From assembly GCF_009662475.1 (NCBI RefSeq), contig NZ_CP045571.1, forward strand, positions 804,501 through 868,500: a DNA stretch of 64,000 bases, written 5' to 3'. Below, piece by piece: positions 1-64,000 of this stretch. Numbering within the stretch: the first letter of the stretch is position 1; every line of letters starts with the position of its first letter. Below the pieces are notes generated by a model. That model was not told where the DNA came from. It saw nothing but the letters and a program-made list of their open reading frames with translations, and searched no databases. This DNA comes from Acidithiobacillus thiooxidans ATCC 19377. GTDB taxonomy: Bacteria; Pseudomonadota; Gammaproteobacteria; Acidithiobacillales; Acidithiobacillaceae. The position numbers and the translations under genes are program-made.

Positions 1-965
1 TGAAGAAAGCAAAGCTAAGTCACTTGCGTTATTTGGCGATTATTCCGTTACTGCTGTTATTGAATGGCTGTGCAAAACATTCCATCTGGTGGATATTTAA
101 TCCCAAGGGAGTAGGTGCCCATGCCAGCTTCATATACATGATGATTGATGTGGCCGTCATGCTGGCGATTGTTGGTGTTACGGCCATTTTGATTGTCTGG
201 TTCATGTGGAAGTACCAAAAAGGCAAGAATCGTGGCACCTATGATGGGAAATGGGAGCATTCCAGAAAACTGGAGGTGGCCTTTTGGGGTATCCCAATCG
301 TTGCCGTTGCTTTTCTTTCCTGGGCCGTAGCCATACATGGCAGTTTCGCGGTCAATCCCTACAATCCTACCATCATTACCAAGCACATGAAGCCGAAAGG
401 CGATCCCATACAGGTCGATGTCATCGCGACGGATTGGCAATGGCTGTTTATCTATCCCCAGTTTCACAACATGGCCGTCGCCAATGAACTGGTCGTGCCA
501 GCCCATACGCCGGTGTTTTTCAAGTTGACCTCTACGGCGGTCACTACGGACTTTTTTGTACCCCAGTTGCTGGGCATGATTGATGTGATGCCAGGCATGC
601 GCACTAAAGATGCCTTAGAAAGCAACAATCTCGGGACCTATCAAGGTATTGCTGCAGATTATTGCGGAGCAGGAACTTCGTGGATGCTCTTCAAAACCAA
701 AGTGGTCAGTATGGCCGATTTCAAACAATGGGCGCACGGTGTTGAAAACAGCCCGAATACCATGGATTACGCGCAGTTCAACCGCTTTGCCGAACCCTAT
801 ATCAATGTAAAGGATAAAACCCCGGTTTATGGGCATGTTGAGCATGGTCTTTTTAATCATCTGCTTCTGGAGGTTATGGATGGCAAAAAATGGCCTTTAC
901 CCATGTTTATGACTGAAAACATGTTTCACTACTTAAAACTGCAAGCCGCAGAACATCGCGCCTGA
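1..965 (+). CDS. cyoA: Cytochrome bo-type ubiquinol oxidase subunit II (CyoA), 5' end cut by one base
   Basis: This is subunit II of the haem-copper quinol oxidase, a lipoprotein that docks on subunit I in the inner membrane. The reading frame is open from the first bases, and bases 1-2 are TG, so the start codon probably has its first base just outside the window; an internal TTG at 24 is the only later alternative nearby. The N-terminus has a lipobox-like LLLLNGC, followed by two membrane segments (about residues 40-65 and 85-110) and a cupredoxin domain with the DWQWLFIYP motif. The Cu-A ligand cluster of true cytochrome c oxidases is absent: the region reads YCGAGTSWM. That points to quinol rather than cytochrome c as donor. 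It is followed by cyoB after 29 bp. Confidence 0.93.
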   Translation, partial: KKAKLSHLRYLAIIPLLLLLNGCAKHSIWWIFNPKGVGAHASFIYMMIDVAVMLAIVGVTAILIVWFMWKYQKGKNRGTYDGKWEHSRKLEVAFWGIPIVAVAFLSWAVAIHGSFAVNPYNPTIITKHMKPKGDPIQVDVIATDWQWLFIYPQFHNMAVANELVVPAHTPVFFKLTSTAVTTDFFVPQLLGMIDVMPGMRTKDALESNNLGTYQGIAADYCGAGTSWMLFKTKVVSMADFKQWAHGVENSPNTMDYAQFNRFAEPYINVKDKTPVYGHVEHGLFNHLLLEVMDGKKWPLPMFMTENMFHYLKLQAAEHRA

Positions 966-994
966 TAACAACAGACTCGCAATGGAGAACCGCT

Positions 995-3145
995 ATGCTG
1001 GTTAACGTACCTGGACCTTGGAGTCCTCTGCTGGGACGTCTCGCCTTGTCCGAGATCCCTTACACCAATCCCATTCTTGCGCCGCTCTTTGTGGTGATCG
1101 TTCTCGCCGGAATAGCGTTGGTGGCAGCTATCACTTATTATGGAAAATGGGGTTATCTCTGGAAAGAATGGTTTACCACGGTAGATCACAAGAAGTTGGG
1201 TGTCATGTATATCATCCTTGGTCTGGTTATGCTTTTTCGAGGATTTATTGATGGCCTGATGATGCGTACCCAACAAATGCTGGCGGTGGGGCCTGGTGAT
1301 AATGGTATGAAAGCCATGGGCGCAATTCACGGCTATTTGACCCCCTTTCATTTTGGTCAAATATATAGTGCGCATGGATTAATCATGATTCTTCTGGCGG
1401 CTACGCCACTATTGGTCGGCATCATGAATATTATTGTCCCTTTGCAAATTGGTGCTCGGGATATGGCTTATCCCTATCTGAATGCTTTGGGTTTATGGAT
1501 TACTGCCGCTGCTGTGTTTCTGATCATGATATCTCTATTTATAGGGGACTTTTCGCACAATGGCTGGTTTGGTTACGCGCCTATATTTGAACTGGCTTAT
1601 AGTCCTGGTGTAGGTGTGGACTACTGGATATGGACTCTGGAGTTGGTGGCTCTTGGAACGACATTGGGAAGTATCAATTTTCTCGCAACAGTGGTTAAAA
1701 TGCGGGCACCTGGAATGACCTGGAGTCGTCTGCCAATTTTTACCTGGTCTGCTGTTTCGGCCAATATTATTGCGTTAACTTCCTTTCCCTGTTTGCAGGT
1801 GGCCTTGGCACTGGTGGGTGCGGATCGCTATCTGGGTACTCACTTTTTTACCGCCGGATTTGGTGGAAATTTGATGCTGTACACCAACCTGTTCTGGCTC
1901 TGGGGCCATCCAGAAGTTTATTTCGTCATTCTTCCGGCTTTTGGCATGATTTCTGAAATTATTCCTGCTTTCTCCGAAAAGCCGATTTTCGGTTATACGG
2001 CCATGGTATTAGCTACTTTTGCCATTGCTGGCGTATCCTGGATTGTCTGGCTGCATCACTTTTTTACCATGGGTATGGGTCCTTATGTCAGTACGGAGTT
2101 TAGTATTGCGACCATGCTGGTGGGTATTCCCACAGGTGTGAAAGTCTTCAATTGGGCAGCAACCATGTACAAGGGAAGACTCACTTTTAGCGCAGCCATG
2201 CTCTGGGCCATTGGTGCTTTGTTCCTGCTGTTGATTGGTGGTCTGACCGGAATGATGCTTTCTATTCCAGCGGTTAACTATATGGTGCACAACAGTGTAT
2301 TTGTGGTGGCGCATTTCCATATGATGCTGCTTTGTATTGTCTATGCGGTTTTCGGTGCAGTGATTTTCTGGTTTCCCAAGGTTTTCGGTTTCAAGCTCCA
2401 CGAAGCCTGGGGAAAAATCATGTTCTGGTTATTTAGTGCCGGCACCTTCCTGGTCTTTTTCCCGATGTTCATGCTGGGCTTTATGGGCGAAACACGGCGC
2501 CTGGATTGGCCTTTTGATCCGCATTGGGCAGTATGGTTTGATGTTCAGGAAATCGGCATCGTCGTTTATGTGCTGTCGGTACTGGCCTTTCTTTGGATGA
2601 TTTATGTCAGTATTCGGGATCGGGCGCATCATCGTGTGGGTGCAGATGCCTGGGGTACTTCCCGGAGTCTGGAATGGCTGGCCGATTCACCTGTGCCTTT
2701 TTATAATTACGCTATGGTTCCGCATATCAATGCCCGGGATGAAGCGGCCTGGCGTCGGGAGCATGGCCTTTCAGAAAGTCGGCCAGATCACTTTGCTGCC
2801 ATACATATGCCCAATAACACAGGCGTAGCCGTTTATATTGGTGCATTAACCTTTGTCATAGGTTTTGGACTGACCTGGCGGATCTGGTGGTTGACCGTTG
2901 CGGCGCTGGTTTTAACGGTACTGATCATGATTTATCGTTCCGGTAAAGGTGATCCTGGTTACGTTATTTCTGCAGAAGAAATGGAAAAGCTGGATCGGCA
3001 ATCCCGGCAGAACATGTCTGATGGTCAACAACATCTCCCCAAAGGCGGTGGTTATACCGGAGGAACAGTAACGGCTTATTCCGCCGCAGCAAGTGATCAA
3101 AGACCTCAGGATACTCCGCCTGGAAATTCCCGACCGTTGTCTTAA
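995..3145 (+). CDS. cyoB: Cytochrome bo-type ubiquinol oxidase subunit I (CyoB)
   Basis: Catalytic subunit of the haem-copper oxidase, reducing O2 to water at a haem-CuB centre and pumping protons. The 716-aa protein is polytopic. It shows the YSAHGLIMIL low-spin haem ligand region, WGHPEVYFVILP with the CuB histidine and cross-linked tyrosine, HHFFTMG with the two other CuB histidines, and VVAHFHMML with the remaining haem ligands. Length and order match CyoB rather than the shorter CoxA. The hydrophilic C-terminal tail (about the last 60 residues) is rich in Gly, Gln and Pro. A GGAGAA sequence precedes the ATG. It lies between cyoA and cyoC in one operon. Confidence 0.96.
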   Translation: MLVNVPGPWSPLLGRLALSEIPYTNPILAPLFVVIVLAGIALVAAITYYGKWGYLWKEWFTTVDHKKLGVMYIILGLVMLFRGFIDGLMMRTQQMLAVGPGDNGMKAMGAIHGYLTPFHFGQIYSAHGLIMILLAATPLLVGIMNIIVPLQIGARDMAYPYLNALGLWITAAAVFLIMISLFIGDFSHNGWFGYAPIFELAYSPGVGVDYWIWTLELVALGTTLGSINFLATVVKMRAPGMTWSRLPIFTWSAVSANIIALTSFPCLQVALALVGADRYLGTHFFTAGFGGNLMLYTNLFWLWGHPEVYFVILPAFGMISEIIPAFSEKPIFGYTAMVLATFAIAGVSWIVWLHHFFTMGMGPYVSTEFSIATMLVGIPTGVKVFNWAATMYKGRLTFSAAMLWAIGALFLLLIGGLTGMMLSIPAVNYMVHNSVFVVAHFHMMLLCIVYAVFGAVIFWFPKVFGFKLHEAWGKIMFWLFSAGTFLVFFPMFMLGFMGETRRLDWPFDPHWAVWFDVQEIGIVVYVLSVLAFLWMIYVSIRDRAHHRVGADAWGTSRSLEWLADSPVPFYNYAMVPHINARDEAAWRREHGLSESRPDHFAAIHMPNNTGVAVYIGALTFVIGFGLTWRIWWLTVAALVLTVLIMIYRSGKGDPGYVISAEEMEKLDRQSRQNMSDGQQHLPKGGGYTGGTVTAYSAAASDQRPQDTPPGNSRPLS

Positions 3146-3156
3146 TTCCACCGGAT

Positions 3157-3188
3157 AGCGTGGCAGGATTGATACTGCCACGCTTTTG
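3157..3188 (+). terminator. Hairpin between cyoB and cyoC
   Basis: A perfect 10-bp stem (AGCGTGGCAG / CTGCCACGCT) with an 8-nt loop is followed by TTTT. It sits in the only sizeable gap inside the operon. It could be a weak terminator or an mRNA-stabilising hairpin that lowers cyoCD relative to cyoAB. The T-run is short, so full termination is unlikely. Confidence 0.55.
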
Positions 3189-3214
3189 CCCAGCATTTAA
3201 TGAAGGAGTTGGAT

Positions 3215-3853
3215 ATGAGTTCTTCTCATGATAAGCCCGTAGATCCCAACCAGGTGGTTTTGTGGTCGGATGATTACGAAGGGCATGATGTAATTTCCAC
3301 CCGAACCTTCGGGTTCTGGATGTATATTTTAAGTGACGGAATGTTGTTTGCGACACTTTTCGCAGCTTATGGCGTGCTGAGTTATTCTCATAGTTATTAT
3401 ACCGGTCCGACACCGGCACAATTTGTTGCTCCCTGGTACACCTTTATTCAGACCATGGCCTTGTTTCTGAGTGTGCTGGCTTACGGGTTTTCCATGGCTT
3501 CACTGAAAACCGGCAGTAAGGCCGGCGTTATCAATGGAATAATTGCCTCCATGGTTTTGGGTATCGTCTTTGTTGGCTTGGATATTCATGACGTGTTGCG
3601 CATGATCAGCATCGGCGTAACGCCGGAAGTCAGTGGCGGTCTTTCCGCCTTTTACGCGTTGACCCAGGTCCACGCAGCCCACATTTTTGTAGGCCTGATC
3701 TGGATGCTGGTGATGTTGTATCAAATCTTGAGGAAAGGCTTTACGGAAGATGTGGTTGGACGTCTGATCAGTTTGCGCATGTTCTGGCAGTTTCAGGCGG
3801 TAATGTGGGTCTTTATTTATGTGTTTGTTTATTTGTGGGGGTATATGTCATGA
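3215..3853 (+). CDS. cyoC: Cytochrome bo-type ubiquinol oxidase subunit III (CyoC)
   Basis: Subunit III of the quinol oxidase, 212 aa with five predicted membrane segments. The family pattern is clear in TFGFWMYILSDGMLFATLF near the N-terminus and in the HAAHIFVGLIWML helix. The ATG at 3215 is chosen because AAGGAG lies 6 nt upstream; an in-frame ATG at 3200 would overlap that ribosome-binding site. Its stop overlaps the cyoD start (ATGA), so translation is probably coupled. Confidence 0.93.
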   Translation: MSSSHDKPVDPNQVVLWSDDYEGHDVISTRTFGFWMYILSDGMLFATLFAAYGVLSYSHSYYTGPTPAQFVAPWYTFIQTMALFLSVLAYGFSMASLKTGSKAGVINGIIASMVLGIVFVGLDIHDVLRMISIGVTPEVSGGLSAFYALTQVHAAHIFVGLIWMLVMLYQILRKGFTEDVVGRLISLRMFWQFQAVMWVFIYVFVYLWGYMS

Positions 3854-4215
3854 GTCATGGTCATAGCAATCCGATTGAACATCCGGAAGTACAGATGGCG
3901 AGTCGTGGGAGTTATTTGACAGGATTTATTATTGCATCTTTATTGATGCTGGCTGCTACCATTCTGGTCAGTGGTCAGGTCCTGGCACCTTTCCCCCTGT
4001 TGCTGACCATTATGGGTTGTGCGGGTCTGGCGGCCATCGCCCAGATTTATTTCCTGCTGCATATCGACATTTCTGAACACAACATCTGGAATACGGTGGC
4101 CCTGGTAATGTTCATTCCCTTGTTTGTCATCACGATCGGACTGACCTGGTGGATGTTCTCACAGTTATACCTGCGCACTATGCCGATGATTCCGGGTATG
4201 CCAGGCATGCACTGA
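3850..4215 (+). CDS. cyoD: Cytochrome bo-type ubiquinol oxidase subunit IV (CyoD)
   Basis: Small 121-aa subunit IV with three membrane helices, needed for assembly of the oxidase. The N-terminus MSHGHSNPIEHP is polar. The third helix region contains QIYFLLHIDISEHNIWNTVA, matching the Q-x-x-F-L-H-M pattern of CyoD proteins. The start overlaps the cyoC stop by 4 nt. Methionine and proline are frequent at the C-terminal end (PMIPGMPGMH), which is unusual for CyoD and may be a lineage feature. Confidence 0.9.
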   Translation: MSHGHSNPIEHPEVQMASRGSYLTGFIIASLLMLAATILVSGQVLAPFPLLLTIMGCAGLAAIAQIYFLLHIDISEHNIWNTVALVMFIPLFVITIGLTWWMFSQLYLRTMPMIPGMPGMH

Positions 4216-4226
4216 AGGGTGACTAT

Positions 4227-5177
4227 ATGGGTGAGAAAATCATGAGACAAGCTGCTGAGTTAGGTGGGGCGGGCGGGGAGGGGCAGCTTCCCCACGCCAT
4301 AGAAGGGGAGATGACGCCGGCGGTGCGCCTGATTGGCCGGATCATCACGGCTGGTCTGCTGCTGGCAGTGGCGGCAGGCCTGTGGCAGGGCTTCAGCAGT
4401 CACGGACTGCTGGATGGCCTGGTCAACGGCCTCAAGGCCAGCGAAGTCGGCTTTGCCATGGTCCTGATCCTGCTCGGCAGCATCGTCGAAGGCTTCGGTT
4501 ATGGCCTGTCTCTGGGGACCAAGTGGCCCTACACCCGCAATATTGTTGTGCTGATGGTCCGGGGTGACCCGGAAGCCGCCCATCGGGTCGTCGCCACCCT
4601 GGTCGGACTGGTTGCCCTGGCACTGGTCATTCTCGCCCCCACGGTCACCACCATCAGTGGTCTGATTCTGATTGTCGTGACCGCCCTGTTTGGCATGGGC
4701 ACCCTCTACGTGCTCGCCGGTCGGGCCCCGGCTTTTGTGCATGGCACCCATGGCCTGCTGGCTTATGGCGTGTTCCTGGTTTACCTCACCGGGCTGGCCT
4801 ACCCCGGTCTCAATTTCTGGACTTATCTCGGTGCCATGGGCGCGCTCCATGCCCTGCTGCTCGCGGTCTTTCTGGGGGGCATGACCACCGGACAACGCGG
4901 CTTCGGCACCGCGATCGGCGCCTTCGTACAACCCCGGAAAGCCTCGCAGTGGACCATTGCCGCCCACATCACGGCGGGCCTCATTCTGGTCGCCACTCTG
5001 GGCTACATGATGCCCGCCTACCCGATTGCCTTCTATCTGGCTGTCGGGCAGTTCGCGGTTGGATTTTTACTTTTTCACGCCGTCAGCCTCAAACCCAAAG
5101 ACCCCGGCATCATGGTCGCCTTTCACCAGAGCATGGTACTGCTCATGGCCCTGGCCATTGTCCTGGTCTGGCGCTGA
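4227..5177 (+). CDS. Multi-pass membrane protein in the cyo-ctaB operon, possibly a diverged haem A synthase-like protein
   Basis: A 316-aa, very hydrophobic protein with about eight predicted membrane segments after a 35-residue hydrophilic start. I cannot assign it with certainty. Its place between cyoD and ctaB is where ctaA-like genes occur. Several helices begin or end with histidine (HGTHGLLAYG, ALHALLLAV, AAHITAGLI, LLFHAVSL, AFHQSMVLL), spaced somewhat like the haem-ligand helices of CtaA/COX15. Other parts do not match that family. The ATG at 4227 is 12 nt after the cyoD stop and follows GAAGGGTGA; a second ATG lies at 4242. Base composition is clearly richer in G+C than cyoABCD, as in the next gene. 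Confidence 0.6.
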   Translation: MGEKIMRQAAELGGAGGEGQLPHAIEGEMTPAVRLIGRIITAGLLLAVAAGLWQGFSSHGLLDGLVNGLKASEVGFAMVLILLGSIVEGFGYGLSLGTKWPYTRNIVVLMVRGDPEAAHRVVATLVGLVALALVILAPTVTTISGLILIVVTALFGMGTLYVLAGRAPAFVHGTHGLLAYGVFLVYLTGLAYPGLNFWTYLGAMGALHALLLAVFLGGMTTGQRGFGTAIGAFVQPRKASQWTIAAHITAGLILVATLGYMMPAYPIAFYLAVGQFAVGFLLFHAVSLKPKDPGIMVAFHQSMVLLMALAIVLVWR

Positions 5178-5198
5178 GACACGGCTACAGGAACCCCC

Positions 5199-6167
5199 AT
5201 GAAAAGTCACGTGATCACCGCTACCCCCAGCGACCCCGACGGCCTTCTGTCGGCCGCAGGAACAGAAGCCGCCCGCCACCAGAATTTTCGCCCCGGCCTC
5301 TTTCTCCATGACCTCTGGGTCCTGGCCAAAGCCCGGGTCGTCTCCCTGCTGGTCTTCACCGCCGCCGTCGGCGAAATACTCGCCCCCAACGCCCTGATCC
5401 ACTGGCAGTCCGCTCTCGCCGGACTGTTCGGCATTGCCCTGGCCGGTGGTGCGGGCGGCGTGCTCAACCAGATCGTCGAACCGGACCTCGACCAGCACAT
5501 GCGCCGCACCCTGCACCGGCCGCTGGCCGAAGGCCGCATCAGCCGTCGGGGCGCCATCGTCTACGCCGCTCTGCTCATGACCGCCGCCATTGCCATTCTC
5601 GCCTGGGGCACCAACCCCCTGACCCTGATTCTGACCCTGGCCGGCACCGTCGGCTACGGCGTGGTCTACACCCTCTACCTCAAACCCAGCACCCCCTGGA
5701 ACATTGTCTGGGGTGGACTGGCGGGTGCCTTGCCCCCCCTGATTGGCTGGACCGCCATCACCGGCAGCATCGCCGCCCTCCCGGTGGTTCTGGTCCTGCT
5801 GGTGTTTGTCTGGACCCCCGCGCACTTCTGGCCCCTGGCCATCAACTGCCGGCGCGACTACGCCAAAGCCTGCATACCCATGCTGCCCTGCACCCACGGC
5901 ATCGACCGGACCCGCAAGGAAGTCCTGAACTACGCCATCCTCACCTGGGTGGTCAGCATGATCCCGGCGTTTCTGACCGGAGACTGGATTTATGGTGGCA
6001 TTGCCTGGCTCTCGGGCGCCTGGTTTGTGGGCATGGCCTTACGCCTGAAAGCCCTGCCCGAAGGCCAGGAAATGGATCAATACGCCCGCAGCATGTTCGC
6101 TTATTCCATCTCTTATCTGTTTTTGCTTTATACCGCACTCATTCTGGGCAAATTGCTTTTAGGATAA
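5199..6167 (+). CDS. ctaB: Haem O synthase / protohaem IX farnesyltransferase (CtaB/CyoE)
   Basis: UbiA-family prenyltransferase that farnesylates haem b to haem o for the oxidase encoded upstream. The 322-aa protein has about nine membrane helices. The first substrate-binding motif reads NQIVEPDLDQHMRRTLHRPL, a variant of the usual N-x-x-x-D-x-x-x-D pattern with D and the MxRTxxRPL tail kept. A second polar region, NCRRDYAKACIPMLP, corresponds to the usual R-x-D-Y-x-x-A-G-I-P-M-LP. The N-terminal 35 residues are hydrophilic and probably not conserved. It ends 14 bp before the Rrf2 regulator and shares the high G+C of the gene before it. Confidence 0.92.
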   Translation: MKSHVITATPSDPDGLLSAAGTEAARHQNFRPGLFLHDLWVLAKARVVSLLVFTAAVGEILAPNALIHWQSALAGLFGIALAGGAGGVLNQIVEPDLDQHMRRTLHRPLAEGRISRRGAIVYAALLMTAAIAILAWGTNPLTLILTLAGTVGYGVVYTLYLKPSTPWNIVWGGLAGALPPLIGWTAITGSIAALPVVLVLLVFVWTPAHFWPLAINCRRDYAKACIPMLPCTHGIDRTRKEVLNYAILTWVVSMIPAFLTGDWIYGGIAWLSGAWFVGMALRLKALPEGQEMDQYARSMFAYSISYLFLLYTALILGKLLLG

Positions 6168-6181
6168 AAGAGGATTGGCAA

Positions 6182-6607
6182 ATGATGTTCAGCAAAAGCA
6201 GTGAATGCGCCTTGCGGGCCATGATTTATATTGCCGCCCGAAAGCCGGGTACGCCGGTATTAAGTCGCGACGTAGCTGAATATCTGGGAATGCCAATTCA
6301 GTGCATAACCAAAATCATGCGTGGATTAGCCAAGCGGGGATTGCTGGAATCTTTGAAAGGGCGTGGTGGCGGTTTTGTACTTACGCGCAATGCGGACAGT
6401 TTGAATATTCTGGATGTTGTGGAAGCAGTGGAAGGGCGTCTGACCCCGCATTGTCTGTTGGGTTTGAAGGTGTGTGCCGATGAAACTGCCTGCCCGGTTC
6501 ATTGTCAGTGGGCGCAACTGCGCGGGCAGGAAATGGAAGTGCTGCGTCAACAAAGCATTGGTGCCATGGCACAGATGTTGTTTGCTAGCCCGGGGAATTT
6601 GGCATAG
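6182..6607 (+). CDS. Rrf2/IscR-family transcriptional regulator, copy 1
   Basis: A 141-aa winged-helix regulator. The N-terminal half has the Rrf2 pattern: SSECALRAMIYIAA, the recognition helix region VPIQCITKIM-like (here MPIQCITKIMRGLAKRGLL), then KGRGGGFVL in the wing. The C-terminal half has three cysteines in CLLGLKVCADETACPVH, the spacing typical of Fe-S-binding Rrf2 proteins such as IscR, so redox or iron sensing is likely. It is the last gene of the cyo operon and faces the sox promoter region. It is strikingly similar to the regulator at 16403-16828, which closes the sox block. Confidence 0.9.
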   Translation: MMFSKSSECALRAMIYIAARKPGTPVLSRDVAEYLGMPIQCITKIMRGLAKRGLLESLKGRGGGFVLTRNADSLNILDVVEAVEGRLTPHCLLGLKVCADETACPVHCQWAQLRGQEMEVLRQQSIGAMAQMLFASPGNLA

Positions 6608-6644
6608 GTCCCTATGCGTTCATTGGGAGGTTGTGCACATATCG

Positions 6645-6689
6645 GGACCAAGATTAGCTGGTTCTGTGCCATCTGGACCAGTCTGGTCC
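6645..6689 (+). promoter_or_regulatory. Dyad-symmetric sites, probable enhancer for the sigma-54 promoter
   Basis: GGACCAG-T-CTGGTCC at 6675-6689 is a perfect 7-bp inverted repeat. A weaker dyad, ACCA-N8-TGGT, lies at 6647-6662, and a further GGACCA half-site at 6691. They sit about 180-220 bp upstream of the sigma-54 element, the usual distance for an activator site. In Acidithiobacillus, sigma-54-dependent two-component control of sox genes is established (the TspS/TspR type). That this dyad is the activator site is inference. Confidence 0.5.
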
Positions 6690-6863
6690 TGGACCAAGAA
6701 TCAGCGGCGAATGGATGGGGTGCTGCGGGGTGCTACAGAGAAACATCTGCCGTATGTCTTTACCATAAATACACAATCAACTTTTTGTTCTATTTGATAA
6801 AATAATTAAAAAAATGGCGCCATCAGGGATTTTTGTGGGTCTCAATGGGTGCATTTCAAGGTT

Positions 6864-6879
6864 TGGCATACAGTTTGCT
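6864..6879 (+). promoter_or_regulatory. Sigma-54 (RpoN) -24/-12 promoter of the sox cluster
   Basis: TGGCAT-ACAGT-TTGCT matches the RpoN consensus TGGCAC-N5-TTGCW with one mismatch and correct spacing. It lies 119 bp upstream of the first gene of the sox block (6998) and reads toward it. The rest of the 390-bp gap (6608-6997) has no convincing gene. Confidence 0.7.
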
Positions 6880-6997
6880 ATAGACTAATCAGTTTAGATT
6901 TGGCGGCTCCCATGATGAGCTTGATCAGATTGCTGATGTGAAAAATCAACAGTACGTGATGTTTTTGTCGTGAACAATTGGAAAGGGGTCGCCCGGA

Positions 6998-7510
6998 ATG
7001 AAATTTCGAGGATTGGTAGCACTGAGTGTGAGTGTTTGTGCAAGTTTATTCGTCACTGCGGTAGCAAGCCCGGTGTATATCGAGAAAGTCGATATGCCCA
7101 TGAAAGCGGCCATGTCAGAAGTCAAAAACGTTTTGCATGATGGTGGTTATAAAATTGTGCTTCATCTCAATATTTTGAAGCTGATTCAATCCCAGCAGAA
7201 GCAACTGAAAATACCCAATTTTAATCGGCATAAATTTACCGATGTACAAGCTTTGGTATTTTGTAATCCCTATGACTTCAGTAAGTTGCTGAATGCCGAT
7301 TGGCCTGCTGCCGCAGGTTGTCCATTGACTTTGGATGTGTTTTCAAAAGGACAAAACAGTTACATCGTTTACGGATTACGGGCTGACTTTGCGAATACGC
7401 CGGCTTCCAAAAAAATCACACAATCTTTTGATAGTGCCGTGATTAAAGTGCTGCAGGGTATTCCCATGTCTCGGCAGATTACCAAAATCCCTGACTTTTC
7501 AGGGAAATAA
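6998..7510 (+). CDS. Periplasmic DUF302-family protein, first gene of the sox block
   Basis: A 170-aa protein with a cleavable signal peptide (about residues 1-23, ending near AVAS). The mature part fits DUF302: VDMPMKAAMSEVKNVLHDGGY, a central FCNPYDFSKLLNAD corresponding to the usual CNP-x-x-A-x-x-x-L segment, and a following LTLDVFSKGQNSYIVYG strand. Members often occur with sulfur-oxidation and cytochrome genes; the biochemical role is not known. It is transcribed from the sigma-54 promoter region and is 35 bp before soxY. Confidence 0.8.
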   Translation: MKFRGLVALSVSVCASLFVTAVASPVYIEKVDMPMKAAMSEVKNVLHDGGYKIVLHLNILKLIQSQQKQLKIPNFNRHKFTDVQALVFCNPYDFSKLLNADWPAAAGCPLTLDVFSKGQNSYIVYGLRADFANTPASKKITQSFDSAVIKVLQGIPMSRQITKIPDFSGK

Positions 7511-7545
7511 TTTGTAAGTTCACGTTTGGCTAGAAGGAGAGATCA

Positions 7546-8049
7546 ATGGAACAGATGAAAAGACGGAAATTTTTGGGAATGTCAGCAGTGGGTATGGCGG
7601 CAGTAGCCGGTTCCGGGGTGTTGATGCCAGCCATTGCCAATGCCGCCAATGTGGCAGGTTGGCCTGCAGCGGAATTTGATGCCAAAAAGCTGGATGAGGC
7701 GATGAAGGACAGTATTGATACAACCTCGGTAAAAACTTCGGCGAAAGTCCGCCTGACCGCACCAACCATAGCGGAGAATGGCGCGGCAGTTCCGGTAACC
7801 GTGGATGTAGATCATCCCATGACCGCCGATGATTATATCGAATCTGTATATTTGTATGTGGATCATAATCCTACGCCATTGGCCAGTGCCTTTCATTTTA
7901 CGCCGGATAGTGGTCATGCCTATTTTCAGGAACGCATCAAGATGGCGAAAACCGATATGGTCAGAGCTGTCGCCAGGACCAATAAGGGCGTGATGATGTC
8001 TTCCAAGCCCCAGGAAATCAAAGTAACCATCGGCGGTTGTGGCGGATAA
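7546..8049 (+). CDS. soxY: Sulfur carrier protein SoxY
   Basis: SoxY carries the covalently bound sulfur intermediate on a C-terminal cysteine while SoxXA, SoxB and others act on it. The 167-aa protein starts with a twin-arginine signal (RRKFLGMSAVGMAAVAG) and ends with the diagnostic flexible arm GGCGG. A strong ribosome-binding site (AAGGAGAG) precedes the ATG. It acts in the periplasm as a heterodimer with SoxZ, the next gene. Confidence 0.97.
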   Translation: MEQMKRRKFLGMSAVGMAAVAGSGVLMPAIANAANVAGWPAAEFDAKKLDEAMKDSIDTTSVKTSAKVRLTAPTIAENGAAVPVTVDVDHPMTADDYIESVYLYVDHNPTPLASAFHFTPDSGHAYFQERIKMAKTDMVRAVARTNKGVMMSSKPQEIKVTIGGCGG

Positions 8050-8095
8050 ATATCAGAGAATTCCAAGCATCAAAATTGATTAAGGAGAAATTATT

Positions 8096-8425
8096 ATGGC
8101 AGCAATTGGTAATCCAATGATCCGGATGGCTTCACACGCCAAAAAAGGACAAATTGTTGAAGTACGTTCGTTGATCATGAATCCGATGACTACGGGGCTG
8201 AGCAAAAATAAAGCGGGCAAGTTGATTCCTGCGCATTTTATTCAGACAGTCACCGTGACTTTTAACAACAAGCCACTCTGTAATGTAGATTGGAGTACAG
8301 CGATCAGCGCCAATCCCTATCTGGCTTTTAAAATGCGCGCCGTTGAAAGCGGTACGCTGGAAATGACCTGGAAAGACAATACGAATGGTATCTGGTCAAG
8401 TAAGGCATCCATCACTGTTGCCTGA
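8096..8425 (+). CDS. soxZ: Thiosulfate oxidation carrier complex protein SoxZ
   Basis: A 109-aa immunoglobulin-fold partner of SoxY. The family pattern is clear: IRMASHAKKGQIVEVRSLIM followed by NPMTTGLSKNKAGKLIPAHF. There is no signal peptide, as expected, because SoxZ is exported with SoxY through the Tat pathway. AAGGAGAAATT precedes the ATG. It lies between soxY and soxB. Confidence 0.97.
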   Translation: MAAIGNPMIRMASHAKKGQIVEVRSLIMNPMTTGLSKNKAGKLIPAHFIQTVTVTFNNKPLCNVDWSTAISANPYLAFKMRAVESGTLEMTWKDNTNGIWSSKASITVA

Positions 8426-8466
8426 ATGAACCAGCGTTTTCACAAAAGATAACCCGCGAGGTGAGT

Positions 8467-10200
8467 ATGAATCTGTCACGTAGAGATTTCATGGCGATGA
8501 TGGGTATTGCTGGAGCAACAGGATTTTTATCGCCATCTGCCATTGCTTCTTCCTGGGGTTCAGGTAAGGACCCCTATGAAATACCCGAATACGGTAATGT
8601 CACGTTACTCCATATTACGGATACCCATGCACAGTTGCTGCCCGTTTGGTGGCGTGAGCCGGGCACCAACATTGGCACGCGTGAACAAAAGGAATGGGGT
8701 GTCACACCGCATATGGTGGGTGATAAGAAGCTCGAATATTACGGGATCAAAGCCGGGACTCCGGAAGGTTATGCTTTATCCTGCATGGATTTTGATACTC
8801 TGGCGCATAAATATGGAAAAATCGGCGGTTATGCGCACATTGCCACCCTGGTCAAACGGTATCGGGAGCAGGTGGGCAAAAAAGCCATTCTGCTGGATGG
8901 CGGCGATGCCTGGCAAGGATCTGCAACCAGTCTTTGGACCAAAGCCGAAGATATGGTGGGCGCCCAGAACCTGCTTAAAGAAGACTACTTTGTCGGCCAT
9001 TGGGAGTTTACCTATGGTGCAGACCGGGTTGAGTATCTGCTCAAGCATAAGCTCAAGGCGAAATTTCTTTCCCAGAATGTGTTTACGATTCCATGGGATG
9101 AACCTGTGTTCGACCCCTACGACATTCGCGAAGTGAGCGGACGGAAAGTGGCTATTATTGGCCAATCATTCCCTTTTACACCTATTGCCAACCCCGCTTA
9201 TTTTGTTCCTAAATGGTCTTTTGGCATTCATCCCGGACACATGCAGAAAATGGTGGATGAATGTCGGCAAAAGCATAAAGCCGATATTGTTGTAGTACTT
9301 TCCCACAATGGCGCAGATGTCGATAAAAAAATGGCATCTCAGGTCAATGGTATTGATATTATTCTTGGTGGGCATACCCATGAAATCATGGGACCACGTC
9401 CGGTGAAAATCAATAATACCTTGATTATTAATACCAGTACCAATGGTAAGTTCCTCGCCCGCTTTGATCTGGATGTGGGTAAAGGCAAACTCAATGGCTG
9501 GCGTTTCAATTATCTTCCCATCATTTCCAACATGATTCCCGAAGACCAGGAAATGGCTGATTATATTACCAAAGTACGTGCACCCTATGCCAAGAAACTG
9601 GCTGAGCCTTTGGCCGTTACCGAGAGTCTCCTGTATCGCCGGGATAATTTCAATGGAACTTTTGATCAGATTCTCTGTGACGCGTTGCGTGAAGAAATGG
9701 ATTGTGAAGCGGCGTTTTCTCCGGGATTCCGCTGGGGTTATTGCAAACTCCCGGGGGAGACCATCACCATGGAAGATGTCATGGGGCAGACGGCCATCAC
9801 CTATCCTCAGGTGACTGTCACTGAATACACCGGCGCCGAGCTGAAAAATGTGATGGAGCAGGTGGCCGATAACTTGTTTAATCCCAATCCCTATTATATT
9901 CAGGGTGGGGATATGATTCGGGTGGGTAATATCCAATACACCATGAACCCCGGTGAAACCATCGACAAGCGTATTACCGATTTGCGGGTAGGTGGCAAAA
10001 TGGTTCAGGCCAACAAGCGCTATAAAGTGGCTGGTTGGGGCGCCATGCAAAAGGTGGAAGGGACGCCGGTCTGGGAAATTTTCGCCAAATGGTTGCGGTC
10101 TAAAAAGACCGTGTCGGCCAACCCGCGTGACTTACCGGTGCTCACTAAAAACATGGCCGGTAATCCAGGAATTGCATTTCCCAAAGAATACGATCTCTAA
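8467..10200 (+). CDS. soxB: Thiosulfohydrolase SoxB
   Basis: Di-manganese hydrolase that releases sulfate from SoxY-bound S-sulfonate. The 577-aa protein has a Tat signal (SRRDFMAMMGIAGATGF). Metallophosphatase motifs follow in order: LLHITDTHAQL, LLDGGDAWQGS, VLSHNGADVD and ILGGHTHEIM, then a 5'-nucleotidase C-terminal domain. The ATG at 8467 is preferred to the GTG at 8461, which falls inside the GAGGTGAG ribosome-binding site. No soxCD genes follow, which is typical of acidithiobacilli; the sulfane sulfur must then be handled elsewhere. Confidence 0.97.
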   Translation: MNLSRRDFMAMMGIAGATGFLSPSAIASSWGSGKDPYEIPEYGNVTLLHITDTHAQLLPVWWREPGTNIGTREQKEWGVTPHMVGDKKLEYYGIKAGTPEGYALSCMDFDTLAHKYGKIGGYAHIATLVKRYREQVGKKAILLDGGDAWQGSATSLWTKAEDMVGAQNLLKEDYFVGHWEFTYGADRVEYLLKHKLKAKFLSQNVFTIPWDEPVFDPYDIREVSGRKVAIIGQSFPFTPIANPAYFVPKWSFGIHPGHMQKMVDECRQKHKADIVVVLSHNGADVDKKMASQVNGIDIILGGHTHEIMGPRPVKINNTLIINTSTNGKFLARFDLDVGKGKLNGWRFNYLPIISNMIPEDQEMADYITKVRAPYAKKLAEPLAVTESLLYRRDNFNGTFDQILCDALREEMDCEAAFSPGFRWGYCKLPGETITMEDVMGQTAITYPQVTVTEYTGAELKNVMEQVADNLFNPNPYYIQGGDMIRVGNIQYTMNPGETIDKRITDLRVGGKMVQANKRYKVAGWGAMQKVEGTPVWEIFAKWLRSKKTVSANPRDLPVLTKNMAGNPGIAFPKEYDL

Positions 10201-10242
10201 AAGATTTTATGAGTTTGGGTTTGATTGGGAGTCGAGCCGATT

Positions 10243-10974
10243 ATGCGTAGCTTAGCAGATCTCAGTATGGCTGAAAAAATCATGCATACGGGTTTCATTT
10301 TTCTGGTTGGTTTGGGTCTCCTAGTTGCGGAGGCCTACACCTATGTCACCCATGCAGGACTGGATGGTAAGCCGGGTATATCTGTTCAGGATGTAGCTAT
10401 GTCTTACTATGGAAATCGCAAGTCCAGCAAGTTGCAGGAAATGTTACCAGCCATGATGCCCATGGCGCATGTGCCCGTCAGTGAGCGGCCTAAAATGGTG
10501 CAGGCCGTCAACCATTGGATTGCCAATGGCGAAACCCGCAATGATTATGAACAGGAGGTAAAGCCATTAATTAATGGCTCCTGTTTGAAATGTCACACCA
10601 TGGGTATGCCAAATATTGGTACATACAAACTGCTTAAAGCTAAGGCTCATGTGGATATGGGGATGCCTTATTCAGAGATGTTGATGATGGGTATGATCCA
10701 TTTGACCACATTGGGTGTCATTTTCTGGATTGCGGGCTGGATATTCAGTAAGGCACGTTTTCCGCGTGTTCCTAAATATTTGATGATTGGCGTACCGTTT
10801 TTCGCCTTTTTCCTGGATTTTGCAGGTTGGTTCCTGACCAAGCAGGATCCTAATTGGGTCTGGTTGGTATTAATTGGAGGGATACTGTCCTGTCCACTGG
10901 TATTGGTTGGTATGGCCATCAGTTTATATCAGATCTGGTTATTTCCCCGCCAGGAGGAAGTGCCACCCTTGTGA
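10243..10974 (+). CDS. Membrane protein with one c-type haem site, sox-cluster associated
   Basis: A 243-aa protein, membrane anchored near the N-terminus (about residues 16-36), then a periplasmic stretch with a single haem-binding CLKCH at residues 114-118. Three more membrane helices follow (about 135-160, 168-190, 198-220). A run of methionines surrounds the haem (MGMPNIG, MGMPYSEMLMMGMI) and one may be the axial ligand. I do not recognise a named family. Lying between soxB and resB, it may pass Sox-derived electrons toward the membrane chain. The ATG at 10243 gives a normal N-terminus; no strong ribosome-binding site is visible, and a TTG at 10225 is the alternative. Confidence 0.75.
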   Translation: MRSLADLSMAEKIMHTGFIFLVGLGLLVAEAYTYVTHAGLDGKPGISVQDVAMSYYGNRKSSKLQEMLPAMMPMAHVPVSERPKMVQAVNHWIANGETRNDYEQEVKPLINGSCLKCHTMGMPNIGTYKLLKAKAHVDMGMPYSEMLMMGMIHLTTLGVIFWIAGWIFSKARFPRVPKYLMIGVPFFAFFLDFAGWFLTKQDPNWVWLVLIGGILSCPLVLVGMAISLYQIWLFPRQEEVPPL

Positions 10975-10984
10975 GAGAAAATTT

Positions 10985-12799
10985 ATGCTAGAAACCCAAG
11001 CCAGCGTTTTTACCGAGCCCTTGAGCTTCCGGATTATCTTTCGGGTTCTGGGCTCCATGCGCCTGGCGGTCCATTTACTGCTATTTGTCGCCATAGCCTC
11101 AATCATTGGCACTATTCTGCCGCAGCAGGAAGTGTATACAGATTACCTGCATCAATTCGGTACCTTCTGGTTTAACGTATTTGGCAATCTCGATTTGTAT
11201 GATGTTTATCGCTGTGGATGGTACATGGGGATTGTCGCCTTTTTGATTGTATCGACGACAGTTTGCGTATTTCGTAATGCACCTTCCATGCTACGGGAAA
11301 TGCGTCATGTTAAATCCAACCCATCAGAAAGTTTTTTACAAAGTAGGCCGGAGCAGTTCGAATCTTTTTCATCAAAATCAGATATAGAGTCTACTCAATC
11401 GGCAACAGCCACCCTGGACGATTTTGGTTATCAAGCCCGGGTGCTCAAGACCTCCACCGGAGACTCGGTCATTTTTGCTCAAAAGGGGAGATTTTATCGG
11501 ACCGGATATTTGTTAACCCATGTGGGAATTATTTTGTTTTGTGCGGGTGCGTTATATAACGCCAATCTTCCCCTGAAATGGTCCGAATGGACAGGTACCG
11601 TACATCCTGAAAAGAATTTTGATCTTCCCCTCTCAAAAATTCCGCAGTCCAGTTGGCTATCGTCCACAAGCTCGGCATTTCGCGGCATTATCACCATCCC
11701 GGTTGGACAAACCGTCAACGCCATGTTTGAGCTGGTAGGTGATGGTTTTTTGGTTCAGCATCTTCCATTTATGTTGCGACTGGATGCTTTCAAGGTCACG
11801 CATTATTCCAACGGTCTCGCCAAGGATTTTGTCTCGACGATTTCTCTTTACCATCACGATGGGAAAAAGTTCAAAACCGGTATTGTCCGCGTCAATCATC
11901 CCATGTCGGTGGATGGTGTGCAGATTTATCAGTCCAGTTATTCCGACAGTGCTTCAAAATTAAACCTGCACAATTACCTGTTGTCTGCACCAGCGTTGCC
12001 ACCGGCTGCTATTTCCACCAGTGTTGGCGAGCATCTGAAAACCTTTGGTTCACAATATGCAATTTCCATCACTGATTTCAAAACCCAGAATGTCATACCC
12101 CGTAAAGCTGTAGGTCTTTCTCCAGGACCGGATCATGGAATGATCAATATGGGGCCGACCGTGAGTTATCTGGTGAATAATGATCGTGATCATACCCGGA
12201 TTATTCTTAAATCCTACATGAAAGCTTTTTCCCGGCATGGTGAAGCCTATCGATTGATTGGGTTTAGAGAGAACGGATCGAGTGCTTATCACTATCTGAC
12301 AATTCCACAGGGGCCAAAAGATGGTATCCACTTGTTTATGAGGTATCTCGGGGACCTGGAGCAAGCTGCCAGAAATGGTGAAAATGCTTCAAAAACAGTT
12401 TTTATCAGTAATCTGAAAAAGGCCGAAGCACAAACTCAGGTTTACTTAACGCCGCATGAGAGAGACGATTTTTTACAGTCCAGCCTGAAAGCCATGCAGG
12501 AGTTGCGCGCCTATCCATTACCATTCCTGACTGTATTTCATGATTATGATTTGCATTGGTCTGCAGGCCTGGAAATAACCCGTTACCCTGGCATGAAAGT
12601 TATTTATGTGGCCTGTTTCGCCCTGGTCTTTGGAATATTCATTTTATTTTATGTTCCACGTCGGCGTATCTGGATTCAGATGAGTGAGGATGATGATAAA
12701 GGGCGTCGGTTCAAGCTGTTTGGGGATAGTTCAAGAAATGAAGAAGATTTTCATCGAGACATGGAGGAACTGAATGATAAATTACAGGAGAGACTATGA
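10985..12799 (+). CDS. resB: Cytochrome c biogenesis protein ResB (Ccs1-type)
   Basis: System II haem-handling protein that works with ResC/CcsA to attach haem to apocytochromes c in the periplasm. The 604-aa protein has an N-terminal LGSMRLAVHLLLFVAIASIIGT helix pair, a large periplasmic domain and a final membrane helix near residue 540 (VACFALVFGIFILFYV). The ATG at 10985 is chosen by family N-terminus; the frame is open further upstream but overlaps the previous gene. Its presence in the sox cluster fits maturation of SoxX, SoxA and the 10243 haem protein. Confidence 0.92.
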   Translation: MLETQASVFTEPLSFRIIFRVLGSMRLAVHLLLFVAIASIIGTILPQQEVYTDYLHQFGTFWFNVFGNLDLYDVYRCGWYMGIVAFLIVSTTVCVFRNAPSMLREMRHVKSNPSESFLQSRPEQFESFSSKSDIESTQSATATLDDFGYQARVLKTSTGDSVIFAQKGRFYRTGYLLTHVGIILFCAGALYNANLPLKWSEWTGTVHPEKNFDLPLSKIPQSSWLSSTSSAFRGIITIPVGQTVNAMFELVGDGFLVQHLPFMLRLDAFKVTHYSNGLAKDFVSTISLYHHDGKKFKTGIVRVNHPMSVDGVQIYQSSYSDSASKLNLHNYLLSAPALPPAAISTSVGEHLKTFGSQYAISITDFKTQNVIPRKAVGLSPGPDHGMINMGPTVSYLVNNDRDHTRIILKSYMKAFSRHGEAYRLIGFRENGSSAYHYLTIPQGPKDGIHLFMRYLGDLEQAARNGENASKTVFISNLKKAEAQTQVYLTPHERDDFLQSSLKAMQELRAYPLPFLTVFHDYDLHWSAGLEITRYPGMKVIYVACFALVFGIFILFYVPRRRIWIQMSEDDDKGRRFKLFGDSSRNEEDFHRDMEELNDKLQERL

Positions 12800-12846
12800 A
12801 GGGACACCTTTTTAACGAGTGTTGGGAATTTTAACAGGAGGTCGTT

Positions 12847-13230
12847 ATGAAAACATCAAAATTAGTTGTCATAGCCGCAATAACATGCGCTGCTGGTTTT
12901 ATAGGATTTGAAACTACCGCTGTGGCAGCACCCATGACTAATGCGCAAAATATTGCAGCCGGAAAGTCCATTGCATTTAACCGCACGCAGGGCAATTGTT
13001 TGGCCTGCCATGTGTTGCCTGGCGGTAAAATGGCGGGTGATGTAGGTCCCGATCTGGCGGTTCTGCCCCTTAAAGCCATATTTAAAACAAAAGAAAAGCT
13101 TGTAGATTTTTTGTATGACCCGGAAAAAGTGATCCCGCACATCAATATGCCCCAGTTTGGTAAAAACAAGGTGCTGACGCACCACCAGATGGAGTTGGTA
13201 GCCGATTACCTATGGTCATTAAAGGGCTAA
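12847..13230 (+). CDS. soxX: Sulfur oxidation c-type cytochrome SoxX
   Basis: Monohaem subunit of SoxXA, which couples thiosulfate to the SoxY cysteine and passes electrons on. The 127-aa protein has a Sec signal peptide (about residues 1-28) and haem motif CLACH at residues 51-55. GGKMAGDVGPDL follows, the usual SoxX loop, and a C-terminal NMPQFGKN provides the methionine ligand region. AACAGGAGG precedes the ATG. It is paired with soxA 28 bp downstream. Confidence 0.95.
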   Translation: MKTSKLVVIAAITCAAGFIGFETTAVAAPMTNAQNIAAGKSIAFNRTQGNCLACHVLPGGKMAGDVGPDLAVLPLKAIFKTKEKLVDFLYDPEKVIPHINMPQFGKNKVLTHHQMELVADYLWSLKG

Positions 13231-13258
13231 GGTCGTTATCCCAAAAAGGAGTGCAATC

Positions 13259-14122
13259 ATGAAAAAATTATTGATAGTTGCTGCCGCGATCAGCCTGGTA
13301 GGCATCTCAGGGAGTGCAGAAGCGATCGACTGGTGGAACCTGGGTAATACCAAAGTGGGTCCTGAACAAACCCTCAAGGATTTTCACCAGTATTTTAAGG
13401 AACAGTTTCCGAAAATGTCCTTACAGAAATACGCGCTCGGCAGTTATGCTTTCAGCCCGGAAATGTATCAACAATATCAGCAGGCCATCCAGTTTAATCC
13501 GGGAGATCTGACGCTCAGTCAGGGTAAGGCCGCCTGGCAGAAAAAATTTCCAGACGGGAAAACCTATGCGTCCTGCTTTAAGGATGGTGGCAAAGGTGTG
13601 GCCGCCAGTTATCCGTATTTTAACAACAAAACCGGTCAGGTGGTCACGACTCAGATGCGTTTGAATAGTTGTCGGGTTGAAAATCATCTTCAACCTCTCA
13701 AGTATGGGAGCGGCTCCATGATTGCTTTGGATACCTACTTTACTTCGCTGTCCAACGGTATGCCGGTGGATATCAAAGTACAGGGGCAAGGCGCCGTTAA
13801 AGCCTTTGAAGAAGGGAAGGCCAATTACTTCATGAAACGCGGACAACTCAACTTCAGTTGCGCGACCTGTCATGTGGCTTATGCTGGTAAGTATCTGAGA
13901 GCCCAGATTATTTCTCCATTGTTGGGCCAAAGTGCGCATTATCCGACTTATCGGGCCGCTTGGGGAGCAGTCAATACCTTTGAAAAACGTTTCCAGGGCT
14001 GTGACAAAAAAGTGGGTGCGATGCCGCAAAAACTGGAAAGCGTCAATTATCGCAATCTGGAATATTTTATGTCCTACATCAGTAATGGCATCAAAATCAA
14101 TGTGCCTGGTTACCGCCCTTGA
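13259..14122 (+). CDS. soxA: L-cysteine S-thiosulfotransferase catalytic subunit SoxA
   Basis: Catalytic subunit of SoxXA, 287 aa with a signal peptide ending near residue 22. Only one canonical haem motif is present, CATCH at residues 201-205. The upstream cysteines (YASCFKDGG and LNSCRVENH) fit the disulfide that replaces the first haem in monohaem-type SoxA. The cysteine in FQGCDKK near residue 248 is the expected active-site, sulfur-modified ligand. It follows soxX and precedes resC. Confidence 0.94.
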   Translation: MKKLLIVAAAISLVGISGSAEAIDWWNLGNTKVGPEQTLKDFHQYFKEQFPKMSLQKYALGSYAFSPEMYQQYQQAIQFNPGDLTLSQGKAAWQKKFPDGKTYASCFKDGGKGVAASYPYFNNKTGQVVTTQMRLNSCRVENHLQPLKYGSGSMIALDTYFTSLSNGMPVDIKVQGQGAVKAFEEGKANYFMKRGQLNFSCATCHVAYAGKYLRAQIISPLLGQSAHYPTYRAAWGAVNTFEKRFQGCDKKVGAMPQKLESVNYRNLEYFMSYISNGIKINVPGYRP

Positions 14123-14190
14123 TAACTCATTTAATGTGAATGGATGCTGAACGATCAGGTTAATCTGTCAGCATCTGCAGGAGTATATAT

Positions 14191-15372
14191 ATGTCTACCG
14201 AAAGCTCTGAAATCCGACACCTACTGACCTTTGGTGGTATGCGTGCTGAAGGGCGTCTTGCCGCTCAGTTATGGGCAGCTTTTCTGACCATCGGTGCTTT
14301 TTTGGTCTGGTATTTGTTTCGGGCCGATTTTTGGATGTGGCAGTTTATTGTTTTGGGTCTGTGGTATGTGGGCCTGATGTGGTTTGGAATCCGCTGGCCG
14401 GCCTTCAGAATCCTGTTTTTGACCGTTATAGGGATTGCGGCGATTGGTGTGGCGCTTTATCAGTCAGGATACACGGCCGCAAATAATGTGCTGCTGTATT
14501 ATGTGCTCCAAAGTAACGCCATGTTTTACTGGATGAGTGGGGCGATACTGATCAGCGCCATAGGATATTATCGTTATTTATTCAGCGGTAATCAATCGGC
14601 TGGGGACTGGGGGCATCGTTTTGCCTGGATTACTGTAGCTCTGGGTTTTGCAGGCCTCGCCATTCGTTGGCAGCAAACTTACATCGGTCATCCGTCCTGG
14701 GGACATATTCCGGTAACGAATATGTACGATGCCATGGTTCTCTTGTGCACGACTACGGTACTTTTTTACCTGTATTACGAAGGCCAAGGCAAAAATCGGG
14801 GTCTAGGCGCTTTTGCCATGCCGATGATTCTTGTTGCCGATATTTTTCTGGTCTGGGTGGGTGTCGCCTATCATCAGAATCAGATTCAGCCCGTCATTCC
14901 TGCTTTGCAGAGCTTCTGGATAAAACTGCATGTTCCCTGTGAATTTGTTGCCTATGCCAATTTTTATCTCGCTGCCATGGTCGGGGTTGCTTATTTGTTG
15001 AGAGAGCGGGCAGAACGTACCGGAAGTGCTTTGGTGCGTCGTCTTCCGGACTTGAACAAGCTGGAACGCATTATGGGTTCTATGGTGATGTTCGGATTTC
15101 TCTTTTTCACGGCAGGTACTATTCTCGGCGCAGTGTGGGCCGCCAAAGCCTGGGGCGGTTTTTGGTCCTGGGATCCCAAGGAAACCTGGGCTTTGATTGT
15201 CTGGTTGAATTATGCGGCTTATTTGCATATGCGCAGCAACAAGTCCTTCGGGCAACATAACAAGGGACGCAAACTGGCTTGGTGGGCGGCTATCAGTCTG
15301 GTCACGGTGACGTTCTGCTTTATTGGGGTTGATCTTTTTCTGGGCGGGCTTCATTCTTACGCCAAGCTGTAA
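14191..15372 (+). CDS. resC: Cytochrome c biogenesis protein ResC (CcsA/CcsB)
   Basis: Haem-exporting, polytopic partner of ResB in system II cytochrome c maturation. The 393-aa protein has about ten membrane helices and the diagnostic WWD-type haem loop AWGGFWSWDPKETWALIVWL near residue 330. Flanking histidines (for example KLHVPCEFVAYANF) correspond to the haem ligands. GCAGGAG precedes the ATG. It ends the sox block. Confidence 0.95.
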   Translation: MSTESSEIRHLLTFGGMRAEGRLAAQLWAAFLTIGAFLVWYLFRADFWMWQFIVLGLWYVGLMWFGIRWPAFRILFLTVIGIAAIGVALYQSGYTAANNVLLYYVLQSNAMFYWMSGAILISAIGYYRYLFSGNQSAGDWGHRFAWITVALGFAGLAIRWQQTYIGHPSWGHIPVTNMYDAMVLLCTTTVLFYLYYEGQGKNRGLGAFAMPMILVADIFLVWVGVAYHQNQIQPVIPALQSFWIKLHVPCEFVAYANFYLAAMVGVAYLLRERAERTGSALVRRLPDLNKLERIMGSMVMFGFLFFTAGTILGAVWAAKAWGGFWSWDPKETWALIVWLNYAAYLHMRSNKSFGQHNKGRKLAWWAAISLVTVTFCFIGVDLFLGGLHSYAKL

Positions 15373-15388
15373 GGTATTGTTGTTTATA

Positions 15389-15418
15389 TTAGGCATCGCT
15401 CCGGTCGGCGTTGCCTAA
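15389..15418 (+). terminator. Hairpin after resC, probable end of the sox transcript
   Basis: TTAGGCA and TGCCTAA form the ends of a hairpin about 30 nt long, 17 bp after the resC stop. The inner part also pairs partly (CGC...GCG). No T-run follows immediately, so it may be a processed or Rho-assisted end. The remaining 250 bp up to 15667 is AT-rich (for example 15479-15500) and holds no gene I can see; it probably carries the promoter of the next gene. Confidence 0.45.
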
Positions 15419-15666
15419 TGATTTGCTCATGATTTTAAAAGACTAAATGCCGCAGTAGAGCACTTCTAAAAAATAACTATATTATAATAATAATATATAC
15501 TGCTTATTCTACATTCATATATTCACAATCCTATTAAAAAATTTATTGTTGTTATCAGGGAATGCATAAGCTATAAACTAGATAACAGTATCTCATGTGA
15601 ATGAATAATATTTCATTCCGATAGTAATGATGCTGTGTAATAGATCTGATAAAAAGAGGTGTCGAT

Positions 15667-16284
15667 ATGAATTCACAAGCATCAACTCAGCATGCTCGCC
15701 TGACCCTGTTCTCCTGGCCGTTGCTCGCCGCAAGGGGTGTTGCCGCCTTATTATTTGTAATTGCATCACTGATCGCTTTTGGTGAAACCATGACTTTGCT
15801 GGTTTGGTTTTTTGCCATTTATGTATTTTTTGACGGAGGTTACTCGGCAATGCGTCTTGCCCAGAAAGGGAGTGGCGCCTGTCCAAAAGTGTTGATTGCC
15901 ATTAAGGCCGTCATTGGCATTGCGGCAGGCATTGCGGTCATTATTCTTTCACAGGGTGCCAGTTTGTTACCCACATTGCTGACTATTTTTGCCTGGGTGG
16001 CGATTGTCGGGGTGATTGAAGGCATATGGGTACTGCGTAATGTGCGCAATAAAGAAGCGGTGATGATTATCGGTTCTACTGCTTATCTGGCCCTGGCCGT
16101 TGCCCTGCAATTCATCTTTGCACTGGCACCGGATGCCGGTCCTTCCGTGTACAACTGGATCATTATCGGGTTCTCAGCTGCATTTGCAGCCGCCATGTTC
16201 GGTATGGCCTGGGCCATGCGTCGCAATCTTCTGAAGATGGGTGGTGGTACCTCATCCGCTTCTGCACAGGCGCATTCTGCCTGA
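15667..16284 (+). CDS. HdeD/DUF308-family membrane protein
   Basis: A 205-aa protein with six predicted membrane helices in three pairs, the arrangement of the HdeD/DUF308 family. The signature WPLLAARGVAALLFVIASLI at the N-terminus fits well, as does the central WVAIVGVIEGIWVLRNVRNK. In enterobacteria HdeD is linked to acid resistance at high cell density, which would suit an acidophile, but its function here is not shown by the sequence. AAAGAGGTG precedes the ATG. It lies alone between the sox block and the second Rrf2 regulator. Confidence 0.8.
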   Translation: MNSQASTQHARLTLFSWPLLAARGVAALLFVIASLIAFGETMTLLVWFFAIYVFFDGGYSAMRLAQKGSGACPKVLIAIKAVIGIAAGIAVIILSQGASLLPTLLTIFAWVAIVGVIEGIWVLRNVRNKEAVMIIGSTAYLALAVALQFIFALAPDAGPSVYNWIIIGFSAAFAAAMFGMAWAMRRNLLKMGGGTSSASAQAHSA

Positions 16285-16402
16285 ATTAACCTGCACTGCA
16301 GAAAACAATCCGTCATTTCTGCAGTAGTTTGATGATTGTCATCAAGAGCTGCACTGTAAGATGTGCGGCTCTTGTTATATGTACAAGAATAGGGGAAAAC
16401 CC

Positions 16403-16828
16403 ATGGTATTGAGCAAAGCCACCGAACAGGCCCTGCGCGGCCTGATATATATTGCCGCACAACAACGCGGAGAGCCGGTACTGAGTCGTGAAATCGCCGA
16501 TTACCTCGGGGTTCCCGTTCAGTGTATTACCAAAATCATGCGGAGCCTCGCCAAGCGCGGATTTCTGGGATCGGTAAAAGGCCGGGGAGGGGGATTTTTG
16601 CTGCTTCCCGCAGCTGAATCCCTGAATATTATGGATGTGGTCGAGGCCGTTGAGGGGCATCCTTTATCGCCACATTGTGTGTTGGGTTTGAAGGTGTGCG
16701 CGGATGAAACGGCCTGCCCTTTGCACCGCCAGTGGACGGACTTGCGTCGTCAGGAAGTGGACTGGTTACGTACCCAGACCATTTGTGAGTTGGCAAAAAT
16801 GACCTTTTCCAAGATGCAGGTGGCTTAA
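16403..16828 (+). CDS. Rrf2/IscR-family transcriptional regulator, copy 2
   Basis: A 141-aa paralogue of the regulator at 6182-6607, the same length and near identical in the recognition helix (VPVQCITKIMRSLAKRGFL) and in the cysteine loop (CVLGLKVCADETACPLH). The three cysteines suggest an Fe-S cluster, so it probably senses redox state or iron-sulfur status. The ATG at 16403 is chosen because AGGGGAAAA precedes it and it matches the start of copy 1. The pair brackets the whole sox-HdeD block. Confidence 0.9.
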   Translation: MVLSKATEQALRGLIYIAAQQRGEPVLSREIADYLGVPVQCITKIMRSLAKRGFLGSVKGRGGGFLLLPAAESLNIMDVVEAVEGHPLSPHCVLGLKVCADETACPLHRQWTDLRRQEVDWLRTQTICELAKMTFSKMQVA

Positions 16829-16860
16829 TGCCGAATCGGAACGGCTTGAGCAGATGAACC

Positions 16861-17055
16861 TAAAAACGGCAGTTGCCGTGGGTGCTTTTTGCTCCGTTGT
16901 TCCTTGCCTGTTGTTCTAAGGCTTATCCTGCTGTCAGGAGAGAACTCGCCCTGCGGGCTCAAACAGCTCTCCTGACGGGCGCAGGACTTTGCCAAGAACA
17001 ACAACGGCTCGAAACAAAAGTCGCTGCAAAGCACCCACGGCAACTGCCGTTTTTA
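16861..17055. repeat. 195-bp inverted-repeat element, MITE-like
   Basis: The ends at 16861-16888 and 17028-17055 are exact 28-bp inverted copies of each other, starting TAAAAACGGCAGTTGCCG. Inside are further nested inverted repeats, including TCAGGAGAG / CTCTCCTGA around a GCCCTGCGGGC core. No coding sequence is evident. The flanks AGATGAACC and AGATCACCC are similar but not identical, so a target duplication is possible but not proven. It could be a non-autonomous transposable element or a large hairpin that ends transcription from both sides (regulator from the left, NFACT gene from the right). Confidence 0.65.
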
Positions 17056-17058
17056 AGA

Positions 17059-18606
17059 TCACCCCTCATCGTGCGCGTCGCGACGTACCCGAATAGTCTG
17101 AAAATGGCGGTAAATAACCTGACCCGGTCCGGCGCCGGGCTTACGTTGCACATGTCGGACTTCTGTCCAGTCCACTTCGGCACTCAATGCCCGTGACTGG
17201 CTGTGTTGCAAGGCCAGACGGGCAGCCGCTGCAATAACCGGTTCCGGGACCAGGGTACTGGCATTTTCCCTGCGGAGAATCACATGACTTCCGCCCAGGT
17301 CCTGCACATGAAACCAGATATCCCAGCTTTTGGCGAAACGAAAGGTGAGGCGATCATTTTCCCGGGCATTATTTCCCCAAAAAATGTCGAATCCCGCAAT
17401 CATCGTGTGGTGAAAAGGCTCTGCCAACCGGCGCGTTGTTCGCTCCTGGCATTTATGTCGAACGGGTGCATTTTGCGTTTGCGGAAGCCTGTGCGCCAGC
17501 GGGAGTGCGCCCTGTCCCTTGGGCAGCAATTCGTCGAGCAGCTTTTCACTGTCCTGCAGACGCTGCTGAATTTTCTGAACGGCACGTTGGCTGCGCAGAG
17601 CTTTCTTCATGTATTTCTGGGCTTGCTGGTGCAGCGACTTGCCTGGTGTGACAGCGATCTCCAGCAACCTGCCATCCCCATGGGTATGATCGATAGCCTG
17701 AATGCTGGCGGCTCGGGCGGTGGAGTCCGGTACGGCAAACAGGGCAAAGGCCAATGTCCTGTAGTATTCGGGGGCTTCCCACTGCTGCAGATCGTGGCGC
17801 ATTTTCTGGATGCGTTGCTGCAGGCGATTTTTCTCTGTGGCGAGCGCGTGTTCCGCTGGCGATGGCGCCCGAGTAAGAGTGGATGCCGGGAGTTGCAGGG
17901 CAATTTCCGGGGCCTTGGCCTGCATGGGCGGGCCGTCCGGCAAGCATAAGGGATAAAGCAGATTTTGCCCTGCTTCGGTTTTGGCTTGCCACCAGGAACT
18001 GGAAGCTGAACGCTCAGCCCATTGCTCCTTCATGAACGCTTGTGCTGTCGAACCGTCAGGGCGATAGCGTGGTGCCATACACTGTAACCAGATGCTCAGA
18101 TCAGACCGGGATTCTTCAAACAGACGAGCAGATTCTGGTGGATGGTAAACAATTCCCGGGAGGAAACGGGGTGCGGTCGGGCCGTCAAGACTATCCCAAC
18201 GCCAGGCCCAGCGAATTTGTTCCTGGGCATCCAGCAGAGCCAGGTTGCCGCGCCCTCCGAAACACTCGGCAATGAGGCTGAGCTGATCTACCCGCTTGCT
18301 GATATGCATCCGACTGAAGTCCATGCGCACAATCCGGTCAGCCCAGGGAACGGCAATCCGCTCTATCCGAAAGCCTTTAAGCTGTTGCTGAAGGGGGGCA
18401 CTCCAATGATGGCCCTGTTCCTCTGTTGTAGCACTTTCTGGAGCCAGCCAGAGCCCCAGTGGTGTACGCTGAACCATGCAGACCAGGGTCTGCTTGCCCG
18501 TGTGCAAGTGGAGGCCACCTGCTGCCGAACTAATTTTATGGATGCTTTGTCCTGCCAGCTGTTGCTGGAAAAATTGCGCAGCGGCGGCCAGTTGCAGGGT
18601 ATCCAT
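17059..18606 (-). CDS. NFACT family protein, RqcH-like ribosome rescue factor
   Basis: A 515-aa protein of the NFACT (FbpA/RqcH/Tae2) family, which binds obstructed 50S subunits and, in bacteria, adds alanine tails to stalled peptides. The N-terminal domain has RGNLALLDAQEQIRWAWR-type strands. A coiled-coil middle lies at about residues 270-400. The C-terminal NFACT-R domain has GFDIFWGNNARENDRLTFRF and the DIWFHVQDLGGSHVIL block. It is shorter than many RqcH proteins (about 560-590 aa). The ATG at 18606 gives the family N-terminus (MDTLQLAAAAQFF); the open frame extends into the upstream gene. It is last in the apt-sat/cysC-NFACT run. Confidence 0.85.
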   Translation of the reverse strand: MDTLQLAAAAQFFQQQLAGQSIHKISSAAGGLHLHTGKQTLVCMVQRTPLGLWLAPESATTEEQGHHWSAPLQQQLKGFRIERIAVPWADRIVRMDFSRMHISKRVDQLSLIAECFGGRGNLALLDAQEQIRWAWRWDSLDGPTAPRFLPGIVYHPPESARLFEESRSDLSIWLQCMAPRYRPDGSTAQAFMKEQWAERSASSSWWQAKTEAGQNLLYPLCLPDGPPMQAKAPEIALQLPASTLTRAPSPAEHALATEKNRLQQRIQKMRHDLQQWEAPEYYRTLAFALFAVPDSTARAASIQAIDHTHGDGRLLEIAVTPGKSLHQQAQKYMKKALRSQRAVQKIQQRLQDSEKLLDELLPKGQGALPLAHRLPQTQNAPVRHKCQERTTRRLAEPFHHTMIAGFDIFWGNNARENDRLTFRFAKSWDIWFHVQDLGGSHVILRRENASTLVPEPVIAAAARLALQHSQSRALSAEVDWTEVRHVQRKPGAGPGQVIYRHFQTIRVRRDAHDEG

Positions 18607-18617
18607 GCGGTGAGAAT

Positions 18618-20273
18618 TCAGCGCCCGGCAACGTGGTCGCTCACGGCTCCGGAACGATGCAGCAAATCCATCAGGGCTGCCAGGGCTGCTGCAGGCTCCT
18701 GCTGGGCGTGATTCACCACGCAATCCGGGTGTTCGGGTTCTTCGTAGGGATCATCTACGCCCGTAAATCCTTTGATTTCTCCGCGCAAAGCTTTGGCGTA
18801 AAGCCCCTTGGGGTCACGTTCGGCACAGAGCGCCAGGGGCGTCGCTACATGCACCTCCAGAAAAAGCCCGCCCGCTTCTTCCACCAGGCGTCGGGCTTCA
18901 GCGCGTGCCTGTCGATAAGGAGAAATGGCTGCTACCACCGCAATGCCGCCGTGGCGTGCCACCAGACTGGCGACAAAACCAATACGGCGGATATTTTCAT
19001 CGCGATCGTCGCGACTGAAGCTTAAGCCCTTGGACAGAAAACGGCGGATAATGTCGCCGTCGAGCATGGTTACCGCACGTTCATCCTCCGCTTCGAGCTG
19101 TCGCACCAACATCCCCGCCAGCGTACTTTTGCCACTGGCGGAAAGGCCCGTAAACCAGATGACCAGCCCGCGTCGATCCGCGCCACGATATGCCTGACGC
19201 AAAATTCTGATCACCTCCGGGGGAGAAAACCATTCGGGAATTTCCTCGCGGTTGGCGAGCTTGCGGCGCAATTCGGTCCCCGAGATGCCTGCCAGGGCTT
19301 CACCATTGGCTTCACTGACCGGAACGTATTGGCGTCGGGTGGGAGAGTAGGCGAATTCCGGGAGGAATATGCCGGAAATACCCATTTCCTGTGCGTGCCG
19401 GGCAAATAGTTCCTGGGCAGCAAAAGTGGGATAAAACAGGCCACCAGCAGAAGCACCAGGGTCTGCATGGCCCCGCCCGATAATAAAATGAGTCGCACCA
19501 AAATTGCGCCGGATCAGAGCGTGCCACAGAGCCTCGCGGGGCCCGGCCATGCGCATGGCCAAGGGCAGGGGAGAAAGCAGCGCCTGCCCCTGCGGATAAT
19601 GATCTAGTACGGCGCGGTACACCCGCATGCGATAGGCGGCCTCTATGTCTCCGGGTTTGGTGGGCCCGATGGCGGGGTGCAGCAAAAGTTTGGCACCCGT
19701 TCCGGCCTGCTCCAGACCCGCCTGGGTGACGGCAATGTGGGCATGATGTAGAGGATTACGGGTTTGGAAGGCAACCACCGGGTGCTGTCCCGTCCACTGG
19801 GCACGGAGTTGCGCGGGAGTCTGATATTCAGGCGGAAACTCCACCGCTGCAGCCCGGCTGAGTGTCTGGGCATCCCAGGGTGTGACCGTACCCCCCATAT
19901 ACCAGGAACCCCGGTCAAACAGCTCCGCTACCCCGGGATGGTTTCTGTCCGTGCTGCCATAAACTGCCTCGGCCTCCAGTTTTTTGTCCGGTTGATAACA
20001 CTCCGAGACTGTCAAGGCGGCGAGTGGCGTGCCGTCACTGCGTTCCAGGCGCAAATGGTCACCCGCGCGCAAAGTGCTTCCCAGCGCATCATCAACATCC
20101 AGCACGACGGGAATGGGCCAGAGTGTCCCATCCCGAAGGCGCATATTTTCCACCACGGATTGCCAGTCGGCCTGATCCAAAAAGCCCGTCAGTGGCGCAA
20201 ATGCGCCCGTCAGCAGCAACTCAAGATCACAACGCTGGCGCAGCGTCAGTACATGTACGGCATTATTTTTCAT
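18618..20273 (-). CDS. Bifunctional sulfate adenylyltransferase / adenylylsulfate kinase
   Basis: A 551-aa fusion of ATP sulfurylase and APS kinase. The N-terminal part (about 1-375) has QTRNPLHHAH, the ATP-sulfurylase HxxH signature, and IIGRGHADPG. The C-terminal part (about 380-551) is an APS kinase with Walker A GLSASGKST and the loop DRDENIRRIGFVA. The kinase half looks intact, so PAPS synthesis is likely. In a sulfur oxidiser the sulfurylase half could also run in reverse to conserve energy from APS; the fused kinase argues more for assimilation. It sits between apt and the NFACT gene with short gaps. Confidence 0.93.
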   Translation of the reverse strand: MKNNAVHVLTLRQRCDLELLLTGAFAPLTGFLDQADWQSVVENMRLRDGTLWPIPVVLDVDDALGSTLRAGDHLRLERSDGTPLAALTVSECYQPDKKLEAEAVYGSTDRNHPGVAELFDRGSWYMGGTVTPWDAQTLSRAAAVEFPPEYQTPAQLRAQWTGQHPVVAFQTRNPLHHAHIAVTQAGLEQAGTGAKLLLHPAIGPTKPGDIEAAYRMRVYRAVLDHYPQGQALLSPLPLAMRMAGPREALWHALIRRNFGATHFIIGRGHADPGASAGGLFYPTFAAQELFARHAQEMGISGIFLPEFAYSPTRRQYVPVSEANGEALAGISGTELRRKLANREEIPEWFSPPEVIRILRQAYRGADRRGLVIWFTGLSASGKSTLAGMLVRQLEAEDERAVTMLDGDIIRRFLSKGLSFSRDDRDENIRRIGFVASLVARHGGIAVVAAISPYRQARAEARRLVEEAGGLFLEVHVATPLALCAERDPKGLYAKALRGEIKGFTGVDDPYEEPEHPDCVVNHAQQEPAAALAALMDLLHRSGAVSDHVAGR

Positions 20274-20283
20274 GGGAAGGCGT

Positions 20284-20853
20284 TCAGGCGCTTAGTGGAA
20301 AAACGGGCAGGTGGGCCAGCGCGATGACTTCTGCCCATTGCTCTGCATTGCCCTCGGTGCAAATGGCGGCAACGGCAGCGACTTCGGCTTCAGCCTGAGC
20401 CATTAGCGTGCGCATGGCTGCCAAAGTAGAGCCGGTACTCACCACATCATCCACCAGGGCTACCTGCCTGCCCTGAATTGCCGCGCGGTCCTTGGCATCC
20501 AGGTACAGGGTCTGGGTTTTGCCGGTGGTAATGGACAGTGTCTCGGTCGATAACGCCTCACCCATGTAGGATTTGTAATTTTTGCGAAGCACCACATAGG
20601 GGCGACCGCTATGCACGGACAGTGCATAAGCCAGTGGAATGCTCTTGGCCTCGGCGGTGACAATCACATCAAAATCAATATCCGCCATGCGCTGCTGAAG
20701 GGCGGCAGCCGCAGCTTCGGTGAGCTCGGTATCACCAAGAATATTGAGGACAGCAATGGCTAAATCCGGCTGTACCTTGAACAGGGGAAGGTGACGCTGC
20801 ACCCCATTGATGTTGAGAGGATGGCTGTTGGAATGGGAATCTGTGGGGTTCAT
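20284..20853 (-). CDS. Phosphoribosyltransferase, adenine phosphoribosyltransferase-like
   Basis: A 189-aa type I phosphoribosyltransferase. The PRPP-binding motif reads ALVDDVVSTGSTLAAM, and an APT-like TAEAKSIPLAYALS segment with the RKNYKSYMG flexible loop precedes it. It would salvage a purine base, most simply adenine to AMP; the exact base cannot be told from sequence alone. It is 10 bp upstream of sat/cysC on the same strand. Its start is 66 bp after the end of jetD, so Wadjet read-through could reach it. Confidence 0.85.
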   Translation of the reverse strand: MNPTDSHSNSHPLNINGVQRHLPLFKVQPDLAIAVLNILGDTELTEAAAAALQQRMADIDFDVIVTAEAKSIPLAYALSVHSGRPYVVLRKNYKSYMGEALSTETLSITTGKTQTLYLDAKDRAAIQGRQVALVDDVVSTGSTLAAMRTLMAQAEAEVAAVAAICTEGNAEQWAEVIALAHLPVFPLSA

Positions 20854-20918
20854 GAATGCTCCTTTTGCGACATTTTGCCACAGGGGGAGGGGGGTGGGTA
20901 GTTGCCAGGGCGATCAGG

Positions 20919-22136
20919 CTAATATTGATCAGGGGAAATACCAGGATTGGGTGTGGTCATTTCATCCAGTTGTTGAAGGTGATCAGTCAGCCACTGGAAA
21001 CCGATGTGTTCCTGTTCCAATCTGAGTCCAGGGCGAATGTGCGCGTCGCGCAGGTCATCGTAGAGGGATTGCTCTGCGCTTGTGAGTCGGTGCAGGTCAA
21101 TCCGCAAGGGCTTGTCCTCACAGCCCCACAAGGCAGCGTGGGCATCCAGCGTGGCCCTGTCCATCAGGAAAGAATCCACATGGTCAAAGTGGCCGCGAAG
21201 CTGATCCAGAATGCCAAAACCATGGGTATCAATATCTCCCCAGTAATGGATTGCGCAATTGTTTAGCCAATGACTACGAGCCAGTGCATCCCAACCATAA
21301 CCTGCACCAAAAATCACGATGGCATGATGCATTGGTGGGAAGACCAGGAAGTTGGTCTCATTTTCCGTAATGAATATCCGCTGCACAGCCAGATCCAGGC
21401 GACTAAAGCTGTCTGCATCCAGCGTCACGTCGGGGGATGATAAACCGGGCAAGATACAAATCCTGGGGTCCAGCACGCGAAAGCGAATGCGCGTTGGTTT
21501 TTCCAGAAAGCCATACCGGGCAGCAAACTGGCTGATGCCGGTTTTTCTGACGTCCACCACATTTACTGGCAAGGTCAGGTCGAGTAGCTCGGTGAGTACT
21601 CCGCGATGATTTTCGATGAATTTGCTGTGTACGTTGGGTAAATCCACTTGCCGCAAGTAGATGCCAGGGCGGGGATGTTCGGCCAGCCAGGTCACCACAG
21701 ACAACAAACGGGGCCAATCGGCGGACAGCGCCAGCGCCTGGAGAGGGCGTTTTTCCAGCCAGGGCAGCAAGGCGGGATGGGTTTGCCGGGTGACGGAAAC
21801 CTGCTCAATAAAGCAGTTCCAATCTTTGCGCTTGCCCAGGCAATTCAGTGCATCTTCCAATGTCTCGACCCACACGCAAGCTGGCAAGTTCTGCGTGCCC
21901 TGAACGTGATGGCGAAGCGCCTGCCACTCCACCCGCACGAATTTGGTCGATGCCAATTCGGTGGCCCAGGCGCGCACTGCCTCAAAATGATTGGTGATGT
22001 CCGCTGAGTTGGGGGTTTTGAGAGCCAGGCGTAAAGGAAAACGCTCCCTGCCGGTCACTGCGTCGCGCAGTAGTTCTCCGCGTTCCCAGAGCCGCATCAA
22101 CTGCTTTTTCAATTGCTGCGGGTCAGTCCAGGTCAC
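20919..22136 (-). CDS. jetD: Wadjet system nuclease subunit JetD
   Basis: A 405-aa protein with a DUF3322-type N-terminal half and a Toprim-type (DUF2220) C-terminal half. The Toprim residues are visible: the glutamate in [12 protein letters not shown] and the DxD of [16 protein letters not shown]. JetD is the endonuclease that cuts plasmid DNA after the JetABC SMC motor has sized it. Its start overlaps the end of jetC by 4 nt. It is the last gene of the jetABCD operon. Confidence 0.93.
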
Positions 22137-25100
22137 GGCACTGACACCTGCACAGATTGGGCGGTCATGGCGGCTTTCTGCGCCCGATATTCTGCAATGG
22201 AGAGATTGCGGAGCTGCGAGGATCGCCCGCCCTCGTTATGAACGAATCCCACACTGGAAACAAAGGGTTCGATAATGTGGATTTTCTGCAGCGGAGTCAC
22301 GATCAATAGTTGCAGGTTGAGTTGCTGGAATAATTTCAGGCCATATTGGGCAGATTCATCTGAACCACGCCCGAAGGCCTCATCAATGACCACAAAACGG
22401 AAAGAACGGGAACGCACTGCGCCCCATTCCAGGCCAAACTGATAGGCCAAACTGGCTGCCAGGATGGTATAGGCCAGTTTCTCCTTTTGCCCGCCTGACT
22501 TACCGCCGGAGTCTGAGTAATGCTCGTGCTCGCTGTTATCTTCCCGCCAGCGCTCACTGGCAGCGAAGAGGAACCAGTTACGTACATCGGTAACCTTGCT
22601 GGTCCAGCGCCGATCCTGCTCCGACAAACCCTCTCGGCCCCGGAAGCGGTCGATGATGGTTTTGACCTGCAGGAACTTGGCCTCGGAATACTGGTTGTCG
22701 TCCGAACCGGTGACGGTACCCTCGGTGCAAGCGCGTAATTCCTGCTGGAAATCTCGGATTTCTGTATCGGGACTGGGCTGTGATTCAAGCACGATGTAAC
22801 GGCCGGGATTGTAGTCGATCTCACTCAGCGATTGGTTGATATGGGCAATACGTTCCTTGATGGTTTCGCGCTCGCGGGCCAATTGGGCATTGAAATTGGC
22901 AATTTCGTTGATGGTGTTGACATTGAGCAGTTCTTTGAAGCGCGTCACAAAACGCGGCAGGTCGTCACGATTCAACTGGGTCAGCAGGTTTTCATATTCA
23001 AAAGCCGCCTCAAGACTCGCATCAATCTCGGCGGTTTCGAGCTTGAACTGCTCTTTGAAGGAAACCATGGCCTTGATGATTTTCTCAGCAAGGTTTGCCA
23101 GTCGCCTTTGCTCGGCATCGAGTCGGTCCTGCAGCCATTTGCGTAGATCCTGCTCACGATTATCACAAGACTCAATGCTGAGTTGGTGCTCACCCAGCGC
23201 TTCAGAACGCATGGCTTCGAGTTTTGCCTGCAAGCTGTCGTCGATGCTCGTATCATGAAGCAGTGCTTCGGTTTGCTGACGCAACGCTTGCGCGTCGGCG
23301 CGCCGCTGCTCTACTTTGGCGCGCTTTTCGCGGGCCGCCTGCAGCGCTTCCCCCATCTCTTTTTGCGTTTTCAGCAGGGTATGCAGGTTGTCGTTGAGTT
23401 GTTTGAGCACATCCGACGCGGATTCCAGCCGCTGGCGCTCATCCACCAGCTGGGCGATCTCGGTGGCGACGCTGGCCCAATCCAGTTCATCAAAGATGGT
23501 GAATTCCTCAAGACGGGTCAGGGCATCAAGACGATCATTGAGCACATCACGCTCTTTCTGGATGGACGCAATCTGACTGCCAATTTCAGCCAGTTGCGCC
23601 TCAAGCTGGCGACGTCTGGCTTCCAGTGCGGCGATCTTCGCAGTATTGCTCCAGCCCAGCACGTAGCGGCTGCGATCATCAATGCGGTGACGGTCGTCCT
23701 TTTCATGCCGGCCACTTGGGTCTTTGATATGACCTGCGCGAGTGATGGCACGTGTTTCACGGCGAAACTGTTCTTGCGTACTACAACAGGCCATATCAAA
23801 GCGATGGGCCAGTTCGCGTTCCAGCCAGTCATAATAGGGCGAGTCGGGCTTGATGGTCAGTTTGCGGACCAGGGAGTCCCGGTGCAGGTCCGGCAGTTCA
23901 GCGGTCTTGCGTGCGCGCACCTGAAAGTACACCAGACGGCCACGCAGATGGGCCGCATCCACCCACTCTGCCACTGCCTTGTAATGTACATCCGGCACCA
24001 GCAGCGCCAGACCGAAGCCGCGTAACAAGCGTTCGGCTGCGCCTTCCCAATCGCGTTCATCGTCACGCACCTGGATCAACTCACCGATGAAAGGCATGTC
24101 ATCCACATTCAAATTCAAAGCCGCACTTAGGGCATCACGAATCTGGATCTGTTGATCATCGATGTTGCTGCGCCGCCGTTTGAGGCTGTCGATTTCCAGG
24201 CTTTGTTGGGCATGCTCCTGCTTGCCCTGGCGCATGGTTACGCCATATTCAGTGAGGGTGTTTTGCAGGTCGGCAGCGCTGTTGCGGGTTTCCTCCCGCC
24301 AGCTTTGATACTTGCCCCGTTGTACGGCGAAGTCGGCGGCCTCGTTGGCGGGTGCTTCGCCCAGTACGGCGGTCAGTTCCGCATAACGGGCAGCCTTGGC
24401 TTTGCGTACATCCCGCGACTTCTCTTTCTTGTGGATTTCGCTGGACAGCCATTCCAGTCGATCACCACCATTGGCATTAATAGCCTGCTTCAGTTCATCT
24501 ACTTGCTGACCATGCGCTTCATGTAACGCGCTCAGTTTTTGTATCTGGGCATCCACCCGATCCCAGTCTTCTGTCAGTGAACTCAGGCGTTTGTCGATCA
24601 GCCCGAGTTTCAGACCAGCAAAGTGGGGGCGCAGACCTTCCCGGCAGGCCCGCAAGCTGTCAGCCTCAGCCTGCATGGCCTTGTGGCGAACGCAGTCTGC
24701 GATCAGCGGCGTGAGTAGCTCCACCTGTTGGCGGGTTTTCAGTACAGCCTGATGGGCCTGGTTGAGATCATCAAAGTGACTGATCAAGTCTTGTAGGCGC
24801 TGGTCAACTGCAAAGGGTTCCAGCATATGGCTACGGACGAAGTCCGTCAGGTTACCTACCGATTTCATCGATACGGTCTGGTGGAACAATTCCAGCGCTT
24901 GATCGTTTTCAATACCGAAACGTCGACGAAACCATGCCGCATAGGGAGGAAAGCTGTCCTGTAATTCTGCGCCCTTGGCGCGCAGATTTCTGCGCAATTG
25001 AGCGATGTCCGATCCGAATTGGGCGAAGTCGGCGGTAATGGACAGCGCCCCTTCCGCGCCCAGAAAAAACCGTGCGGGCTGCCCCTGGGCGTCTTTCATC

Positions 25101-25525
25101 CAGAACACCTGAGCCAGTGTCACCGTCTGGGCATAGCCGGCATTCTGGAATACGCCGAGAATGACGGAGTAGCTATTTTGGTCCCGCAGGCTCACTGGTT
25201 TGGCTGCTCCGGTAATCTCATTGCGCTCGGATTTGTAATGCCCAAGCACATAAGAGCGCAGGGTGCGCTCCTTGTTGTCTGCTCCGGCTGCCTTGTTGTA
25301 GGCGACCCGGTTGGCAGGTACCAGCAGGGTAGTAATGGCATCCACCAAGGTGGATTTACCCGAACCGATATCACCGGTCAGCAGTCCGTTTTTGCCATCC
25401 AGTTGCAGCGTCCAGACCCGGCTGTCAAAGGTGCCCCAGTTAAACACTTCCAGCCTGGTCAGCCGGAATCCTGACAGGGTGTCATCAGCACAGAAGTCGA
25501 GGTTCAATAATTGTGGATCATTCAT
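22133..25525 (-). CDS. jetC: Wadjet SMC-like ATPase JetC
   Basis: A 1130-aa SMC/MukB-like ATPase. Walker A is [18 protein letters not shown] near residue 45. Long coiled coils span about residues 300-950 with a hinge-like region between. The C-terminal head has [13 protein letters not shown] (ABC signature) and Walker [14 protein letters not shown]. It forms the DNA-extruding motor of the Wadjet complex with JetA and JetB. The ATG at 25525 follows GGGAAGAAATTG and overlaps the jetB stop by 8 nt, which fits translational coupling. The open frame continues upstream into jetB. Confidence 0.95.
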
Positions 25526-26189
25526 GATCAATTTCTTCCCTGCTGCCGGTCTTGCCAGCCAGTTGCCCCTGGTAACTGGCCAGACGTTCATCCAGTTCGG
25601 CCAGCCATTGGGCGTCTACAAAGGCCTTCAGAATGCGCCGCACCTCATAATTGGCTGGTCCAGCGGTAGCGCCACCAGCCGTTTTGAGTTTTTGTAGAAA
25701 GCCCAGTTCGACGACTTTGTTGATGGTGGTTTCAATCTGGTCAATCAGCCTGGCTTCATTCGGGCCATCGGGCAGAAATACCCGCACCAGATCCACGATG
25801 TCATCGCGGGACAGGACCAGTCGCGTATCACCCCCACCAGCATCAAATTCGGCCAGTTTTTTGCGCAGCAAGGCAAGCAGTAAACTTACGGCAAATGATA
25901 ATGGTCGACGGGCCACCAGACGTGGTAAACGCGGGGAGGGATCATCCTCAGTGGGTTCGGGGCGGCTTTTCAGGAAGGCATAGCCTTCAGCCTCATCCAG
26001 TACCAGGTCGAGATTGAGCACTGCCACATAATCACGCACCCGCACTTGTAGCTGCAACAGTGCGGCCCATTGGCGCTCGTCATTTTCACGGTAAAGCACG
26101 CCTTTGAGCAGGCCAATCAACAGCACCGACAAGTCAGCAGGCGGAGCAGCCGGTGTAGCCTGGGTTATGTTCAAATATTCCACTTCCAT
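25518..26189 (-). CDS. jetB: Wadjet subunit JetB (DUF4194, MukE-like)
   Basis: A 223-aa DUF4194 protein that corresponds to MukE/ScpB, linking the kleisin-like JetA to the JetC ATPase. Recognisable segments are [20 protein letters not shown] and a winged-helix-like block with [26 protein letters not shown]. It lies between jetA (20 bp away) and jetC (8-nt overlap). Confidence 0.92.
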
Positions 26190-26208
26190 TTCTTGCCTCG
26201 ATGCTTGT

Positions 26209-27672
26209 TCAGCGCATGAAAATCACGCGGGGTAGTCGCGCGCTGCGGATAAGTGTTTGCCCTTCCATATCCGCTGTCTGCCAGTGGATGGATTCAGTCG
26301 TGTCTTCATCCACTACGCTGCTGAACACTTCACTGCCCAATTGCAGGTAGGCAATTAATTCAGCCAGCCCTTGTTGCAAGGGCTGATTAGTGACCAGTTC
26401 GCGCAAGCTGATCTGGGTGTGGTCTTGCAAAGTGTTGCGAATATGGCGGGTTAGCCGAGCCTTATCGACGACGACCTGTTCAAAAAGTCTGGAGGGATCA
26501 ATGTTTTCATCGCCAGCCTGGAGGATGATTTCGGTAATCATTGGTTTGCTGGCCGGAGTGAACAGTGGCCGTTCCATCGCCAGCACAACATCCGCGCTGG
26601 CTGCAGCCATTTCCATCACCGTGCCGGTCGGAGCGATGCTGCGCAGCGCCAGCGCCTTGCTTTCAATACCATGCAAAATATCCATGATGCGGCGGTTTTC
26701 CAGCCAGGCCTGGTCATCCAGAAAGCGGCGTAATTGCTGGGACAAGGCGGCGACGGTACGCTGGGTCTGTTCACCAGCTTCCATCCAGTCGTAGTGTACC
26801 CGGCGAGTCCGGGTGTCCGGGTTCAGTTCCGCCACAGCGGGTAGTGCCAGTACCTGATCCAGCAGATTGGTCAATTCTTCCTGCCGACGGCTGGATAACA
26901 GAAAATCCCAAAGGGCACGGAAACTCTTGCCCTGGTCGGAATCACCAATAGCATCGCGCTCACCCATGATGTCTTCCAGCAACGCCCCTTTGCTGCCTTC
27001 CCATAGCGCAATGCGCTCACGCACGCGGCGATCCAACTGGCGGAAATTGTGCTCCACCTCGCGAAAATCGGTGAGTAACTCGCGTGCGCCCTGCATGAAT
27101 TGCTGAAAACGGTCCTTCACCGCTGTGTCATCCAGCAGTGATACCTCGCCCGCAAGCACCTTTGCAATCTCGGCATCAATGGCGTCACGCTTTTTGTGCA
27201 ACTCGGCAATGCGTTTGGCAGGGTCGGCTTCGCTGCCCTCGCTCATCTGCTTGAGCAGGTCAAAGAGGGTAAGCAAGCGCGATTCGGTTCCGACAAATTG
27301 CCGTTCACTGAGTTGCGTCAACCAGGCAATAGCCTTTTCGGTAGCGGGGGTCAGATCAAACTGCGCCTCGTCCGTGCCCATGCGGTAGAACTTGCGCAGC
27401 CAGCCCTTATCGGGTTCTGCCCAGTCGTTCAGGTATTCCAGTGCAGGCTTGGGGAATGCAGCCTCACCCAGATGCAGGCGTAAGGCATACAACTCATCTT
27501 CCAGTGCTTCGGCCAAATCCGCCGCTGCCATCACCCGCTCATTGGGCACTACGAATACCCGATGCAAAAAGCTTGCTATCAGCGGTGCATGATCTGAACG
27601 CAACAGGCGCCATGCGGGGTGATGGTTACGCAGGACGTCAAGGGTGGCGTAGTCGAGAGTTACATGGTTCAT
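26209..27672 (-). CDS. jetA: Wadjet kleisin-like subunit JetA (DUF3375)
   Basis: A 487-aa DUF3375 protein, the MukF/kleisin counterpart of the complex. The N-terminus LDVLRNHHPAWRLLRSDHAP and the central RQEELTNLLDQVLALPAV match the family; the middle is mostly helical. First gene of the complete type I Wadjet operon, in the order A-B-C-D on the - strand. Its start lies 43 bp downstream of the vapC stop. Wadjet restricts circular plasmids, so its position beside an IS-rich mobile region is noteworthy. Confidence 0.93.
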   Translation of the reverse strand: MNHVTLDYATLDVLRNHHPAWRLLRSDHAPLIASFLHRVFVVPNERVMAAADLAEALEDELYALRLHLGEAAFPKPALEYLNDWAEPDKGWLRKFYRMGTDEAQFDLTPATEKAIAWLTQLSERQFVGTESRLLTLFDLLKQMSEGSEADPAKRIAELHKKRDAIDAEIAKVLAGEVSLLDDTAVKDRFQQFMQGARELLTDFREVEHNFRQLDRRVRERIALWEGSKGALLEDIMGERDAIGDSDQGKSFRALWDFLLSSRRQEELTNLLDQVLALPAVAELNPDTRTRRVHYDWMEAGEQTQRTVAALSQQLRRFLDDQAWLENRRIMDILHGIESKALALRSIAPTGTVMEMAAASADVVLAMERPLFTPASKPMITEIILQAGDENIDPSRLFEQVVVDKARLTRHIRNTLQDHTQISLRELVTNQPLQQGLAELIAYLQLGSEVFSSVVDEDTTESIHWQTADMEGQTLIRSARLPRVIFMR

Positions 27673-27714
27673 GGGCTGATCAGATCGTGAATGGCTGACA
27701 ACGTGTTCCCCCTG

Positions 27715-28146
27715 TTATTTCAGAATTTTTTGCTTGCCCGTCCCGGATGCCGGGCTTACCAGACTGACCCCAGAGAAATACGTGGAGTATCGCTGCCTGT
27801 CACGGGTCAGCACGGGGCAGCCAGCCACGGCAGCATGGGCGCCGATGAAGAAGTCGGCAGGCACGTTGTTTTTCTTTCCTCCCTGCCGGCGGTAGCGCAC
27901 GAATGCCTTGCCAGCCAGAAACAGCGCGGGCCGGGGAATCTCGATTACCGCCAGGCCTAGATCATCGACAGTGCGATCCAGGGCTTCGACCGTCGAGAAC
28001 GTCAACGACAGTTCGGCATAGATGATCGGATTGATGACCAGGCGATGAATTTTGGACTGCGCCCGTAGCTGGCCGATGGACCAGTCCGCCCATTCCGGAT
28101 CGTCCTCCAGAACGTCGACCAGCACATTGGTATCGACCAGCAGCAT
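27715..28146 (-). CDS. vapC: PIN-domain toxin VapC
   Basis: A 143-aa PIN-domain ribonuclease. The acidic active-site residues are visible: LLVDTNVLVDVL at the N-terminus, the middle glutamate in YAELS, and DFFIGAHAAVAG with VLTRDRQRY near the C-terminus. VapC toxins cut tRNA or rRNA and are held in check by their antitoxin. It follows vapB by only 3 bp on the same strand, a typical TA operon, and precedes jetA. Confidence 0.93.
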   Translation of the reverse strand: MLLVDTNVLVDVLEDDPEWADWSIGQLRAQSKIHRLVINPIIYAELSLTFSTVEALDRTVDDLGLAVIEIPRPALFLAGKAFVRYRRQGGKKNNVPADFFIGAHAAVAGCPVLTRDRQRYSTYFSGVSLVSPASGTGKQKILK

Positions 28147-28149
28147 CAG

Positions 28150-28386
28150 TTATTCACCGCGCAGCAGGGCCATCAATTCATCGGTGCGCCACTTTACGTC
28201 GGCCCTGCCACGGGCTATCTCGAAGCGATCCGGCTTGCGGCTGGGCCGGGCACCGACCTTGTGAATAACGACATCGCCTTCGCGATTGACCGCGAAATCA
28301 ACAGAGCAGCCTGGCGCGAGATTCAGTGCGTCGCGAATCTGCTTGGGGATGGTGACCTGTCCCTTGCTGGTGAGTGTGGTTGCCAT
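28150..28386 (-). CDS. vapB: AbrB/SpoVT-type antitoxin VapB
   Basis: A 78-aa antitoxin with an N-terminal swapped-hairpin DNA-binding domain: TLTSKGQVTIPKQIRDALNL followed by PGCSVDFAVNREGDVVIHK. The C-terminal tail would bind VapC. An inverted segment upstream (28400-28420) could be its autoregulatory operator but is not clear. First gene of the vapBC pair. Confidence 0.92.
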   Translation of the reverse strand: MATTLTSKGQVTIPKQIRDALNLAPGCSVDFAVNREGDVVIHKVGARPSRKPDRFEIARGRADVKWRTDELMALLRGE

Positions 28387-28502
28387 TTGATGACTCCTGA
28401 CGTATTACGGTATCGGCAATTGTAATACTTCCAAGACACAACGGCAATTTCCGAAAATTCGCAGCGCCCGTGAAACCCTGCCACTGCTGGCCCTTCGCGG
28501 GC

Positions 28503-28532
28503 GTAAAAAAGCCCGGAGCATGTCCGGGCTTT
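28503..28532 (-). terminator. Rho-independent terminator reading leftward
   Basis: A stem of about 10 bp (AAAGCCCGGA / TCCGGGCTTT on the - strand) with a CATGC loop is followed on the - strand by TTTTTT. It is upstream of vapB, so it does not serve vapBC. It directly follows the tRNA-like 3' fragment at 28540-28560, which it would suit. Confidence 0.75.
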
Positions 28533-28539
28533 GGAATGT

Positions 28540-28560
28540 TGGTGGGCGGAGGAGGATCAA
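28540..28560 (-). other. Possible 3'-terminal tRNA fragment (attachment-site remnant)
   Basis: On the - strand this reads TTGATCCTCCTCCGCCCACCA, which looks like the 3' part of a tRNA: end of the T-loop, T-stem strand CCTCC, acceptor strand TCCGCCC, discriminator A and CCA. No matching 5' half exists next to it, so it is not a gene. Such a fragment followed by a terminator is what an integrase leaves when it recombines at a tRNA 3' end. No second copy was found in the window. Confidence 0.35.
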
Positions 28561-28612
28561 AGTTAATAATAATATTTAATTAAAACAATATGATGAATAA
28601 TGACATCTTTTA

Positions 28613-28634
28613 AGTTGCCCCCATAGTTGCCCCC
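28613..28634 (+). repeat. Short direct repeat AGTTGCCCCC x2
   Basis: Two exact copies of AGTTGCCCCC are separated by AT and lie within a TTAA...TTAA frame. They are in the AT-rich stretch between the tRNA-like fragment and the first IS256 copy. They may be recombinase arm-type sites left from an excised integrase gene, which is inference. Nothing else is apparent between 28387 and 28713. Confidence 0.4.
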
Positions 28635-28713
28635 TTAAGAAACAGCCTACTCCAAAAAAAACACAGCAGCCTGGACGGGCAGCGCACCTTTAAAAAAACG
28701 CTAATGCATAATC

Positions 28714-30128
28714 GAGCTATAGTCAAATCTGGTGTATGAGCATTTTCTGACATAGATCAGGCGGCGGTCTGTTGATCATCCGGCAGGGTGAGGTTAGCCG
28801 GTAAGCCATCGATAAATTTCACCCCTGCAAAAAGCTGCAGGACTTTCTCTGGAGCATAAATCCCAATCCAGCGTTTTTCAGCCTGCTGCAGCATCTTGAA
28901 ACCCAATCCCAGAAAGCTGCTGCGTGATACACAGTTCTTCGTCCGGGTAGTCCGGTGGCGTACCGTAGCGAAGGTGGACTCAATGGCATTGGTGGTCCGG
29001 ATATGCCGCCAGTGTTCGGCCGGAAAATCATAGAAAGCGAGCAATTCAGCCCGATCTTTTTCCAGTTTAGCCACGGCCTTGGGATACTTTGCCTGGTAAT
29101 TGCGCACAAACACGTCCAGTGCTTTTTCCGCAGCCTGGCGATTGGCGGCCATCCAGATTTCCTGCAACGCTGCCTTGGCTTTGCTCTGTTGGGCTTTGGG
29201 AAGTTCGTTGAGAATGTTGGCGGTCTTATGCACCCAGCAGCGTTGCTGACCAGTTTCGGGATAGGCTTCATCCAGTGCGGCCCAAAACCCCATGGCACCA
29301 TCCCCAATGGCGAGCAAAGGGGCCGTCTCCAGACCGCGCGCCTGCAGGTCACGCAGGATCTCCAGCCAGGAAGCTTTGGATTCGCGCAGGCCGTCACTGA
29401 CACTGACCAGCTCTTTCTTGCCCTCTGCCGTCACGCCGATAATCACCAGCAGGCAGATACGCGGATCCTCCTCCGCACGGAGGTTCGTATAAATACCGTC
29501 TACCCACCAGTAAGCATAGCGCTTTCCCTGTAGGGAGCGGTGTTGCCAATGGGCATACTCTTGCGCCCACTCCGCCTTGAGACGTCCCAACACCGCAGGT
29601 GAAAGTCCCTTGGCCTCATCACCCAGCAAAATGGAAAGGGCTTCCTGCATGTGGCCGGAAGACACCCCATGCAGATAGAGCCAAGGTACTGTAGCGGCTA
29701 CCGTTCGTGATTTGCGTACATACGGAGGCGCCAGTACCGAATTGAATTTGATCCCCGATCCTGAGCGGTCCCGCACCTTGGGTACTTTGACGGGTACCGG
29801 ACCCAGAGCGGTCAGGATCTCGCGCTCCGGCAGATGCCCATTACGCACGACCGCCTGACGCCCATCAACCATCCGCACCGTCGCAAATTCTTCCAGCAAT
29901 ACCGCCACCTCTGCCTCTATGGCCTGCTCAATCAGAGAGCGTGCCGCGCGTCGAAGTATCCCTTCAATGCCCAGACCCAACTCTCCCATCCCACCTGCTA
30001 TTACGGTATTCTTTTCCACGGCGTACTCCTTATGTTGCTCTTTGAGTCGGAAACCCTTTGTAGCAACAGTACGCCACCTCATTCAAGCCAGTTGTAACGC
30101 GCCCGTACACCACTTTCGAGCATAGCTC
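28714..30128 (-). mobile_element. IS256-family insertion sequence, copy 1
   Basis: A 1415-bp element. Terminal inverted repeats begin GAGCTATAGTCAAATCTGG and GAGCTATGCTCGAAAGTGG (18 of the first 23 bp match). It is flanked by the 9-bp target duplication TGCATAATC at 28705-28713 and 30129-30137. It inserted in non-coding DNA. The transposase is identical in amino acid sequence to copy 3. Confidence 0.95.
28757..30019 (-). CDS. IS256-family transposase, copy 1
   Basis: Mutator-type DDE transposase, about 420 aa from the GTG at 30019, which is preceded by AAGGAG; an in-frame ATG at 30082 would give 441 aa. Catalytic positions are visible: D in YWWVDGIYTNLR, D in LLAIGDGAMGFW and E in TTNAIESTFATVR. 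The C-HH-type motif region QRCWVHKTANIL is also present. It encodes Leu in EILTALG, Ser in SVSDG and Thr in LETAPLL. Confidence 0.95.
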   Translation of the reverse strand: MEKNTVIAGGMGELGLGIEGILRRAARSLIEQAIEAEVAVLLEEFATVRMVDGRQAVVRNGHLPEREILTALGPVPVKVPKVRDRSGSGIKFNSVLAPPYVRKSRTVAATVPWLYLHGVSSGHMQEALSILLGDEAKGLSPAVLGRLKAEWAQEYAHWQHRSLQGKRYAYWWVDGIYTNLRAEEDPRICLLVIIGVTAEGKKELVSVSDGLRESKASWLEILRDLQARGLETAPLLAIGDGAMGFWAALDEAYPETGQQRCWVHKTANILNELPKAQQSKAKAALQEIWMAANRQAAEKALDVFVRNYQAKYPKAVAKLEKDRAELLAFYDFPAEHWRHIRTTNAIESTFATVRHRTTRTKNCVSRSSFLGLGFKMLQQAEKRWIGIYAPEKVLQLFAGVKFIDGLPANLTLPDDQQTAA

Positions 30129-30317
30129 TGCATAATCGGGTGCACACCGAGAAAAGAACAGGCAAAAAAAGAGGTATTCGGGGGCCCCTTATCTCGGCTT
30201 GGTTCAGCTCAGTCAGGCAGGAAGAACACCTTCCGGTCTTACATCTACGGTTTAGACGAGCGGCAGACTTACTCCGGGGTTTCGAGGCGGTTGCCGAGCA
30301 CGCAGAAATGGTGCGTC

Positions 30318-30373
30318 ATCAATTACAGTATTGTCTCATCAGGGGATCCTGATGAGACAAAACTGTAATTGAT
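30318..30373. repeat. 56-bp near-perfect palindrome
   Basis: Arms at 30318-30343 and 30348-30373 are inverted copies over 26 bp with a single A:A mismatch, around a 4-nt centre GGAT. Each arm begins ATCAATTACAGT and ends in TTGTCTCATCAGG or its complement. No T-run follows, so it is not a simple terminator. It could be two abutted transposon ends or a recombination or replication site. Confidence 0.8.
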
Positions 30374-30862
30374 TAATTTATATAAAAAACAAATAGATTG
30401 TATAATCTTCATAGGGTTAAGTTAGTGATCTTGGCAGATTTTTGTTTGGTTGCTATGAAAATGGGGGCTGATGAACTGGCAGGAGGAATTACCTGCCCTG
30501 TTATCTATGTCCTTAGTGTCCAAAACCCTGACGATACTTTCTGTACCATGGGTTGGAAGAAGAATGTCTGTGAGGAGCTTGTCGCCACAATAGGAACCCC
30601 TTCGACTTTCTTTCTTCCGCCCGTTGCAGATCCACAGCTGTCACGTGACCCGCCATTTTTCATCCTGCGTTAAATATAACACCGTTATGGACCTTCTCTT
30701 CCCGAGCTGAAGACGGACCATAACTTTCTTTCAACCCCTTTTTCAAGCGTCCGAGTCAGATCCGTTAAATTGATCAGAATAAACGAGGGGCTATGACTAC
30801 CGCCCCTCACACAACGTGACCATCAGCGCGTCTAAAGCCATCAATATCGCTGACCATACTCA

Positions 30863-31000
30863 CTAAGCCGCCCACACGGCCGATAACGCTGAGCCTGGAT
30901 ATGACCCAGTTACCTCTAAACTGTATCTTCCGGCGGATAGCATGCATCAGTATAGGCACACCGATATCACGCTTCTAAGCCGCCTGTATGGCGGATAACA
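30863..31000 (-). repeat. Two imperfect hairpin repeats resembling type I-F CRISPR repeats
   Basis: Copies at about 30863-30887 and 30975-30999 match at 20 of 25 positions. On the - strand the second reads GTTATCCGCCATACAGGCGG then CTTAGAAG, which by eye agrees with a type I-F repeat at about 22 of 28 positions and keeps the stem by a compensatory pair. The spacing is 112 bp, and a much weaker copy may lie between them near 30916. No cas gene is in the window. It may be an eroded array or unrelated repeats. Confidence 0.3.
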
Positions 31001-31310
31001 GCCGTGGGTTGGAAGACGGTAGTTTCTTTGCTAGTGAAGGACCAGTCCAGACTGAATGGGGACATTCATTGCCGATGATCAATGGACAGCTTCCGATCGA
31101 CAGTGCCACCTACATACACCATTTCCGCGCACGACCGCAAAGCGCCGCATGGCGGACTACACTGTGCCTATGTCCGAAGGATTCTCTATCACCTGAAGCA
31201 AAGGGCATACGCAGACAAGCCCCGCCCCTGCCTGAGAGTCAGACAACGCCCACGAGTCTGTTCGCCTGACAAAACAACCGACCACAAGACGCTGTGCCGT
31301 GAGCTGCGGC

Positions 31311-31334
31311 GACCTTCCGGCGTGCCGGAAGGTC
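31311..31334. repeat. Perfect 11-bp stem hairpin
   Basis: GACCTTCCGGC and GCCGGAAGGTC pair perfectly around a GT centre. There is no T-run and no gene ends next to it. It lies in the non-coding stretch between IS copies 1 and 2. Confidence 0.7.
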
Positions 31335-31534
31335 GGGAAGGGAGTAAATGGAGAGTACACGGGCTGGTTTTCAGACGATGGCCGCGCAATTCGGGGTATG
31401 CTCTGGATTATCGGACGGTGAAGTGGCGGACCGTTGACGGTAAGCTGCTGCTGGACTTAGGCAAAATAGCCGTTTTCTTCTTATACCCCAATAGTACCAC
31501 GGTCATTTCAGGCGACTGCTCACCGGCAAGTCAT

Positions 31535-32949
31535 GAGCTATAGTCAAATCTGGTGTATGAGCATTTTCTGACATAGATCAGGCGGCGGTCTGTTGATCAT
31601 CCGGCAGGGTGAGGTTAGCCGGTAAGCCATCGATAAATTTCACCCCTGCAAAAAGCTGCAGGACTTTCTCTGGAGCATAAATCCCAATCCAGCGTTTTTC
31701 AGCCTGCTGCAGCATCTTGAAACCCAATCCCAGAAAGCTGCTGCGTGATACACAGTTCTTCGTCCGGGTAGTCCGGTGGCGTACCGTAGCGAAGGTGGAC
31801 TCAATGGCATTGGTGGTCCGGATATGCCGCCAGTGTTCGGCTGGAAAATCATAGAAAGCGAGCAATTCAGCCCGATCTTTTTCCAGTTTAGCCACGGCCT
31901 TGGGATACTTTGCCTGGTAATTGCGCACAAACACGTCCAGTGCTTTTTCCGCAGCCTGGCGATTGGCGGCCATCCAGATTTCCTGCAACGCTGCCTTGGC
32001 TTTGCTCTGTTGGGCTTTGGGAAGTTCGTTGAGAATGTTGGCGGTCTTATGCACCCAGCAGCGTTGCTGACCAGTTTCGGGATAGGCTTCATCCAGTGCG
32101 GCCCAAAACCCCATGGCACCATCCCCAATGGCGAGCAAAGGGGCCGCCTCCAGACCGCGCGCCTGCAGGTCACGCAGGATCTCCAGCCAGGAAGCTTTGG
32201 ATTCGCGCAGGCCGTCACCGACACTGACCAGCTCTTTCTTGCCCTCTGCCGTCACGCCGATAATCACCAGCAGGCAGATACGCGGATCCTCCTCCGCACG
32301 GAGGTTCGTATAAATACCGTCTACCCACCAGTAAGCATAGCGCTTTCCCTGTAGGGAGCGGTGTTGCCAATGGGCATACTCTTGCGCCCACTCCGCCTTG
32401 AGACGTCCCAACACCGCAGGTGAAAGTCCCTTGGCCTCATCACCCAGCAAAATGGAAAGGGCTTCCTGCATGTGGCCGGAAGACACCCCATGCAGATAGA
32501 GCCAAGGTACTGTAGCGGCTACCGTTCGTGATTTGCGTACATACGGAGGCGCCAGTACCGAATTGAATTTGATCCCCGATCCTGAGCGGTCCCGCACCTT
32601 GGGTACTTTGACGGGTACCGGACCCAGAGCGGTCATGATCTCGCGCTCCGGCAGATGCCCATTACGCACGACCGCCTGACGCCCATCAACCATCCGCACT
32701 GTCGCAAATTCTTCCAGCAATACCGCCACCTCTGCCTCTATGGCCTGCTCAATCAGAGAGCGTGCCGCGCGTCGAAGTATCCCTTCAATGCCCAGACCCA
32801 ACTCTCCCATCCCACCTGCTATTACGGTATTCTTTTCCACGGCGTACTCCTTATGTTGCTCTTTGAGTCGGAAACCCTTTGTAGCAACAGTACGCCACCT
32901 CATTCAAGCCAGTTGTAACGCGCCCGTACACCACTTTCGAGCATAGCTC
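31535..32949 (-). mobile_element. IS256-family insertion sequence, copy 2
   Basis: 1415 bp, same ends as copy 1, with target duplication GCAAGTCAT at 31526-31534 and 32950-32958. It lies just downstream of the nuclease gene at 32974, leaving that gene intact at its 3' end. Confidence 0.95.
31578..32840 (-). CDS. IS256-family transposase, copy 2
   Basis: Same DDE transposase as copy 1, from the GTG at 32840 (ATG alternative at 32903). It is the most diverged of the five: Met in EIMTALG, Gly in VGDGLRES (Ser in all others) and Ala in LEAAPLL. The catalytic D, D and E segments are unchanged, so it is probably active. Confidence 0.95.
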   Translation of the reverse strand: MEKNTVIAGGMGELGLGIEGILRRAARSLIEQAIEAEVAVLLEEFATVRMVDGRQAVVRNGHLPEREIMTALGPVPVKVPKVRDRSGSGIKFNSVLAPPYVRKSRTVAATVPWLYLHGVSSGHMQEALSILLGDEAKGLSPAVLGRLKAEWAQEYAHWQHRSLQGKRYAYWWVDGIYTNLRAEEDPRICLLVIIGVTAEGKKELVSVGDGLRESKASWLEILRDLQARGLEAAPLLAIGDGAMGFWAALDEAYPETGQQRCWVHKTANILNELPKAQQSKAKAALQEIWMAANRQAAEKALDVFVRNYQAKYPKAVAKLEKDRAELLAFYDFPAEHWRHIRTTNAIESTFATVRHRTTRTKNCVSRSSFLGLGFKMLQQAEKRWIGIYAPEKVLQLFAGVKFIDGLPANLTLPDDQQTAA

Positions 32950-32973
32950 GCAAGTCATCGGCCATTGCCGACG

Positions 32974-35070
32974 TTAAGAAGGCTGACCTTGGCTGCGCAT
33001 CTTCTGATGGTGGTAGTGCTCCAGCAGCACATTGAAGGTCGAGAACGTCATGGGAATCGATAGCCTCGTCCTCACCTCAGTAAGCGATTGCACCCCTTCC
33101 AATAGGACGTCGAGCTGGGCCACGCTCGCGGAAGCGGCATTGAGCGGATGGGCGTTGATGTGTTGGCCTGCCGCCTCAAGCAGGCGTGTCTCCTCCTGAA
33201 ACAAGCGCAGATTTGTGTTGAATTCCGCGACTTGCCTTTTTTTCGTATAGCCGGGATCGCAGGTGAATTGAGCCGACAACAATGCGTTATAGACGTTCCT
33301 AAGCATCGACCGATCTTGGAGCGCGCCGTGATCCAACAGGGTCGCGGTGAGGCGCGTGATGTGCCGGTCTCGAAGCTCAAGCCTTGTCCCATCGTGGAAA
33401 TGTATCGAGCCCGCACTCCGCAAAATCCGCTCATGCCTGAGAGCCTGCGCTTGAGGCGCAAACAAACCACTCGCAAAATCGAGTAACGCATCGCCCTGCA
33501 TGCCGGTCATGGCGCCCCTGGTCAGCGCCTTAGCTTTGCACTCGACAAGGATGATATTTTCCTCATCCTCGAAAACGAGATCGCACTCGCCGGCACCTTG
33601 TTCACCCAGATCATAGAGCGCGTTCTCGAAGCTCGGTTGAAAGCCGTGTTTGGCGAATAGGTATTTCGTCAGCCGCTCTGCTGCATTGCCTCTCAGGCTA
33701 GCGATTTCCTGGTCGGTCTTGATGATTTTCCAAGCTGTGAATGTGGCTTCGAACAGGGCTGGGCCCAATACCGAGGCCGCCGGCAGAACGACGCTGTCTT
33801 CCTTGAGCAAAATGAGTGGCTTGAAGATTACGTCAGGACCCGCAGCTCCAAAGGGAGAGCGATAGTATTTGTTGGCCTCTCCCTCTCTATACGCGAAGAA
33901 CTGTAACATGGATTTGAAAAGCCCCAGGTCGAAGCCGGTTGCAACCAAAGCGGCGATCGGTACGACCTGAGTGCCCGGTCTGGCATGAGCTTTGAGAACC
34001 CGAGCCAGCTGCACCGCATCCGCAACATTCCAGCCGAGCCGTTGTTTCATGCAGACATCGAAGCTTTCGCCGAAAAAAACGGTGAGAAACTCGGGCGTGA
34101 AGCTGAGATGCCACTGACGAAGAGAGAAGCAGTGGTCGTAGTGAGCAACCTCTCGCAGTCCATCCTCCAAGGCTTGGGCATTCAAACCCAGAAAAGCAAA
34201 TTGTGAATAGGGTTCGAGATCGAGCATCGCCACGAGATCACGCGCCAGGCTGACGGCCTTGTCCCAGAAGCGCTTGGGATTGTGGACATTGGTTCCTTGG
34301 GCCGGTAGCTTGACAGCAATGTTATAGAGCAGTCCAATCGGCAACTCCGGCGGTCGGTCGCCAAACCCTATGACGTATTTCCTGCCAAATAAAATTTGCT
34401 CGTACTCGTAGGGGTGGACATTAAGGGCAACCTGCATGATGTTCGAGAGCGCATTGAGGCAGCCTAGGACACGGAGGCATTTCTGAATTTGGCCGACGAT
34501 GTTCTCGGTAACCTCATCCCTGATCTGGTATCGCCCTGAGCGAATTGAAAAGTCGTAGCCGAGCCGTTTGATCCGAGTCGCTGCGCCCGCAACTGCTGTC
34601 GTGCGAGCATTCTGGAATGGAAATCGCTTGAGGACCGTGAAGGCGCGTCCGATGAGCATGGCTTCCAGCCAGGCCGACTCATGGTCGAGTGTCCTCACGA
34701 AGGCGGTGACTTGCGGAGAAGGGGGTGCGCCTGGTTGAACGGGCCCGGACGGAATCCTCTTTCCGTCGGGCTGAGCTATCCCGGGCAGGCAAGCGGCAAT
34801 GTTGTTGAGTGCCTCGGCGATCGGTATGCTCACCATATCCAGCACATTAGCCAAAAAAAAATGATTGGCTAGGGCGCGCACGGTGCCAACCGTTTGACCC
34901 GTATTGTCCAATATGATCAATAAATCGAAGAGGTGATCCGATGCTTGTTGAAGGCTCTGATAGGCTTCCAAAGCCTCATTCGCGGCGGCTTCATCTGCCA
35001 TTGGCACGGCTGTGACGGAATCTTGAAAAATTTCTCTTAGCTTTTGTGCCCGATCGTCCAGGTCCTGCAA
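32974..35070 (-). CDS. Large protein with a PD-(D/E)XK nuclease-like motif, candidate defence gene
   Basis: A 698-aa protein I cannot name. At about residues 480-530 it has AAERLTKYLFAKHG, then GAGECDLVFEDE and NIILVECKAKAL. This is a D-x(n)-E-x-K arrangement typical of PD-(D/E)XK nucleases such as Mrr- or NERD-like proteins. The N-terminal two-thirds is helical and of unknown role. There is no signal peptide or clear membrane segment. The start is TTG at 35070 with AAGGAG 6 nt upstream; a stop lies about 16 codons further up, so the protein is close to full length. It is a single gene between two mobile elements, a setting common for anti-phage or anti-plasmid nucleases, but function is inferred only. 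Confidence 0.65.
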   Translation of the reverse strand: MQDLDDRAQKLREIFQDSVTAVPMADEAAANEALEAYQSLQQASDHLFDLLIILDNTGQTVGTVRALANHFFLANVLDMVSIPIAEALNNIAACLPGIAQPDGKRIPSGPVQPGAPPSPQVTAFVRTLDHESAWLEAMLIGRAFTVLKRFPFQNARTTAVAGAATRIKRLGYDFSIRSGRYQIRDEVTENIVGQIQKCLRVLGCLNALSNIMQVALNVHPYEYEQILFGRKYVIGFGDRPPELPIGLLYNIAVKLPAQGTNVHNPKRFWDKAVSLARDLVAMLDLEPYSQFAFLGLNAQALEDGLREVAHYDHCFSLRQWHLSFTPEFLTVFFGESFDVCMKQRLGWNVADAVQLARVLKAHARPGTQVVPIAALVATGFDLGLFKSMLQFFAYREGEANKYYRSPFGAAGPDVIFKPLILLKEDSVVLPAASVLGPALFEATFTAWKIIKTDQEIASLRGNAAERLTKYLFAKHGFQPSFENALYDLGEQGAGECDLVFEDEENIILVECKAKALTRGAMTGMQGDALLDFASGLFAPQAQALRHERILRSAGSIHFHDGTRLELRDRHITRLTATLLDHGALQDRSMLRNVYNALLSAQFTCDPGYTKKRQVAEFNTNLRLFQEETRLLEAAGQHINAHPLNAASASVAQLDVLLEGVQSLTEVRTRLSIPMTFSTFNVLLEHYHHQKMRSQGQPS

Positions 35071-35303
35071 GCGGGTCTCCTTGAGGCGGGATGTTTCATG
35101 ATGGGCGGTGCCAGAAATTTAAACGGGCACCCCACAGTGGCTATAGCAAAGCATTTTGAATCAGCTACTCAGTATCAAAGGCTTTCCGGCGGATTACTAT
35201 GTGCAGCAGTCCTTCGGATGGTTGCAGCCAAGGGAATGATTAGCGACCGACCGTCCCTGATCAATAATAGTCTTTCCCAGGCTATCTGGGAATGTCAGCC
35301 TTG

Positions 35304-36704
35304 TCCAATATGAAATGAGTCTGAAGGGTGGAACGTGTTTCTAACATGAAATGCGTCTGGAGTGAGCTGCAACGGAATTGGGTTCCGTTCATGATGGAGG
35401 GATGAAAGCCATCATGAAACTTGAAGAGTTAAAAACGATTGAACAACTCGAGACCTTTCTGTCCGGTACCCAGGCGGTGGCCTTTTCGGTCATGGGCGAC
35501 AAGGACACTTGCTACCGCTGGATTCAGGGGGAACTGGTCAAGTTCCGGTATGTGACGTTGCCCCGCCCCGCCAGAGGGGTGGTGATCCGCTATCTGATGA
35601 AGGTCAGTGGTTACTCCCGTCAGCAGATCACCCGGCTGATTGCCCAGTATCGCCAACACGGTCGGTTACAGCGCCGCCAGCGCACGGTGGCTGGTTTCCA
35701 GCACCAGTACACCGCCGAGGATATCCGCCTGCTGGCGGCGATGGATGAGCGCCACGACACGCCCTGCGGTCAGGCCATCAAGAAGCTGTGTGAACGGGCC
35801 TGCACGGTCTTCGGTCAGGCCGAGTACGAGCGGCTGGCCGCGATCTCCGTGAGCCACCTGTATAACCTGAGAAAATCCACCACCTACACCTGCCAGCGCT
35901 GCCACTTTGCAAAGACCCGACCCAAAGCATCAACCATCGGCGAGCGGCGCAAACCCCAGCCCAACGGCCAGCCCGGCTATATCCGCATCGACACGGTCCA
36001 TCAAGGCGACCTGGACAAACAGAAAGGCGTGTATCACATCAACGCGGTGGATGAACACACCCAGTTCGAGATCGTCGTGAGCGTCGAGAAAATTAGCGAG
36101 CACCACCTTATTCCAGCTCTGGAGCAGCTGTTGGACAGTTTCCCCTTTACCGTGCTCGGCTTCCACTCCGACAACGGCTCGGAATACATCAACAGACGGG
36201 TCGCTGGGCTGCTGGAGAAACTGCGCATCGAGTTCACTAAGTCCCGCTCACGTCATTCCAATGACAACGCCCTGGCCGAAAGCAAAAACGGCACTGTGGT
36301 GAGAAAGCTGTTCGGGTACAGCCATATTCCTCAACGCTGGGCGGCACTGATCAACGCCTTCAACCAACAGCACCTCAATCCCTATATCAACTTCCACCGT
36401 CCCTGCTTCTTCCCGGAAACCCACACTGATGCCAAAGGCAAACAACGTAAACTCTACCCCTATGAGAACATGATGACGCCTTATGACAAGCTCAAATCAT
36501 TGCCCCAGGCAGAAAGCTATTTGAAACCCGGCGTAACCTTTGAAATACTCGACCAGCTCGCTTACCAGATCAGCGACAACCAGGCGGCGGACCAGCTCCA
36601 GAAGGCCCGTCAAAGACTATTCAAAACGATCCATGGACGGCCACCGAAAACCGGTTGACAGGGCATTCTCTACAACCACTTCCCAGACTCATTTATGGAT
36701 TGGA
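35304..36704 (+). mobile_element. Insertion sequence with integrase-core transposase
   Basis: About 1.4 kb. Inverted ends are visible as TCCAATATGAAATGAGTCTG at 35304 and, on the other strand, TCCAATCCATAAATGAGTCT ending at 36704. A further internal direct copy of the end motif (ACATGAAATGCGTCTGGAG) lies at 35344. No target duplication could be identified, so the exact ends are uncertain. Confidence 0.7.
35402..36658 (+). CDS. Integrase-core (rve) DDE transposase
   Basis: About 418 aa with an N-terminal helix-turn-helix (YLMKVSGYSRQQITRLIAQY) and an integrase core. Catalytic candidates are D in IRIDTVHQGD, D in LGFHSDNGSEY and E in NALAESKNGTVVRK. The family looks like IS481/ISNCY-type elements; I cannot give the exact name. 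The start is ATG at 35402 or 35414 after GATGGAGG. The frame is complete, so the element may be functional. Confidence 0.85.
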   Translation: MKAIMKLEELKTIEQLETFLSGTQAVAFSVMGDKDTCYRWIQGELVKFRYVTLPRPARGVVIRYLMKVSGYSRQQITRLIAQYRQHGRLQRRQRTVAGFQHQYTAEDIRLLAAMDERHDTPCGQAIKKLCERACTVFGQAEYERLAAISVSHLYNLRKSTTYTCQRCHFAKTRPKASTIGERRKPQPNGQPGYIRIDTVHQGDLDKQKGVYHINAVDEHTQFEIVVSVEKISEHHLIPALEQLLDSFPFTVLGFHSDNGSEYINRRVAGLLEKLRIEFTKSRSRHSNDNALAESKNGTVVRKLFGYSHIPQRWAALINAFNQQHLNPYINFHRPCFFPETHTDAKGKQRKLYPYENMMTPYDKLKSLPQAESYLKPGVTFEILDQLAYQISDNQAADQLQKARQRLFKTIHGRPPKTG

Positions 36705-36880
36705 AAATACTTGTCTGCTCCCGCTACCCTAATGCCGTAGGGCCCCGGCCCTGACGGTCGGCAGTCTACTGATATTACTCCTCCCCAAGCTGGCTAGGAA
36801 CGACCACTCCCGCTGCTTACCAGTAGTTCATGTATGGTGTACCCGTCCCTCAGCACTAACCGAAGAGATTTCTTCTTTCT

Positions 36881-37168
36881 TTATTCCAGCGTTACCGCAG
36901 CCAATTCCGCCCATCGTGTCGTGTAGGCAGGATATTTATTCTCCCTTTTCATGGCCCATTCCATGGGTGCCTTGGTTCCGGCTATGCCCGGCTGCAGGCT
37001 GCCTCTGCCAAAGCGGACATTGATCTGGTCCATGGTTGCCATCAACTGATTGGCACGATTCTCGGCTGCTGTATCCTGGAATAAATTGATCTGTACATTT
37101 TCTACCGACTGGATGGCCATGAGATGCACCCCTGCTTTGGCACCAGTTCGAGACTGAGATCCGGAGCC
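36881..37168 (-). pseudogene. umuC: Remnant of umuC, C-terminal end only
   Basis: The frame encodes GAKAGVHLMAIQSVENVQIN followed by LMATMDQINVRFGRGSLQ and ENKYPAYTTRWAELAAV. This is the C-terminal little-finger/DUF4113 end of the error-prone polymerase subunit UmuC. The Y-family palm and fingers are missing: a stop in frame and unrelated sequence lie just upstream (near 37169). It ends about 180 bp from the first serine recombinase gene, so integration may have cut umuC. No 5' part is in the window. Confidence 0.75.
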
Positions 37169-37304
37169 TTATATGGACAGCGAAGCACGTTGTGTGCAGT
37201 GGTTTCGGGACTGTGTAGCTTATTCTGAACGATTATGTGCTTACCTATTCCTCTAGTCCTATGATCCATCCATCTTTTTCTGGATAGGACTGGGCTGCAA
37301 CAGG

Positions 37305-37332
37305 TAAAAAAAGGGGGCCAAAGCCCCCTAAG
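37305..37332 (-). terminator. Terminator of recombinase 1
   Basis: On the - strand, GGGGGC-TTTG-GCCCCC is followed by seven T. It lies 15-40 bp after the stop of the serine recombinase at 37346, in the right orientation for it. Confidence 0.85.
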
Positions 37333-37345
37333 AAAAGTACAAAAG

Positions 37346-39079
37346 TTAAGCTGCACCTACTTTGCCTGTAGCCTCCACGTCCGCCCCAGGGAGCTGGATT
37401 TGTTCGACGGTCCATCCTTTGGTTCGGTCCGGAGAAGCCGTCAGACGAATTCGTATGGTCACCGCCGTTGTGTCAATTATCGTTGAACCAGTTTCTGTCG
37501 CAACCAATGCCCCCGGACAAATTTCGACCTCAAACAGAGACACAAATCTGCTTGTTTTCCCCAGCGCTATGATCTTGGGGAATATCCTGGAAAGCACTGC
37601 TCGAATTCGCGCGGGGTCGAGTCTGCTATCAAATAGCTGGGTAGCCGCGTTTCTCGGATTAAAATTCAATTGTTTTGCGATTACCACCTTGTCTATCTGG
37701 TCCTCCTCCTCCCGGATTCTCTTGTACTGAATTTCAAGCATTTTCCACGATCCATACAAGCTGGTAATGCGTTTTTCAAGATTGTCTTCGTGTCCAATGG
37801 TTTTCAACAAATCCAGTGCCCTGGAATAAGTTATCTCCGCTTGGTCACACTCTTGCTTGAGTTTACTAAGCTCTTGTAGTCTGTTGCCCGACAACTTTGC
37901 TCGCAGCCGATCCCGGAACTCTTTCTGTATCTGAGGATTTTCCAGGATCTGATTCAGGACGAATTTGAGCATGGCCTCAATTCCCGCACGCGCCGTGTGT
38001 CCCACACCTACGCTTTTGAGGTGATGTCCGACTGTTCCCCGCTGCGCGCAACTCGCACAATAAAATGCCTGTACAAATTTCCCGTCTTTTCCTTTTCCAG
38101 ACAATGACAGCTTCGTCCCGCATTGCGAGCAGGTAATCAGTCCCGAAAAAGGATTATTACCACCCCCGTACATAGCTTTTGATCCTGTGCTCCGATTGCA
38201 AGCCGTCCAGGTTTCATCGTCGACCATCCGCAGGTTCGGTCTATCAAAAAGTAAAATCGCTGGACCCTGATTTCTCCCAGCAGTTGCTGCTGATGATGAA
38301 AGTTCGCTATCCCTGCCGACGAAAATCCCTCGGAAAATCTGATTTGATAATAAGCGGTTGACAGTTCCGGGGCGCCAGAACGCGATCGAGTCCGGTTTTT
38401 TTGCCGCGCGGGGAGGCGGGATCCGCTGGCGATTTAGTGTCGCGCAAATCTGGTTTAGACTGCGCCCTGACTTTCGCAGATTAAATATGGTCTTGACTAC
38501 ATTGGCCTGCTCCGGGTCAATGATCCAACGCATTCCCGTATGCTGTTCTCCAGGCATGGCGGGTTGCCCCTCTTGCCCCACTCTCATGGTGTTATAACCA
38601 TATGGCGGTGAAGCAACGTCATAACCCCGCTCAAGCTGCCCACGCATTCCTCTTTTTACCCGGAATGCTGTTTCACGGAGAAAATGTTCAGCAATAACCG
38701 CTGTTATTTCAACGCCGAAGCGCCAGTTCGGATTCAGAGAGTCTTTCCCGTCGACCGTGAGAAGCCGCACACCCGTTTTCGTGATCCGGTCATTGAGTCG
38801 GCTGATTTCGGCTATGCTTCTGCTTAGCCGGCTTAACTCGTCTACAATCAAACATTGAAATTGCCCGGCCATCCAGGCCGCCAGCAATTGTGCGTACCCG
38901 ACTCTTTGTGCTGTTTTAGCTGAACTCCCAGAAATAGCGGAGTCCGAAAAAATAAGGTTGTCAGGAACAGTATAATTGTGACGTTCGGCAAACTCTTTAC
39001 AGCGCCGAATCTGGTCGTCGATAGAGGTTTCCCTCTGGTTATCCGTACTGTAACGGGCATATATAGCTGCAGTTGGCAT
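37346..39079 (-). CDS. Large serine recombinase 1
   Basis: A 577-aa site-specific recombinase of the large serine (phiC31-like) class. The catalytic domain opens with AAIYARYSTDNQ, where the Ser is the nucleophile, then SIDDQIRRCKEFA and the DELSRLSRSIAEI helix. A recombinase domain follows at about 190-300, a zinc ribbon (CSQCGTKLSLSG and FYCASC) at 330-370, and a long coiled coil. The ATG at 39079 has GGAGGCAAC just upstream; the frame is open to 39181 but that part is untranslated leader. A conserved promoter/operator motif lies at 39161-39180. It is divergent from the IS-interrupted regulator at 39358 and similar in layout to recombinase 2. Confidence 0.93.
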   Translation of the reverse strand: MPTAAIYARYSTDNQRETSIDDQIRRCKEFAERHNYTVPDNLIFSDSAISGSSAKTAQRVGYAQLLAAWMAGQFQCLIVDELSRLSRSIAEISRLNDRITKTGVRLLTVDGKDSLNPNWRFGVEITAVIAEHFLRETAFRVKRGMRGQLERGYDVASPPYGYNTMRVGQEGQPAMPGEQHTGMRWIIDPEQANVVKTIFNLRKSGRSLNQICATLNRQRIPPPRAAKKPDSIAFWRPGTVNRLLSNQIFRGIFVGRDSELSSSAATAGRNQGPAILLFDRPNLRMVDDETWTACNRSTGSKAMYGGGNNPFSGLITCSQCGTKLSLSGKGKDGKFVQAFYCASCAQRGTVGHHLKSVGVGHTARAGIEAMLKFVLNQILENPQIQKEFRDRLRAKLSGNRLQELSKLKQECDQAEITYSRALDLLKTIGHEDNLEKRITSLYGSWKMLEIQYKRIREEEDQIDKVVIAKQLNFNPRNAATQLFDSRLDPARIRAVLSRIFPKIIALGKTSRFVSLFEVEICPGALVATETGSTIIDTTAVTIRIRLTASPDRTKGWTVEQIQLPGADVEATGKVGAA

Positions 39080-39160
39080 GTTGCCTCCAAATGTTGTGTC
39101 GTGAGTGAATGCGGGGGGCGATGGATGCAAAGAGGCACCCCTGTTATTGCCACCCAAGAA

Positions 39161-39180
39161 ATATAGGAACCGCAATCGCA
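39161..39180 (-). promoter_or_regulatory. Conserved promoter/operator motif, copy A (upstream of recombinase 1)
   Basis: On the + strand it reads ATATAGGAACCGCAATCGCA. Three other copies occur at 43341, 44894 and 59194, all in the same orientation and each upstream of a - strand gene. Read on the - strand, the end of the motif runs into TATATT, a good -10 element. The predicted start site is about 75 nt before the recombinase ATG. The conserved part beyond the -10 is probably the binding site of the element's regulator. Confidence 0.7.
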
Positions 39181-39231
39181 AAATGGATAAGTGATCGATC
39201 CAAGATTTTGTAGGTCCTGATCAATATAGCG

Positions 39232-39245
39232 ACGGTGGCCACCGT
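39232..39245. promoter_or_regulatory. 14-bp perfect palindrome in the recombinase 1-regulator 1 intergenic region
   Basis: ACGGTGGCCACCGT is fully self-complementary and lies between the divergent promoters, about 110 bp upstream of the regulator ATG. A related sequence, TGGCCACGGTGGCCA, is at 57075-57089. Operator function is inference. Confidence 0.5.
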
Positions 39246-39357
39246 TTTACGCGGACCAGGTCTTTGCGATCACGGTGACTATATTAATGTGCGCAGTTTG
39301 GACAGCTCTTGAGGCGGCCAACGTGCGCATAGGCCTAACCAAATTCCGGAGGAAGCA

Positions 39358-39585
39358 ATGAGGATTAAAAGTAATGACGGTGATCGAGCAATCTCAGAGA
39401 ACGATGTGGGGGGCCAGGCCATCGGCCCTGGCGCAGAAGGAACAGACTTTGCGTATCCGGGTTTCAAAGATCTGTTTGCCGAACTCGCGGCCGGGAATGG
39501 AAAAACATTGGTCCGGTGGCTGCGCTCCGAAGCGCAGCGGAGCTATGCTCGAAAGTGGTGTACGGGCGCGTTACAACTGGCTTGA
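39358..39585 (+). pseudogene. HTH regulator 1, 5' part (interrupted by IS256 copy 3)
   Basis: The ATG at 39358 follows CCGGAGGAAGC, a strong ribosome-binding site. The frame encodes about 60 genuine residues up to SEAQR, then reads into the IS until a stop at 39585. Removing the IS and one copy of its 9-bp duplication joins this part in frame to 40964-41402, giving a 206-aa protein. The restored protein has an XRE-like helix-turn-helix (VQAQDLPKALNISEGDYQKL) and a C-terminal domain similar to regulator 2. It was divergent to recombinase 1, so it probably controlled it. Confidence 0.8.
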
Positions 39586-40954
39586 ATGAGGTGGCGTACT
39601 GTTGCTACAAAGGGTTTCCGACTCAAAGAGCAACATAAGGAGTACGCCGTGGAAAAGAATACCGTAATAGCAGGTGGGATGGGAGAGTTGGGTCTGGGCA
39701 TTGAAGGGATACTTCGACGCGCGGCACGCTCTCTGATTGAGCAGGCCATAGAGGCAGAGGTGGCGGTATTGCTGGAAGAATTTGCGACGGTGCGGATGGT
39801 TGATGGGCGTCAGGCGGTCGTGCGTAATGGGCATCTGCCGGAGCGCGAGATCCTGACCGCTCTGGGTCCGGTACCCGTCAAAGTACCCAAGGTGCGGGAC
39901 CGCTCAGGATCGGGGATCAAATTCAATTCGGTACTGGCGCCTCCGTATGTACGCAAATCACGAACGGTAGCCGCTACAGTACCTTGGCTCTATCTGCATG
40001 GGGTGTCTTCCGGCCACATGCAGGAAGCCCTTTCCATTTTGCTGGGTGATGAGGCCAAGGGACTTTCACCTGCGGTGTTGGGACGTCTCAAGGCGGAGTG
40101 GGCGCAAGAGTATGCCCATTGGCAACACCGCTCCCTACAGGGAAAGCGCTATGCTTACTGGTGGGTAGACGGTATTTATACGAACCTCCGTGCGGAGGAG
40201 GATCCGCGTATCTGCCTGCTGGTGATTATCGGCGTGACGGCAGAGGGCAAGAAAGAGCTGGTCAGTGTCAGTGACGGCCTGCGCGAATCCAAAGCTTCCT
40301 GGCTGGAGATCCTGCGTGACCTGCAGGCGCGCGGTCTGGAGACGGCCCCTTTGCTCGCCATTGGGGATGGTGCCATGGGGTTTTGGGCCGCACTGGATGA
40401 AGCCTATCCCGAAACTGGTCAGCAACGCTGCTGGGTGCATAAGACCGCCAACATTCTCAACGAACTTCCCAAAGCCCAACAGAGCAAAGCCAAGGCAGCG
40501 TTGCAGGAAATCTGGATGGCCGCCAATCGCCAGGCTGCGGAAAAAGCACTGGACGTGTTTGTGCGCAATTACCAGGCAAAGTATCCCAAGGCCGTGGCTA
40601 AACTGGAAAAAGATCGGGCTGAATTGCTCGCTTTCTATGATTTTCCGGCCGAACACTGGCGGCATATCCGGACCACCAATGCCATTGAGTCCACCTTCGC
40701 TACGGTACGCCACCGGACTACCCGGACGAAGAACTGTGTATCACGCAGCAGCTTTCTGGGATTGGGTTTCAAGATGCTGCAGCAGGCTGAAAAACGCTGG
40801 ATTGGGATTTATGCTCCAGAGAAAGTCCTGCAGCTTTTTGCAGGGGTGAAATTTATCGATGGCTTACCGGCTAACCTCACCCTGCCGGATGATCAACAGA
40901 CCGCCGCCTGATCTATGTCAGAAAATGCTCATACACCAGATTTGACTATAGCTC
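39540..40954 (+). mobile_element. IS256-family insertion sequence, copy 3
   Basis: 1415 bp, the only copy in + orientation, with target duplication AGCGCAGCG at 39531-39539 and 40955-40963. It disrupts HTH regulator 1. At the diagnostic sites it matches copy 1, so the two are probably the latest pair of donor and copy. Confidence 0.95.
39649..40911 (+). CDS. IS256-family transposase, copy 3
   Basis: Identical in amino acid sequence to copy 1 (Leu in EILTALG, Ser in SVSDG, Thr in LETAPLL). The start is the GTG at 39649 behind AAGGAG; the ATG at 39586 is the longer alternative. Intact. Confidence 0.95.
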   Translation: MEKNTVIAGGMGELGLGIEGILRRAARSLIEQAIEAEVAVLLEEFATVRMVDGRQAVVRNGHLPEREILTALGPVPVKVPKVRDRSGSGIKFNSVLAPPYVRKSRTVAATVPWLYLHGVSSGHMQEALSILLGDEAKGLSPAVLGRLKAEWAQEYAHWQHRSLQGKRYAYWWVDGIYTNLRAEEDPRICLLVIIGVTAEGKKELVSVSDGLRESKASWLEILRDLQARGLETAPLLAIGDGAMGFWAALDEAYPETGQQRCWVHKTANILNELPKAQQSKAKAALQEIWMAANRQAAEKALDVFVRNYQAKYPKAVAKLEKDRAELLAFYDFPAEHWRHIRTTNAIESTFATVRHRTTRTKNCVSRSSFLGLGFKMLQQAEKRWIGIYAPEKVLQLFAGVKFIDGLPANLTLPDDQQTAA

Positions 40955-40963
40955 AGCGCAGCG

Positions 40964-41402
40964 TACGAAGGTGCAAGCACAAGATCTTCCCAAGGCGCTA
41001 AACATTTCAGAAGGGGACTACCAGAAACTGATTTCCGGTCCCGAGCAGTCGCTGACGCTGTCAGCCACTGTATTCGCACAGGTGGCAGATTGGCTCCAAA
41101 TCTCGATCGTCGGCACGCTCGCAGCAGCAGGAGTTGGCGATTTTGATGCGCGACATGATCAGCATTTAAAGAGTCAGTGCATCGATTTTGCCCTGGATAA
41201 AATCGCTCGGCATCCCGTGCTCGGAAAGCTGCTGCCGGTCGAGATATACCTTGCTGAGGAACGGGTGCGTGAAAGCTTTGTGCGCCTGTATCAAGAAGAA
41301 ATGGGGACGCAGTTAATCCCAGAGGAGGTAGACTGGGACGAAATTCTGGATGCGATGATAGTTCTCCAGGTCCAGTCCAGAGCGTATCGTCAACAAATAT
41401 AA
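40964..41402 (+). pseudogene. HTH regulator 1, 3' part (after IS256 copy 3)
   Basis: This is the C-terminal 145 residues of the interrupted regulator. It carries the rest of the helix-turn-helix and a domain with ISIVGTLAAAGV, HPVLGKLLP, SFVRLYQEEMGTQLIP and VDWDEILDAM. These correspond segment by segment to regulator 2 (PRISVLLASGI, DPVWGPLVP, MFIIKLYEEATGRKILP, EAWPLRLTDL). A GTG at 40971 could start a truncated product, but no ribosome-binding site is evident. Confidence 0.8.
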
Positions 41403-41414
41403 GACATCGTTTTC

Positions 41415-41444
41415 AAGACCGCCTTTGTGCGGTCTTTTTTTTTT
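41415..41444 (+). terminator. Terminator of regulator 1
   Basis: AAGACCGC-CTTTGT-GCGGTCTT is followed by eight more T. It lies 12 bp after the regulator 1 stop, a textbook Rho-independent terminator. Confidence 0.92.
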
Positions 41445-41450
41445 GCACAT

Positions 41451-41472
41451 AAAAACCCCGGAAGATCCGGGG
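41451..41472 (-). terminator. Terminator of recombinase 2
   Basis: On the - strand, CCCCGGA-TCT-TCCGGGG is followed by TTTTT. It is 20 bp after the stop of recombinase 2, back to back with the terminator of regulator 1, so the two modules are insulated. Confidence 0.88.
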
Positions 41473-41491
41473 CTGAAACTGACTACTGATA

Positions 41492-43174
41492 TTACGCGAT
41501 GATCTCACACAGCCGGTCTATCTTCCAGGTCGTGGGCCTTGTATGGCTGGCTTGGACAGTATATTGGGCTGTGATCACATGCTCCTCTATCTCCTCGGAA
41601 TTTGTAGCTGTAGCAACAGCCACTCCGATATCCATGTGGATTTCAAACAGACAAGCCTTTTTGGGGGTCCGACCGCAAAACTCAATCACGGGAAACAGCT
41701 TCTTCAAAATGGGCCGTAACCGGGCAAGGTGCTGGGTATCCTGCAGCAATTGATGGATAATTTCCTCCGTGGTGATTTCCTGTTGTTTGCGGATGTTATC
41801 CGGATCCGTCACGAGGATCTGTTGTTCAAGTGCGCGGCACTCCTCTTTCATCGTCGTGAGGCACGTAAAAAGCCTGGAAATGCTATCTACCAGCGTGTCG
41901 TCCCCACTGCTGATGTATTGAGCCAATATTCCCTGATAAGCTTTTTCCTGAATGCGGATTTCTTTCCGTAGTCTGGTCACTGCCTGCATATCGTCCGTTT
42001 TTAACTTATCCGCTAATCTTTCACGGTATGCTATTAATACATCAGGGTCAGCTACGACCTGCTTTATGACCGCCCCCAAAAGTTCCAGGACCCCGTCGAC
42101 TCCAGCACCGCTTGTTTGTGCCGGAAGATCGGGGCTAACGGCTTTGCGGCTCGCACAAGCAGAGCAATAAAGCACTCTGGATGTATGGCTGGGAGAGGTT
42201 AACGATAAATTACCCCCGCAGATCCCACAAGTGACAAGGCCCGCGAGAAGGTGGTCCGATCGCGTTTTTTGGCCTGTGTACCCTTTAACCTTGTTGCATT
42301 GGTGCCACAGCGAGTCATCAACCAGCCGCAGGTGCGGTCGAGAGAATGTTTGAGCTTTGTTGTCGGCAATCAACCCTGCTTTCTTTGAGGAATATCGATA
42401 AGAGGCGCTGCCACGGTATACAAAATCTCCCCGGTAAATCGGATTCCTGATGATGTTGCTTACTGTGGAGCCGAGCCAGAGAGATTTGCTTCCATCTCTG
42501 GGACGCGGAGGCAATACTTTCTGCTGATTCAGCTTTCGTGCAATTTTGGAAAGCGTTGTTCCCGACGCTCTTTGACCATAAATATTTTTAACAACATCAG
42601 CTTCAACAGGGCTTACTTCCCACAACGTCCCGGCGACTTCTTCCTCGTTTCTTGCAGGTTGTCCGGCAGCATCTACTCTCACTCGACGATAACCATAAGC
42701 CGGGGCTGCAAGCATGTAGCCCCGTTCTAGCTGTCCGACCATGCCACGCACAGTCAAAAATCGCACATTATCGATCTCCTCTTGCGCTAGTATTCCGCCG
42801 AGTCCAACCAAGATTTCCCATTCTGCTGCTTGGGAATCGATCCCATCGACAGTTATGAGGCGTACCTGGTGTTCTCGGATCAGATCCTTCAGACCGAATA
42901 CCTGAGAACTGTTCCTGCTCAAACGAGAAATCTCATCCACTACTAGTAGATTGATTTTTTTTGATTTAATAGCATTTATCAGGTCGTTATACCCAGCGCG
43001 CTGTGACTGAACACTGGCAGAGCCAGAGATTGCTTTGTCCTGGAAAACGTATTCTTTAGAGACTAAAAGTCCTTTGCTTTTGATGGTGTTACGACATCGT
43101 CTGATTTGATCTTCGATCGAAGTTGCTGCTTGGTCAGCGGTGGAATACCTTGCGTAAATGCCGATGTTGTACAT
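41492..43174 (-). CDS. Large serine recombinase 2
   Basis: A 560-aa large serine recombinase, a diverged relative of recombinase 1. Catalytic start IGIYARYSTADQ, then TSIEDQIRRCRNTI and DEISRLSRNSSQVF. The recombinase domain lies at about 180-290 and a zinc ribbon (CGICGGNLSLTS, LYCSACAS) at 320-360, followed by a coiled coil. The ATG at 43174 follows GGAGGAAGC; the longer frame to 43387 is leader. It has the same divergent arrangement with a regulator as recombinase 1 and carries a copy of the conserved promoter motif at 43341. Two different recombinases suggest two elements in tandem or a stepwise integration system. Confidence 0.93.
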   Translation of the reverse strand: MYNIGIYARYSTADQAATSIEDQIRRCRNTIKSKGLLVSKEYVFQDKAISGSASVQSQRAGYNDLINAIKSKKINLLVVDEISRLSRNSSQVFGLKDLIREHQVRLITVDGIDSQAAEWEILVGLGGILAQEEIDNVRFLTVRGMVGQLERGYMLAAPAYGYRRVRVDAAGQPARNEEEVAGTLWEVSPVEADVVKNIYGQRASGTTLSKIARKLNQQKVLPPRPRDGSKSLWLGSTVSNIIRNPIYRGDFVYRGSASYRYSSKKAGLIADNKAQTFSRPHLRLVDDSLWHQCNKVKGYTGQKTRSDHLLAGLVTCGICGGNLSLTSPSHTSRVLYCSACASRKAVSPDLPAQTSGAGVDGVLELLGAVIKQVVADPDVLIAYRERLADKLKTDDMQAVTRLRKEIRIQEKAYQGILAQYISSGDDTLVDSISRLFTCLTTMKEECRALEQQILVTDPDNIRKQQEITTEEIIHQLLQDTQHLARLRPILKKLFPVIEFCGRTPKKACLFEIHMDIGVAVATATNSEEIEEHVITAQYTVQASHTRPTTWKIDRLCEIIA

Positions 43175-43266
43175 GTGTTTGCTTCCTCCAGCGTGATGTT
43201 GTTGTGGATGATTGTTACTGCTACGTCGGCCAGAAGGTCGACGAGGTCGAGAAGTGCCTGTTTCAT
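43063..43266 (-). CDS. Possible small leader ORF before recombinase 2
   Basis: A 67-codon frame starting ATG at 43266 (MKQALLDLVDLLADVAVTII) begins between the conserved promoter motif and the recombinase 2 start, and overlaps the recombinase by about 112 nt in another frame. The first 30 residues look like a short amphipathic helix. It may be a real small protein or a leader coupling translation to the recombinase; the ribosome-binding site is weak. Low certainty. Confidence 0.3.
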   Translation of the reverse strand: MKQALLDLVDLLADVAVTIIHNNITLEEANTCTTSAFTQGIPPLTKQQLRSKIKSDDVVTPSKAKDF

Positions 43267-43340
43267 GGTTTTGTCCTATTAAATTAACAACTGATTGAAT
43301 TATATGGCGTACTGCCATCTCTCTGTTTGTCCTACACAGA

Positions 43341-43360
43341 ATATAGCAACCGTACCCGCA
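43341..43360 (-). promoter_or_regulatory. Conserved promoter/operator motif, copy D (upstream of recombinase 2)
   Basis: ATATAGCAACCGTACCCGCA on the + strand. It is followed by an inverted repeat CCCGCA-N8-TGCGGG (43355-43374), which may be the operator half of the site. On the - strand it gives the -10-like TATATT. Confidence 0.65.
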
Positions 43361-43453
43361 CATTCTGTTGCGGGCTGCTCTGCGCAAGCTGGTGCCTATA
43401 TTAACTGCCAGGGCGATGTGTTTCTGGCTTTAGGGCATGAAAAGGAGAAGCTT

Positions 43454-43996
43454 ATGAACAAGGTGGTAAGGCGGAAGTGCAACAGAAGGACTGGCTGGAC
43501 GGATGGTCTGACAGAAAAAGAAACTTCAGTACCGGGGGCACGGCTGATGCAGATGCTGCTGACTAAAGCCAATGAACAGGGGCTCCAATTGCGCGAGCTG
43601 GCCACGAAGTTGGGCGTGACAGCAGGTTATCTGCATCAGCTTCGCACCGGGCGCAAGCCTATGACGGGGATATCCAGTCAAATTATCGAGAACATGAAGA
43701 TATTTCTTGGCGTTCCGAGGATTTCCGTGCTGCTCGCGTCTGGGATCGTGAAGATTGAAGACTGCTATCCGGAACCAGACATACTCAGCATTTATTTACG
43801 ACAGGGGGTCGATTTTATCCGGCATGATCCTGTGTGGGGGCCGTTGGTGCCTGCCCATCTGGAAAACCCTGAAGAAGATATGTTGATGTTTATCATTAAA
43901 TTGTACGAAGAGGCAACGGGTCGAAAAATATTGCCGCAGAGAAATGAGGAAGCGTGGCCATTGAGGTTGACCGATTTGTTGGCTTTAACGGCGTAA
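43454..43996 (+). CDS. HTH regulator 2 (XRE-like)
   Basis: A 180-aa protein with an XRE-like helix-turn-helix at about residues 40-75 (LRELATKLGVTAGYLHQL) and a C-terminal domain shared with regulator 1. The ATG at 43454 follows AGGAGAAGCTT; an open frame runs back to 43295 but crosses the promoter region. It is divergent to recombinase 2 with the conserved motif between them, so autoregulation and recombinase control are likely. Unlike regulator 1 it is intact and may now control all four motif sites. Confidence 0.85.
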   Translation: MNKVVRRKCNRRTGWTDGLTEKETSVPGARLMQMLLTKANEQGLQLRELATKLGVTAGYLHQLRTGRKPMTGISSQIIENMKIFLGVPRISVLLASGIVKIEDCYPEPDILSIYLRQGVDFIRHDPVWGPLVPAHLENPEEDMLMFIIKLYEEATGRKILPQRNEEAWPLRLTDLLALTA

Positions 43997-44045
43997 AATT
44001 TGGTAACGACTATTAGTTAGTCTTTTTTTGAGCGGATTTGGCTTT

Positions 44046-44075
44046 AAAAAGGGAGCGTTGGCTCCCTTTTTCTGT
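44046..44075. terminator. Bidirectional terminator between regulator 2 and the 44113 gene
   Basis: AAAAAGGGAGC-GTTG-GCTCCCTTTTT forms an 11-bp stem with A and T runs on both sides, so it can work in both directions for the two converging genes. Confidence 0.9.
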
Positions 44076-44112
44076 TGGCGCAGATTCCAGCACAACGGTC
44101 CGTTTCAGGTGT

Positions 44113-44841
44113 TCAGTCACCCAGTTCGGTGTCAACCCAGTCCGGAGTGATACCCCTTGCGCCTTCTGCGATACGGAAACAGCCTTCTGCGCAGACAGCT
44201 CGATGTTCTGCTTTTATGTGTACGATTTCGACAAGCCCTTTGATGTAATTCGTGCCGTCGGGGCTCACAAAATGTTCACCGTCCACCATCACTTGATGGG
44301 ATCCGCCACCGAGATGGAACTCTAAATCTCTATTTTGCACCGACCCAGTAGGGATGGATCTGACGGGGATCAGGGCAATGTCGCCCTGACGAATGATCGC
44401 GCTCAGTTTACCAAGGGGTACCCCGAATATCTTGGACTCCGACCATCGGACCACGTCTTGCGGGGTGCTTTGCTGCAGTCCTTTCATTTTGAGTATGCTG
44501 CTTGGCAACAGATGTGAAAATAGTTGTCCTTCATCATTCCCAACCAAGTAATACAACTTCTGGACATTTCGGTAATACCCCTCTCGCTTGAGATAAACTC
44601 GGCGAAACTGTATGACTACCAGTTGCCTGGATTCGTCGTAACCATAAATGCTCATGGACCGCGCCTCAAACCCGCCACGCCTGTTGAGCGAACGGATGCC
44701 GCTCTCAAACCCCATCAAATCGACAACATTTTTGTATAAGGCTTTGGTGGCTGAAGGTATATTCCCGTTGATCGCACCATATACATCTCTGGTTACTTGG
44801 GGAAGACTCTGGCTGTTAACCAACTGAATTGAGTTGTTCAT
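44113..44841 (-). CDS. Conserved-looking protein of unknown function in the element regulon
   Basis: A 242-aa soluble protein without a recognised domain. The C-terminal third has GDIALIPVRSIPTG, then a short strand with HLGGGSHQVMVDGEHF and EHRAVCAEGCFRIAEGARG. That layout resembles a small-protein family found beside mobile or conflict-system genes, but I am not sure. The ATG at 44841 has GAGGAG 7 nt upstream; a TTG at 44862 is the alternative. Its promoter carries copy B of the conserved motif, so it is co-regulated with both recombinases and the primase-helicase. That argues for a role in the element's life cycle. Confidence 0.6.
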   Translation of the reverse strand: MNNSIQLVNSQSLPQVTRDVYGAINGNIPSATKALYKNVVDLMGFESGIRSLNRRGGFEARSMSIYGYDESRQLVVIQFRRVYLKREGYYRNVQKLYYLVGNDEGQLFSHLLPSSILKMKGLQQSTPQDVVRWSESKIFGVPLGKLSAIIRQGDIALIPVRSIPTGSVQNRDLEFHLGGGSHQVMVDGEHFVSPDGTNYIKGLVEIVHIKAEHRAVCAEGCFRIAEGARGITPDWVDTELGD

Positions 44842-44893
44842 TTCGCTACTCCTCGTCGACAAAGTGGGCCCGCTCTTCTCAAGCGGGTGAGGA

Positions 44894-44913
44894 GTATAGG
44901 AACCCTAATCGCA
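44894..44913 (-). promoter_or_regulatory. Conserved promoter/operator motif, copy B (upstream of the 44113 gene)
   Basis: GTATAGGAACCCTAATCGCA on the + strand; the -10-like TATACT appears on the - strand. It lies about 50 nt before the ATG at 44841. An inverted repeat ATCCCC-N7-GGGGAT (44915-44933) follows immediately. Confidence 0.7.
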
Positions 44914-44933
44914 CATCCCCTGGGTAAGGGGAT

Positions 44934-45225
44934 CGGCATGTTCAATGCGACCAGTTGGAAGAGGCTTGGAAAGTGGCGTCGGGGACTTGATGGTTTCTGT
45001 TTTCAATTTCCCAATGGCCACGGGCCCCAAATCCAACAGATTTTCGGGAGCCTCCGGGAGTAGCACGATCTGGGGTCAGACTGATGATTCCGAAGGCGGA
45101 GGCGTTTGGGGCTGACGAGATACGTTCGGCGTAGATCTAGGTCAGGGTGCTGGCGAGCCGGCAGAAATTGAGGTGGTTCAGTGGTATTTGCTAGAGGTAA
45201 ATGTTATAATTCAAGCCTGACAAGC
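44934..45225. other. Non-coding stretch left of IS256 copy 4
   Basis: About 290 bp with no convincing gene or ribosome-binding site. I see no strong repeat. It is probably degraded mobile DNA. Confidence 0.5.
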
Positions 45226-45234
45226 AGTTAGCTG

Positions 45235-46649
45235 GAGCTATAGTCAAATCTGGTGTATGAGCATTTTCTGACATAGATCAGGCGGCGGTCTGTTGATCAT
45301 CCGGCAGGGTGAGGTTAGCCGGTAAGCCATCGATAAATTTCACCCCTGCAAAAAGCTGCAGGACTTTCTCTGGAGCATAAATCCCAATCCAGCGTTTTTC
45401 AGCCTGCTGCAGCATCTTGAAACCCAATCCCAGAAAGCTGCTGCGTGATACACAGTTCTTCGTCCGGGTAGTCCGGTGGCGTACCGTAGCGAAGGTGGAC
45501 TCAATGGCATTGGTGGTCCGGATATGCCGCCAGTGTTCGGCCGGAAAATCATAGAAAGCGAGCAATTCAGCCCGATCTTTTTCCAGTTTAGCCACGGCCT
45601 TGGGATACTTTGCCTGGTAATTGCGCACAAACACGTCCAGTGCTTTTTCCGCAGCCTGGCGATTGGCGGCCATCCAGATTTCCTGCAACGCTGCCTTGGC
45701 TTTGCTCTGTTGGGCTTTGGGAAGTTCGTTGAGAATGTTGGCGGTCTTATGCACCCAGCAGCGTTGCTGACCAGTTTCGGGATAGGCTTCATCCAGTGCG
45801 GCCCAAAACCCCATGGCACCATCCCCAATGGCGAGCAAAGGGGCCGTCTCCAGACCGCGCGCCTGCAGGTCACGCAGGATCTCCAGCCAGGAAGCTTTGG
45901 ATTCGCGCAGGCCGTCACTGACACTGACCAGCTCTTTCTTGCCCTCTGCCGTCACGCCGATAATCACCAGCAGGCAGATACGCGGATCCTCCTCCGCACG
46001 GAGGTTCGTATAAATACCGTCTACCCACCAGTAAGCATAGCGCTTTCCCTGTAGGGAGCGGTGTTGCCAATGGGCATACTCTTGCGCCCACTCCGCCTTG
46101 AGACGTCCCAACACCGCAGGTGAAAGTCCCTTGGCCTCATCACCCAGCAAAATGGAAAGGGCTTCCTGCATGTGGCCGGAAGACACCCCATGCAGATAGA
46201 GCCAAGGTACTGTAGCGGCTACCGTTCGTGATTTGCGTACATACGGAGGCGCCAGTACCGAATTGAATTTGATCCCCGATCCTGAGCGGTCCCGCACCTT
46301 GGGTACTTTGACGGGTACCGGACCCAGAGCGGTCATGATCTCGCGCTCCGGCAGATGCCCATTACGCACGACCGCCTGACGCCCATCAACCATCCGCACT
46401 GTCGCAAATTCTTCCAGCAATACCGCCACCTCTGCCTCTATGGCCTGCTCAATCAGAGAGCGTGCCGCGCGTCGAAGTATCCCTTCAATGCCCAGACCCA
46501 ACTCTCCCATCCCACCTGCTATTACGGTATTCTTTTCCACGGCGTACTCCTTATGTTGCTCTTTGAGTCGGAAACCCTTTGTAGCAACAGTACGCCACCT
46601 CATTCAAGCCAGTTGTAACGCGCCCGTACACCACTTTCGAGCATAGCTC
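45235..46649 (-). mobile_element. IS256-family insertion sequence, copy 4
   Basis: 1415 bp with target duplication AGTTAGCTG at 45226-45234 and 46650-46658. It lies in non-coding DNA left of the glycosyltransferase genes. At diagnostic sites it is intermediate between copies 1/3 and copies 2/5. Confidence 0.95.
45278..46540 (-). CDS. IS256-family transposase, copy 4
   Basis: Same transposase from the GTG at 46540 (ATG alternative at 46603). It has Met in EIMTALG, as in copies 2 and 5, but Ser in SVSDG and Thr in LETAPLL, as in copies 1 and 3. Catalytic residues are intact. Confidence 0.95.
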   Translation of the reverse strand: MEKNTVIAGGMGELGLGIEGILRRAARSLIEQAIEAEVAVLLEEFATVRMVDGRQAVVRNGHLPEREIMTALGPVPVKVPKVRDRSGSGIKFNSVLAPPYVRKSRTVAATVPWLYLHGVSSGHMQEALSILLGDEAKGLSPAVLGRLKAEWAQEYAHWQHRSLQGKRYAYWWVDGIYTNLRAEEDPRICLLVIIGVTAEGKKELVSVSDGLRESKASWLEILRDLQARGLETAPLLAIGDGAMGFWAALDEAYPETGQQRCWVHKTANILNELPKAQQSKAKAALQEIWMAANRQAAEKALDVFVRNYQAKYPKAVAKLEKDRAELLAFYDFPAEHWRHIRTTNAIESTFATVRHRTTRTKNCVSRSSFLGLGFKMLQQAEKRWIGIYAPEKVLQLFAGVKFIDGLPANLTLPDDQQTAA

Positions 46650-46922
46650 AGTTAGCTGTCAGGTGGCGAAGCTGTAACTGATTGTCTACGGGGCTGATTG
46701 GGTTGGCTATCTCACCATTGGCTAGAAATGTCGCCAAATGGCTCTTTGCATCTTCAACAAAACTGATCAGGCTCTGTGAACTCTGGTCGGAAGGGGGTCC
46801 TCGGTTGCTTAGCCAGTTTGTATGGGTGCTAACACAACGACTATGGTTTAATGACTTCAGAAGGTGTATGTCGGCCTTATCAACTAACAACATCAGTTGT
46901 TACCAACCCAATAATTCTCTAG

Positions 46923-47762
46923 ATGCAGCCTGAACCAGACAGCCCTGAGCACCATCGACAACGATCAGAGTTCATCAGAAACTTGGTTCAAAGGCAATTC
47001 GTTCAGGAGCCGCTTGACGATGGGCTGCTGCAAGCCACGCCCAGAACGGTCGTGCAGTTTTGGCATAACCAACGACAGATGCCGGATGACGTTAAAGAGT
47101 GCATTGACTCTTGGGTGCGATGGGAGGCGAAAGGTTTTAAGCATCGACTATTTGACGAGTGTAGCGCGAAGGTGTTTATTGATCACAATTTTGGGGTGCG
47201 CCACAAGCAGGCTTTCGAGTGTTGCTATCATCCGGCCATGCAGGCCGACTACTTTAGGCTCTGTTATCTGTTAGTCGAGGGAGGCCTCTATGTCGATGCA
47301 GACGAAGTTTGCATTTCTGCGGACATTGGCTGTTTGTTTAACGGCAGTCGGCTGAAGGTTCAGCCTCTGTGTTACGACATCGATTCTGGAACAATGGTGA
47401 GCCCGTCCGTTTTTCTGAGTGTTGACGCCTTCGATTCAAGTTGGATTTTTTACTTCAATAACAATCCACTCATTGCATGCCGGGGGCATCCGATTATTGA
47501 GAATGCGCTTAGCAGGGCGACAATTCTTCTTGAACTCGCTGGTAAAAACGAGTTGCCGGAAATCCAGGCGACGACCGGTCCTGGAAACCTTTCGAAGGCG
47601 ATTTTCGAGTTTGACACCATCTTGGGATGTGTCGAAAGCGAACTACTGGTGTTACGTGACTGGGATGCATTTGCTATATCAAAATGGCCATTGAGCTACC
47701 GCAGCGATGCTAGGAATTGGCGGCTCTCCAATCAACAAAAGTTCTATCGTAACGGCGGTTAG
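46923..47762 (+). CDS. Glycosyltransferase family 32-like (OCH1-type)
   Basis: A 279-aa protein with the GT32 pattern: VVQFWHNQRQMPDDVKECID at the N-terminus, then HPAMQADYFRLCYLLVEGGL leading into YVDADEVC, whose DxD binds metal and the sugar nucleotide. The C-terminal part has TTGPGNLSKAIFE, corresponding to the usual TGP motif. It probably adds a hexose in extracellular polysaccharide or lipopolysaccharide synthesis. No good ribosome-binding site precedes the ATG at 46923. The next glycosyltransferase gene begins 7 bp after its stop, so the two form one unit. Confidence 0.85.
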   Translation: MQPEPDSPEHHRQRSEFIRNLVQRQFVQEPLDDGLLQATPRTVVQFWHNQRQMPDDVKECIDSWVRWEAKGFKHRLFDECSAKVFIDHNFGVRHKQAFECCYHPAMQADYFRLCYLLVEGGLYVDADEVCISADIGCLFNGSRLKVQPLCYDIDSGTMVSPSVFLSVDAFDSSWIFYFNNNPLIACRGHPIIENALSRATILLELAGKNELPEIQATTGPGNLSKAIFEFDTILGCVESELLVLRDWDAFAISKWPLSYRSDARNWRLSNQQKFYRNGG

Positions 47763-47769
47763 TTTTCGA

Positions 47770-49209
47770 ATGAACCTTTCAAAGCCCCTGCGCATGGTAT
47801 CGCGCCTGCTGTATTCCTTGTTCCTGCAAGGCCGGCTCCACCTGCAGCGTCAACAGTGCCTAGCGTTCGTCTCACATTCCGACGTTCGACAAACAGGTAT
47901 CGATCCGATTTTTGTCATAAACTTAGACAGGCAGCCGGACCGATGGACTGCCATATATCGGGAGCTCGGTCACATCATGGATGCCGCTGGTAACCCGCTA
48001 TCGGAGCGAGCCATTAGATACTCGGCATGCGATGCGTTGACCAATCCTGACGAATTGTTTGGCACTGCTGACATTACGCCTTATTACACGCTAGGCGATC
48101 AGCTATTCGTTGAACCGCAACCTGACGCTGTCCCAGACGCGTTTGACTTGGAGCGACCGATTAGGATGAGTGACGCAGAAGTCGCCATTGCGCGCTCCCA
48201 TATCGATATCTGGAAAACGATTGCAACGTCCGATGCCTCTTACACTCTTGTGCTCGAGGACGACGTCTGGTTCGGGCATGACTTTGGGCAGCTTGTCGAT
48301 CAGGCTTGGTCTGAGATGAAAGTAGCCAATTGCGCCAGACCAGCCTTCGATATGCTGTACCTGTCTTATCAGGAAGTGCGCCACGGCGCGCCAAAAGAAT
48401 TCGTTTCAAAGACCGTATTTCGCCCGGAACGCGGTCTTTGGTATTTGTCTGGGTATGTGCTGTCGAAGAAAGGCGCTCTGTTGCTACTTGAGCTTCTTCC
48501 CTGTCGCGGTCCCGTCGATCTCTGGATAAATCACATGTTCCGAGAAATGGACGTCCGGGCTTTGAGACGTTCAGTGATCAGCCAGCGTCTCGATCTCAGC
48601 TCGACGAACTCATACTCAATCCTACCGACATTGAGCCGAATTGGTATTATCGACGGCGGTAACACGGCACTTTTTCAGCGGCGGCCGACCTGCTCCCCTG
48701 TGTTCGCATTTGGAGCTTCTGGGTTCCGAATGTCATCGCTCGCTATGGCACTCTTGATGCTTGGTTATCGTTGCTGTAGCGATTTTGACCGGATTCCGGA
48801 ATGTGAGTTAGACAGCCTTCTTAATGGCCGCACCGATCGTGTTTTCGACGCCTACGTAAACATCGAATCGCTTGTGCCGCATGCTAGGGTGCTCACGCAG
48901 CGCTTTCCGCACGCCAAGTTCATCGTGATCGACGAAGTGGCAGGAGCCGCAGAAGCTCTAGATGGCGGTGCGCTGGAAGGGGCGGACGTACTTCGTTTAT
49001 ATGGCGAAACTCCCAACACTTGGCGTGGGCTTTGCGAGCATCTGAAAGTCGCACCGCCGATCGCGCCTTACCCATCTGTTCGTTATTTTGGGCAGCGAAG
49101 GTATCGGAGCGCATCAGTCGACGAGCTAACGACCCGCCCAGCAAAACAACTTAGGCACGACCAGTCGCCGTGGATTGTGGAACGAGCTATAGTCAAATCT
49201 GGTGTATGA
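47770..49209 (+). pseudogene. GT25 glycosyltransferase + sulfotransferase-like protein, 5' part of a gene split by IS256 copy 5
   Basis: The first about 250 residues are a family 25 glycosyltransferase: IDPIFVINLDRQPDRW, the DAEVAIARSHIDIWK motif and VLEDDVWFG. From about residue 300 a second domain resembles P-loop sulfotransferases: FAFGASGFRMSSLAMALLML, FPHAKFIVIDE and NTWRGLCEHL. Its PAPS-binding loop is altered, so it may be inactive. The last residues after WIVE come from the IS. Without the IS the frame continues into 50608-51386, for a 730-aa three-domain protein. The ATG at 47770 is preferred over 47707, which overlaps the GT32 gene. Confidence 0.8.
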
Positions 49210-50598
49210 GCATTTTCTGACATAGATCAGGCGGCGGTCTGTTGATCATCCGGCAGGGTGAGGTTAGCCGGTAAGCCATCGATAAATTTCACCCCTGCAA
49301 AAAGCTGCAGGACTTTCTCTGGAGCATAAATCCCAATCCAGCGTTTTTCAGCCTGCTGCAGCATCTTGAAACCCAATCCCAGAAAGCTGCTGCGTGATAC
49401 ACAGTTCTTCGTCCGGGTAGTCCGGTGGCGTACCGTAGCGAAGGTGGACTCAATGGCATTGGTGGTCCGGATATGCCGCCAGTGTTCGGCTGGAAAATCA
49501 TAGAAAGCGAGCAATTCAGCCCGATCTTTTTCCAGTTTAGCCACGGCCTTGGGATACTTTGCCTGGTAATTGCGCACAAACACGTCCAGTGCTTTTTCCG
49601 CAGCCTGGCGATTGGCGGCCATCCAGATTTCCTGCAACGCTGCCTTGGCTTTGCTCTGTTGGGCTTTGGGAAGTTCGTTGAGAATGTTGGCGGTCTTATG
49701 CACCCAGCAGCGTTGCTGACCAGTTTCGGGATAGGCTTCATCCAGTGCGGCCCAAAACCCCATGGCACCATCCCCAATGGCGAGCAAAGGGGCCGCCTCC
49801 AGACCGCGCGCCTGCAGGTCACGCAGGATCTCCAGCCAGGAAGCTTTGGATTCGCGCAGGCCGTCACTGACACTGACCAGCTCTTTCTTGCCCTCTGCCG
49901 TCACGCCGATAATCACCAGCAGGCAGATACGCGGATCCTCCTCCGCACGGAGGTTCGTATAAATACCGTCTACCCACCAGTAAGCATAGCGCTTTCCCTG
50001 TAGGGAGCGGTGTTGCCAATGGGCATACTCTTGCGCCCACTCCGCCTTGAGACGTCCCAACACCGCAGGTGAAAGTCCCTTGGCCTCATCACCCAGCAAA
50101 ATGGAAAGGGCTTCCTGCATGTGGCCGGAAGACACCCCATGCAGATAGAGCCAAGGTACTGTAGCGGCTACCGTTCGTGATTTGCGTACATACGGAGGCG
50201 CCAGTACCGAATTGAATTTGATCCCCGATCCTGAGCGGTCCCGCACCTTGGGTACTTTGACGGGTACCGGACCCAGAGCGGTCATGATCTCGCGCTCCGG
50301 CAGATGCCCATTACGCACGACCGCCTGACGCCCATCAACCATCCGCACTGTCGCAAATTCTTCCAGCAATACCGCCACCTCTGCCTCTATGGCCTGCTCA
50401 ATCAGAGAGCGTGCCGCGCGTCGAAGTATCCCTTCAATGCCCAGACCCAACTCTCCCATCCCACCTGCTATTACGGTATTCTTTTCCACGGCGTACTCCT
50501 TATGTTGCTCTTTGAGTCGGAAACCCTTTGTAGCAACAGTACGCCACCTCATTCAAGCCAGTTGTAACGCGCCCGTACACCACTTTCGAGCATAGCTC
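49184..50598 (-). mobile_element. IS256-family insertion sequence, copy 5
   Basis: 1415 bp with target duplication TTGTGGAAC at 49175-49183 and 50599-50607. It splits the GT25-GH16 fusion gene. In sequence it is closest to copy 2. Confidence 0.95.
49227..50489 (-). CDS. IS256-family transposase, copy 5
   Basis: Same transposase from the GTG at 50489 (ATG alternative at 50552), with Met in EIMTALG, Ser in SVSDG and Ala in LEAAPLL. Catalytic residues are intact. Confidence 0.95.
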   Translation of the reverse strand: MEKNTVIAGGMGELGLGIEGILRRAARSLIEQAIEAEVAVLLEEFATVRMVDGRQAVVRNGHLPEREIMTALGPVPVKVPKVRDRSGSGIKFNSVLAPPYVRKSRTVAATVPWLYLHGVSSGHMQEALSILLGDEAKGLSPAVLGRLKAEWAQEYAHWQHRSLQGKRYAYWWVDGIYTNLRAEEDPRICLLVIIGVTAEGKKELVSVSDGLRESKASWLEILRDLQARGLEAAPLLAIGDGAMGFWAALDEAYPETGQQRCWVHKTANILNELPKAQQSKAKAALQEIWMAANRQAAEKALDVFVRNYQAKYPKAVAKLEKDRAELLAFYDFPAEHWRHIRTTNAIESTFATVRHRTTRTKNCVSRSSFLGLGFKMLQQAEKRWIGIYAPEKVLQLFAGVKFIDGLPANLTLPDDQQTAA

Positions 50599-50600
50599 TT

Positions 50601-51386
50601 GTGGAACCGCGTGCGAGTTGGAAGGGAATCAGGGCGAGCGCATTCAATCAAATGGAAGCATCATTCTCATCACGGGTGATCTTTGAGGACAACCTGGCTG
50701 ATATCCAGCCAGCACGGTGGTTGTTGCGAAACGATACATTTCCCGGGAATCTTGGACTGTTTCGCCCTGCCAATGTTATCCCACAACTGAGCGGTGGCCT
50801 TTCACTGACGGTTATCAAGGAGCCGCTTGGCGTTCGAAATCTTAGTGCGGCAGCGGTCTCCAGCAGAAGTAATTTCTTGTTTGGGCGCTTCGAAGTTGCG
50901 CTGCAAGCGACGAATGTCCCAGGCTTGGTGACCGGATTTTTCCTTCACCGTGAGTCGCCCCGACAGGAAATTGACGTCGAGATCACAGGTAATCGTCCTG
51001 ACCGGCTGTTGGTCAACGTATTCTACAACCCGGGTTCAGAAGGGGCGAAGTTCGACTACGGTTACCGGGGAACCCCCGTTAGCATTCCGTTGGGGTTTGA
51101 CGCATCAAAAACCTTACATCGGTTTGCCATTGAATGGGATCCATGCTTCGTGCGGTGGTTTGTCGATGGTGAATTAGTTCACTGTCGCGTCACATGGGGT
51201 CCGACTCCAATTCCTCACCTGCCCATGACGTTGCATGTCAATACGTGGCCAACCCGCTCTCATGAGCTTGCAGGTCGGTTGGCACTCCGCGCGCTACCGG
51301 CGTCAGCTATAGTACGCCGAATCTCCGTTGACTCGTTCAATGCTGACACGCGACCGCAATTGGCTTCTGTCCCAGAGGATATTTGA
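50601..51386 (+). pseudogene. GH16 glycoside hydrolase, 3' part of the split GT25-sulfotransferase-like-GH16 gene
   Basis: About 260 residues of a laminarin/lichenan-type family 16 hydrolase or transglycosylase. The catalytic motif is EIDVE in RQEIDVEITG, and FAIEWDPCFVRWFVDGELVH is the usual GH16 strand. There is no signal peptide, because in the intact gene this domain was C-terminal to the GT25 part. A GTG at 50601 might restart translation, but no ribosome-binding site is clear. Joined with 47770-49183 it forms one continuous frame. Confidence 0.82.
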
Positions 51387-51602
51387 ATACCTACAAAGCT
51401 CAGAAGTTAACCTAAGTGTAGTGTTGCATCTGTTTACTGCTTAAGCGGCTGTTGGAGCGAATGACCTTTTGCAGTCTTCCTGCTTCTCCATAAAATGCGG
51501 GTGTTGACCCGGGAAACCCGCTCAGGATTGTCCGTAATCTGGCGGGCATCCAGTAGCGGACGGAGGGGTGGATGGGGTTTAGGCGCAACCTTCATCCGGG
51601 GT

Positions 51603-52067
51603 TTAACCCGTGGCGCGATTTTGGGGGAAAGCAATTTGCGGGGAAAACAAGAGGATCAGTTGATCCAGTTTATCCGTCTGGCGTTCCAACTTGTCTTCGA
51701 AGCGATCCATTCTCGCCGTGGCAGCCGATTCGGCATGCTCCATCCGAGCGCCAAGAGTAGACTCCAGGTGCTCCATATTTACGCCGAAGGCTGATTCCAG
51801 CTGCTTCACTTGGGCCTCAAGACCGGATCCCATCTTGCTGATTTGGTCCTCAATACGGTTCATGCGGCCATCCAACCGGGTTTCCATGCGCGCTGAGGCT
51901 TCCGTTGCCTCATGGCGTTGCGCAAGGATCTGGGCCACCTGTTCACCAAGCCGTTTACTCGTCTGACCTTGCACGCCACGGACCTCGGCGATTTGCGCCT
52001 TGATCGCGTCCAGTTCAGGCACCCGAAAAGCCGGTAGGGCTTGTTCAGCGTCGTCGGCCATCGCCAT
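51603..52067 (-). CDS. Coiled-coil protein of unknown function
   Basis: A 154-aa soluble protein that is almost entirely coiled coil: heptads from about residue 25 to 140 with repeated RM-x-x-x-E units (ARMETRLDGRMNRIEDQIS, LGARMEHAESAATARMDRF). I do not recognise a family. The ATG at 52067 has AAGGGAG about 7 nt upstream; GTG at 52073 and ATG at 52061 are alternatives. A perfect AT-rich palindrome lies 76 bp upstream. Confidence 0.65.
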   Translation of the reverse strand: MAMADDAEQALPAFRVPELDAIKAQIAEVRGVQGQTSKRLGEQVAQILAQRHEATEASARMETRLDGRMNRIEDQISKMGSGLEAQVKQLESAFGVNMEHLESTLGARMEHAESAATARMDRFEDKLERQTDKLDQLILLFSPQIAFPQNRATG

Positions 52068-52142
52068 GAGCACGCTCCCTTGAAAGAATCGATAATTAGC
52101 ATAAGCCGCCGGTAGAGGGGAGGCAACTTGGGACCTGAATAT

Positions 52143-52166
52143 TTCTGATTATAGTTATAATCAGAA
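52143..52166. promoter_or_regulatory. AT-rich perfect palindrome upstream of the coiled-coil gene
   Basis: TTCTGATTAT-AGTT-ATAATCAGAA: 10-bp perfect arms around a 4-nt centre. It sits where a promoter or operator for the gene starting at 52067 (- strand) would be. The rest of 52074-52327 has no visible gene. Confidence 0.5.
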
Positions 52167-52327
52167 GTCGTTCCCAGGGGGTGTCTGACCCCCCCAGGCA
52201 GCGTCAGGGCTTGCGGTGTTTGCGGGTGCGCCTGCCCGCCCGTGTGGCTCAGGTTGCCGTGCGATCGAATACCTGAGTTGCGGGGTTTTTGGGACTATGA
52301 GCCATCTAAAACCAACAGGAAGATTGA

Positions 52328-52702
52328 CTATTTTGCCCCGCATACGGCTTTTATGAGAGCCGCACCAAACGTACCGGGGGCTCCATAAAAGGCTTCCCTA
52401 GACCCTCGTCCTCCTGAGTACGTGACAGTGCCGTGTAGGTAGTCAGTCTCTTGTATGTCTCTGATCAAGCCTGTAGTGCAGTTTATTTTATCGAGACTCA
52501 CTATCTCGTCATAAAAATGAGCGCCCACTTCCTGTCGGTGGTCACATTTAAGCTTTACCCAAAACTCCCCAGGTGAAGTCGCCTGCATAGCCCATTCAGT
52601 TTCGCCATTACTCCACGCCAGCTTTACCCACTGGGCCGCATAGGCGTTTGCAGCGGTTCCGGCCAGAAGCAGCGCCAAAACCGCCAATCTCAATTTCTTC
52701 AT
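52328..52702 (-). CDS. Secreted adhesin-E-like protein, paralogue 1
   Basis: A 124-aa protein with a clear signal peptide (MKKLRLAVLALLLAGTAANA, cleavage near AYA-AQ). The mature part has YDEIVSLDKINC, ETDYLHGTVTYS and a C-terminal APGTFGAALIKAVCGAK. It shares YDKIVSL-x-K-x-NC, Y-x-APGT and AVC-x-KK with the protein at 53182. The layout is like surface-adhesin protein E domains, an assignment I hold weakly. Two cysteines could form a disulfide. GGGGGGGGAG precedes the ATG. Confidence 0.7.
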   Translation of the reverse strand: MKKLRLAVLALLLAGTAANAYAAQWVKLAWSNGETEWAMQATSPGEFWVKLKCDHRQEVGAHFYDEIVSLDKINCTTGLIRDIQETDYLHGTVTYSGGRGSREAFYGAPGTFGAALIKAVCGAK

Positions 52703-52866
52703 ACTCCCCCCCCCAGAATGGCATTGCATCCACCATCTGCATGGTAACCTGTCCTTAATATCGTGACCATGTGGTACATTCTGTCCGCAACCAACAGGAG
52801 GATCGCCTCATATTATTTAGCACCGATAGTACCGTCCAATTTATGTTAGGCCATTAAGGAGCATGC

Positions 52867-53085
52867 ATGACTACACCACTTATTCGCCAAGTCGGGAAAG
52901 CCGACGCCAGCACCCTCGAGGATCTTCTTCTCATCATGGCTAAAAATATGGAGCGTTCGCTAATGGAAGCTGGTGCAACTCCAGGTAAAGACTATTCAAT
53001 CCGCGACCTATACACATTGTCGACACCATTCGCGCTTGAGGTCTTCAAGAAAAATGAAATGATGACATTCGCTGTAGAGTTCTAA
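52867..53085 (+). CDS. Small protein of unknown function
   Basis: A 72-aa soluble, mainly helical protein (MTTPLIRQVGKADASTLEDL...). It has no signal peptide or known motif. AAGGAG lies 6 nt before the ATG, a strong reason to think it is real. It is on the opposite strand from its secreted-protein neighbours. Confidence 0.6.
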   Translation: MTTPLIRQVGKADASTLEDLLLIMAKNMERSLMEAGATPGKDYSIRDLYTLSTPFALEVFKKNEMMTFAVEF

Positions 53086-53181
53086 GTTACCGCCTAATTG
53101 GCGTTTCACACCAAACCCCAGGACAGTAGTTCAGTGGGCGCGGCCTGCACCAGATGCCACCGATTGCTGTGCAGCCGTAGG

Positions 53182-53547
53182 CTACTTTTTGGAGCAGACT
53201 GCATTTAGTAAGACCGCAGATGCTGTTCCTGGGGCTGCGTATTGTTTGGGCTCATGGACAGACTCGCTTTCCAATACATGGTTGCCTAGATATATCGATA
53301 TTTGAAGTTCTTTAGTCCAAGCGGCGGCGCAATTTACTTTAGTTAAGGAAACTATTTTATCAAAATATTCCCCAGCTTTTCTTTGTGGAACGGAATATTG
53401 CATCTTCTCCCACACACAATCGTGGGGCTCAGCAGGCGCGATAAATAGAGCGTTGTCGCTTGCGTGCCCAATCTGCACCCAATTCGCTCCATACGCCACA
53501 CCAGTCAGCCCCATCAGAGCCACCAGCGCCAAACTTATTTTTCTCAT
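53182..53547 (-). CDS. Secreted adhesin-E-like protein, paralogue 2
   Basis: A 121-aa protein with a signal peptide (MRKISLALVALMGLTGVAYG). The mature part begins ANWVQIGHASDNALFIAP and contains FDKIVSLTKVNC and YAAPGTASAVLLNAVCSKK. It is a paralogue of 52328-52702. An ATG three codons upstream (53556) is possible. Periplasmic or surface location is expected; function unknown. Confidence 0.7.
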   Translation of the reverse strand: MRKISLALVALMGLTGVAYGANWVQIGHASDNALFIAPAEPHDCVWEKMQYSVPQRKAGEYFDKIVSLTKVNCAAAWTKELQISIYLGNHVLESESVHEPKQYAAPGTASAVLLNAVCSKK

Positions 53548-53568
53548 TTTACACATCCCAGAGCTCTA

Positions 53569-54069
53569 TTAGTTTTCTTGATAAAGACCGCCGCCAACAT
53601 CTGTATAAGTGTGGCCGTTTTGCCCAACTGCTAAGCCTCCACCAATCCCAACCACGGTGCCTCCGTTTCCATTTACAATGGGAATTGCTTGGCCCTGATT
53701 GCTATGATGACGGGCAGTGGCAGTATTTGGATAGACCCCATACTTCGCCATCTTTGCATCCTCTTTCGCTTCTTGTTTTACAAGCCGGACATCTTCTGCA
53801 GCAAGAGCCTTCTGTTTTTGTCTGGCTTTGTACTCCGCATTGGAAGCCGCGTTGGCCGCCAGGATTTCTGGATTGGCCCTCGAAATAGACACTTCAACAC
53901 CGCCCTCAGTATAAGCGCCGTGAAAGTGACCGCCCATACCATTTTCTGCCGAAGGTGGCGAGTCGCTGTAGGTATCAATCCCGTTTTCTACCCACTCATA
54001 TATAGTGGCTTGGGCCATCCCTGCATACCCTACTACCGCCATCAGCATAGCCACTCCCAGTTTTTTCAA
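53569..54069 (-). CDS. Secreted DUF4124-type protein
   Basis: A 166-aa protein starting at a TTG (54069) behind GGGGGGC, which gives a signal peptide KKLGVAMLMAVVGYAGMAQA. After it comes TIYEWVENGIDTYSDSPP, the DUF4124 pattern (I-Y-x-W-V-D-x-x-G-x-x-x-Y-S-D-x-P-P). A helical, Ala/Lys-rich middle follows, then a Gly-rich tail (GGTVVGIGGGLAVGQNGHTY). It is 22 bp after the paralogue 2 start in transcription order, so the secreted genes may be one unit. The frame is open back to 54225 but that part looks non-coding. Confidence 0.6.
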   Translation of the reverse strand: MKKLGVAMLMAVVGYAGMAQATIYEWVENGIDTYSDSPPSAENGMGGHFHGAYTEGGVEVSISRANPEILAANAASNAEYKARQKQKALAAEDVRLVKQEAKEDAKMAKYGVYPNTATARHHSNQGQAIPIVNGNGGTVVGIGGGLAVGQNGHTYTDVGGGLYQEN

Positions 54070-54165
54070 GACAGCCCCCCAGAATGGCGTCACTTCATCG
54101 TTTTGTAGTTTAACATTGGCGTGGGGAATATCTATATGTATCAATTTACGAAGGAGAAATAAAAT

Positions 54166-54411
54166 ATGTATAAACATACGATGACCCTGAAGCGGGACGG
54201 GATGAAGGGGTTTTTGTCCAGGCAACGTATTGGAACTGATGTAATTAATGCTCTGAACGCTATTTCAGGGGTGAAAGAGCCAGAAATCGTGAGTGAGTCA
54301 AATGAACAAGTAAAGCTCACGTATTCATGGGTCGACGATGGCAACTTCATGAAAATCGACGATCAATTGGCGGGCTTTGGTCTTGCCCGCGTGGAGGTCG
54401 AACAAGCCTAG
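54166..54411 (+). CDS. Small protein of unknown function
   Basis: An 81-aa protein with an excellent ribosome-binding site (GAAGGAGAAATAAA before ATG). The composition looks like a small alpha/beta domain: LKRDGMKGFLSRQRIGTDV, VKEPEIVSESNEQVKLTYSW and GFGLARVEVEQA. There is no signal peptide or known motif. Confidence 0.6.
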   Translation: MYKHTMTLKRDGMKGFLSRQRIGTDVINALNAISGVKEPEIVSESNEQVKLTYSWVDDGNFMKIDDQLAGFGLARVEVEQA

Positions 54412-54576
54412 GAGATACGCCCTGACGTTTTAATGTCCTGCAGAACGGGTTTTAAGATTCCGTGACCCGTCACGTTATTTTGTTACTGTAACGGTCCATG
54501 CTTGAGACTCCCGGATTGTTAATACGCTGGTCTGGGTCCAAACAACACGAGCAAAAGTGGCAATTAAGTATCCGGG

Positions 54577-55368
54577 TCAATGGTCATGTTGCCCGCCAGG
54601 ACCTCTCCGCCCTCTATTTCTTTGAACCGGGTGCATGGCACGATGTACCGGCGGATGGCGAAATCTTGGGTGGAACCGTTGTGGTTGACCGGGATGATAG
54701 ATTGGGTGCGGACGCGCTATAGGTCCGTGCATAGGCGGGTGAAAAACGGGACGTGCGCCCTGTCGAAATCCTGGTCTGAATATCGGATGAACCACCGGGT
54801 GAATTACTCTGCCCCGCATCACCGGCCCGGCAATCCGACGAACGGGATATGGGTGGTGAAATACCGGGTGCATGGGTCCGCGATAAAAAGGCCTACCCCG
54901 GTATAAAGGGATCACGCGGGACCGCCATATCCGGTAATGCGCCATGTCCGCATGGTGCCGAAACCACCAATGGGGATGGTGCACCTGATACCAGGGCGCC
55001 ACTCTGGATCGCCACCAGAAGAAATAGGGTTGGTAGGGATAAGTCGGTGGTGGCGGCCCATATTCGAGCGGGAGTGGCAAGAAGCTGGTTGCCGGTAATA
55101 GATACCAAGGACCATAGTAGTCCGTGCTGTACAGCCAGCCATTGCCCGTCCAGTCGTAGTAGTAATTATCATATGCGTACACAAAGTTTGACACGTTAGG
55201 CAGGTAATACGCATTGACCCCGTCTCCGACGGAGAACGCGAAATTTATCTGTGCGGCGGCCATTGGGCTCGAAGCCGCCCATGTTGCGAACAGCAGTAGC
55301 CCCCAAAACGTGACTGACAGGAAACTGGATATGAAGTAGTCACGATACTTTTTCCTATGAGCATCCAT
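54577..55368 (-). CDS. Secreted His/Pro/Arg-rich protein
   Basis: A 263-aa protein with an N-terminal hydrophobic segment at about residues 10-33 (SFLSVTFWGLLLFATWAASS) acting as signal or anchor. A Tyr-rich stretch follows (FVYAYDNYYYDWTGNGWLYS), then a long tail dominated by His, Pro, Arg and Phe (for example HPVVHPIFRPGFRQGARPVF). The tail may bind metal or polysaccharide; this is only suggested by composition. The ATG at 55368 is 4 bp after the stop of the small lipoprotein gene, so the two are probably translated together. No Pfam-like domain is recognised. Confidence 0.65.
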   Translation of the reverse strand: MDAHRKKYRDYFISSFLSVTFWGLLLFATWAASSPMAAAQINFAFSVGDGVNAYYLPNVSNFVYAYDNYYYDWTGNGWLYSTDYYGPWYLLPATSFLPLPLEYGPPPPTYPYQPYFFWWRSRVAPWYQVHHPHWWFRHHADMAHYRIWRSRVIPLYRGRPFYRGPMHPVFHHPYPVRRIAGPVMRGRVIHPVVHPIFRPGFRQGARPVFHPPMHGPIARPHPIYHPGQPQRFHPRFRHPPVHRAMHPVQRNRGRRGPGGQHDH

Positions 55369-55372
55369 GGCA

Positions 55373-55555
55373 TCACCGCCACCGCCTGTGGTGCCACCAT
55401 CCTCGGTGAATGGGGGGATGCCCACGGTAGCCGTACCCATATCCGCCAGGAGCAACGATGCATCCTGAAAGAATAGCTACCGCAACCAGGGTGGTGATCA
55501 GCCGCAGAACCCGAAAACTTCTGCGTTGAATTTCTGTGTATTGATCCATGCGCAT
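55373..55555 (-). CDS. Small lipoprotein
   Basis: A 60-aa protein with a lipoprotein signal: VLRLITTLVAVAILSGC, where LSGC is the lipobox. The mature part is short and Gly/Tyr/His/Trp/Arg-rich (GGYGYGYRGHPPIHRGWW). GGAAAGGATC precedes the ATG. It is directly upstream of the His/Pro-rich secreted protein and similar in composition, so both may act in the envelope. Confidence 0.65.
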   Translation of the reverse strand: MRMDQYTEIQRRSFRVLRLITTLVAVAILSGCIVAPGGYGYGYRGHPPIHRGWWHHRRWR

Positions 55556-55689
55556 AGCAATGATCCTTTCCTGAATTGTTTACCCTCAGCCTAGCACAAA
55601 TTCGTCCATCCACAGATAGTCAATGTGTTAAAAAATGTGATGATTTTCGCTTGCGCCAGGCGATGTACAGCGGTACGGTAGAAAGCAAT

Positions 55690-55815
55690 GAGGCATAGCG
55701 AACCTGTGCGGGTTCGTTTCGTCAGGTCCTTGCCCGGAAGGACAATGCCGAGCAGCCCGGGAATGACGTCGCGCGTAGTTCCTCTGACTAGCCCACACCG
55801 ATGTGGGCTTTTTTC
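55690..55815 (+). ncRNA. Candidate structured RNA ending in a terminator
   Basis: Three stem-loops follow each other: CGAACC-TGTGCG-GGTTCG (55699-55716), GTCCTT-GCCCGG-AAGGAC (55726-55743) and a terminator hairpin (55790-55809). The middle part (GTCAGGTCC...CCCGGAAGG...GAGCAGCC) vaguely recalls the SRP RNA tip, but with an insertion, so I do not call it ffs. It lies upstream of a small helix-turn-helix gene and may be an sRNA or a leader attenuator. No family is recognised. Confidence 0.35.
55790..55815 (+). terminator. Rho-independent terminator before the HTH gene
   Basis: AGCCCACA-CCGA-TGTGGGCT is followed by TTTTTT. It ends the candidate RNA at 55690 and separates it from the gene at 55883. 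Confidence 0.88.
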
Positions 55816-55882
55816 ACCTCAGGATGGCGGCCATGATACTATCCCCGAAACCGTAATCAAAGGCGGACCGTTCAATATTAGG

Positions 55883-56125
55883 ATGTCCATGGATAGACTG
55901 ACTCTCCAAGATCGGGACCGCGTTATCGCCTGCCTGCGCGCAGGTCCCATGACTGTGGCTGAAATCAGTAAACAGCTGCATCTCAGCGCCAGTCGCATCA
56001 ACAGCATCATCCTGGACATGGAACGTCATAGCCAGGTACATGCGCTACGCTGTGTCAAAAGCATCAGAGGACACCCTGTCAATCTCTGGGCGCTGAAAAC
56101 CATCCCCCTGGAACACACGCAATAA
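55883..56125 (+). CDS. Small winged-helix DNA-binding protein
   Basis: An 80-aa protein consisting of one winged helix-turn-helix: DRDRVIACLRAGPMTVAEIS, then LHLSASRINSIILDME as recognition helix, and a short wing ending in NLWALK. It resembles the DNA-binding half of MarR-like regulators or replication-associated phage proteins. The start is ATG at 55883 or 55889; neither has a strong ribosome-binding site. The candidate RNA lies upstream. Confidence 0.65.
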   Translation: MSMDRLTLQDRDRVIACLRAGPMTVAEISKQLHLSASRINSIILDMERHSQVHALRCVKSIRGHPVNLWALKTIPLEHTQ

Positions 56126-56253
56126 AAGCCACATTTGGGATTGTAGCCAGTGATTAAATCGCATCACTTCGCCATACGCCAATCAAAATGCTGGACGAAC
56201 AACCCATAACCACCTAGTCTTGTACTCTAAATTGTACGAGAGGAAAAACAGCC

Positions 56254-56508
56254 ATGCACATAGTCAGCTATTCAGAGGCCCGGAGCCATCTCAAGGAAGT
56301 GATGGACCGCACAGCGGCAGATGCCGATGTCACGATCATCACCCGACGCGGATCCGCCAATGCGGTTCTGTTATCCCAGGAACATTACAACAGCCTCATG
56401 GAAACGGTCCATCTGCTCCGCTCGCCAGCAAATGCCGCACATCTGGCCCAATCCATTGCCCAGGATCAGGCAGGGAGCCGAGAGCCCCATCGTTTAGCCG
56501 ATGCCTGA
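56254..56508 (+). CDS. yefM: Antitoxin of the Phd/YefM family
   Basis: An 84-aa antitoxin. The N-terminal Phd/YefM DNA-binding domain is clear: IVSYSEARSHLKEVMDRTAA, then VTIITRRGSANAVLLSQEHY and NSLMETVHLLRSPANAAHL. The C-terminal tail would wrap the toxin. It overlaps the toxin gene by 8 nt, the usual TA arrangement. An ATTGTACGAGAGG sequence precedes the ATG. Confidence 0.95.
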   Translation: MHIVSYSEARSHLKEVMDRTAADADVTIITRRGSANAVLLSQEHYNSLMETVHLLRSPANAAHLAQSIAQDQAGSREPHRLADA

Positions 56509-56761
56509 GCGCATCTGTTGGACGCTGGCCGCATGGGAAGATTACCAATACTGGCAGAGACAGGACCGCAAAACTCTGCGGAGAGTAAACATGCTGATCC
56601 AGGATTGCCTGCGGAACCCGCATTCCGGCATTGGCAAGCCTGAACCATTAAGGGAAAACCTTTCCGGATACTGGTCACGGCGCATTGATGACGTGAACCG
56701 GCTCGTTTATCGCAGTACGTCAGAAGAACTCATCATTATTTCAGTTCGGTATTACTATTAA
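56501..56761 (+). CDS. yoeB: Toxin YoeB, ribosome-dependent mRNA endonuclease
   Basis: An 86-aa YoeB/Txe toxin that cuts mRNA in the ribosomal A site. Matching segments are WEDYQYWQRQDRKTLRRVNM, IGKPEPLRENLSGYWSRRID, VNRLVYR and the C-terminal ISVRYYY; these contain the catalytic Glu, Arg, His-equivalent and terminal Tyr region. It is partner to the overlapping yefM. The pair probably stabilises the mobile region. Confidence 0.95.
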   Translation: MPERICWTLAAWEDYQYWQRQDRKTLRRVNMLIQDCLRNPHSGIGKPEPLRENLSGYWSRRIDDVNRLVYRSTSEELIIISVRYYY

Positions 56762-56790
56762 CGCAATCGCTTCACAGGAAGATTCCGCAA

Positions 56791-56883
56791 ATGCCTAACA
56801 GTTTTCAAGAATGGATGAACGAATTAAACCACTTCGCCAAGGACGCACATCACAAGGGGATGCTGTTCGAGCGGTTCATATAA
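56791..56883 (+). pseudogene. N-terminal remnant of a restriction-type helicase
   Basis: A 30-codon frame, MPNSFQEWMNELNHFAKDAH then HKGMLFERFI, ends at a TAA. It resembles the first residues of type I/ISP restriction helicases, where F-x-x-x-x-x-E-L...KGxLFE-x-x marks the N-terminus. The rest of such a gene is missing here. It may be a leftover of an earlier restriction system related to the operon at 59600. Confidence 0.4.
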
Positions 56884-57535
56884 GTTCACAAGATCTGATT
56901 GACCCCTGAAGGTTCAATTTCTGATGAATTTTAGGTCTAGACGAATCCTGAACATCCCGCGTTTTCAATATTGCAACAAAGACAAGAAATCCAGGGCGCG
57001 GACAAGGTTGGTTAGGCGGGCTTCAGGAAGTCTCAGGACAGATGTTGTCCTCAGTAATCATTGTCTTACAGGTGTGGCCACGGTGGCCAAGGTAGAAAAG
57101 AAAACCTTTTTTGATCTATCGGTTTTATCCTGATACCCTTTTTTTTCTCTTTTTTTAAATATACCCTGTCCACTTTGGGCATGCTTATTATTCCCAACAT
57201 AATCAACGTGTAATCTGGCCATGGTGCCTATGACTCTACCCTTGTCCACCTTGACCGGTATATGCCAATCAGCCCGCTGGAAGAAACAAGGGATTGAGTA
57301 CTCACCAGATTTCCCGTGATCCTCCTGATGTCTGTGCTAAAGCCTCGCGCAGCATGCAGGGAGAAGCCCGCAGGGGCTTCTCCTGTGATTCCCTGCCTCG
57401 AACTTGACCGACATCCAACTGCTCGAGTCGTTATCACCTAGGGCGCTATCAAGCACCCCCGAACTGACGACCTATGCGGCGCAACACGCTTTGCTATACG
57501 GCATATCTGGGGTGAGGGTCGATTGAAATTGGGAA
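56884..57535. other. 650-bp non-coding region next to the primase-helicase; hairpin at 57360-57383
   Basis: No convincing gene. It contains a near-palindrome TGGCCACGGTGGCCA (57075-57089), a T-rich run at 57140-57160 and a perfect 10-bp hairpin GGAGAAGCCC-GCAG-GGGCTTCTCC. Non-coding DNA with dyads next to a P4-type primase-helicase could be the element's replication origin. No iterons were seen, so this is speculative. Confidence 0.35.
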
Positions 57536-59164
57536 TCAAAAGAACCTAACATTAGTGATGGTGAGTCGCCGCTTTGGTGTGCGGTTCCTGGTTTTCACCA
57601 GACCAGGCAGGGCGGTTTGAAGTTGTGACCAAAATTTGGAGTCGGCCACGGATTTGTATCCATGCGTTATGCACCAGGATGTGTAAGCCTGGTACACCCT
57701 TGAGGACTCATTTTTTGCAGTATTGTCGATCTGTACCTCTCTGTCATCTACCCAAGCTAAAACCGAGTTAGCACCGACCCGCAGCTCCTGCTGGATTTCG
57801 ACCATCGCGGCCGGCACGCTGAAACGTCCTCGTTGCAACAATCTGTGCAGAGCGTGGATAACCAGCGAAGCCACGCCGGCCAACTCTCGGTCAATGATTT
57901 TTTGACCGATCATTGGGTCGCGTTCGCTCGGAGGGATATGGGCACCGAAACGGACCAGCTGCAGCCGTCGCCAAAATCCATCGGACTGGTCTGATACGGC
58001 TGGGAGCGCGTTTCCGCGTATAATCCATTTTGCTGTGGGCCTGAGGGAAATAGGTGCTTGGTATTTCCTGTCCAGGCAGATCAGGTCACCTGAGATCAGA
58101 CTTTTAAGAGCCTGCTCATCAATCCTGGCTGGTGTTTCGTCAACGTCGATCAGACTAGCACCGATCAGTCCCTGACTGCCAAAGCCCTGTAGATCCGCGA
58201 TCCTGAGCGAAACTACTTGGCGGTGTAGTGCTGCGATGATTTTGGCGAGTTCCGATTTGCCGTTCGCTCCATTCCCGATCCAAAATTGCGCTACCTGGTA
58301 GCGCGTGTCGGCTAAAAGCGTATAACCTACATATTCGAGTACTACTTGACGTACTGCGGGATCGGGCAAGATGCGACTAATGAATCTGGTGAAGATCGGA
58401 GTCGGTTGCTCTCTGTCTCCCCAGGCCGCGACGACGGAGTGCCGCAATCCATGTTTTTTATCTGGCTTCACCGCTTTTATTTGGTCCGTGATTTCGACGG
58501 TGCAGTCGCTGAAAGCGACGCGCACAACCGATTGTGATGGCTCTGGGATGCAGAAAACACGAGTCGATAAGCTAGCGCAAGCGAGAATGGAGCGGACCAT
58601 CTTCTCTGACAGCTTTGAAGGTTGAACTATCGTGAGAAACTGAACAGCTGCCGACTCGAGCCGTGACTTATCGATGACCGACCATGCGGCCCCCGTCCAA
58701 GCATATAATACGTTCTCAAATCGCCCGATGTTTCGGTGGTCCAGCGTTTCCAAAAAAAGGCCCTCAGTGGAAATGCTTTTGGTGGATAGAGTAAGCAAAT
58801 CCGGGTCCGTCAGCGCGGAAAACATGGGATCAGCGGCGAGCAAGGCTTGCAACCTCCGCAAAGGTTCGATCCGATCCTCGATGTACTGCTTCAAGAGATC
58901 TGGCGTAAGCTTCACCGCAGGTCGGTATACGACTTGAGTTGGTACGCCGAGCCGGTGGCGTAAATCACACCCATGCTGATGGAAAGTCCTGCGAGTTGAT
59001 GAGTCTTCAACATACAAAGTGTCGCCGGGTGGAGAGGGGCGGATCCATTTCTGGGAATCCTTGGGTCCAACTTCGCGTCCCGTTGAAGGGGCGAGTAAGA
59101 CCAGAGCTGACAACGGTGTAGATATGGGTTGTAGTGGGTTTGTTATCACGGTGTAGGGGGTCAT
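57536..59164 (-). CDS. P4-type phage/plasmid primase-helicase
   Basis: A 542-aa D5/P4-family protein. The C-terminal SF3 helicase shows Walker A in WIGNGANGKSELAKIIAAL, an acidic Walker B-like LIDVDETP, and the sensor-like TAKWIIRGNALP with RRLQLVRF as arginine finger region. The N-terminal part (about 1-200) is the D5_N-like region; no clear primase motif is left. It would load and unwind DNA at the origin of an integrative element. The ATG at 59164 follows AAGGAATG; the frame is open back to 59281. Copy C of the conserved motif is about 30 bp upstream. Confidence 0.88.
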   Translation of the reverse strand: MTPYTVITNPLQPISTPLSALVLLAPSTGREVGPKDSQKWIRPSPPGDTLYVEDSSTRRTFHQHGCDLRHRLGVPTQVVYRPAVKLTPDLLKQYIEDRIEPLRRLQALLAADPMFSALTDPDLLTLSTKSISTEGLFLETLDHRNIGRFENVLYAWTGAAWSVIDKSRLESAAVQFLTIVQPSKLSEKMVRSILACASLSTRVFCIPEPSQSVVRVAFSDCTVEITDQIKAVKPDKKHGLRHSVVAAWGDREQPTPIFTRFISRILPDPAVRQVVLEYVGYTLLADTRYQVAQFWIGNGANGKSELAKIIAALHRQVVSLRIADLQGFGSQGLIGASLIDVDETPARIDEQALKSLISGDLICLDRKYQAPISLRPTAKWIIRGNALPAVSDQSDGFWRRLQLVRFGAHIPPSERDPMIGQKIIDRELAGVASLVIHALHRLLQRGRFSVPAAMVEIQQELRVGANSVLAWVDDREVQIDNTAKNESSRVYQAYTSWCITHGYKSVADSKFWSQLQTALPGLVKTRNRTPKRRLTITNVRFF

Positions 59165-59193
59165 CGATGCATTCCTTGAGTTGTTGACCCGCA

Positions 59194-59213
59194 ATATAGG
59201 AACCCAACCCGCA
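59194..59213 (-). promoter_or_regulatory. Conserved promoter/operator motif, copy C (upstream of the primase-helicase)
   Basis: ATATAGGAACCCAACCCGCA on the + strand; the - strand gives the -10-like TATATT. It is about 30 bp before the primase-helicase ATG, the shortest leader of the four. It is the farthest copy from the recombinases, about 16 kb away. Confidence 0.7.
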
Positions 59214-59301
59214 AAGTTGCCCCTGCCAAAAAGCTGTATGATTTTTGGAGTTGATGCGGGTTTGAAATCTTCGAAGTACATCAGAAGCCGCAGTTCCCCT
59301 T

Positions 59302-59319
59302 GAAGCGGCTTGCCGCTTC
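59302..59319. repeat. Perfect 8-bp hairpin upstream of the primase-helicase and methyltransferase genes
   Basis: GAAGCGGC-TT-GCCGCTTC. It lies between the two divergent genes and may be an operator or terminator. No T-run follows. Confidence 0.4.
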
Positions 59320-59599
59320 TCTGGCTGCCCCATTTTCAGCACGACAGCCTGCGGGTTGGTAGGGGGTGTTGCCCTCTGTCCCAAAAGGGATCGAAGCATT
59401 CCCTTTGCCCGGTGATTTTATCCAGATATTCTAATGTGCTGGACTTTATTGTACCCTGTTGCAGGTTGCCGCAATGAGTTCTGATGAAATAGCGCTATGA
59501 TCACTGCGAACATATTGTTACCGACCTCAAGCATGCATTTATCTCCGCTCATAACCCGATTTGCAGTGGGGCAGCCTATGAGCGACCTGAGGGGGGGCA

Positions 59600-62374
59600 T
59601 TGAAGCCAGTTGAGATCGCGCAGGCCCTCACCGACCTCGCGGAGCAGTCCTTCGATCCCGCAGAGTTTCCTTACGCCTTTCTTGAAGCCTTTGACAACAA
59701 TGCGACGACCCTTAAGCGCCTGCGTGAGGGAATGTCGAACAAGTCCGACCTCGGTGGAGTGCTCCAGGCCAGGCACATCCACATCCTGACTTGCGACGCT
59801 GGGCGGGCGGAGCAAACGTTGACCGCCCTCAAGGCTAGCAAGGCCACAGTCAAAGCCAAGGTAAAGTTCATTCTCGCCACTGACGGCGCAGACTTCGAGG
59901 CCGAAGACCTGACTAGCGGCGATACCGTTGTCTGCGCTTTCAAGGACTTTCCTGAATATTTCGACTTCTTCCGGCCGTTGGCGGGCATCAGTACCGTCCG
60001 CCAGATCAGCGAAAATGTCTTTGACATCAACGCCACCAAACTACTGAATCGCCTGTACGTTAGGCTGTTACTCGACAACCCTGAATGGGGCACGTCGGAG
60101 CGTCGCCACGATGTGAACCACTTCATGGCGCGACTGATTTTCTGCTTCTTTGCCGATGACACGAACATCTTCGGGGGAAATGGCCGTTTTAAAGAAACCC
60201 TCGCCCAGATGAGCGCTATGGACTCGTCCGACACGCACGAGGTGATCAGCACGCTGTTCCTTGCCATGAACACTAAGCGTGAGGAACGGACCGCCGCCAG
60301 GATTCCCCGATGGGCCGACGGCTTTCCCTATGTGAACGGTGGACTGTTCTCTGGCAGAGTGGACGTGCCTCAATTCAGCAAAATCGCTCGCTCCTACCTA
60401 GTGAAAGTCGGCAAACTGGACTGGACCAAGATCAACCCGGATATTTTCGGCTCAATGATCCAAGCCATCGCCGAGGATGAGGAGCGTGGCGAGTTGGGTA
60501 TGCACTACACCAGTGTTCCCAACATCCTGAAGGTGCTGAATCCACTGTTTCTAGACGACCTACGGGCAAAGCTGGTAGAGGCGGGAGACAATTCCCGCAC
60601 CTTGCTAAACCTGCGCAAGCGGATGACGAGGATTAGGGTCTTCGACCCGGCCTGCGGCTCTGGGAACTTCCTGGTCATAGCCTACAAGGAGATGCGCGCC
60701 ATTGAGGCCGAGATCAACAAGCGGCGTAGAGAACCGGATCGCGCATCAGAAATCCCAGTCACCAACTTTCGCGGGATCGAGCTACGCGACTTCCCGGCGG
60801 AAATCGCCCGCCTTGCGCTGGTTATTGCCGAGTATCAGTGCGACGTGCTGTACCGGGGGCAGGAGCTGGCACTGGCCGAGTTTCTCCCTCTGCGTAACGA
60901 AAATTGGATCACTTGCGGCAATGCGCTGCGGCTGGACTGGTTGAGCATTTGTCCACCGACGGGCAAGGGCGTGACATTGCTAGCCGATGACTGGTTTGAT
61001 ACGTCGCTCGATCAAGCTGAGATCGACTTCGAGAACGAGGGAGGAGAGACATATATTTGCGGAAATCCGCCATACAAAGGCAGCCAGACGCAGACCAAAG
61101 AACAAAAAGCGGACTTGGCTGCGGTATTTGACCCCTACGGCATTTCGTCCAAGCAGATTGACTACGTGGGTGGCTGGTTCATTAAAGCTGCCGCCTACGC
61201 CAAGACGGCCCAAGCGGAATCGGCATTTGTCAGCACGAACTCCATTTGCCAAGGCCGTATTGTTCCGATTTTATGGCCGGAGATTTTCAAACTGGGCTCC
61301 TTCATTCGTTTTGCGCACACCTCGTTTAAGTGGACGAACTTGGCAAGCCACAACGCGGGTGTCACGGTTGCAATCATCGGGCTTGCGACGGACGCGAGCA
61401 AAAGCCGCAAGCTCTATGATCTGAATCGCGCCGGCGAAACAACAGTGCGCGAGGCGGCGAACATCACCCCGTATCTGACCGTTGGTGAGGACGTGGTGGT
61501 TGAGGGTCAGCGTAAGAGCGTTTCGGGTCTGCCCGATATGTCTTTCGGTAACATGCCCGTCGATGGAGGAAACCTCTTGTTTTCGGCGGATGACGCGGTC
61601 TCGCTCGGTTTGAGTAAGCAGGATGAAGAGACCTTTCTTCGGCGCATCTACGGCTCTGCCGAGTTCATTCGCGGAGTAGTTCGCAAATGCCTCTGGATTC
61701 CCGATGAAAAATTGCCGCAGGCCTTGCAGATAGGCTCTATTCGAGCTTGCATTGATGGCGTTCGGGAAATGCGGCTTAAAAGTAAAGATGCGGGCACGAA
61801 TGAAATGGCATCGCGGGCTCATCAGTTTCGTGAGATGTATCACGGCGAAAAGCACACGTTGATCCTTCCAGGTGTGTCGTCGGAAGGCCGCGAGTATCTT
61901 CCTGTTGGACTTATCGACAACCATTCGATCGTCAGTAACCTCGCTTTCGCCCTCTACGATGCCCCCCTCTGGAACATGGCGCTCATCGCCAGCCGCCTGC
62001 ACCTGGTCTGGATCGCCACCGTCTGCGGCAAGCTGAAAACCGACTTCCGCTACTCCAACACTCTCGGCTGGAACACCTTCCCGGTGCCGACGCTGACCGA
62101 GAAAAACAAGGCCGATCTCACCCGCTGCGCCGAGGACATCCTGCTGGCGCGGGAGCATCACTTTCCGGCGACCATCGCCGATCTGTACGCCCCCGACAAG
62201 ATGCCCGATGATCTGCGCGCCGCCCATGACCGCAACGACGAAGTGCTGGAGCGTATCTACATTGGTCGCCGCTTCAAGAACGACACCGAGCGGCTGGAAA
62301 AGCTGTTTGACCTCTACGCCAAGATGACCGCTGCGACCACGATCAAGAAGTGTAAGGCGGTGGCTAGGCCGTGA
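59600..62374 (+). CDS. DNA methyltransferase, MmeI/YeeA-like (restriction-modification or defence)
   Basis: A 924-aa class I SAM-dependent DNA adenine methyltransferase. The SAM motif is VFDPACGSGNFLVIAYKEM and the catalytic motif ICGNPPYKGS, in gamma-type order. The N-terminal about 300 residues are helical; the C-terminal third is a target-recognition-like region with NTLGWNTFPVP. No nuclease motif could be seen in the N-terminus, unlike MmeI itself. The start is TTG at 59600 after GAGGGGGGG; an upstream ATG at 59577 is out of frame. It overlaps the next gene by 4 nt and leads a three-gene operon. Confidence 0.88.
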   Translation: MKPVEIAQALTDLAEQSFDPAEFPYAFLEAFDNNATTLKRLREGMSNKSDLGGVLQARHIHILTCDAGRAEQTLTALKASKATVKAKVKFILATDGADFEAEDLTSGDTVVCAFKDFPEYFDFFRPLAGISTVRQISENVFDINATKLLNRLYVRLLLDNPEWGTSERRHDVNHFMARLIFCFFADDTNIFGGNGRFKETLAQMSAMDSSDTHEVISTLFLAMNTKREERTAARIPRWADGFPYVNGGLFSGRVDVPQFSKIARSYLVKVGKLDWTKINPDIFGSMIQAIAEDEERGELGMHYTSVPNILKVLNPLFLDDLRAKLVEAGDNSRTLLNLRKRMTRIRVFDPACGSGNFLVIAYKEMRAIEAEINKRRREPDRASEIPVTNFRGIELRDFPAEIARLALVIAEYQCDVLYRGQELALAEFLPLRNENWITCGNALRLDWLSICPPTGKGVTLLADDWFDTSLDQAEIDFENEGGETYICGNPPYKGSQTQTKEQKADLAAVFDPYGISSKQIDYVGGWFIKAAAYAKTAQAESAFVSTNSICQGRIVPILWPEIFKLGSFIRFAHTSFKWTNLASHNAGVTVAIIGLATDASKSRKLYDLNRAGETTVREAANITPYLTVGEDVVVEGQRKSVSGLPDMSFGNMPVDGGNLLFSADDAVSLGLSKQDEETFLRRIYGSAEFIRGVVRKCLWIPDEKLPQALQIGSIRACIDGVREMRLKSKDAGTNEMASRAHQFREMYHGEKHTLILPGVSSEGREYLPVGLIDNHSIVSNLAFALYDAPLWNMALIASRLHLVWIATVCGKLKTDFRYSNTLGWNTFPVPTLTEKNKADLTRCAEDILLAREHHFPATIADLYAPDKMPDDLRAAHDRNDEVLERIYIGRRFKNDTERLEKLFDLYAKMTAATTIKKCKAVARP

Positions 62375-63147
62375 ACGTATTGTTCCAAATGTGGGGGCCA
62401 TTTCGGGAATCTCTGATTAAAACTCATTTGTTTTATGTCGAACAAGCGAGGAAACGCTTGCTTTCGCAGTTCGATAGTATTGATGCTGACGCTGATCGTG
62501 CCGCCGATGAATGGCTAGAGCGAAGCGCTCAATACTTTGATCCAGATCGGGATGATCCTGGAGGTTTCTATGAAACGACCAACGATGTCGCCATTGAGTT
62601 CTACGGACTCTTGAGCGATATGCGCGAGCAGACACGTTTGAGTGTCGTAGCCGGAATGTTCCATGAGTGGGACAAGCAGCTTCGCGGCTGGCTGGTGCGT
62701 GAGATTCACTACTGGCATCAAGGCGACAAAGCTGCTTCGGAGGTCTGGAAGGTCGATTTCGACAAAATCGTCGATTTGCTGGAAAGCTTAAGCTGGAATA
62801 TTCGCAATACAGATTACTTCCGTACGCTTAATGCGTGCCGTCTTGTGGTTAATGTCTACAAACATGGCAAAGGAAACTCCCTCCGTGATCTATGGGATAA
62901 CTTTCCTGAATATCTTGACGATTCGTTCAAAGGCTACAGCAGAACTTGGATGGACACAAAATATCGTGATCACACTCATCTTAAAGTGAGCGACGATCAG
63001 TTTCAGGCGTTCTCGGCGGCGATCTTGGCTTTCTGGCGCGAAGTTCCCGAAAATGCCGATAAATCTCAAGTAACCAATGTGCCGGACTGGTTTGACAGGG
63101 CCATTTTGAAGGACCAAGCCGAACTACAACAGACGAGCAAGAAATGA
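62371..63147 (+). CDS. Protein of unknown function between methyltransferase and helicase
   Basis: A 258-aa soluble, largely helical protein. No family is recognised. A segment LNACRLVVNVYKHGKGNSLR resembles the R-x(n)-N-x-x-K/H-H core of HEPN-like domains, which occur in many defence toxins, but this is weak. The start is GTG at 62371, overlapping the methyltransferase stop; the stop overlaps the helicase start. This tight coupling implies it works with them. Confidence 0.65.
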   Translation: MNVLFQMWGPFRESLIKTHLFYVEQARKRLLSQFDSIDADADRAADEWLERSAQYFDPDRDDPGGFYETTNDVAIEFYGLLSDMREQTRLSVVAGMFHEWDKQLRGWLVREIHYWHQGDKAASEVWKVDFDKIVDLLESLSWNIRNTDYFRTLNACRLVVNVYKHGKGNSLRDLWDNFPEYLDDSFKGYSRTWMDTKYRDHTHLKVSDDQFQAFSAAILAFWREVPENADKSQVTNVPDWFDRAILKDQAELQQTSKK

Positions 63148-64000
63148 CCCATAGCGCCCATAAATCCATCCCCTCCGTCTCCGTCACCTACGCCCGTAAC
63201 GGCGCGTCGACCAAGGCCAATGCGCTGGGGATGCGGCCCATGCAGGAAAGGGCCTTTGAAAAGCGTGGCGAGCAATACCTGCTCATCAAGTCGCCACCCG
63301 CATCGGGCAAAAGCCGTGCACTGATGTTCGTCGCGCTCGACAAGCTGGCGAACCAAGGCTTGAAGCAGGCCATTATCGTCGTGCCGGAAAAGACCATTGG
63401 GGCCAGCTTCAACGATGAGCCGCTGTCGAAATACGGCTTCTGGGCGGACTGGCAGGTCGAACCCAAGTGGAACCTGTGCAACGCTCCGGGTAATGACAAT
63501 GGCGGCAAGGTAAAGTCTCTTGGTGCATTCCTTAAAGGCGACGACAAGGTGCTGGTCTGCACCCACGCCACCTTCCGTTTCGCGGTCGATACCTATGGGG
63601 TAGAGGCGTTCGACGACCGCCTGATCGCGGTCGATGAGTTCCACCATGTTTCGGCCAACCCGGACAATAAGCTCGGCTTGCACCTTGGGCAGTTCTTCGC
63701 GCGGGGGAAAACGCACATCCTCGCCATGACCGGCTCCTATTTCCGGGGCGATGCCGAGGCCGTGCTGGCGCCGCAGGACGAGTCGAAATTCGATACCGTC
63801 ACCTATACCTACTACGAGCAACTCAACGGTTATCAATACCTCAAGCAACTCGACATCGGCTACTTCTTCTACAGTGGGGCTTATGTCGATGACATCCTCA
63901 AAGTTCTCGATCCCGCCGAGAAGACCATTATCCACATTCCCAACGTCAATTCGCGCGAGAGCACGAAGGACAAGGTACGCGAGGTGGAACACATCATCGA
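63144..64000 (+). CDS. DEAD/DEAH-type SF2 helicase, 3' end outside the window
   Basis: At least 285 aa, open to the window end. Motif I is SPPASGKSRALM, preceded by a Q-like RPMQERAFEK. Ia-like AIIVVPEKTIGASF follows, then motif II VDEFHH (DEFH-type) and motif III-like AMTGSYFRGD. This is the ATPase/translocase of a restriction-like system. The ATG overlaps the previous stop by 4 nt (ATGA). Nuclease domains, if any, would lie beyond the window. Confidence 0.88.
   Translation, partial: MTHSAHKSIPSVSVTYARNGASTKANALGMRPMQERAFEKRGEQYLLIKSPPASGKSRALMFVALDKLANQGLKQAIIVVPEKTIGASFNDEPLSKYGFWADWQVEPKWNLCNAPGNDNGGKVKSLGAFLKGDDKVLVCTHATFRFAVDTYGVEAFDDRLIAVDEFHHVSANPDNKLGLHLGQFFARGKTHILAMTGSYFRGDAEAVLAPQDESKFDTVTYTYYEQLNGYQYLKQLDIGYFFYSGAYVDDILKVLDPAEKTIIHIPNVNSRESTKDKVREVEHII

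Follow-up and report, generated by a model that had tools for sequence, protein, structure and literature searches.

The window, a stretch of 64,000 nucleotides from Acidithiobacillus thiooxidans ATCC 19377 (NZ_CP045571.1, positions 804,501 to 868,500), contains on its minus strand a 698-aa reading frame whose extent and parts are given in Table 1. The ORF listing returned exactly the frame named in the original prediction, which had given no strand, and the plus strand across the same bases has many stop codons. The codon equivalent to the window's TTG start is ATG in all seven close homologues, and all seven also keep the AAGGA of the ribosome-binding-like site. The frame is more than a chance one, because it has seven full-length homologues, because dN/dS between the window copy and each of them is 0.19-0.28, and because the catalytic residues are invariant in 14 of 14 aligned proteins. 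The dN/dS values further indicate that the window copy comes from a lineage kept by selection.

The gene was also said to stand alone between mobile elements, and it does. On the downstream side 24 bases separate its stop codon from an IS256-type element, and 307 bases upstream of the gene is an ORF (35378-36658) with an rve domain, the transposase/integrase core. The IS256-type element is present in five copies in the window (28714-30131, 31535-32949, 39537-40954, and the ORFs at 45278-46603 and 49227-50552), and the three copies compared over their length are 100% alike, to the tool's rounding. Relatives of the element were found on five plasmid records, all from Acidithiobacillus, and Acidithiobacillus ferrooxidans plasmids carry IS256-type copies 99% identical to it. 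PADLOC models identified a complete type I Wadjet system, JetABCD, on the minus strand at 20919-27672, which is 5.3 kb from the nuclease gene with two IS copies in between. Adjoining the Wadjet system are a PIN-domain-like ORF, judged by eye (27715-28146), and an ORF with a weak match to ShosT (20284-20853; E 6.5e-7).

Table 1. Features of the nuclease gene and its flanks (window coordinates unless another locus is named)
Feature	Position	Strand	Basis or remark
Putative single-gene PD-(D/E)XK nuclease, 698 aa	32974..35070	-	TTG start at 35070, stop codon 32974-32976; seven full-length homologues at 81-87% identity, dN/dS 0.19-0.28
AAGGAGA, ribosome-binding-site-like	35076..35082	-	6-12 bases upstream of start
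N-terminal part, codons 1-410	33841..35070	-	no significant relative among the libraries searched; invariant family residues and null library searches
Short pre-nuclease segment, codons 411-457	33700..33840	-	invariant P418; 14-protein alignment; weak match to GapS1-type segment
PD-(D/E)XK nuclease core, codons 458-550, borders approximate	33421..33699	-	G461, E465, D497, E510-x-K512, K514, Q542; alignment and profile comparison
Codon of presumed catalytic D497	33580..33582	-	invariant in 14 of 14 proteins
E510-C511-K512 codons (E-x-K motif)	33535..33543	-	E510 and K512 invariant in 14 of 14 proteins
Conserved C-terminal extension, codons 551-698	32977..33420	-	R569, S649 and Q652 invariant
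IS256-type element, 1415 bp	31535..32949	-	9-bp target duplication ATGACTTGC at 31526-31534 and 32950-32958; flanks the nuclease gene, no part of it
Inverted repeat of locus L001, imperfect, 33 bp	9781-9813 and about 12121-12153 of L001

The window protein was aligned with 13 relatives. Invariant in all 14 proteins are W134, G171, G203, R230, P244, D312, Q319, L389, N400 and P406 in the N-terminal half, and P418, G461, E465, Y486, D497, E510, K512, K514, T517, G523, Q542, L550, R569, S649 and Q652 in the C-terminal half. Residues 494-514 carry the GECDLVFEDE...ILVECKAK signature from which a PD-(D/E)XK nuclease had been predicted, and an E...D...E-x-K pattern is that of the PD-(D/E)XK fold. 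In a profile-profile comparison, the C-terminal half was matched by a YraN-type profile with 97.7% probability (E 2e-12, 66 columns); this profile was built from 10 proteins, 10 of the 27 candidate YraN loci having yielded a usable ORF. The core fold, as assigned by profile, and the catalytic D...(D/E)-x-K are both present, and the predicted assignment of the C-terminal half as a PD-(D/E)XK nuclease core is supported. The catalytic set is complete, with no sign of a dead enzyme in the window protein sequence, and homologues lacking the D and E-x-K residues, which the original prediction had named as evidence against itself, were not seen among the 14 proteins. Structure predictions for the window protein reached a pLDDT of 36 from the single sequence and 34 with nine close sequences; both were unusable, because there were too few diverse sequences for the alignment.

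YraN/UPF0102 (PF02021, TIGR00252), the best profile match, resembles the window protein in that its nuclease core has the E, D and E-x-K residues. The YraN models, however, are 118-126 positions long, whereas in the window protein about 450 additional residues precede the core and 150 follow it. The YraN model scored 15.5 bits against the window protein, under its cut-off of 81, and a small protein rather than one of 698 aa is expected, which places the window protein outside YraN. The profile match does raise the question of a DNA-repair or recombination enzyme, YraN-like or Holliday-junction-resolvase-like, that is carried as an accessory gene. Such a role would suit four of the seven close homologues (L004-L007), whose neighbours appear by eye to be ordinary chromosomal genes. 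Nevertheless, the YraN match is confined to 66 columns of the nuclease core, the close loci share no conserved neighbourhood, and the occurrence of the family is very patchy for a housekeeping role, so that we consider a repair enzyme quite improbable.

The N-terminal part had been described as long and matching nothing known, and library searches agree. For the window protein there was no significant match in Pfam (best E 0.17), PADLOC (2023 version; best E 0.036) or NCBIfam (June 2026 version; best E 0.014), and none in PHROGs at E 0.01. Sequences in the PDB also gave no significant match, the top one for the family profile being 3fov, a UPF0102 protein (YraN), at E 0.25. About 410 residues are accordingly free of significant matches in all five collections. 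Several weak matches were considered and set aside as too weak to rely on: PhoU at residues 8-77 (E 0.17 for the window protein, 0.0087 for one member), thrombomodulin-like THBD (three members of 14, best E 7e-4), Cas4_II (five of 14, best E 0.033), and the Csx1 and CARF-nuclease models (single members only). The PDC-M29B model also weakly matched three of 14 members (best E 3.4e-4).

A restriction enzyme that acts without a methylase, like the Type IV enzymes, would recognise modified or foreign DNA with its N-terminus and cut it with its C-terminus, and the cell would survive. The gene is a standalone one with no recurring neighbour such as a methylase, its predicted fold is a DNA-cleaving one, relatives are often carried on plasmids, and one of the 14 members weakly matches the Pfam model for DpnII (E 2.7e-4). 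DNA-reader domains are represented in Pfam, yet at E up to 0.1 none of the 14 members matched one. We regard this mode of action as unlikely; it would in any case be a sub-case of defence and not its opposite.

The NCBIfam model NF047931 ('antiphage_GapS1') describes GapS1, which is said to be the GAPS1 of Mahata et al. 2024. Against the window protein it scored 12.2 bits (E 0.062), below the curated cut-off of 320 bits, and it weakly matched five of the 14 family members at E up to 0.1, the best at 0.0019. Two GapS1-type proteins were found in 229 genomes, one over the NF047931 cut-off and one under it, and five plasmid records carried GapS1-like proteins at 22-24% identity, of which three were fetched; the two from genomes and the three from plasmids made up a five-protein GapS1-type profile. 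Over the full length this profile matched the family profile at 92.3% (E 5.5e-7), compared with 0.1-0.3% for five shuffled full-length profiles, all GapS1/family E-values being those of a single pairwise comparison. When the halves were compared by hhalign, the C-terminal halves proved homologous (94.4%, E 9.4e-8, 146 columns), whereas the N-terminal halves, at 0.8% (E 0.07) against 0.0-0.2% for five shuffled controls, showed no detectable relation. The segment of codons 411-457 alone weakly matched the same segment of the GapS1-type proteins (20%, E 0.001), and GapS1 against the YraN profile reached only 8.6%. GapS1 is thus like the window protein in having a nuclease-like C-terminal half that follows a similar short segment, but it is unlike it in length (455 model positions versus 698 residues) and in its N-terminal half. 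Because the C-terminal halves match and the N-terminal halves do not, the family, judged by sequence comparison, shares its nuclease half with GapS1 but is no GapS1 member. GapS1 is named as a defence system in PMC12774648 and is described by a meeting report as protecting Klebsiella pneumoniae against many phages (PMC12908700).

The close homologues come from Rhodanobacter, Burkholderia ambifaria, Paraburkholderia, Limnobacter, Uliginosibacterium and two proteobacterial MAGs. One further close relative is on an IMG/VR contig (L009), the surroundings of which are those of the Paraburkholderia locus. Distant relatives were found on 15 plasmid records from Bradyrhizobium, Rhizobium, Xanthomonas, Methylobacter, Alteromonas and Shewanella; 13 of these plasmids are predicted to be conjugative, and the six plasmid relatives included in the alignment share 19-36% identity with the window protein. 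No relatives were found among 50,697 phage records or, by DNA search, in 5,426 E. coli genomes. Among viral contigs, an alignment scan returned only the known L009, and four distant members used as queries returned none.

Genome samples gave the same scattered picture. Among 188 genomes of the host's relatives, four passed E 0.001, the host included. In a sample of the class 55 of 369 genomes passed the same threshold, with long matches only in the host and in genome G126; the other 53 matches covered only some 50-85 profile positions, in the nuclease core, and were set aside as probably YraN-type. In a sample of the phylum three of 398 genomes passed E 1e-12: the host, genome G821 with a long relative, and genome G800 with a C-terminal fragment. 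This last is a remnant 84% identical in sequence (L087:9110-9397), adjoining an ORF that looks by eye to be AbiEii-type. In a member of the host's family (G022), the relative is split by an ORF that looks by eye like a transposase (L086:7732-10999), and a member of the host's genus (G004) retains a 39-residue remnant-like piece. The scattered occurrence and the remnants look like frequent gain and loss, which is usual for defence genes.

DNA similarity among the close loci is limited to the gene and at most about 180 bp upstream and about 110 bp downstream, and the sites differ, so that a unit of up to 2.4 kb appears to have landed in different places. Such a unit might be a minimal self-mobile element, in which the nuclease aids its own insertion or homing. 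Imperfect inverted repeats do flank the gene in L001 (33 bp; equalled in 0 of 300 shuffles), L002 (18 bp; 1 of 300) and L004 (22 bp; 3 of 300), these frequencies being uncorrected for the several windows tried. Clear inverted repeats were, however, lacking in L003, L005 (25 of 300 shuffles at best), L006, L007 and the window; the left and right ends of the common unit differ between loci; and each of the eight genomes has one copy of the gene. Nor was an empty site with both flanks found in searches with the left flanks of L002, L004 and L007, both flanks of L003 (phage records) and the right flank of L003 (genomes); L001, L005 and L006 were left out of these searches. Self-mobility of this kind is very improbable, and we give equally little credence to its extension, that the sole protein of a 2.4-kb minimal mobile element is both an immune effector and a part of the insertion machinery, a selfish nuclease that excludes rivals. 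Two other routes of insertion were examined. The sequence after the stop codon does not fit an integron attC, as judged by eye against the consensus. Of the eight loci, L004 alone had a tRNA according to ARAGORN, at a distance of 2.3 kb, and the window had none. Near the upstream end of the unit in L007 there is a short dispersed REP-like repeat (L007:9645-9683), several copies of which are present in its own and a related genome.

When the seven close loci, the IMG/VR contig and the window are compared, no ORF within about 10 kb of the gene is found at more than one locus, with two exceptions: L003 and L009 represent the same region, and related HU/IHF-like genes are present in both L004 and L006. 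Clear mobile-element neighbours were found for only two of the seven close homologues. In L001 a gene of the tyrosine-integrase type is nearby, and in L003, as in L009, the gene is in a region classed as viral by IMG/VR, about 400 bp from a tRNA-Sec-like sequence identified by BLAST matches; parts of the L003 region resemble Burkholderia phages (eight records, covering at most 13% of the query). A consistent housekeeping context of homologues, which would have counted against a defence role, was not seen, though four of the seven close loci look chromosomal by eye. Since these four have ordinary-looking surroundings, it is the distant relatives and the window, not the close homologues, that supply the association with defence.

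Eight distant loci (L014, L015, L018, L019, L020, L084, L085 and L086) were assessed within 10 kb of the gene, the proteins for single PADLOC scans being chosen because they were defence-like in appearance. Left out of this set were L016, a near copy of L015; L017, whose plasmid carries an injected effector; and the fragments L087, L088 and L094. Five of the eight loci have PADLOC-confirmed defence proteins. L014 has HmaB and HmaC, L015 a type II DNA methyltransferase, and L018 the GajA and GajB proteins of Gabija. In L020 a Dsr1-like protein, annotated in the record as SIR2 family, is encoded 97 bp upstream on the same strand; in L084 the gene for a SIR2-type pAgo-associated protein (Aga_SIR2-PNTD1-PNTD2) starts 207 bp downstream, also on the same strand, and is followed by pAgo. 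The three loci with no PADLOC-confirmed defence gene are L019, where one protein was scanned, and L085 and L086, where none was scanned singly. Single scans gave no match for the protein from L019 and for one protein each from L014 and L015. An annotated AbiEii-type toxin gene is 3.0 kb from the gene in L019, and L085 is among what appear by eye to be sugar-polymer genes. In the Xanthomonas locus L017, outside the PADLOC scans, UvrD-helicase, ThiF and Mov34 proteins are annotated.

For comparison, eight further regions of the respective replicons or genomes, or of closely related ones, were taken, the Rhizobium one being from the plasmid of L016 and not that of L015. At least one of the 87 test proteins matched each of 231 PADLOC families, versus 139 families matched by at least one of the 118 control proteins; these are family totals and not per-locus counts. 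Helicase models predominate among the 25 control families listed. One control region also has an annotated AbiE pair, and another has VapBC pairs. Because the comparison between test and control regions is not clean, the case for defence leans on the named systems, and our confidence in it is slightly lowered.

The original prediction of a probable defence gene is supported by context and distribution: several distant relatives adjoin defence genes, and the occurrence of the family is patchy and decaying. The close loci mostly lack defence company, and the control was not decisive. In weighing the reading we counted in its favour the nuclease profile and invariant residues, purifying selection, the scattered distribution, the defence neighbours, the Wadjet system of the window, the relation to the C-terminal half of GapS1, the viral region of L003 and L009, and the conjugative plasmids; against it we counted, besides the close loci, the three distant loci with no confirmed defence gene and the control, that YraN, the closest profile match, is no defence family. 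With moderate confidence, we propose that the gene is a single-gene, horizontally moving system directed against phages or mobile elements. Single-gene nuclease defence proteins in general resemble the window protein, in that they too combine one protein, a large unmatched N-terminus and a nuclease domain with mobile and partly defence-rich surroundings; the window protein itself has no significant match to a PADLOC, NCBIfam, Pfam or PHROGs model. By likeness to other single-protein defence nucleases, the protein probably couples a sensing or restraining N-terminus to a DNA-cutting domain. The N-terminal 410 or so residues would probably sense infection or keep the enzyme silent, and once triggered the C-terminal PD-(D/E)XK domain would cut DNA, either that of the invader or, in an abortive response, that of the cell itself. 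The domain would presumably be metal-dependent, as is usual for the PD-(D/E)XK fold. We infer DNA as the substrate, the N-terminus as the sensor, and protection from phages or plasmids as the outcome.

If this proposal is true, the genes make up an unnamed single-protein immunity family of alpha-, beta- and gammaproteobacteria, whose N-terminal region resembles none of the models in the searched libraries. The nuclease module common to GapS1 would then be joined to different N-terminal parts, which should help in finding further defence genes, and a one-gene system of 2.1 kb is easily cloned and tested. Among the titles and abstract openings of mostly open literature on GAPS1 and the Gamma-Mobile-Trio, on PDDEXK single-gene defence, on YraN and defence, and on defence-island nucleases, no description of the family was found.

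Two other groups of genes in the window deserve mention. On the upstream side of the nuclease gene are two large-serine-recombinase ORFs with Resolvase and Recombinase domains (37346-39181 and 41492-43387), possibly of integrative-element origin. At 46923-51386 are two glycosyltransferase-type genes and a glycosyl hydrolase family 16 gene, with IS256 copies between and beside them; these genes possibly have a role in surface polysaccharide.
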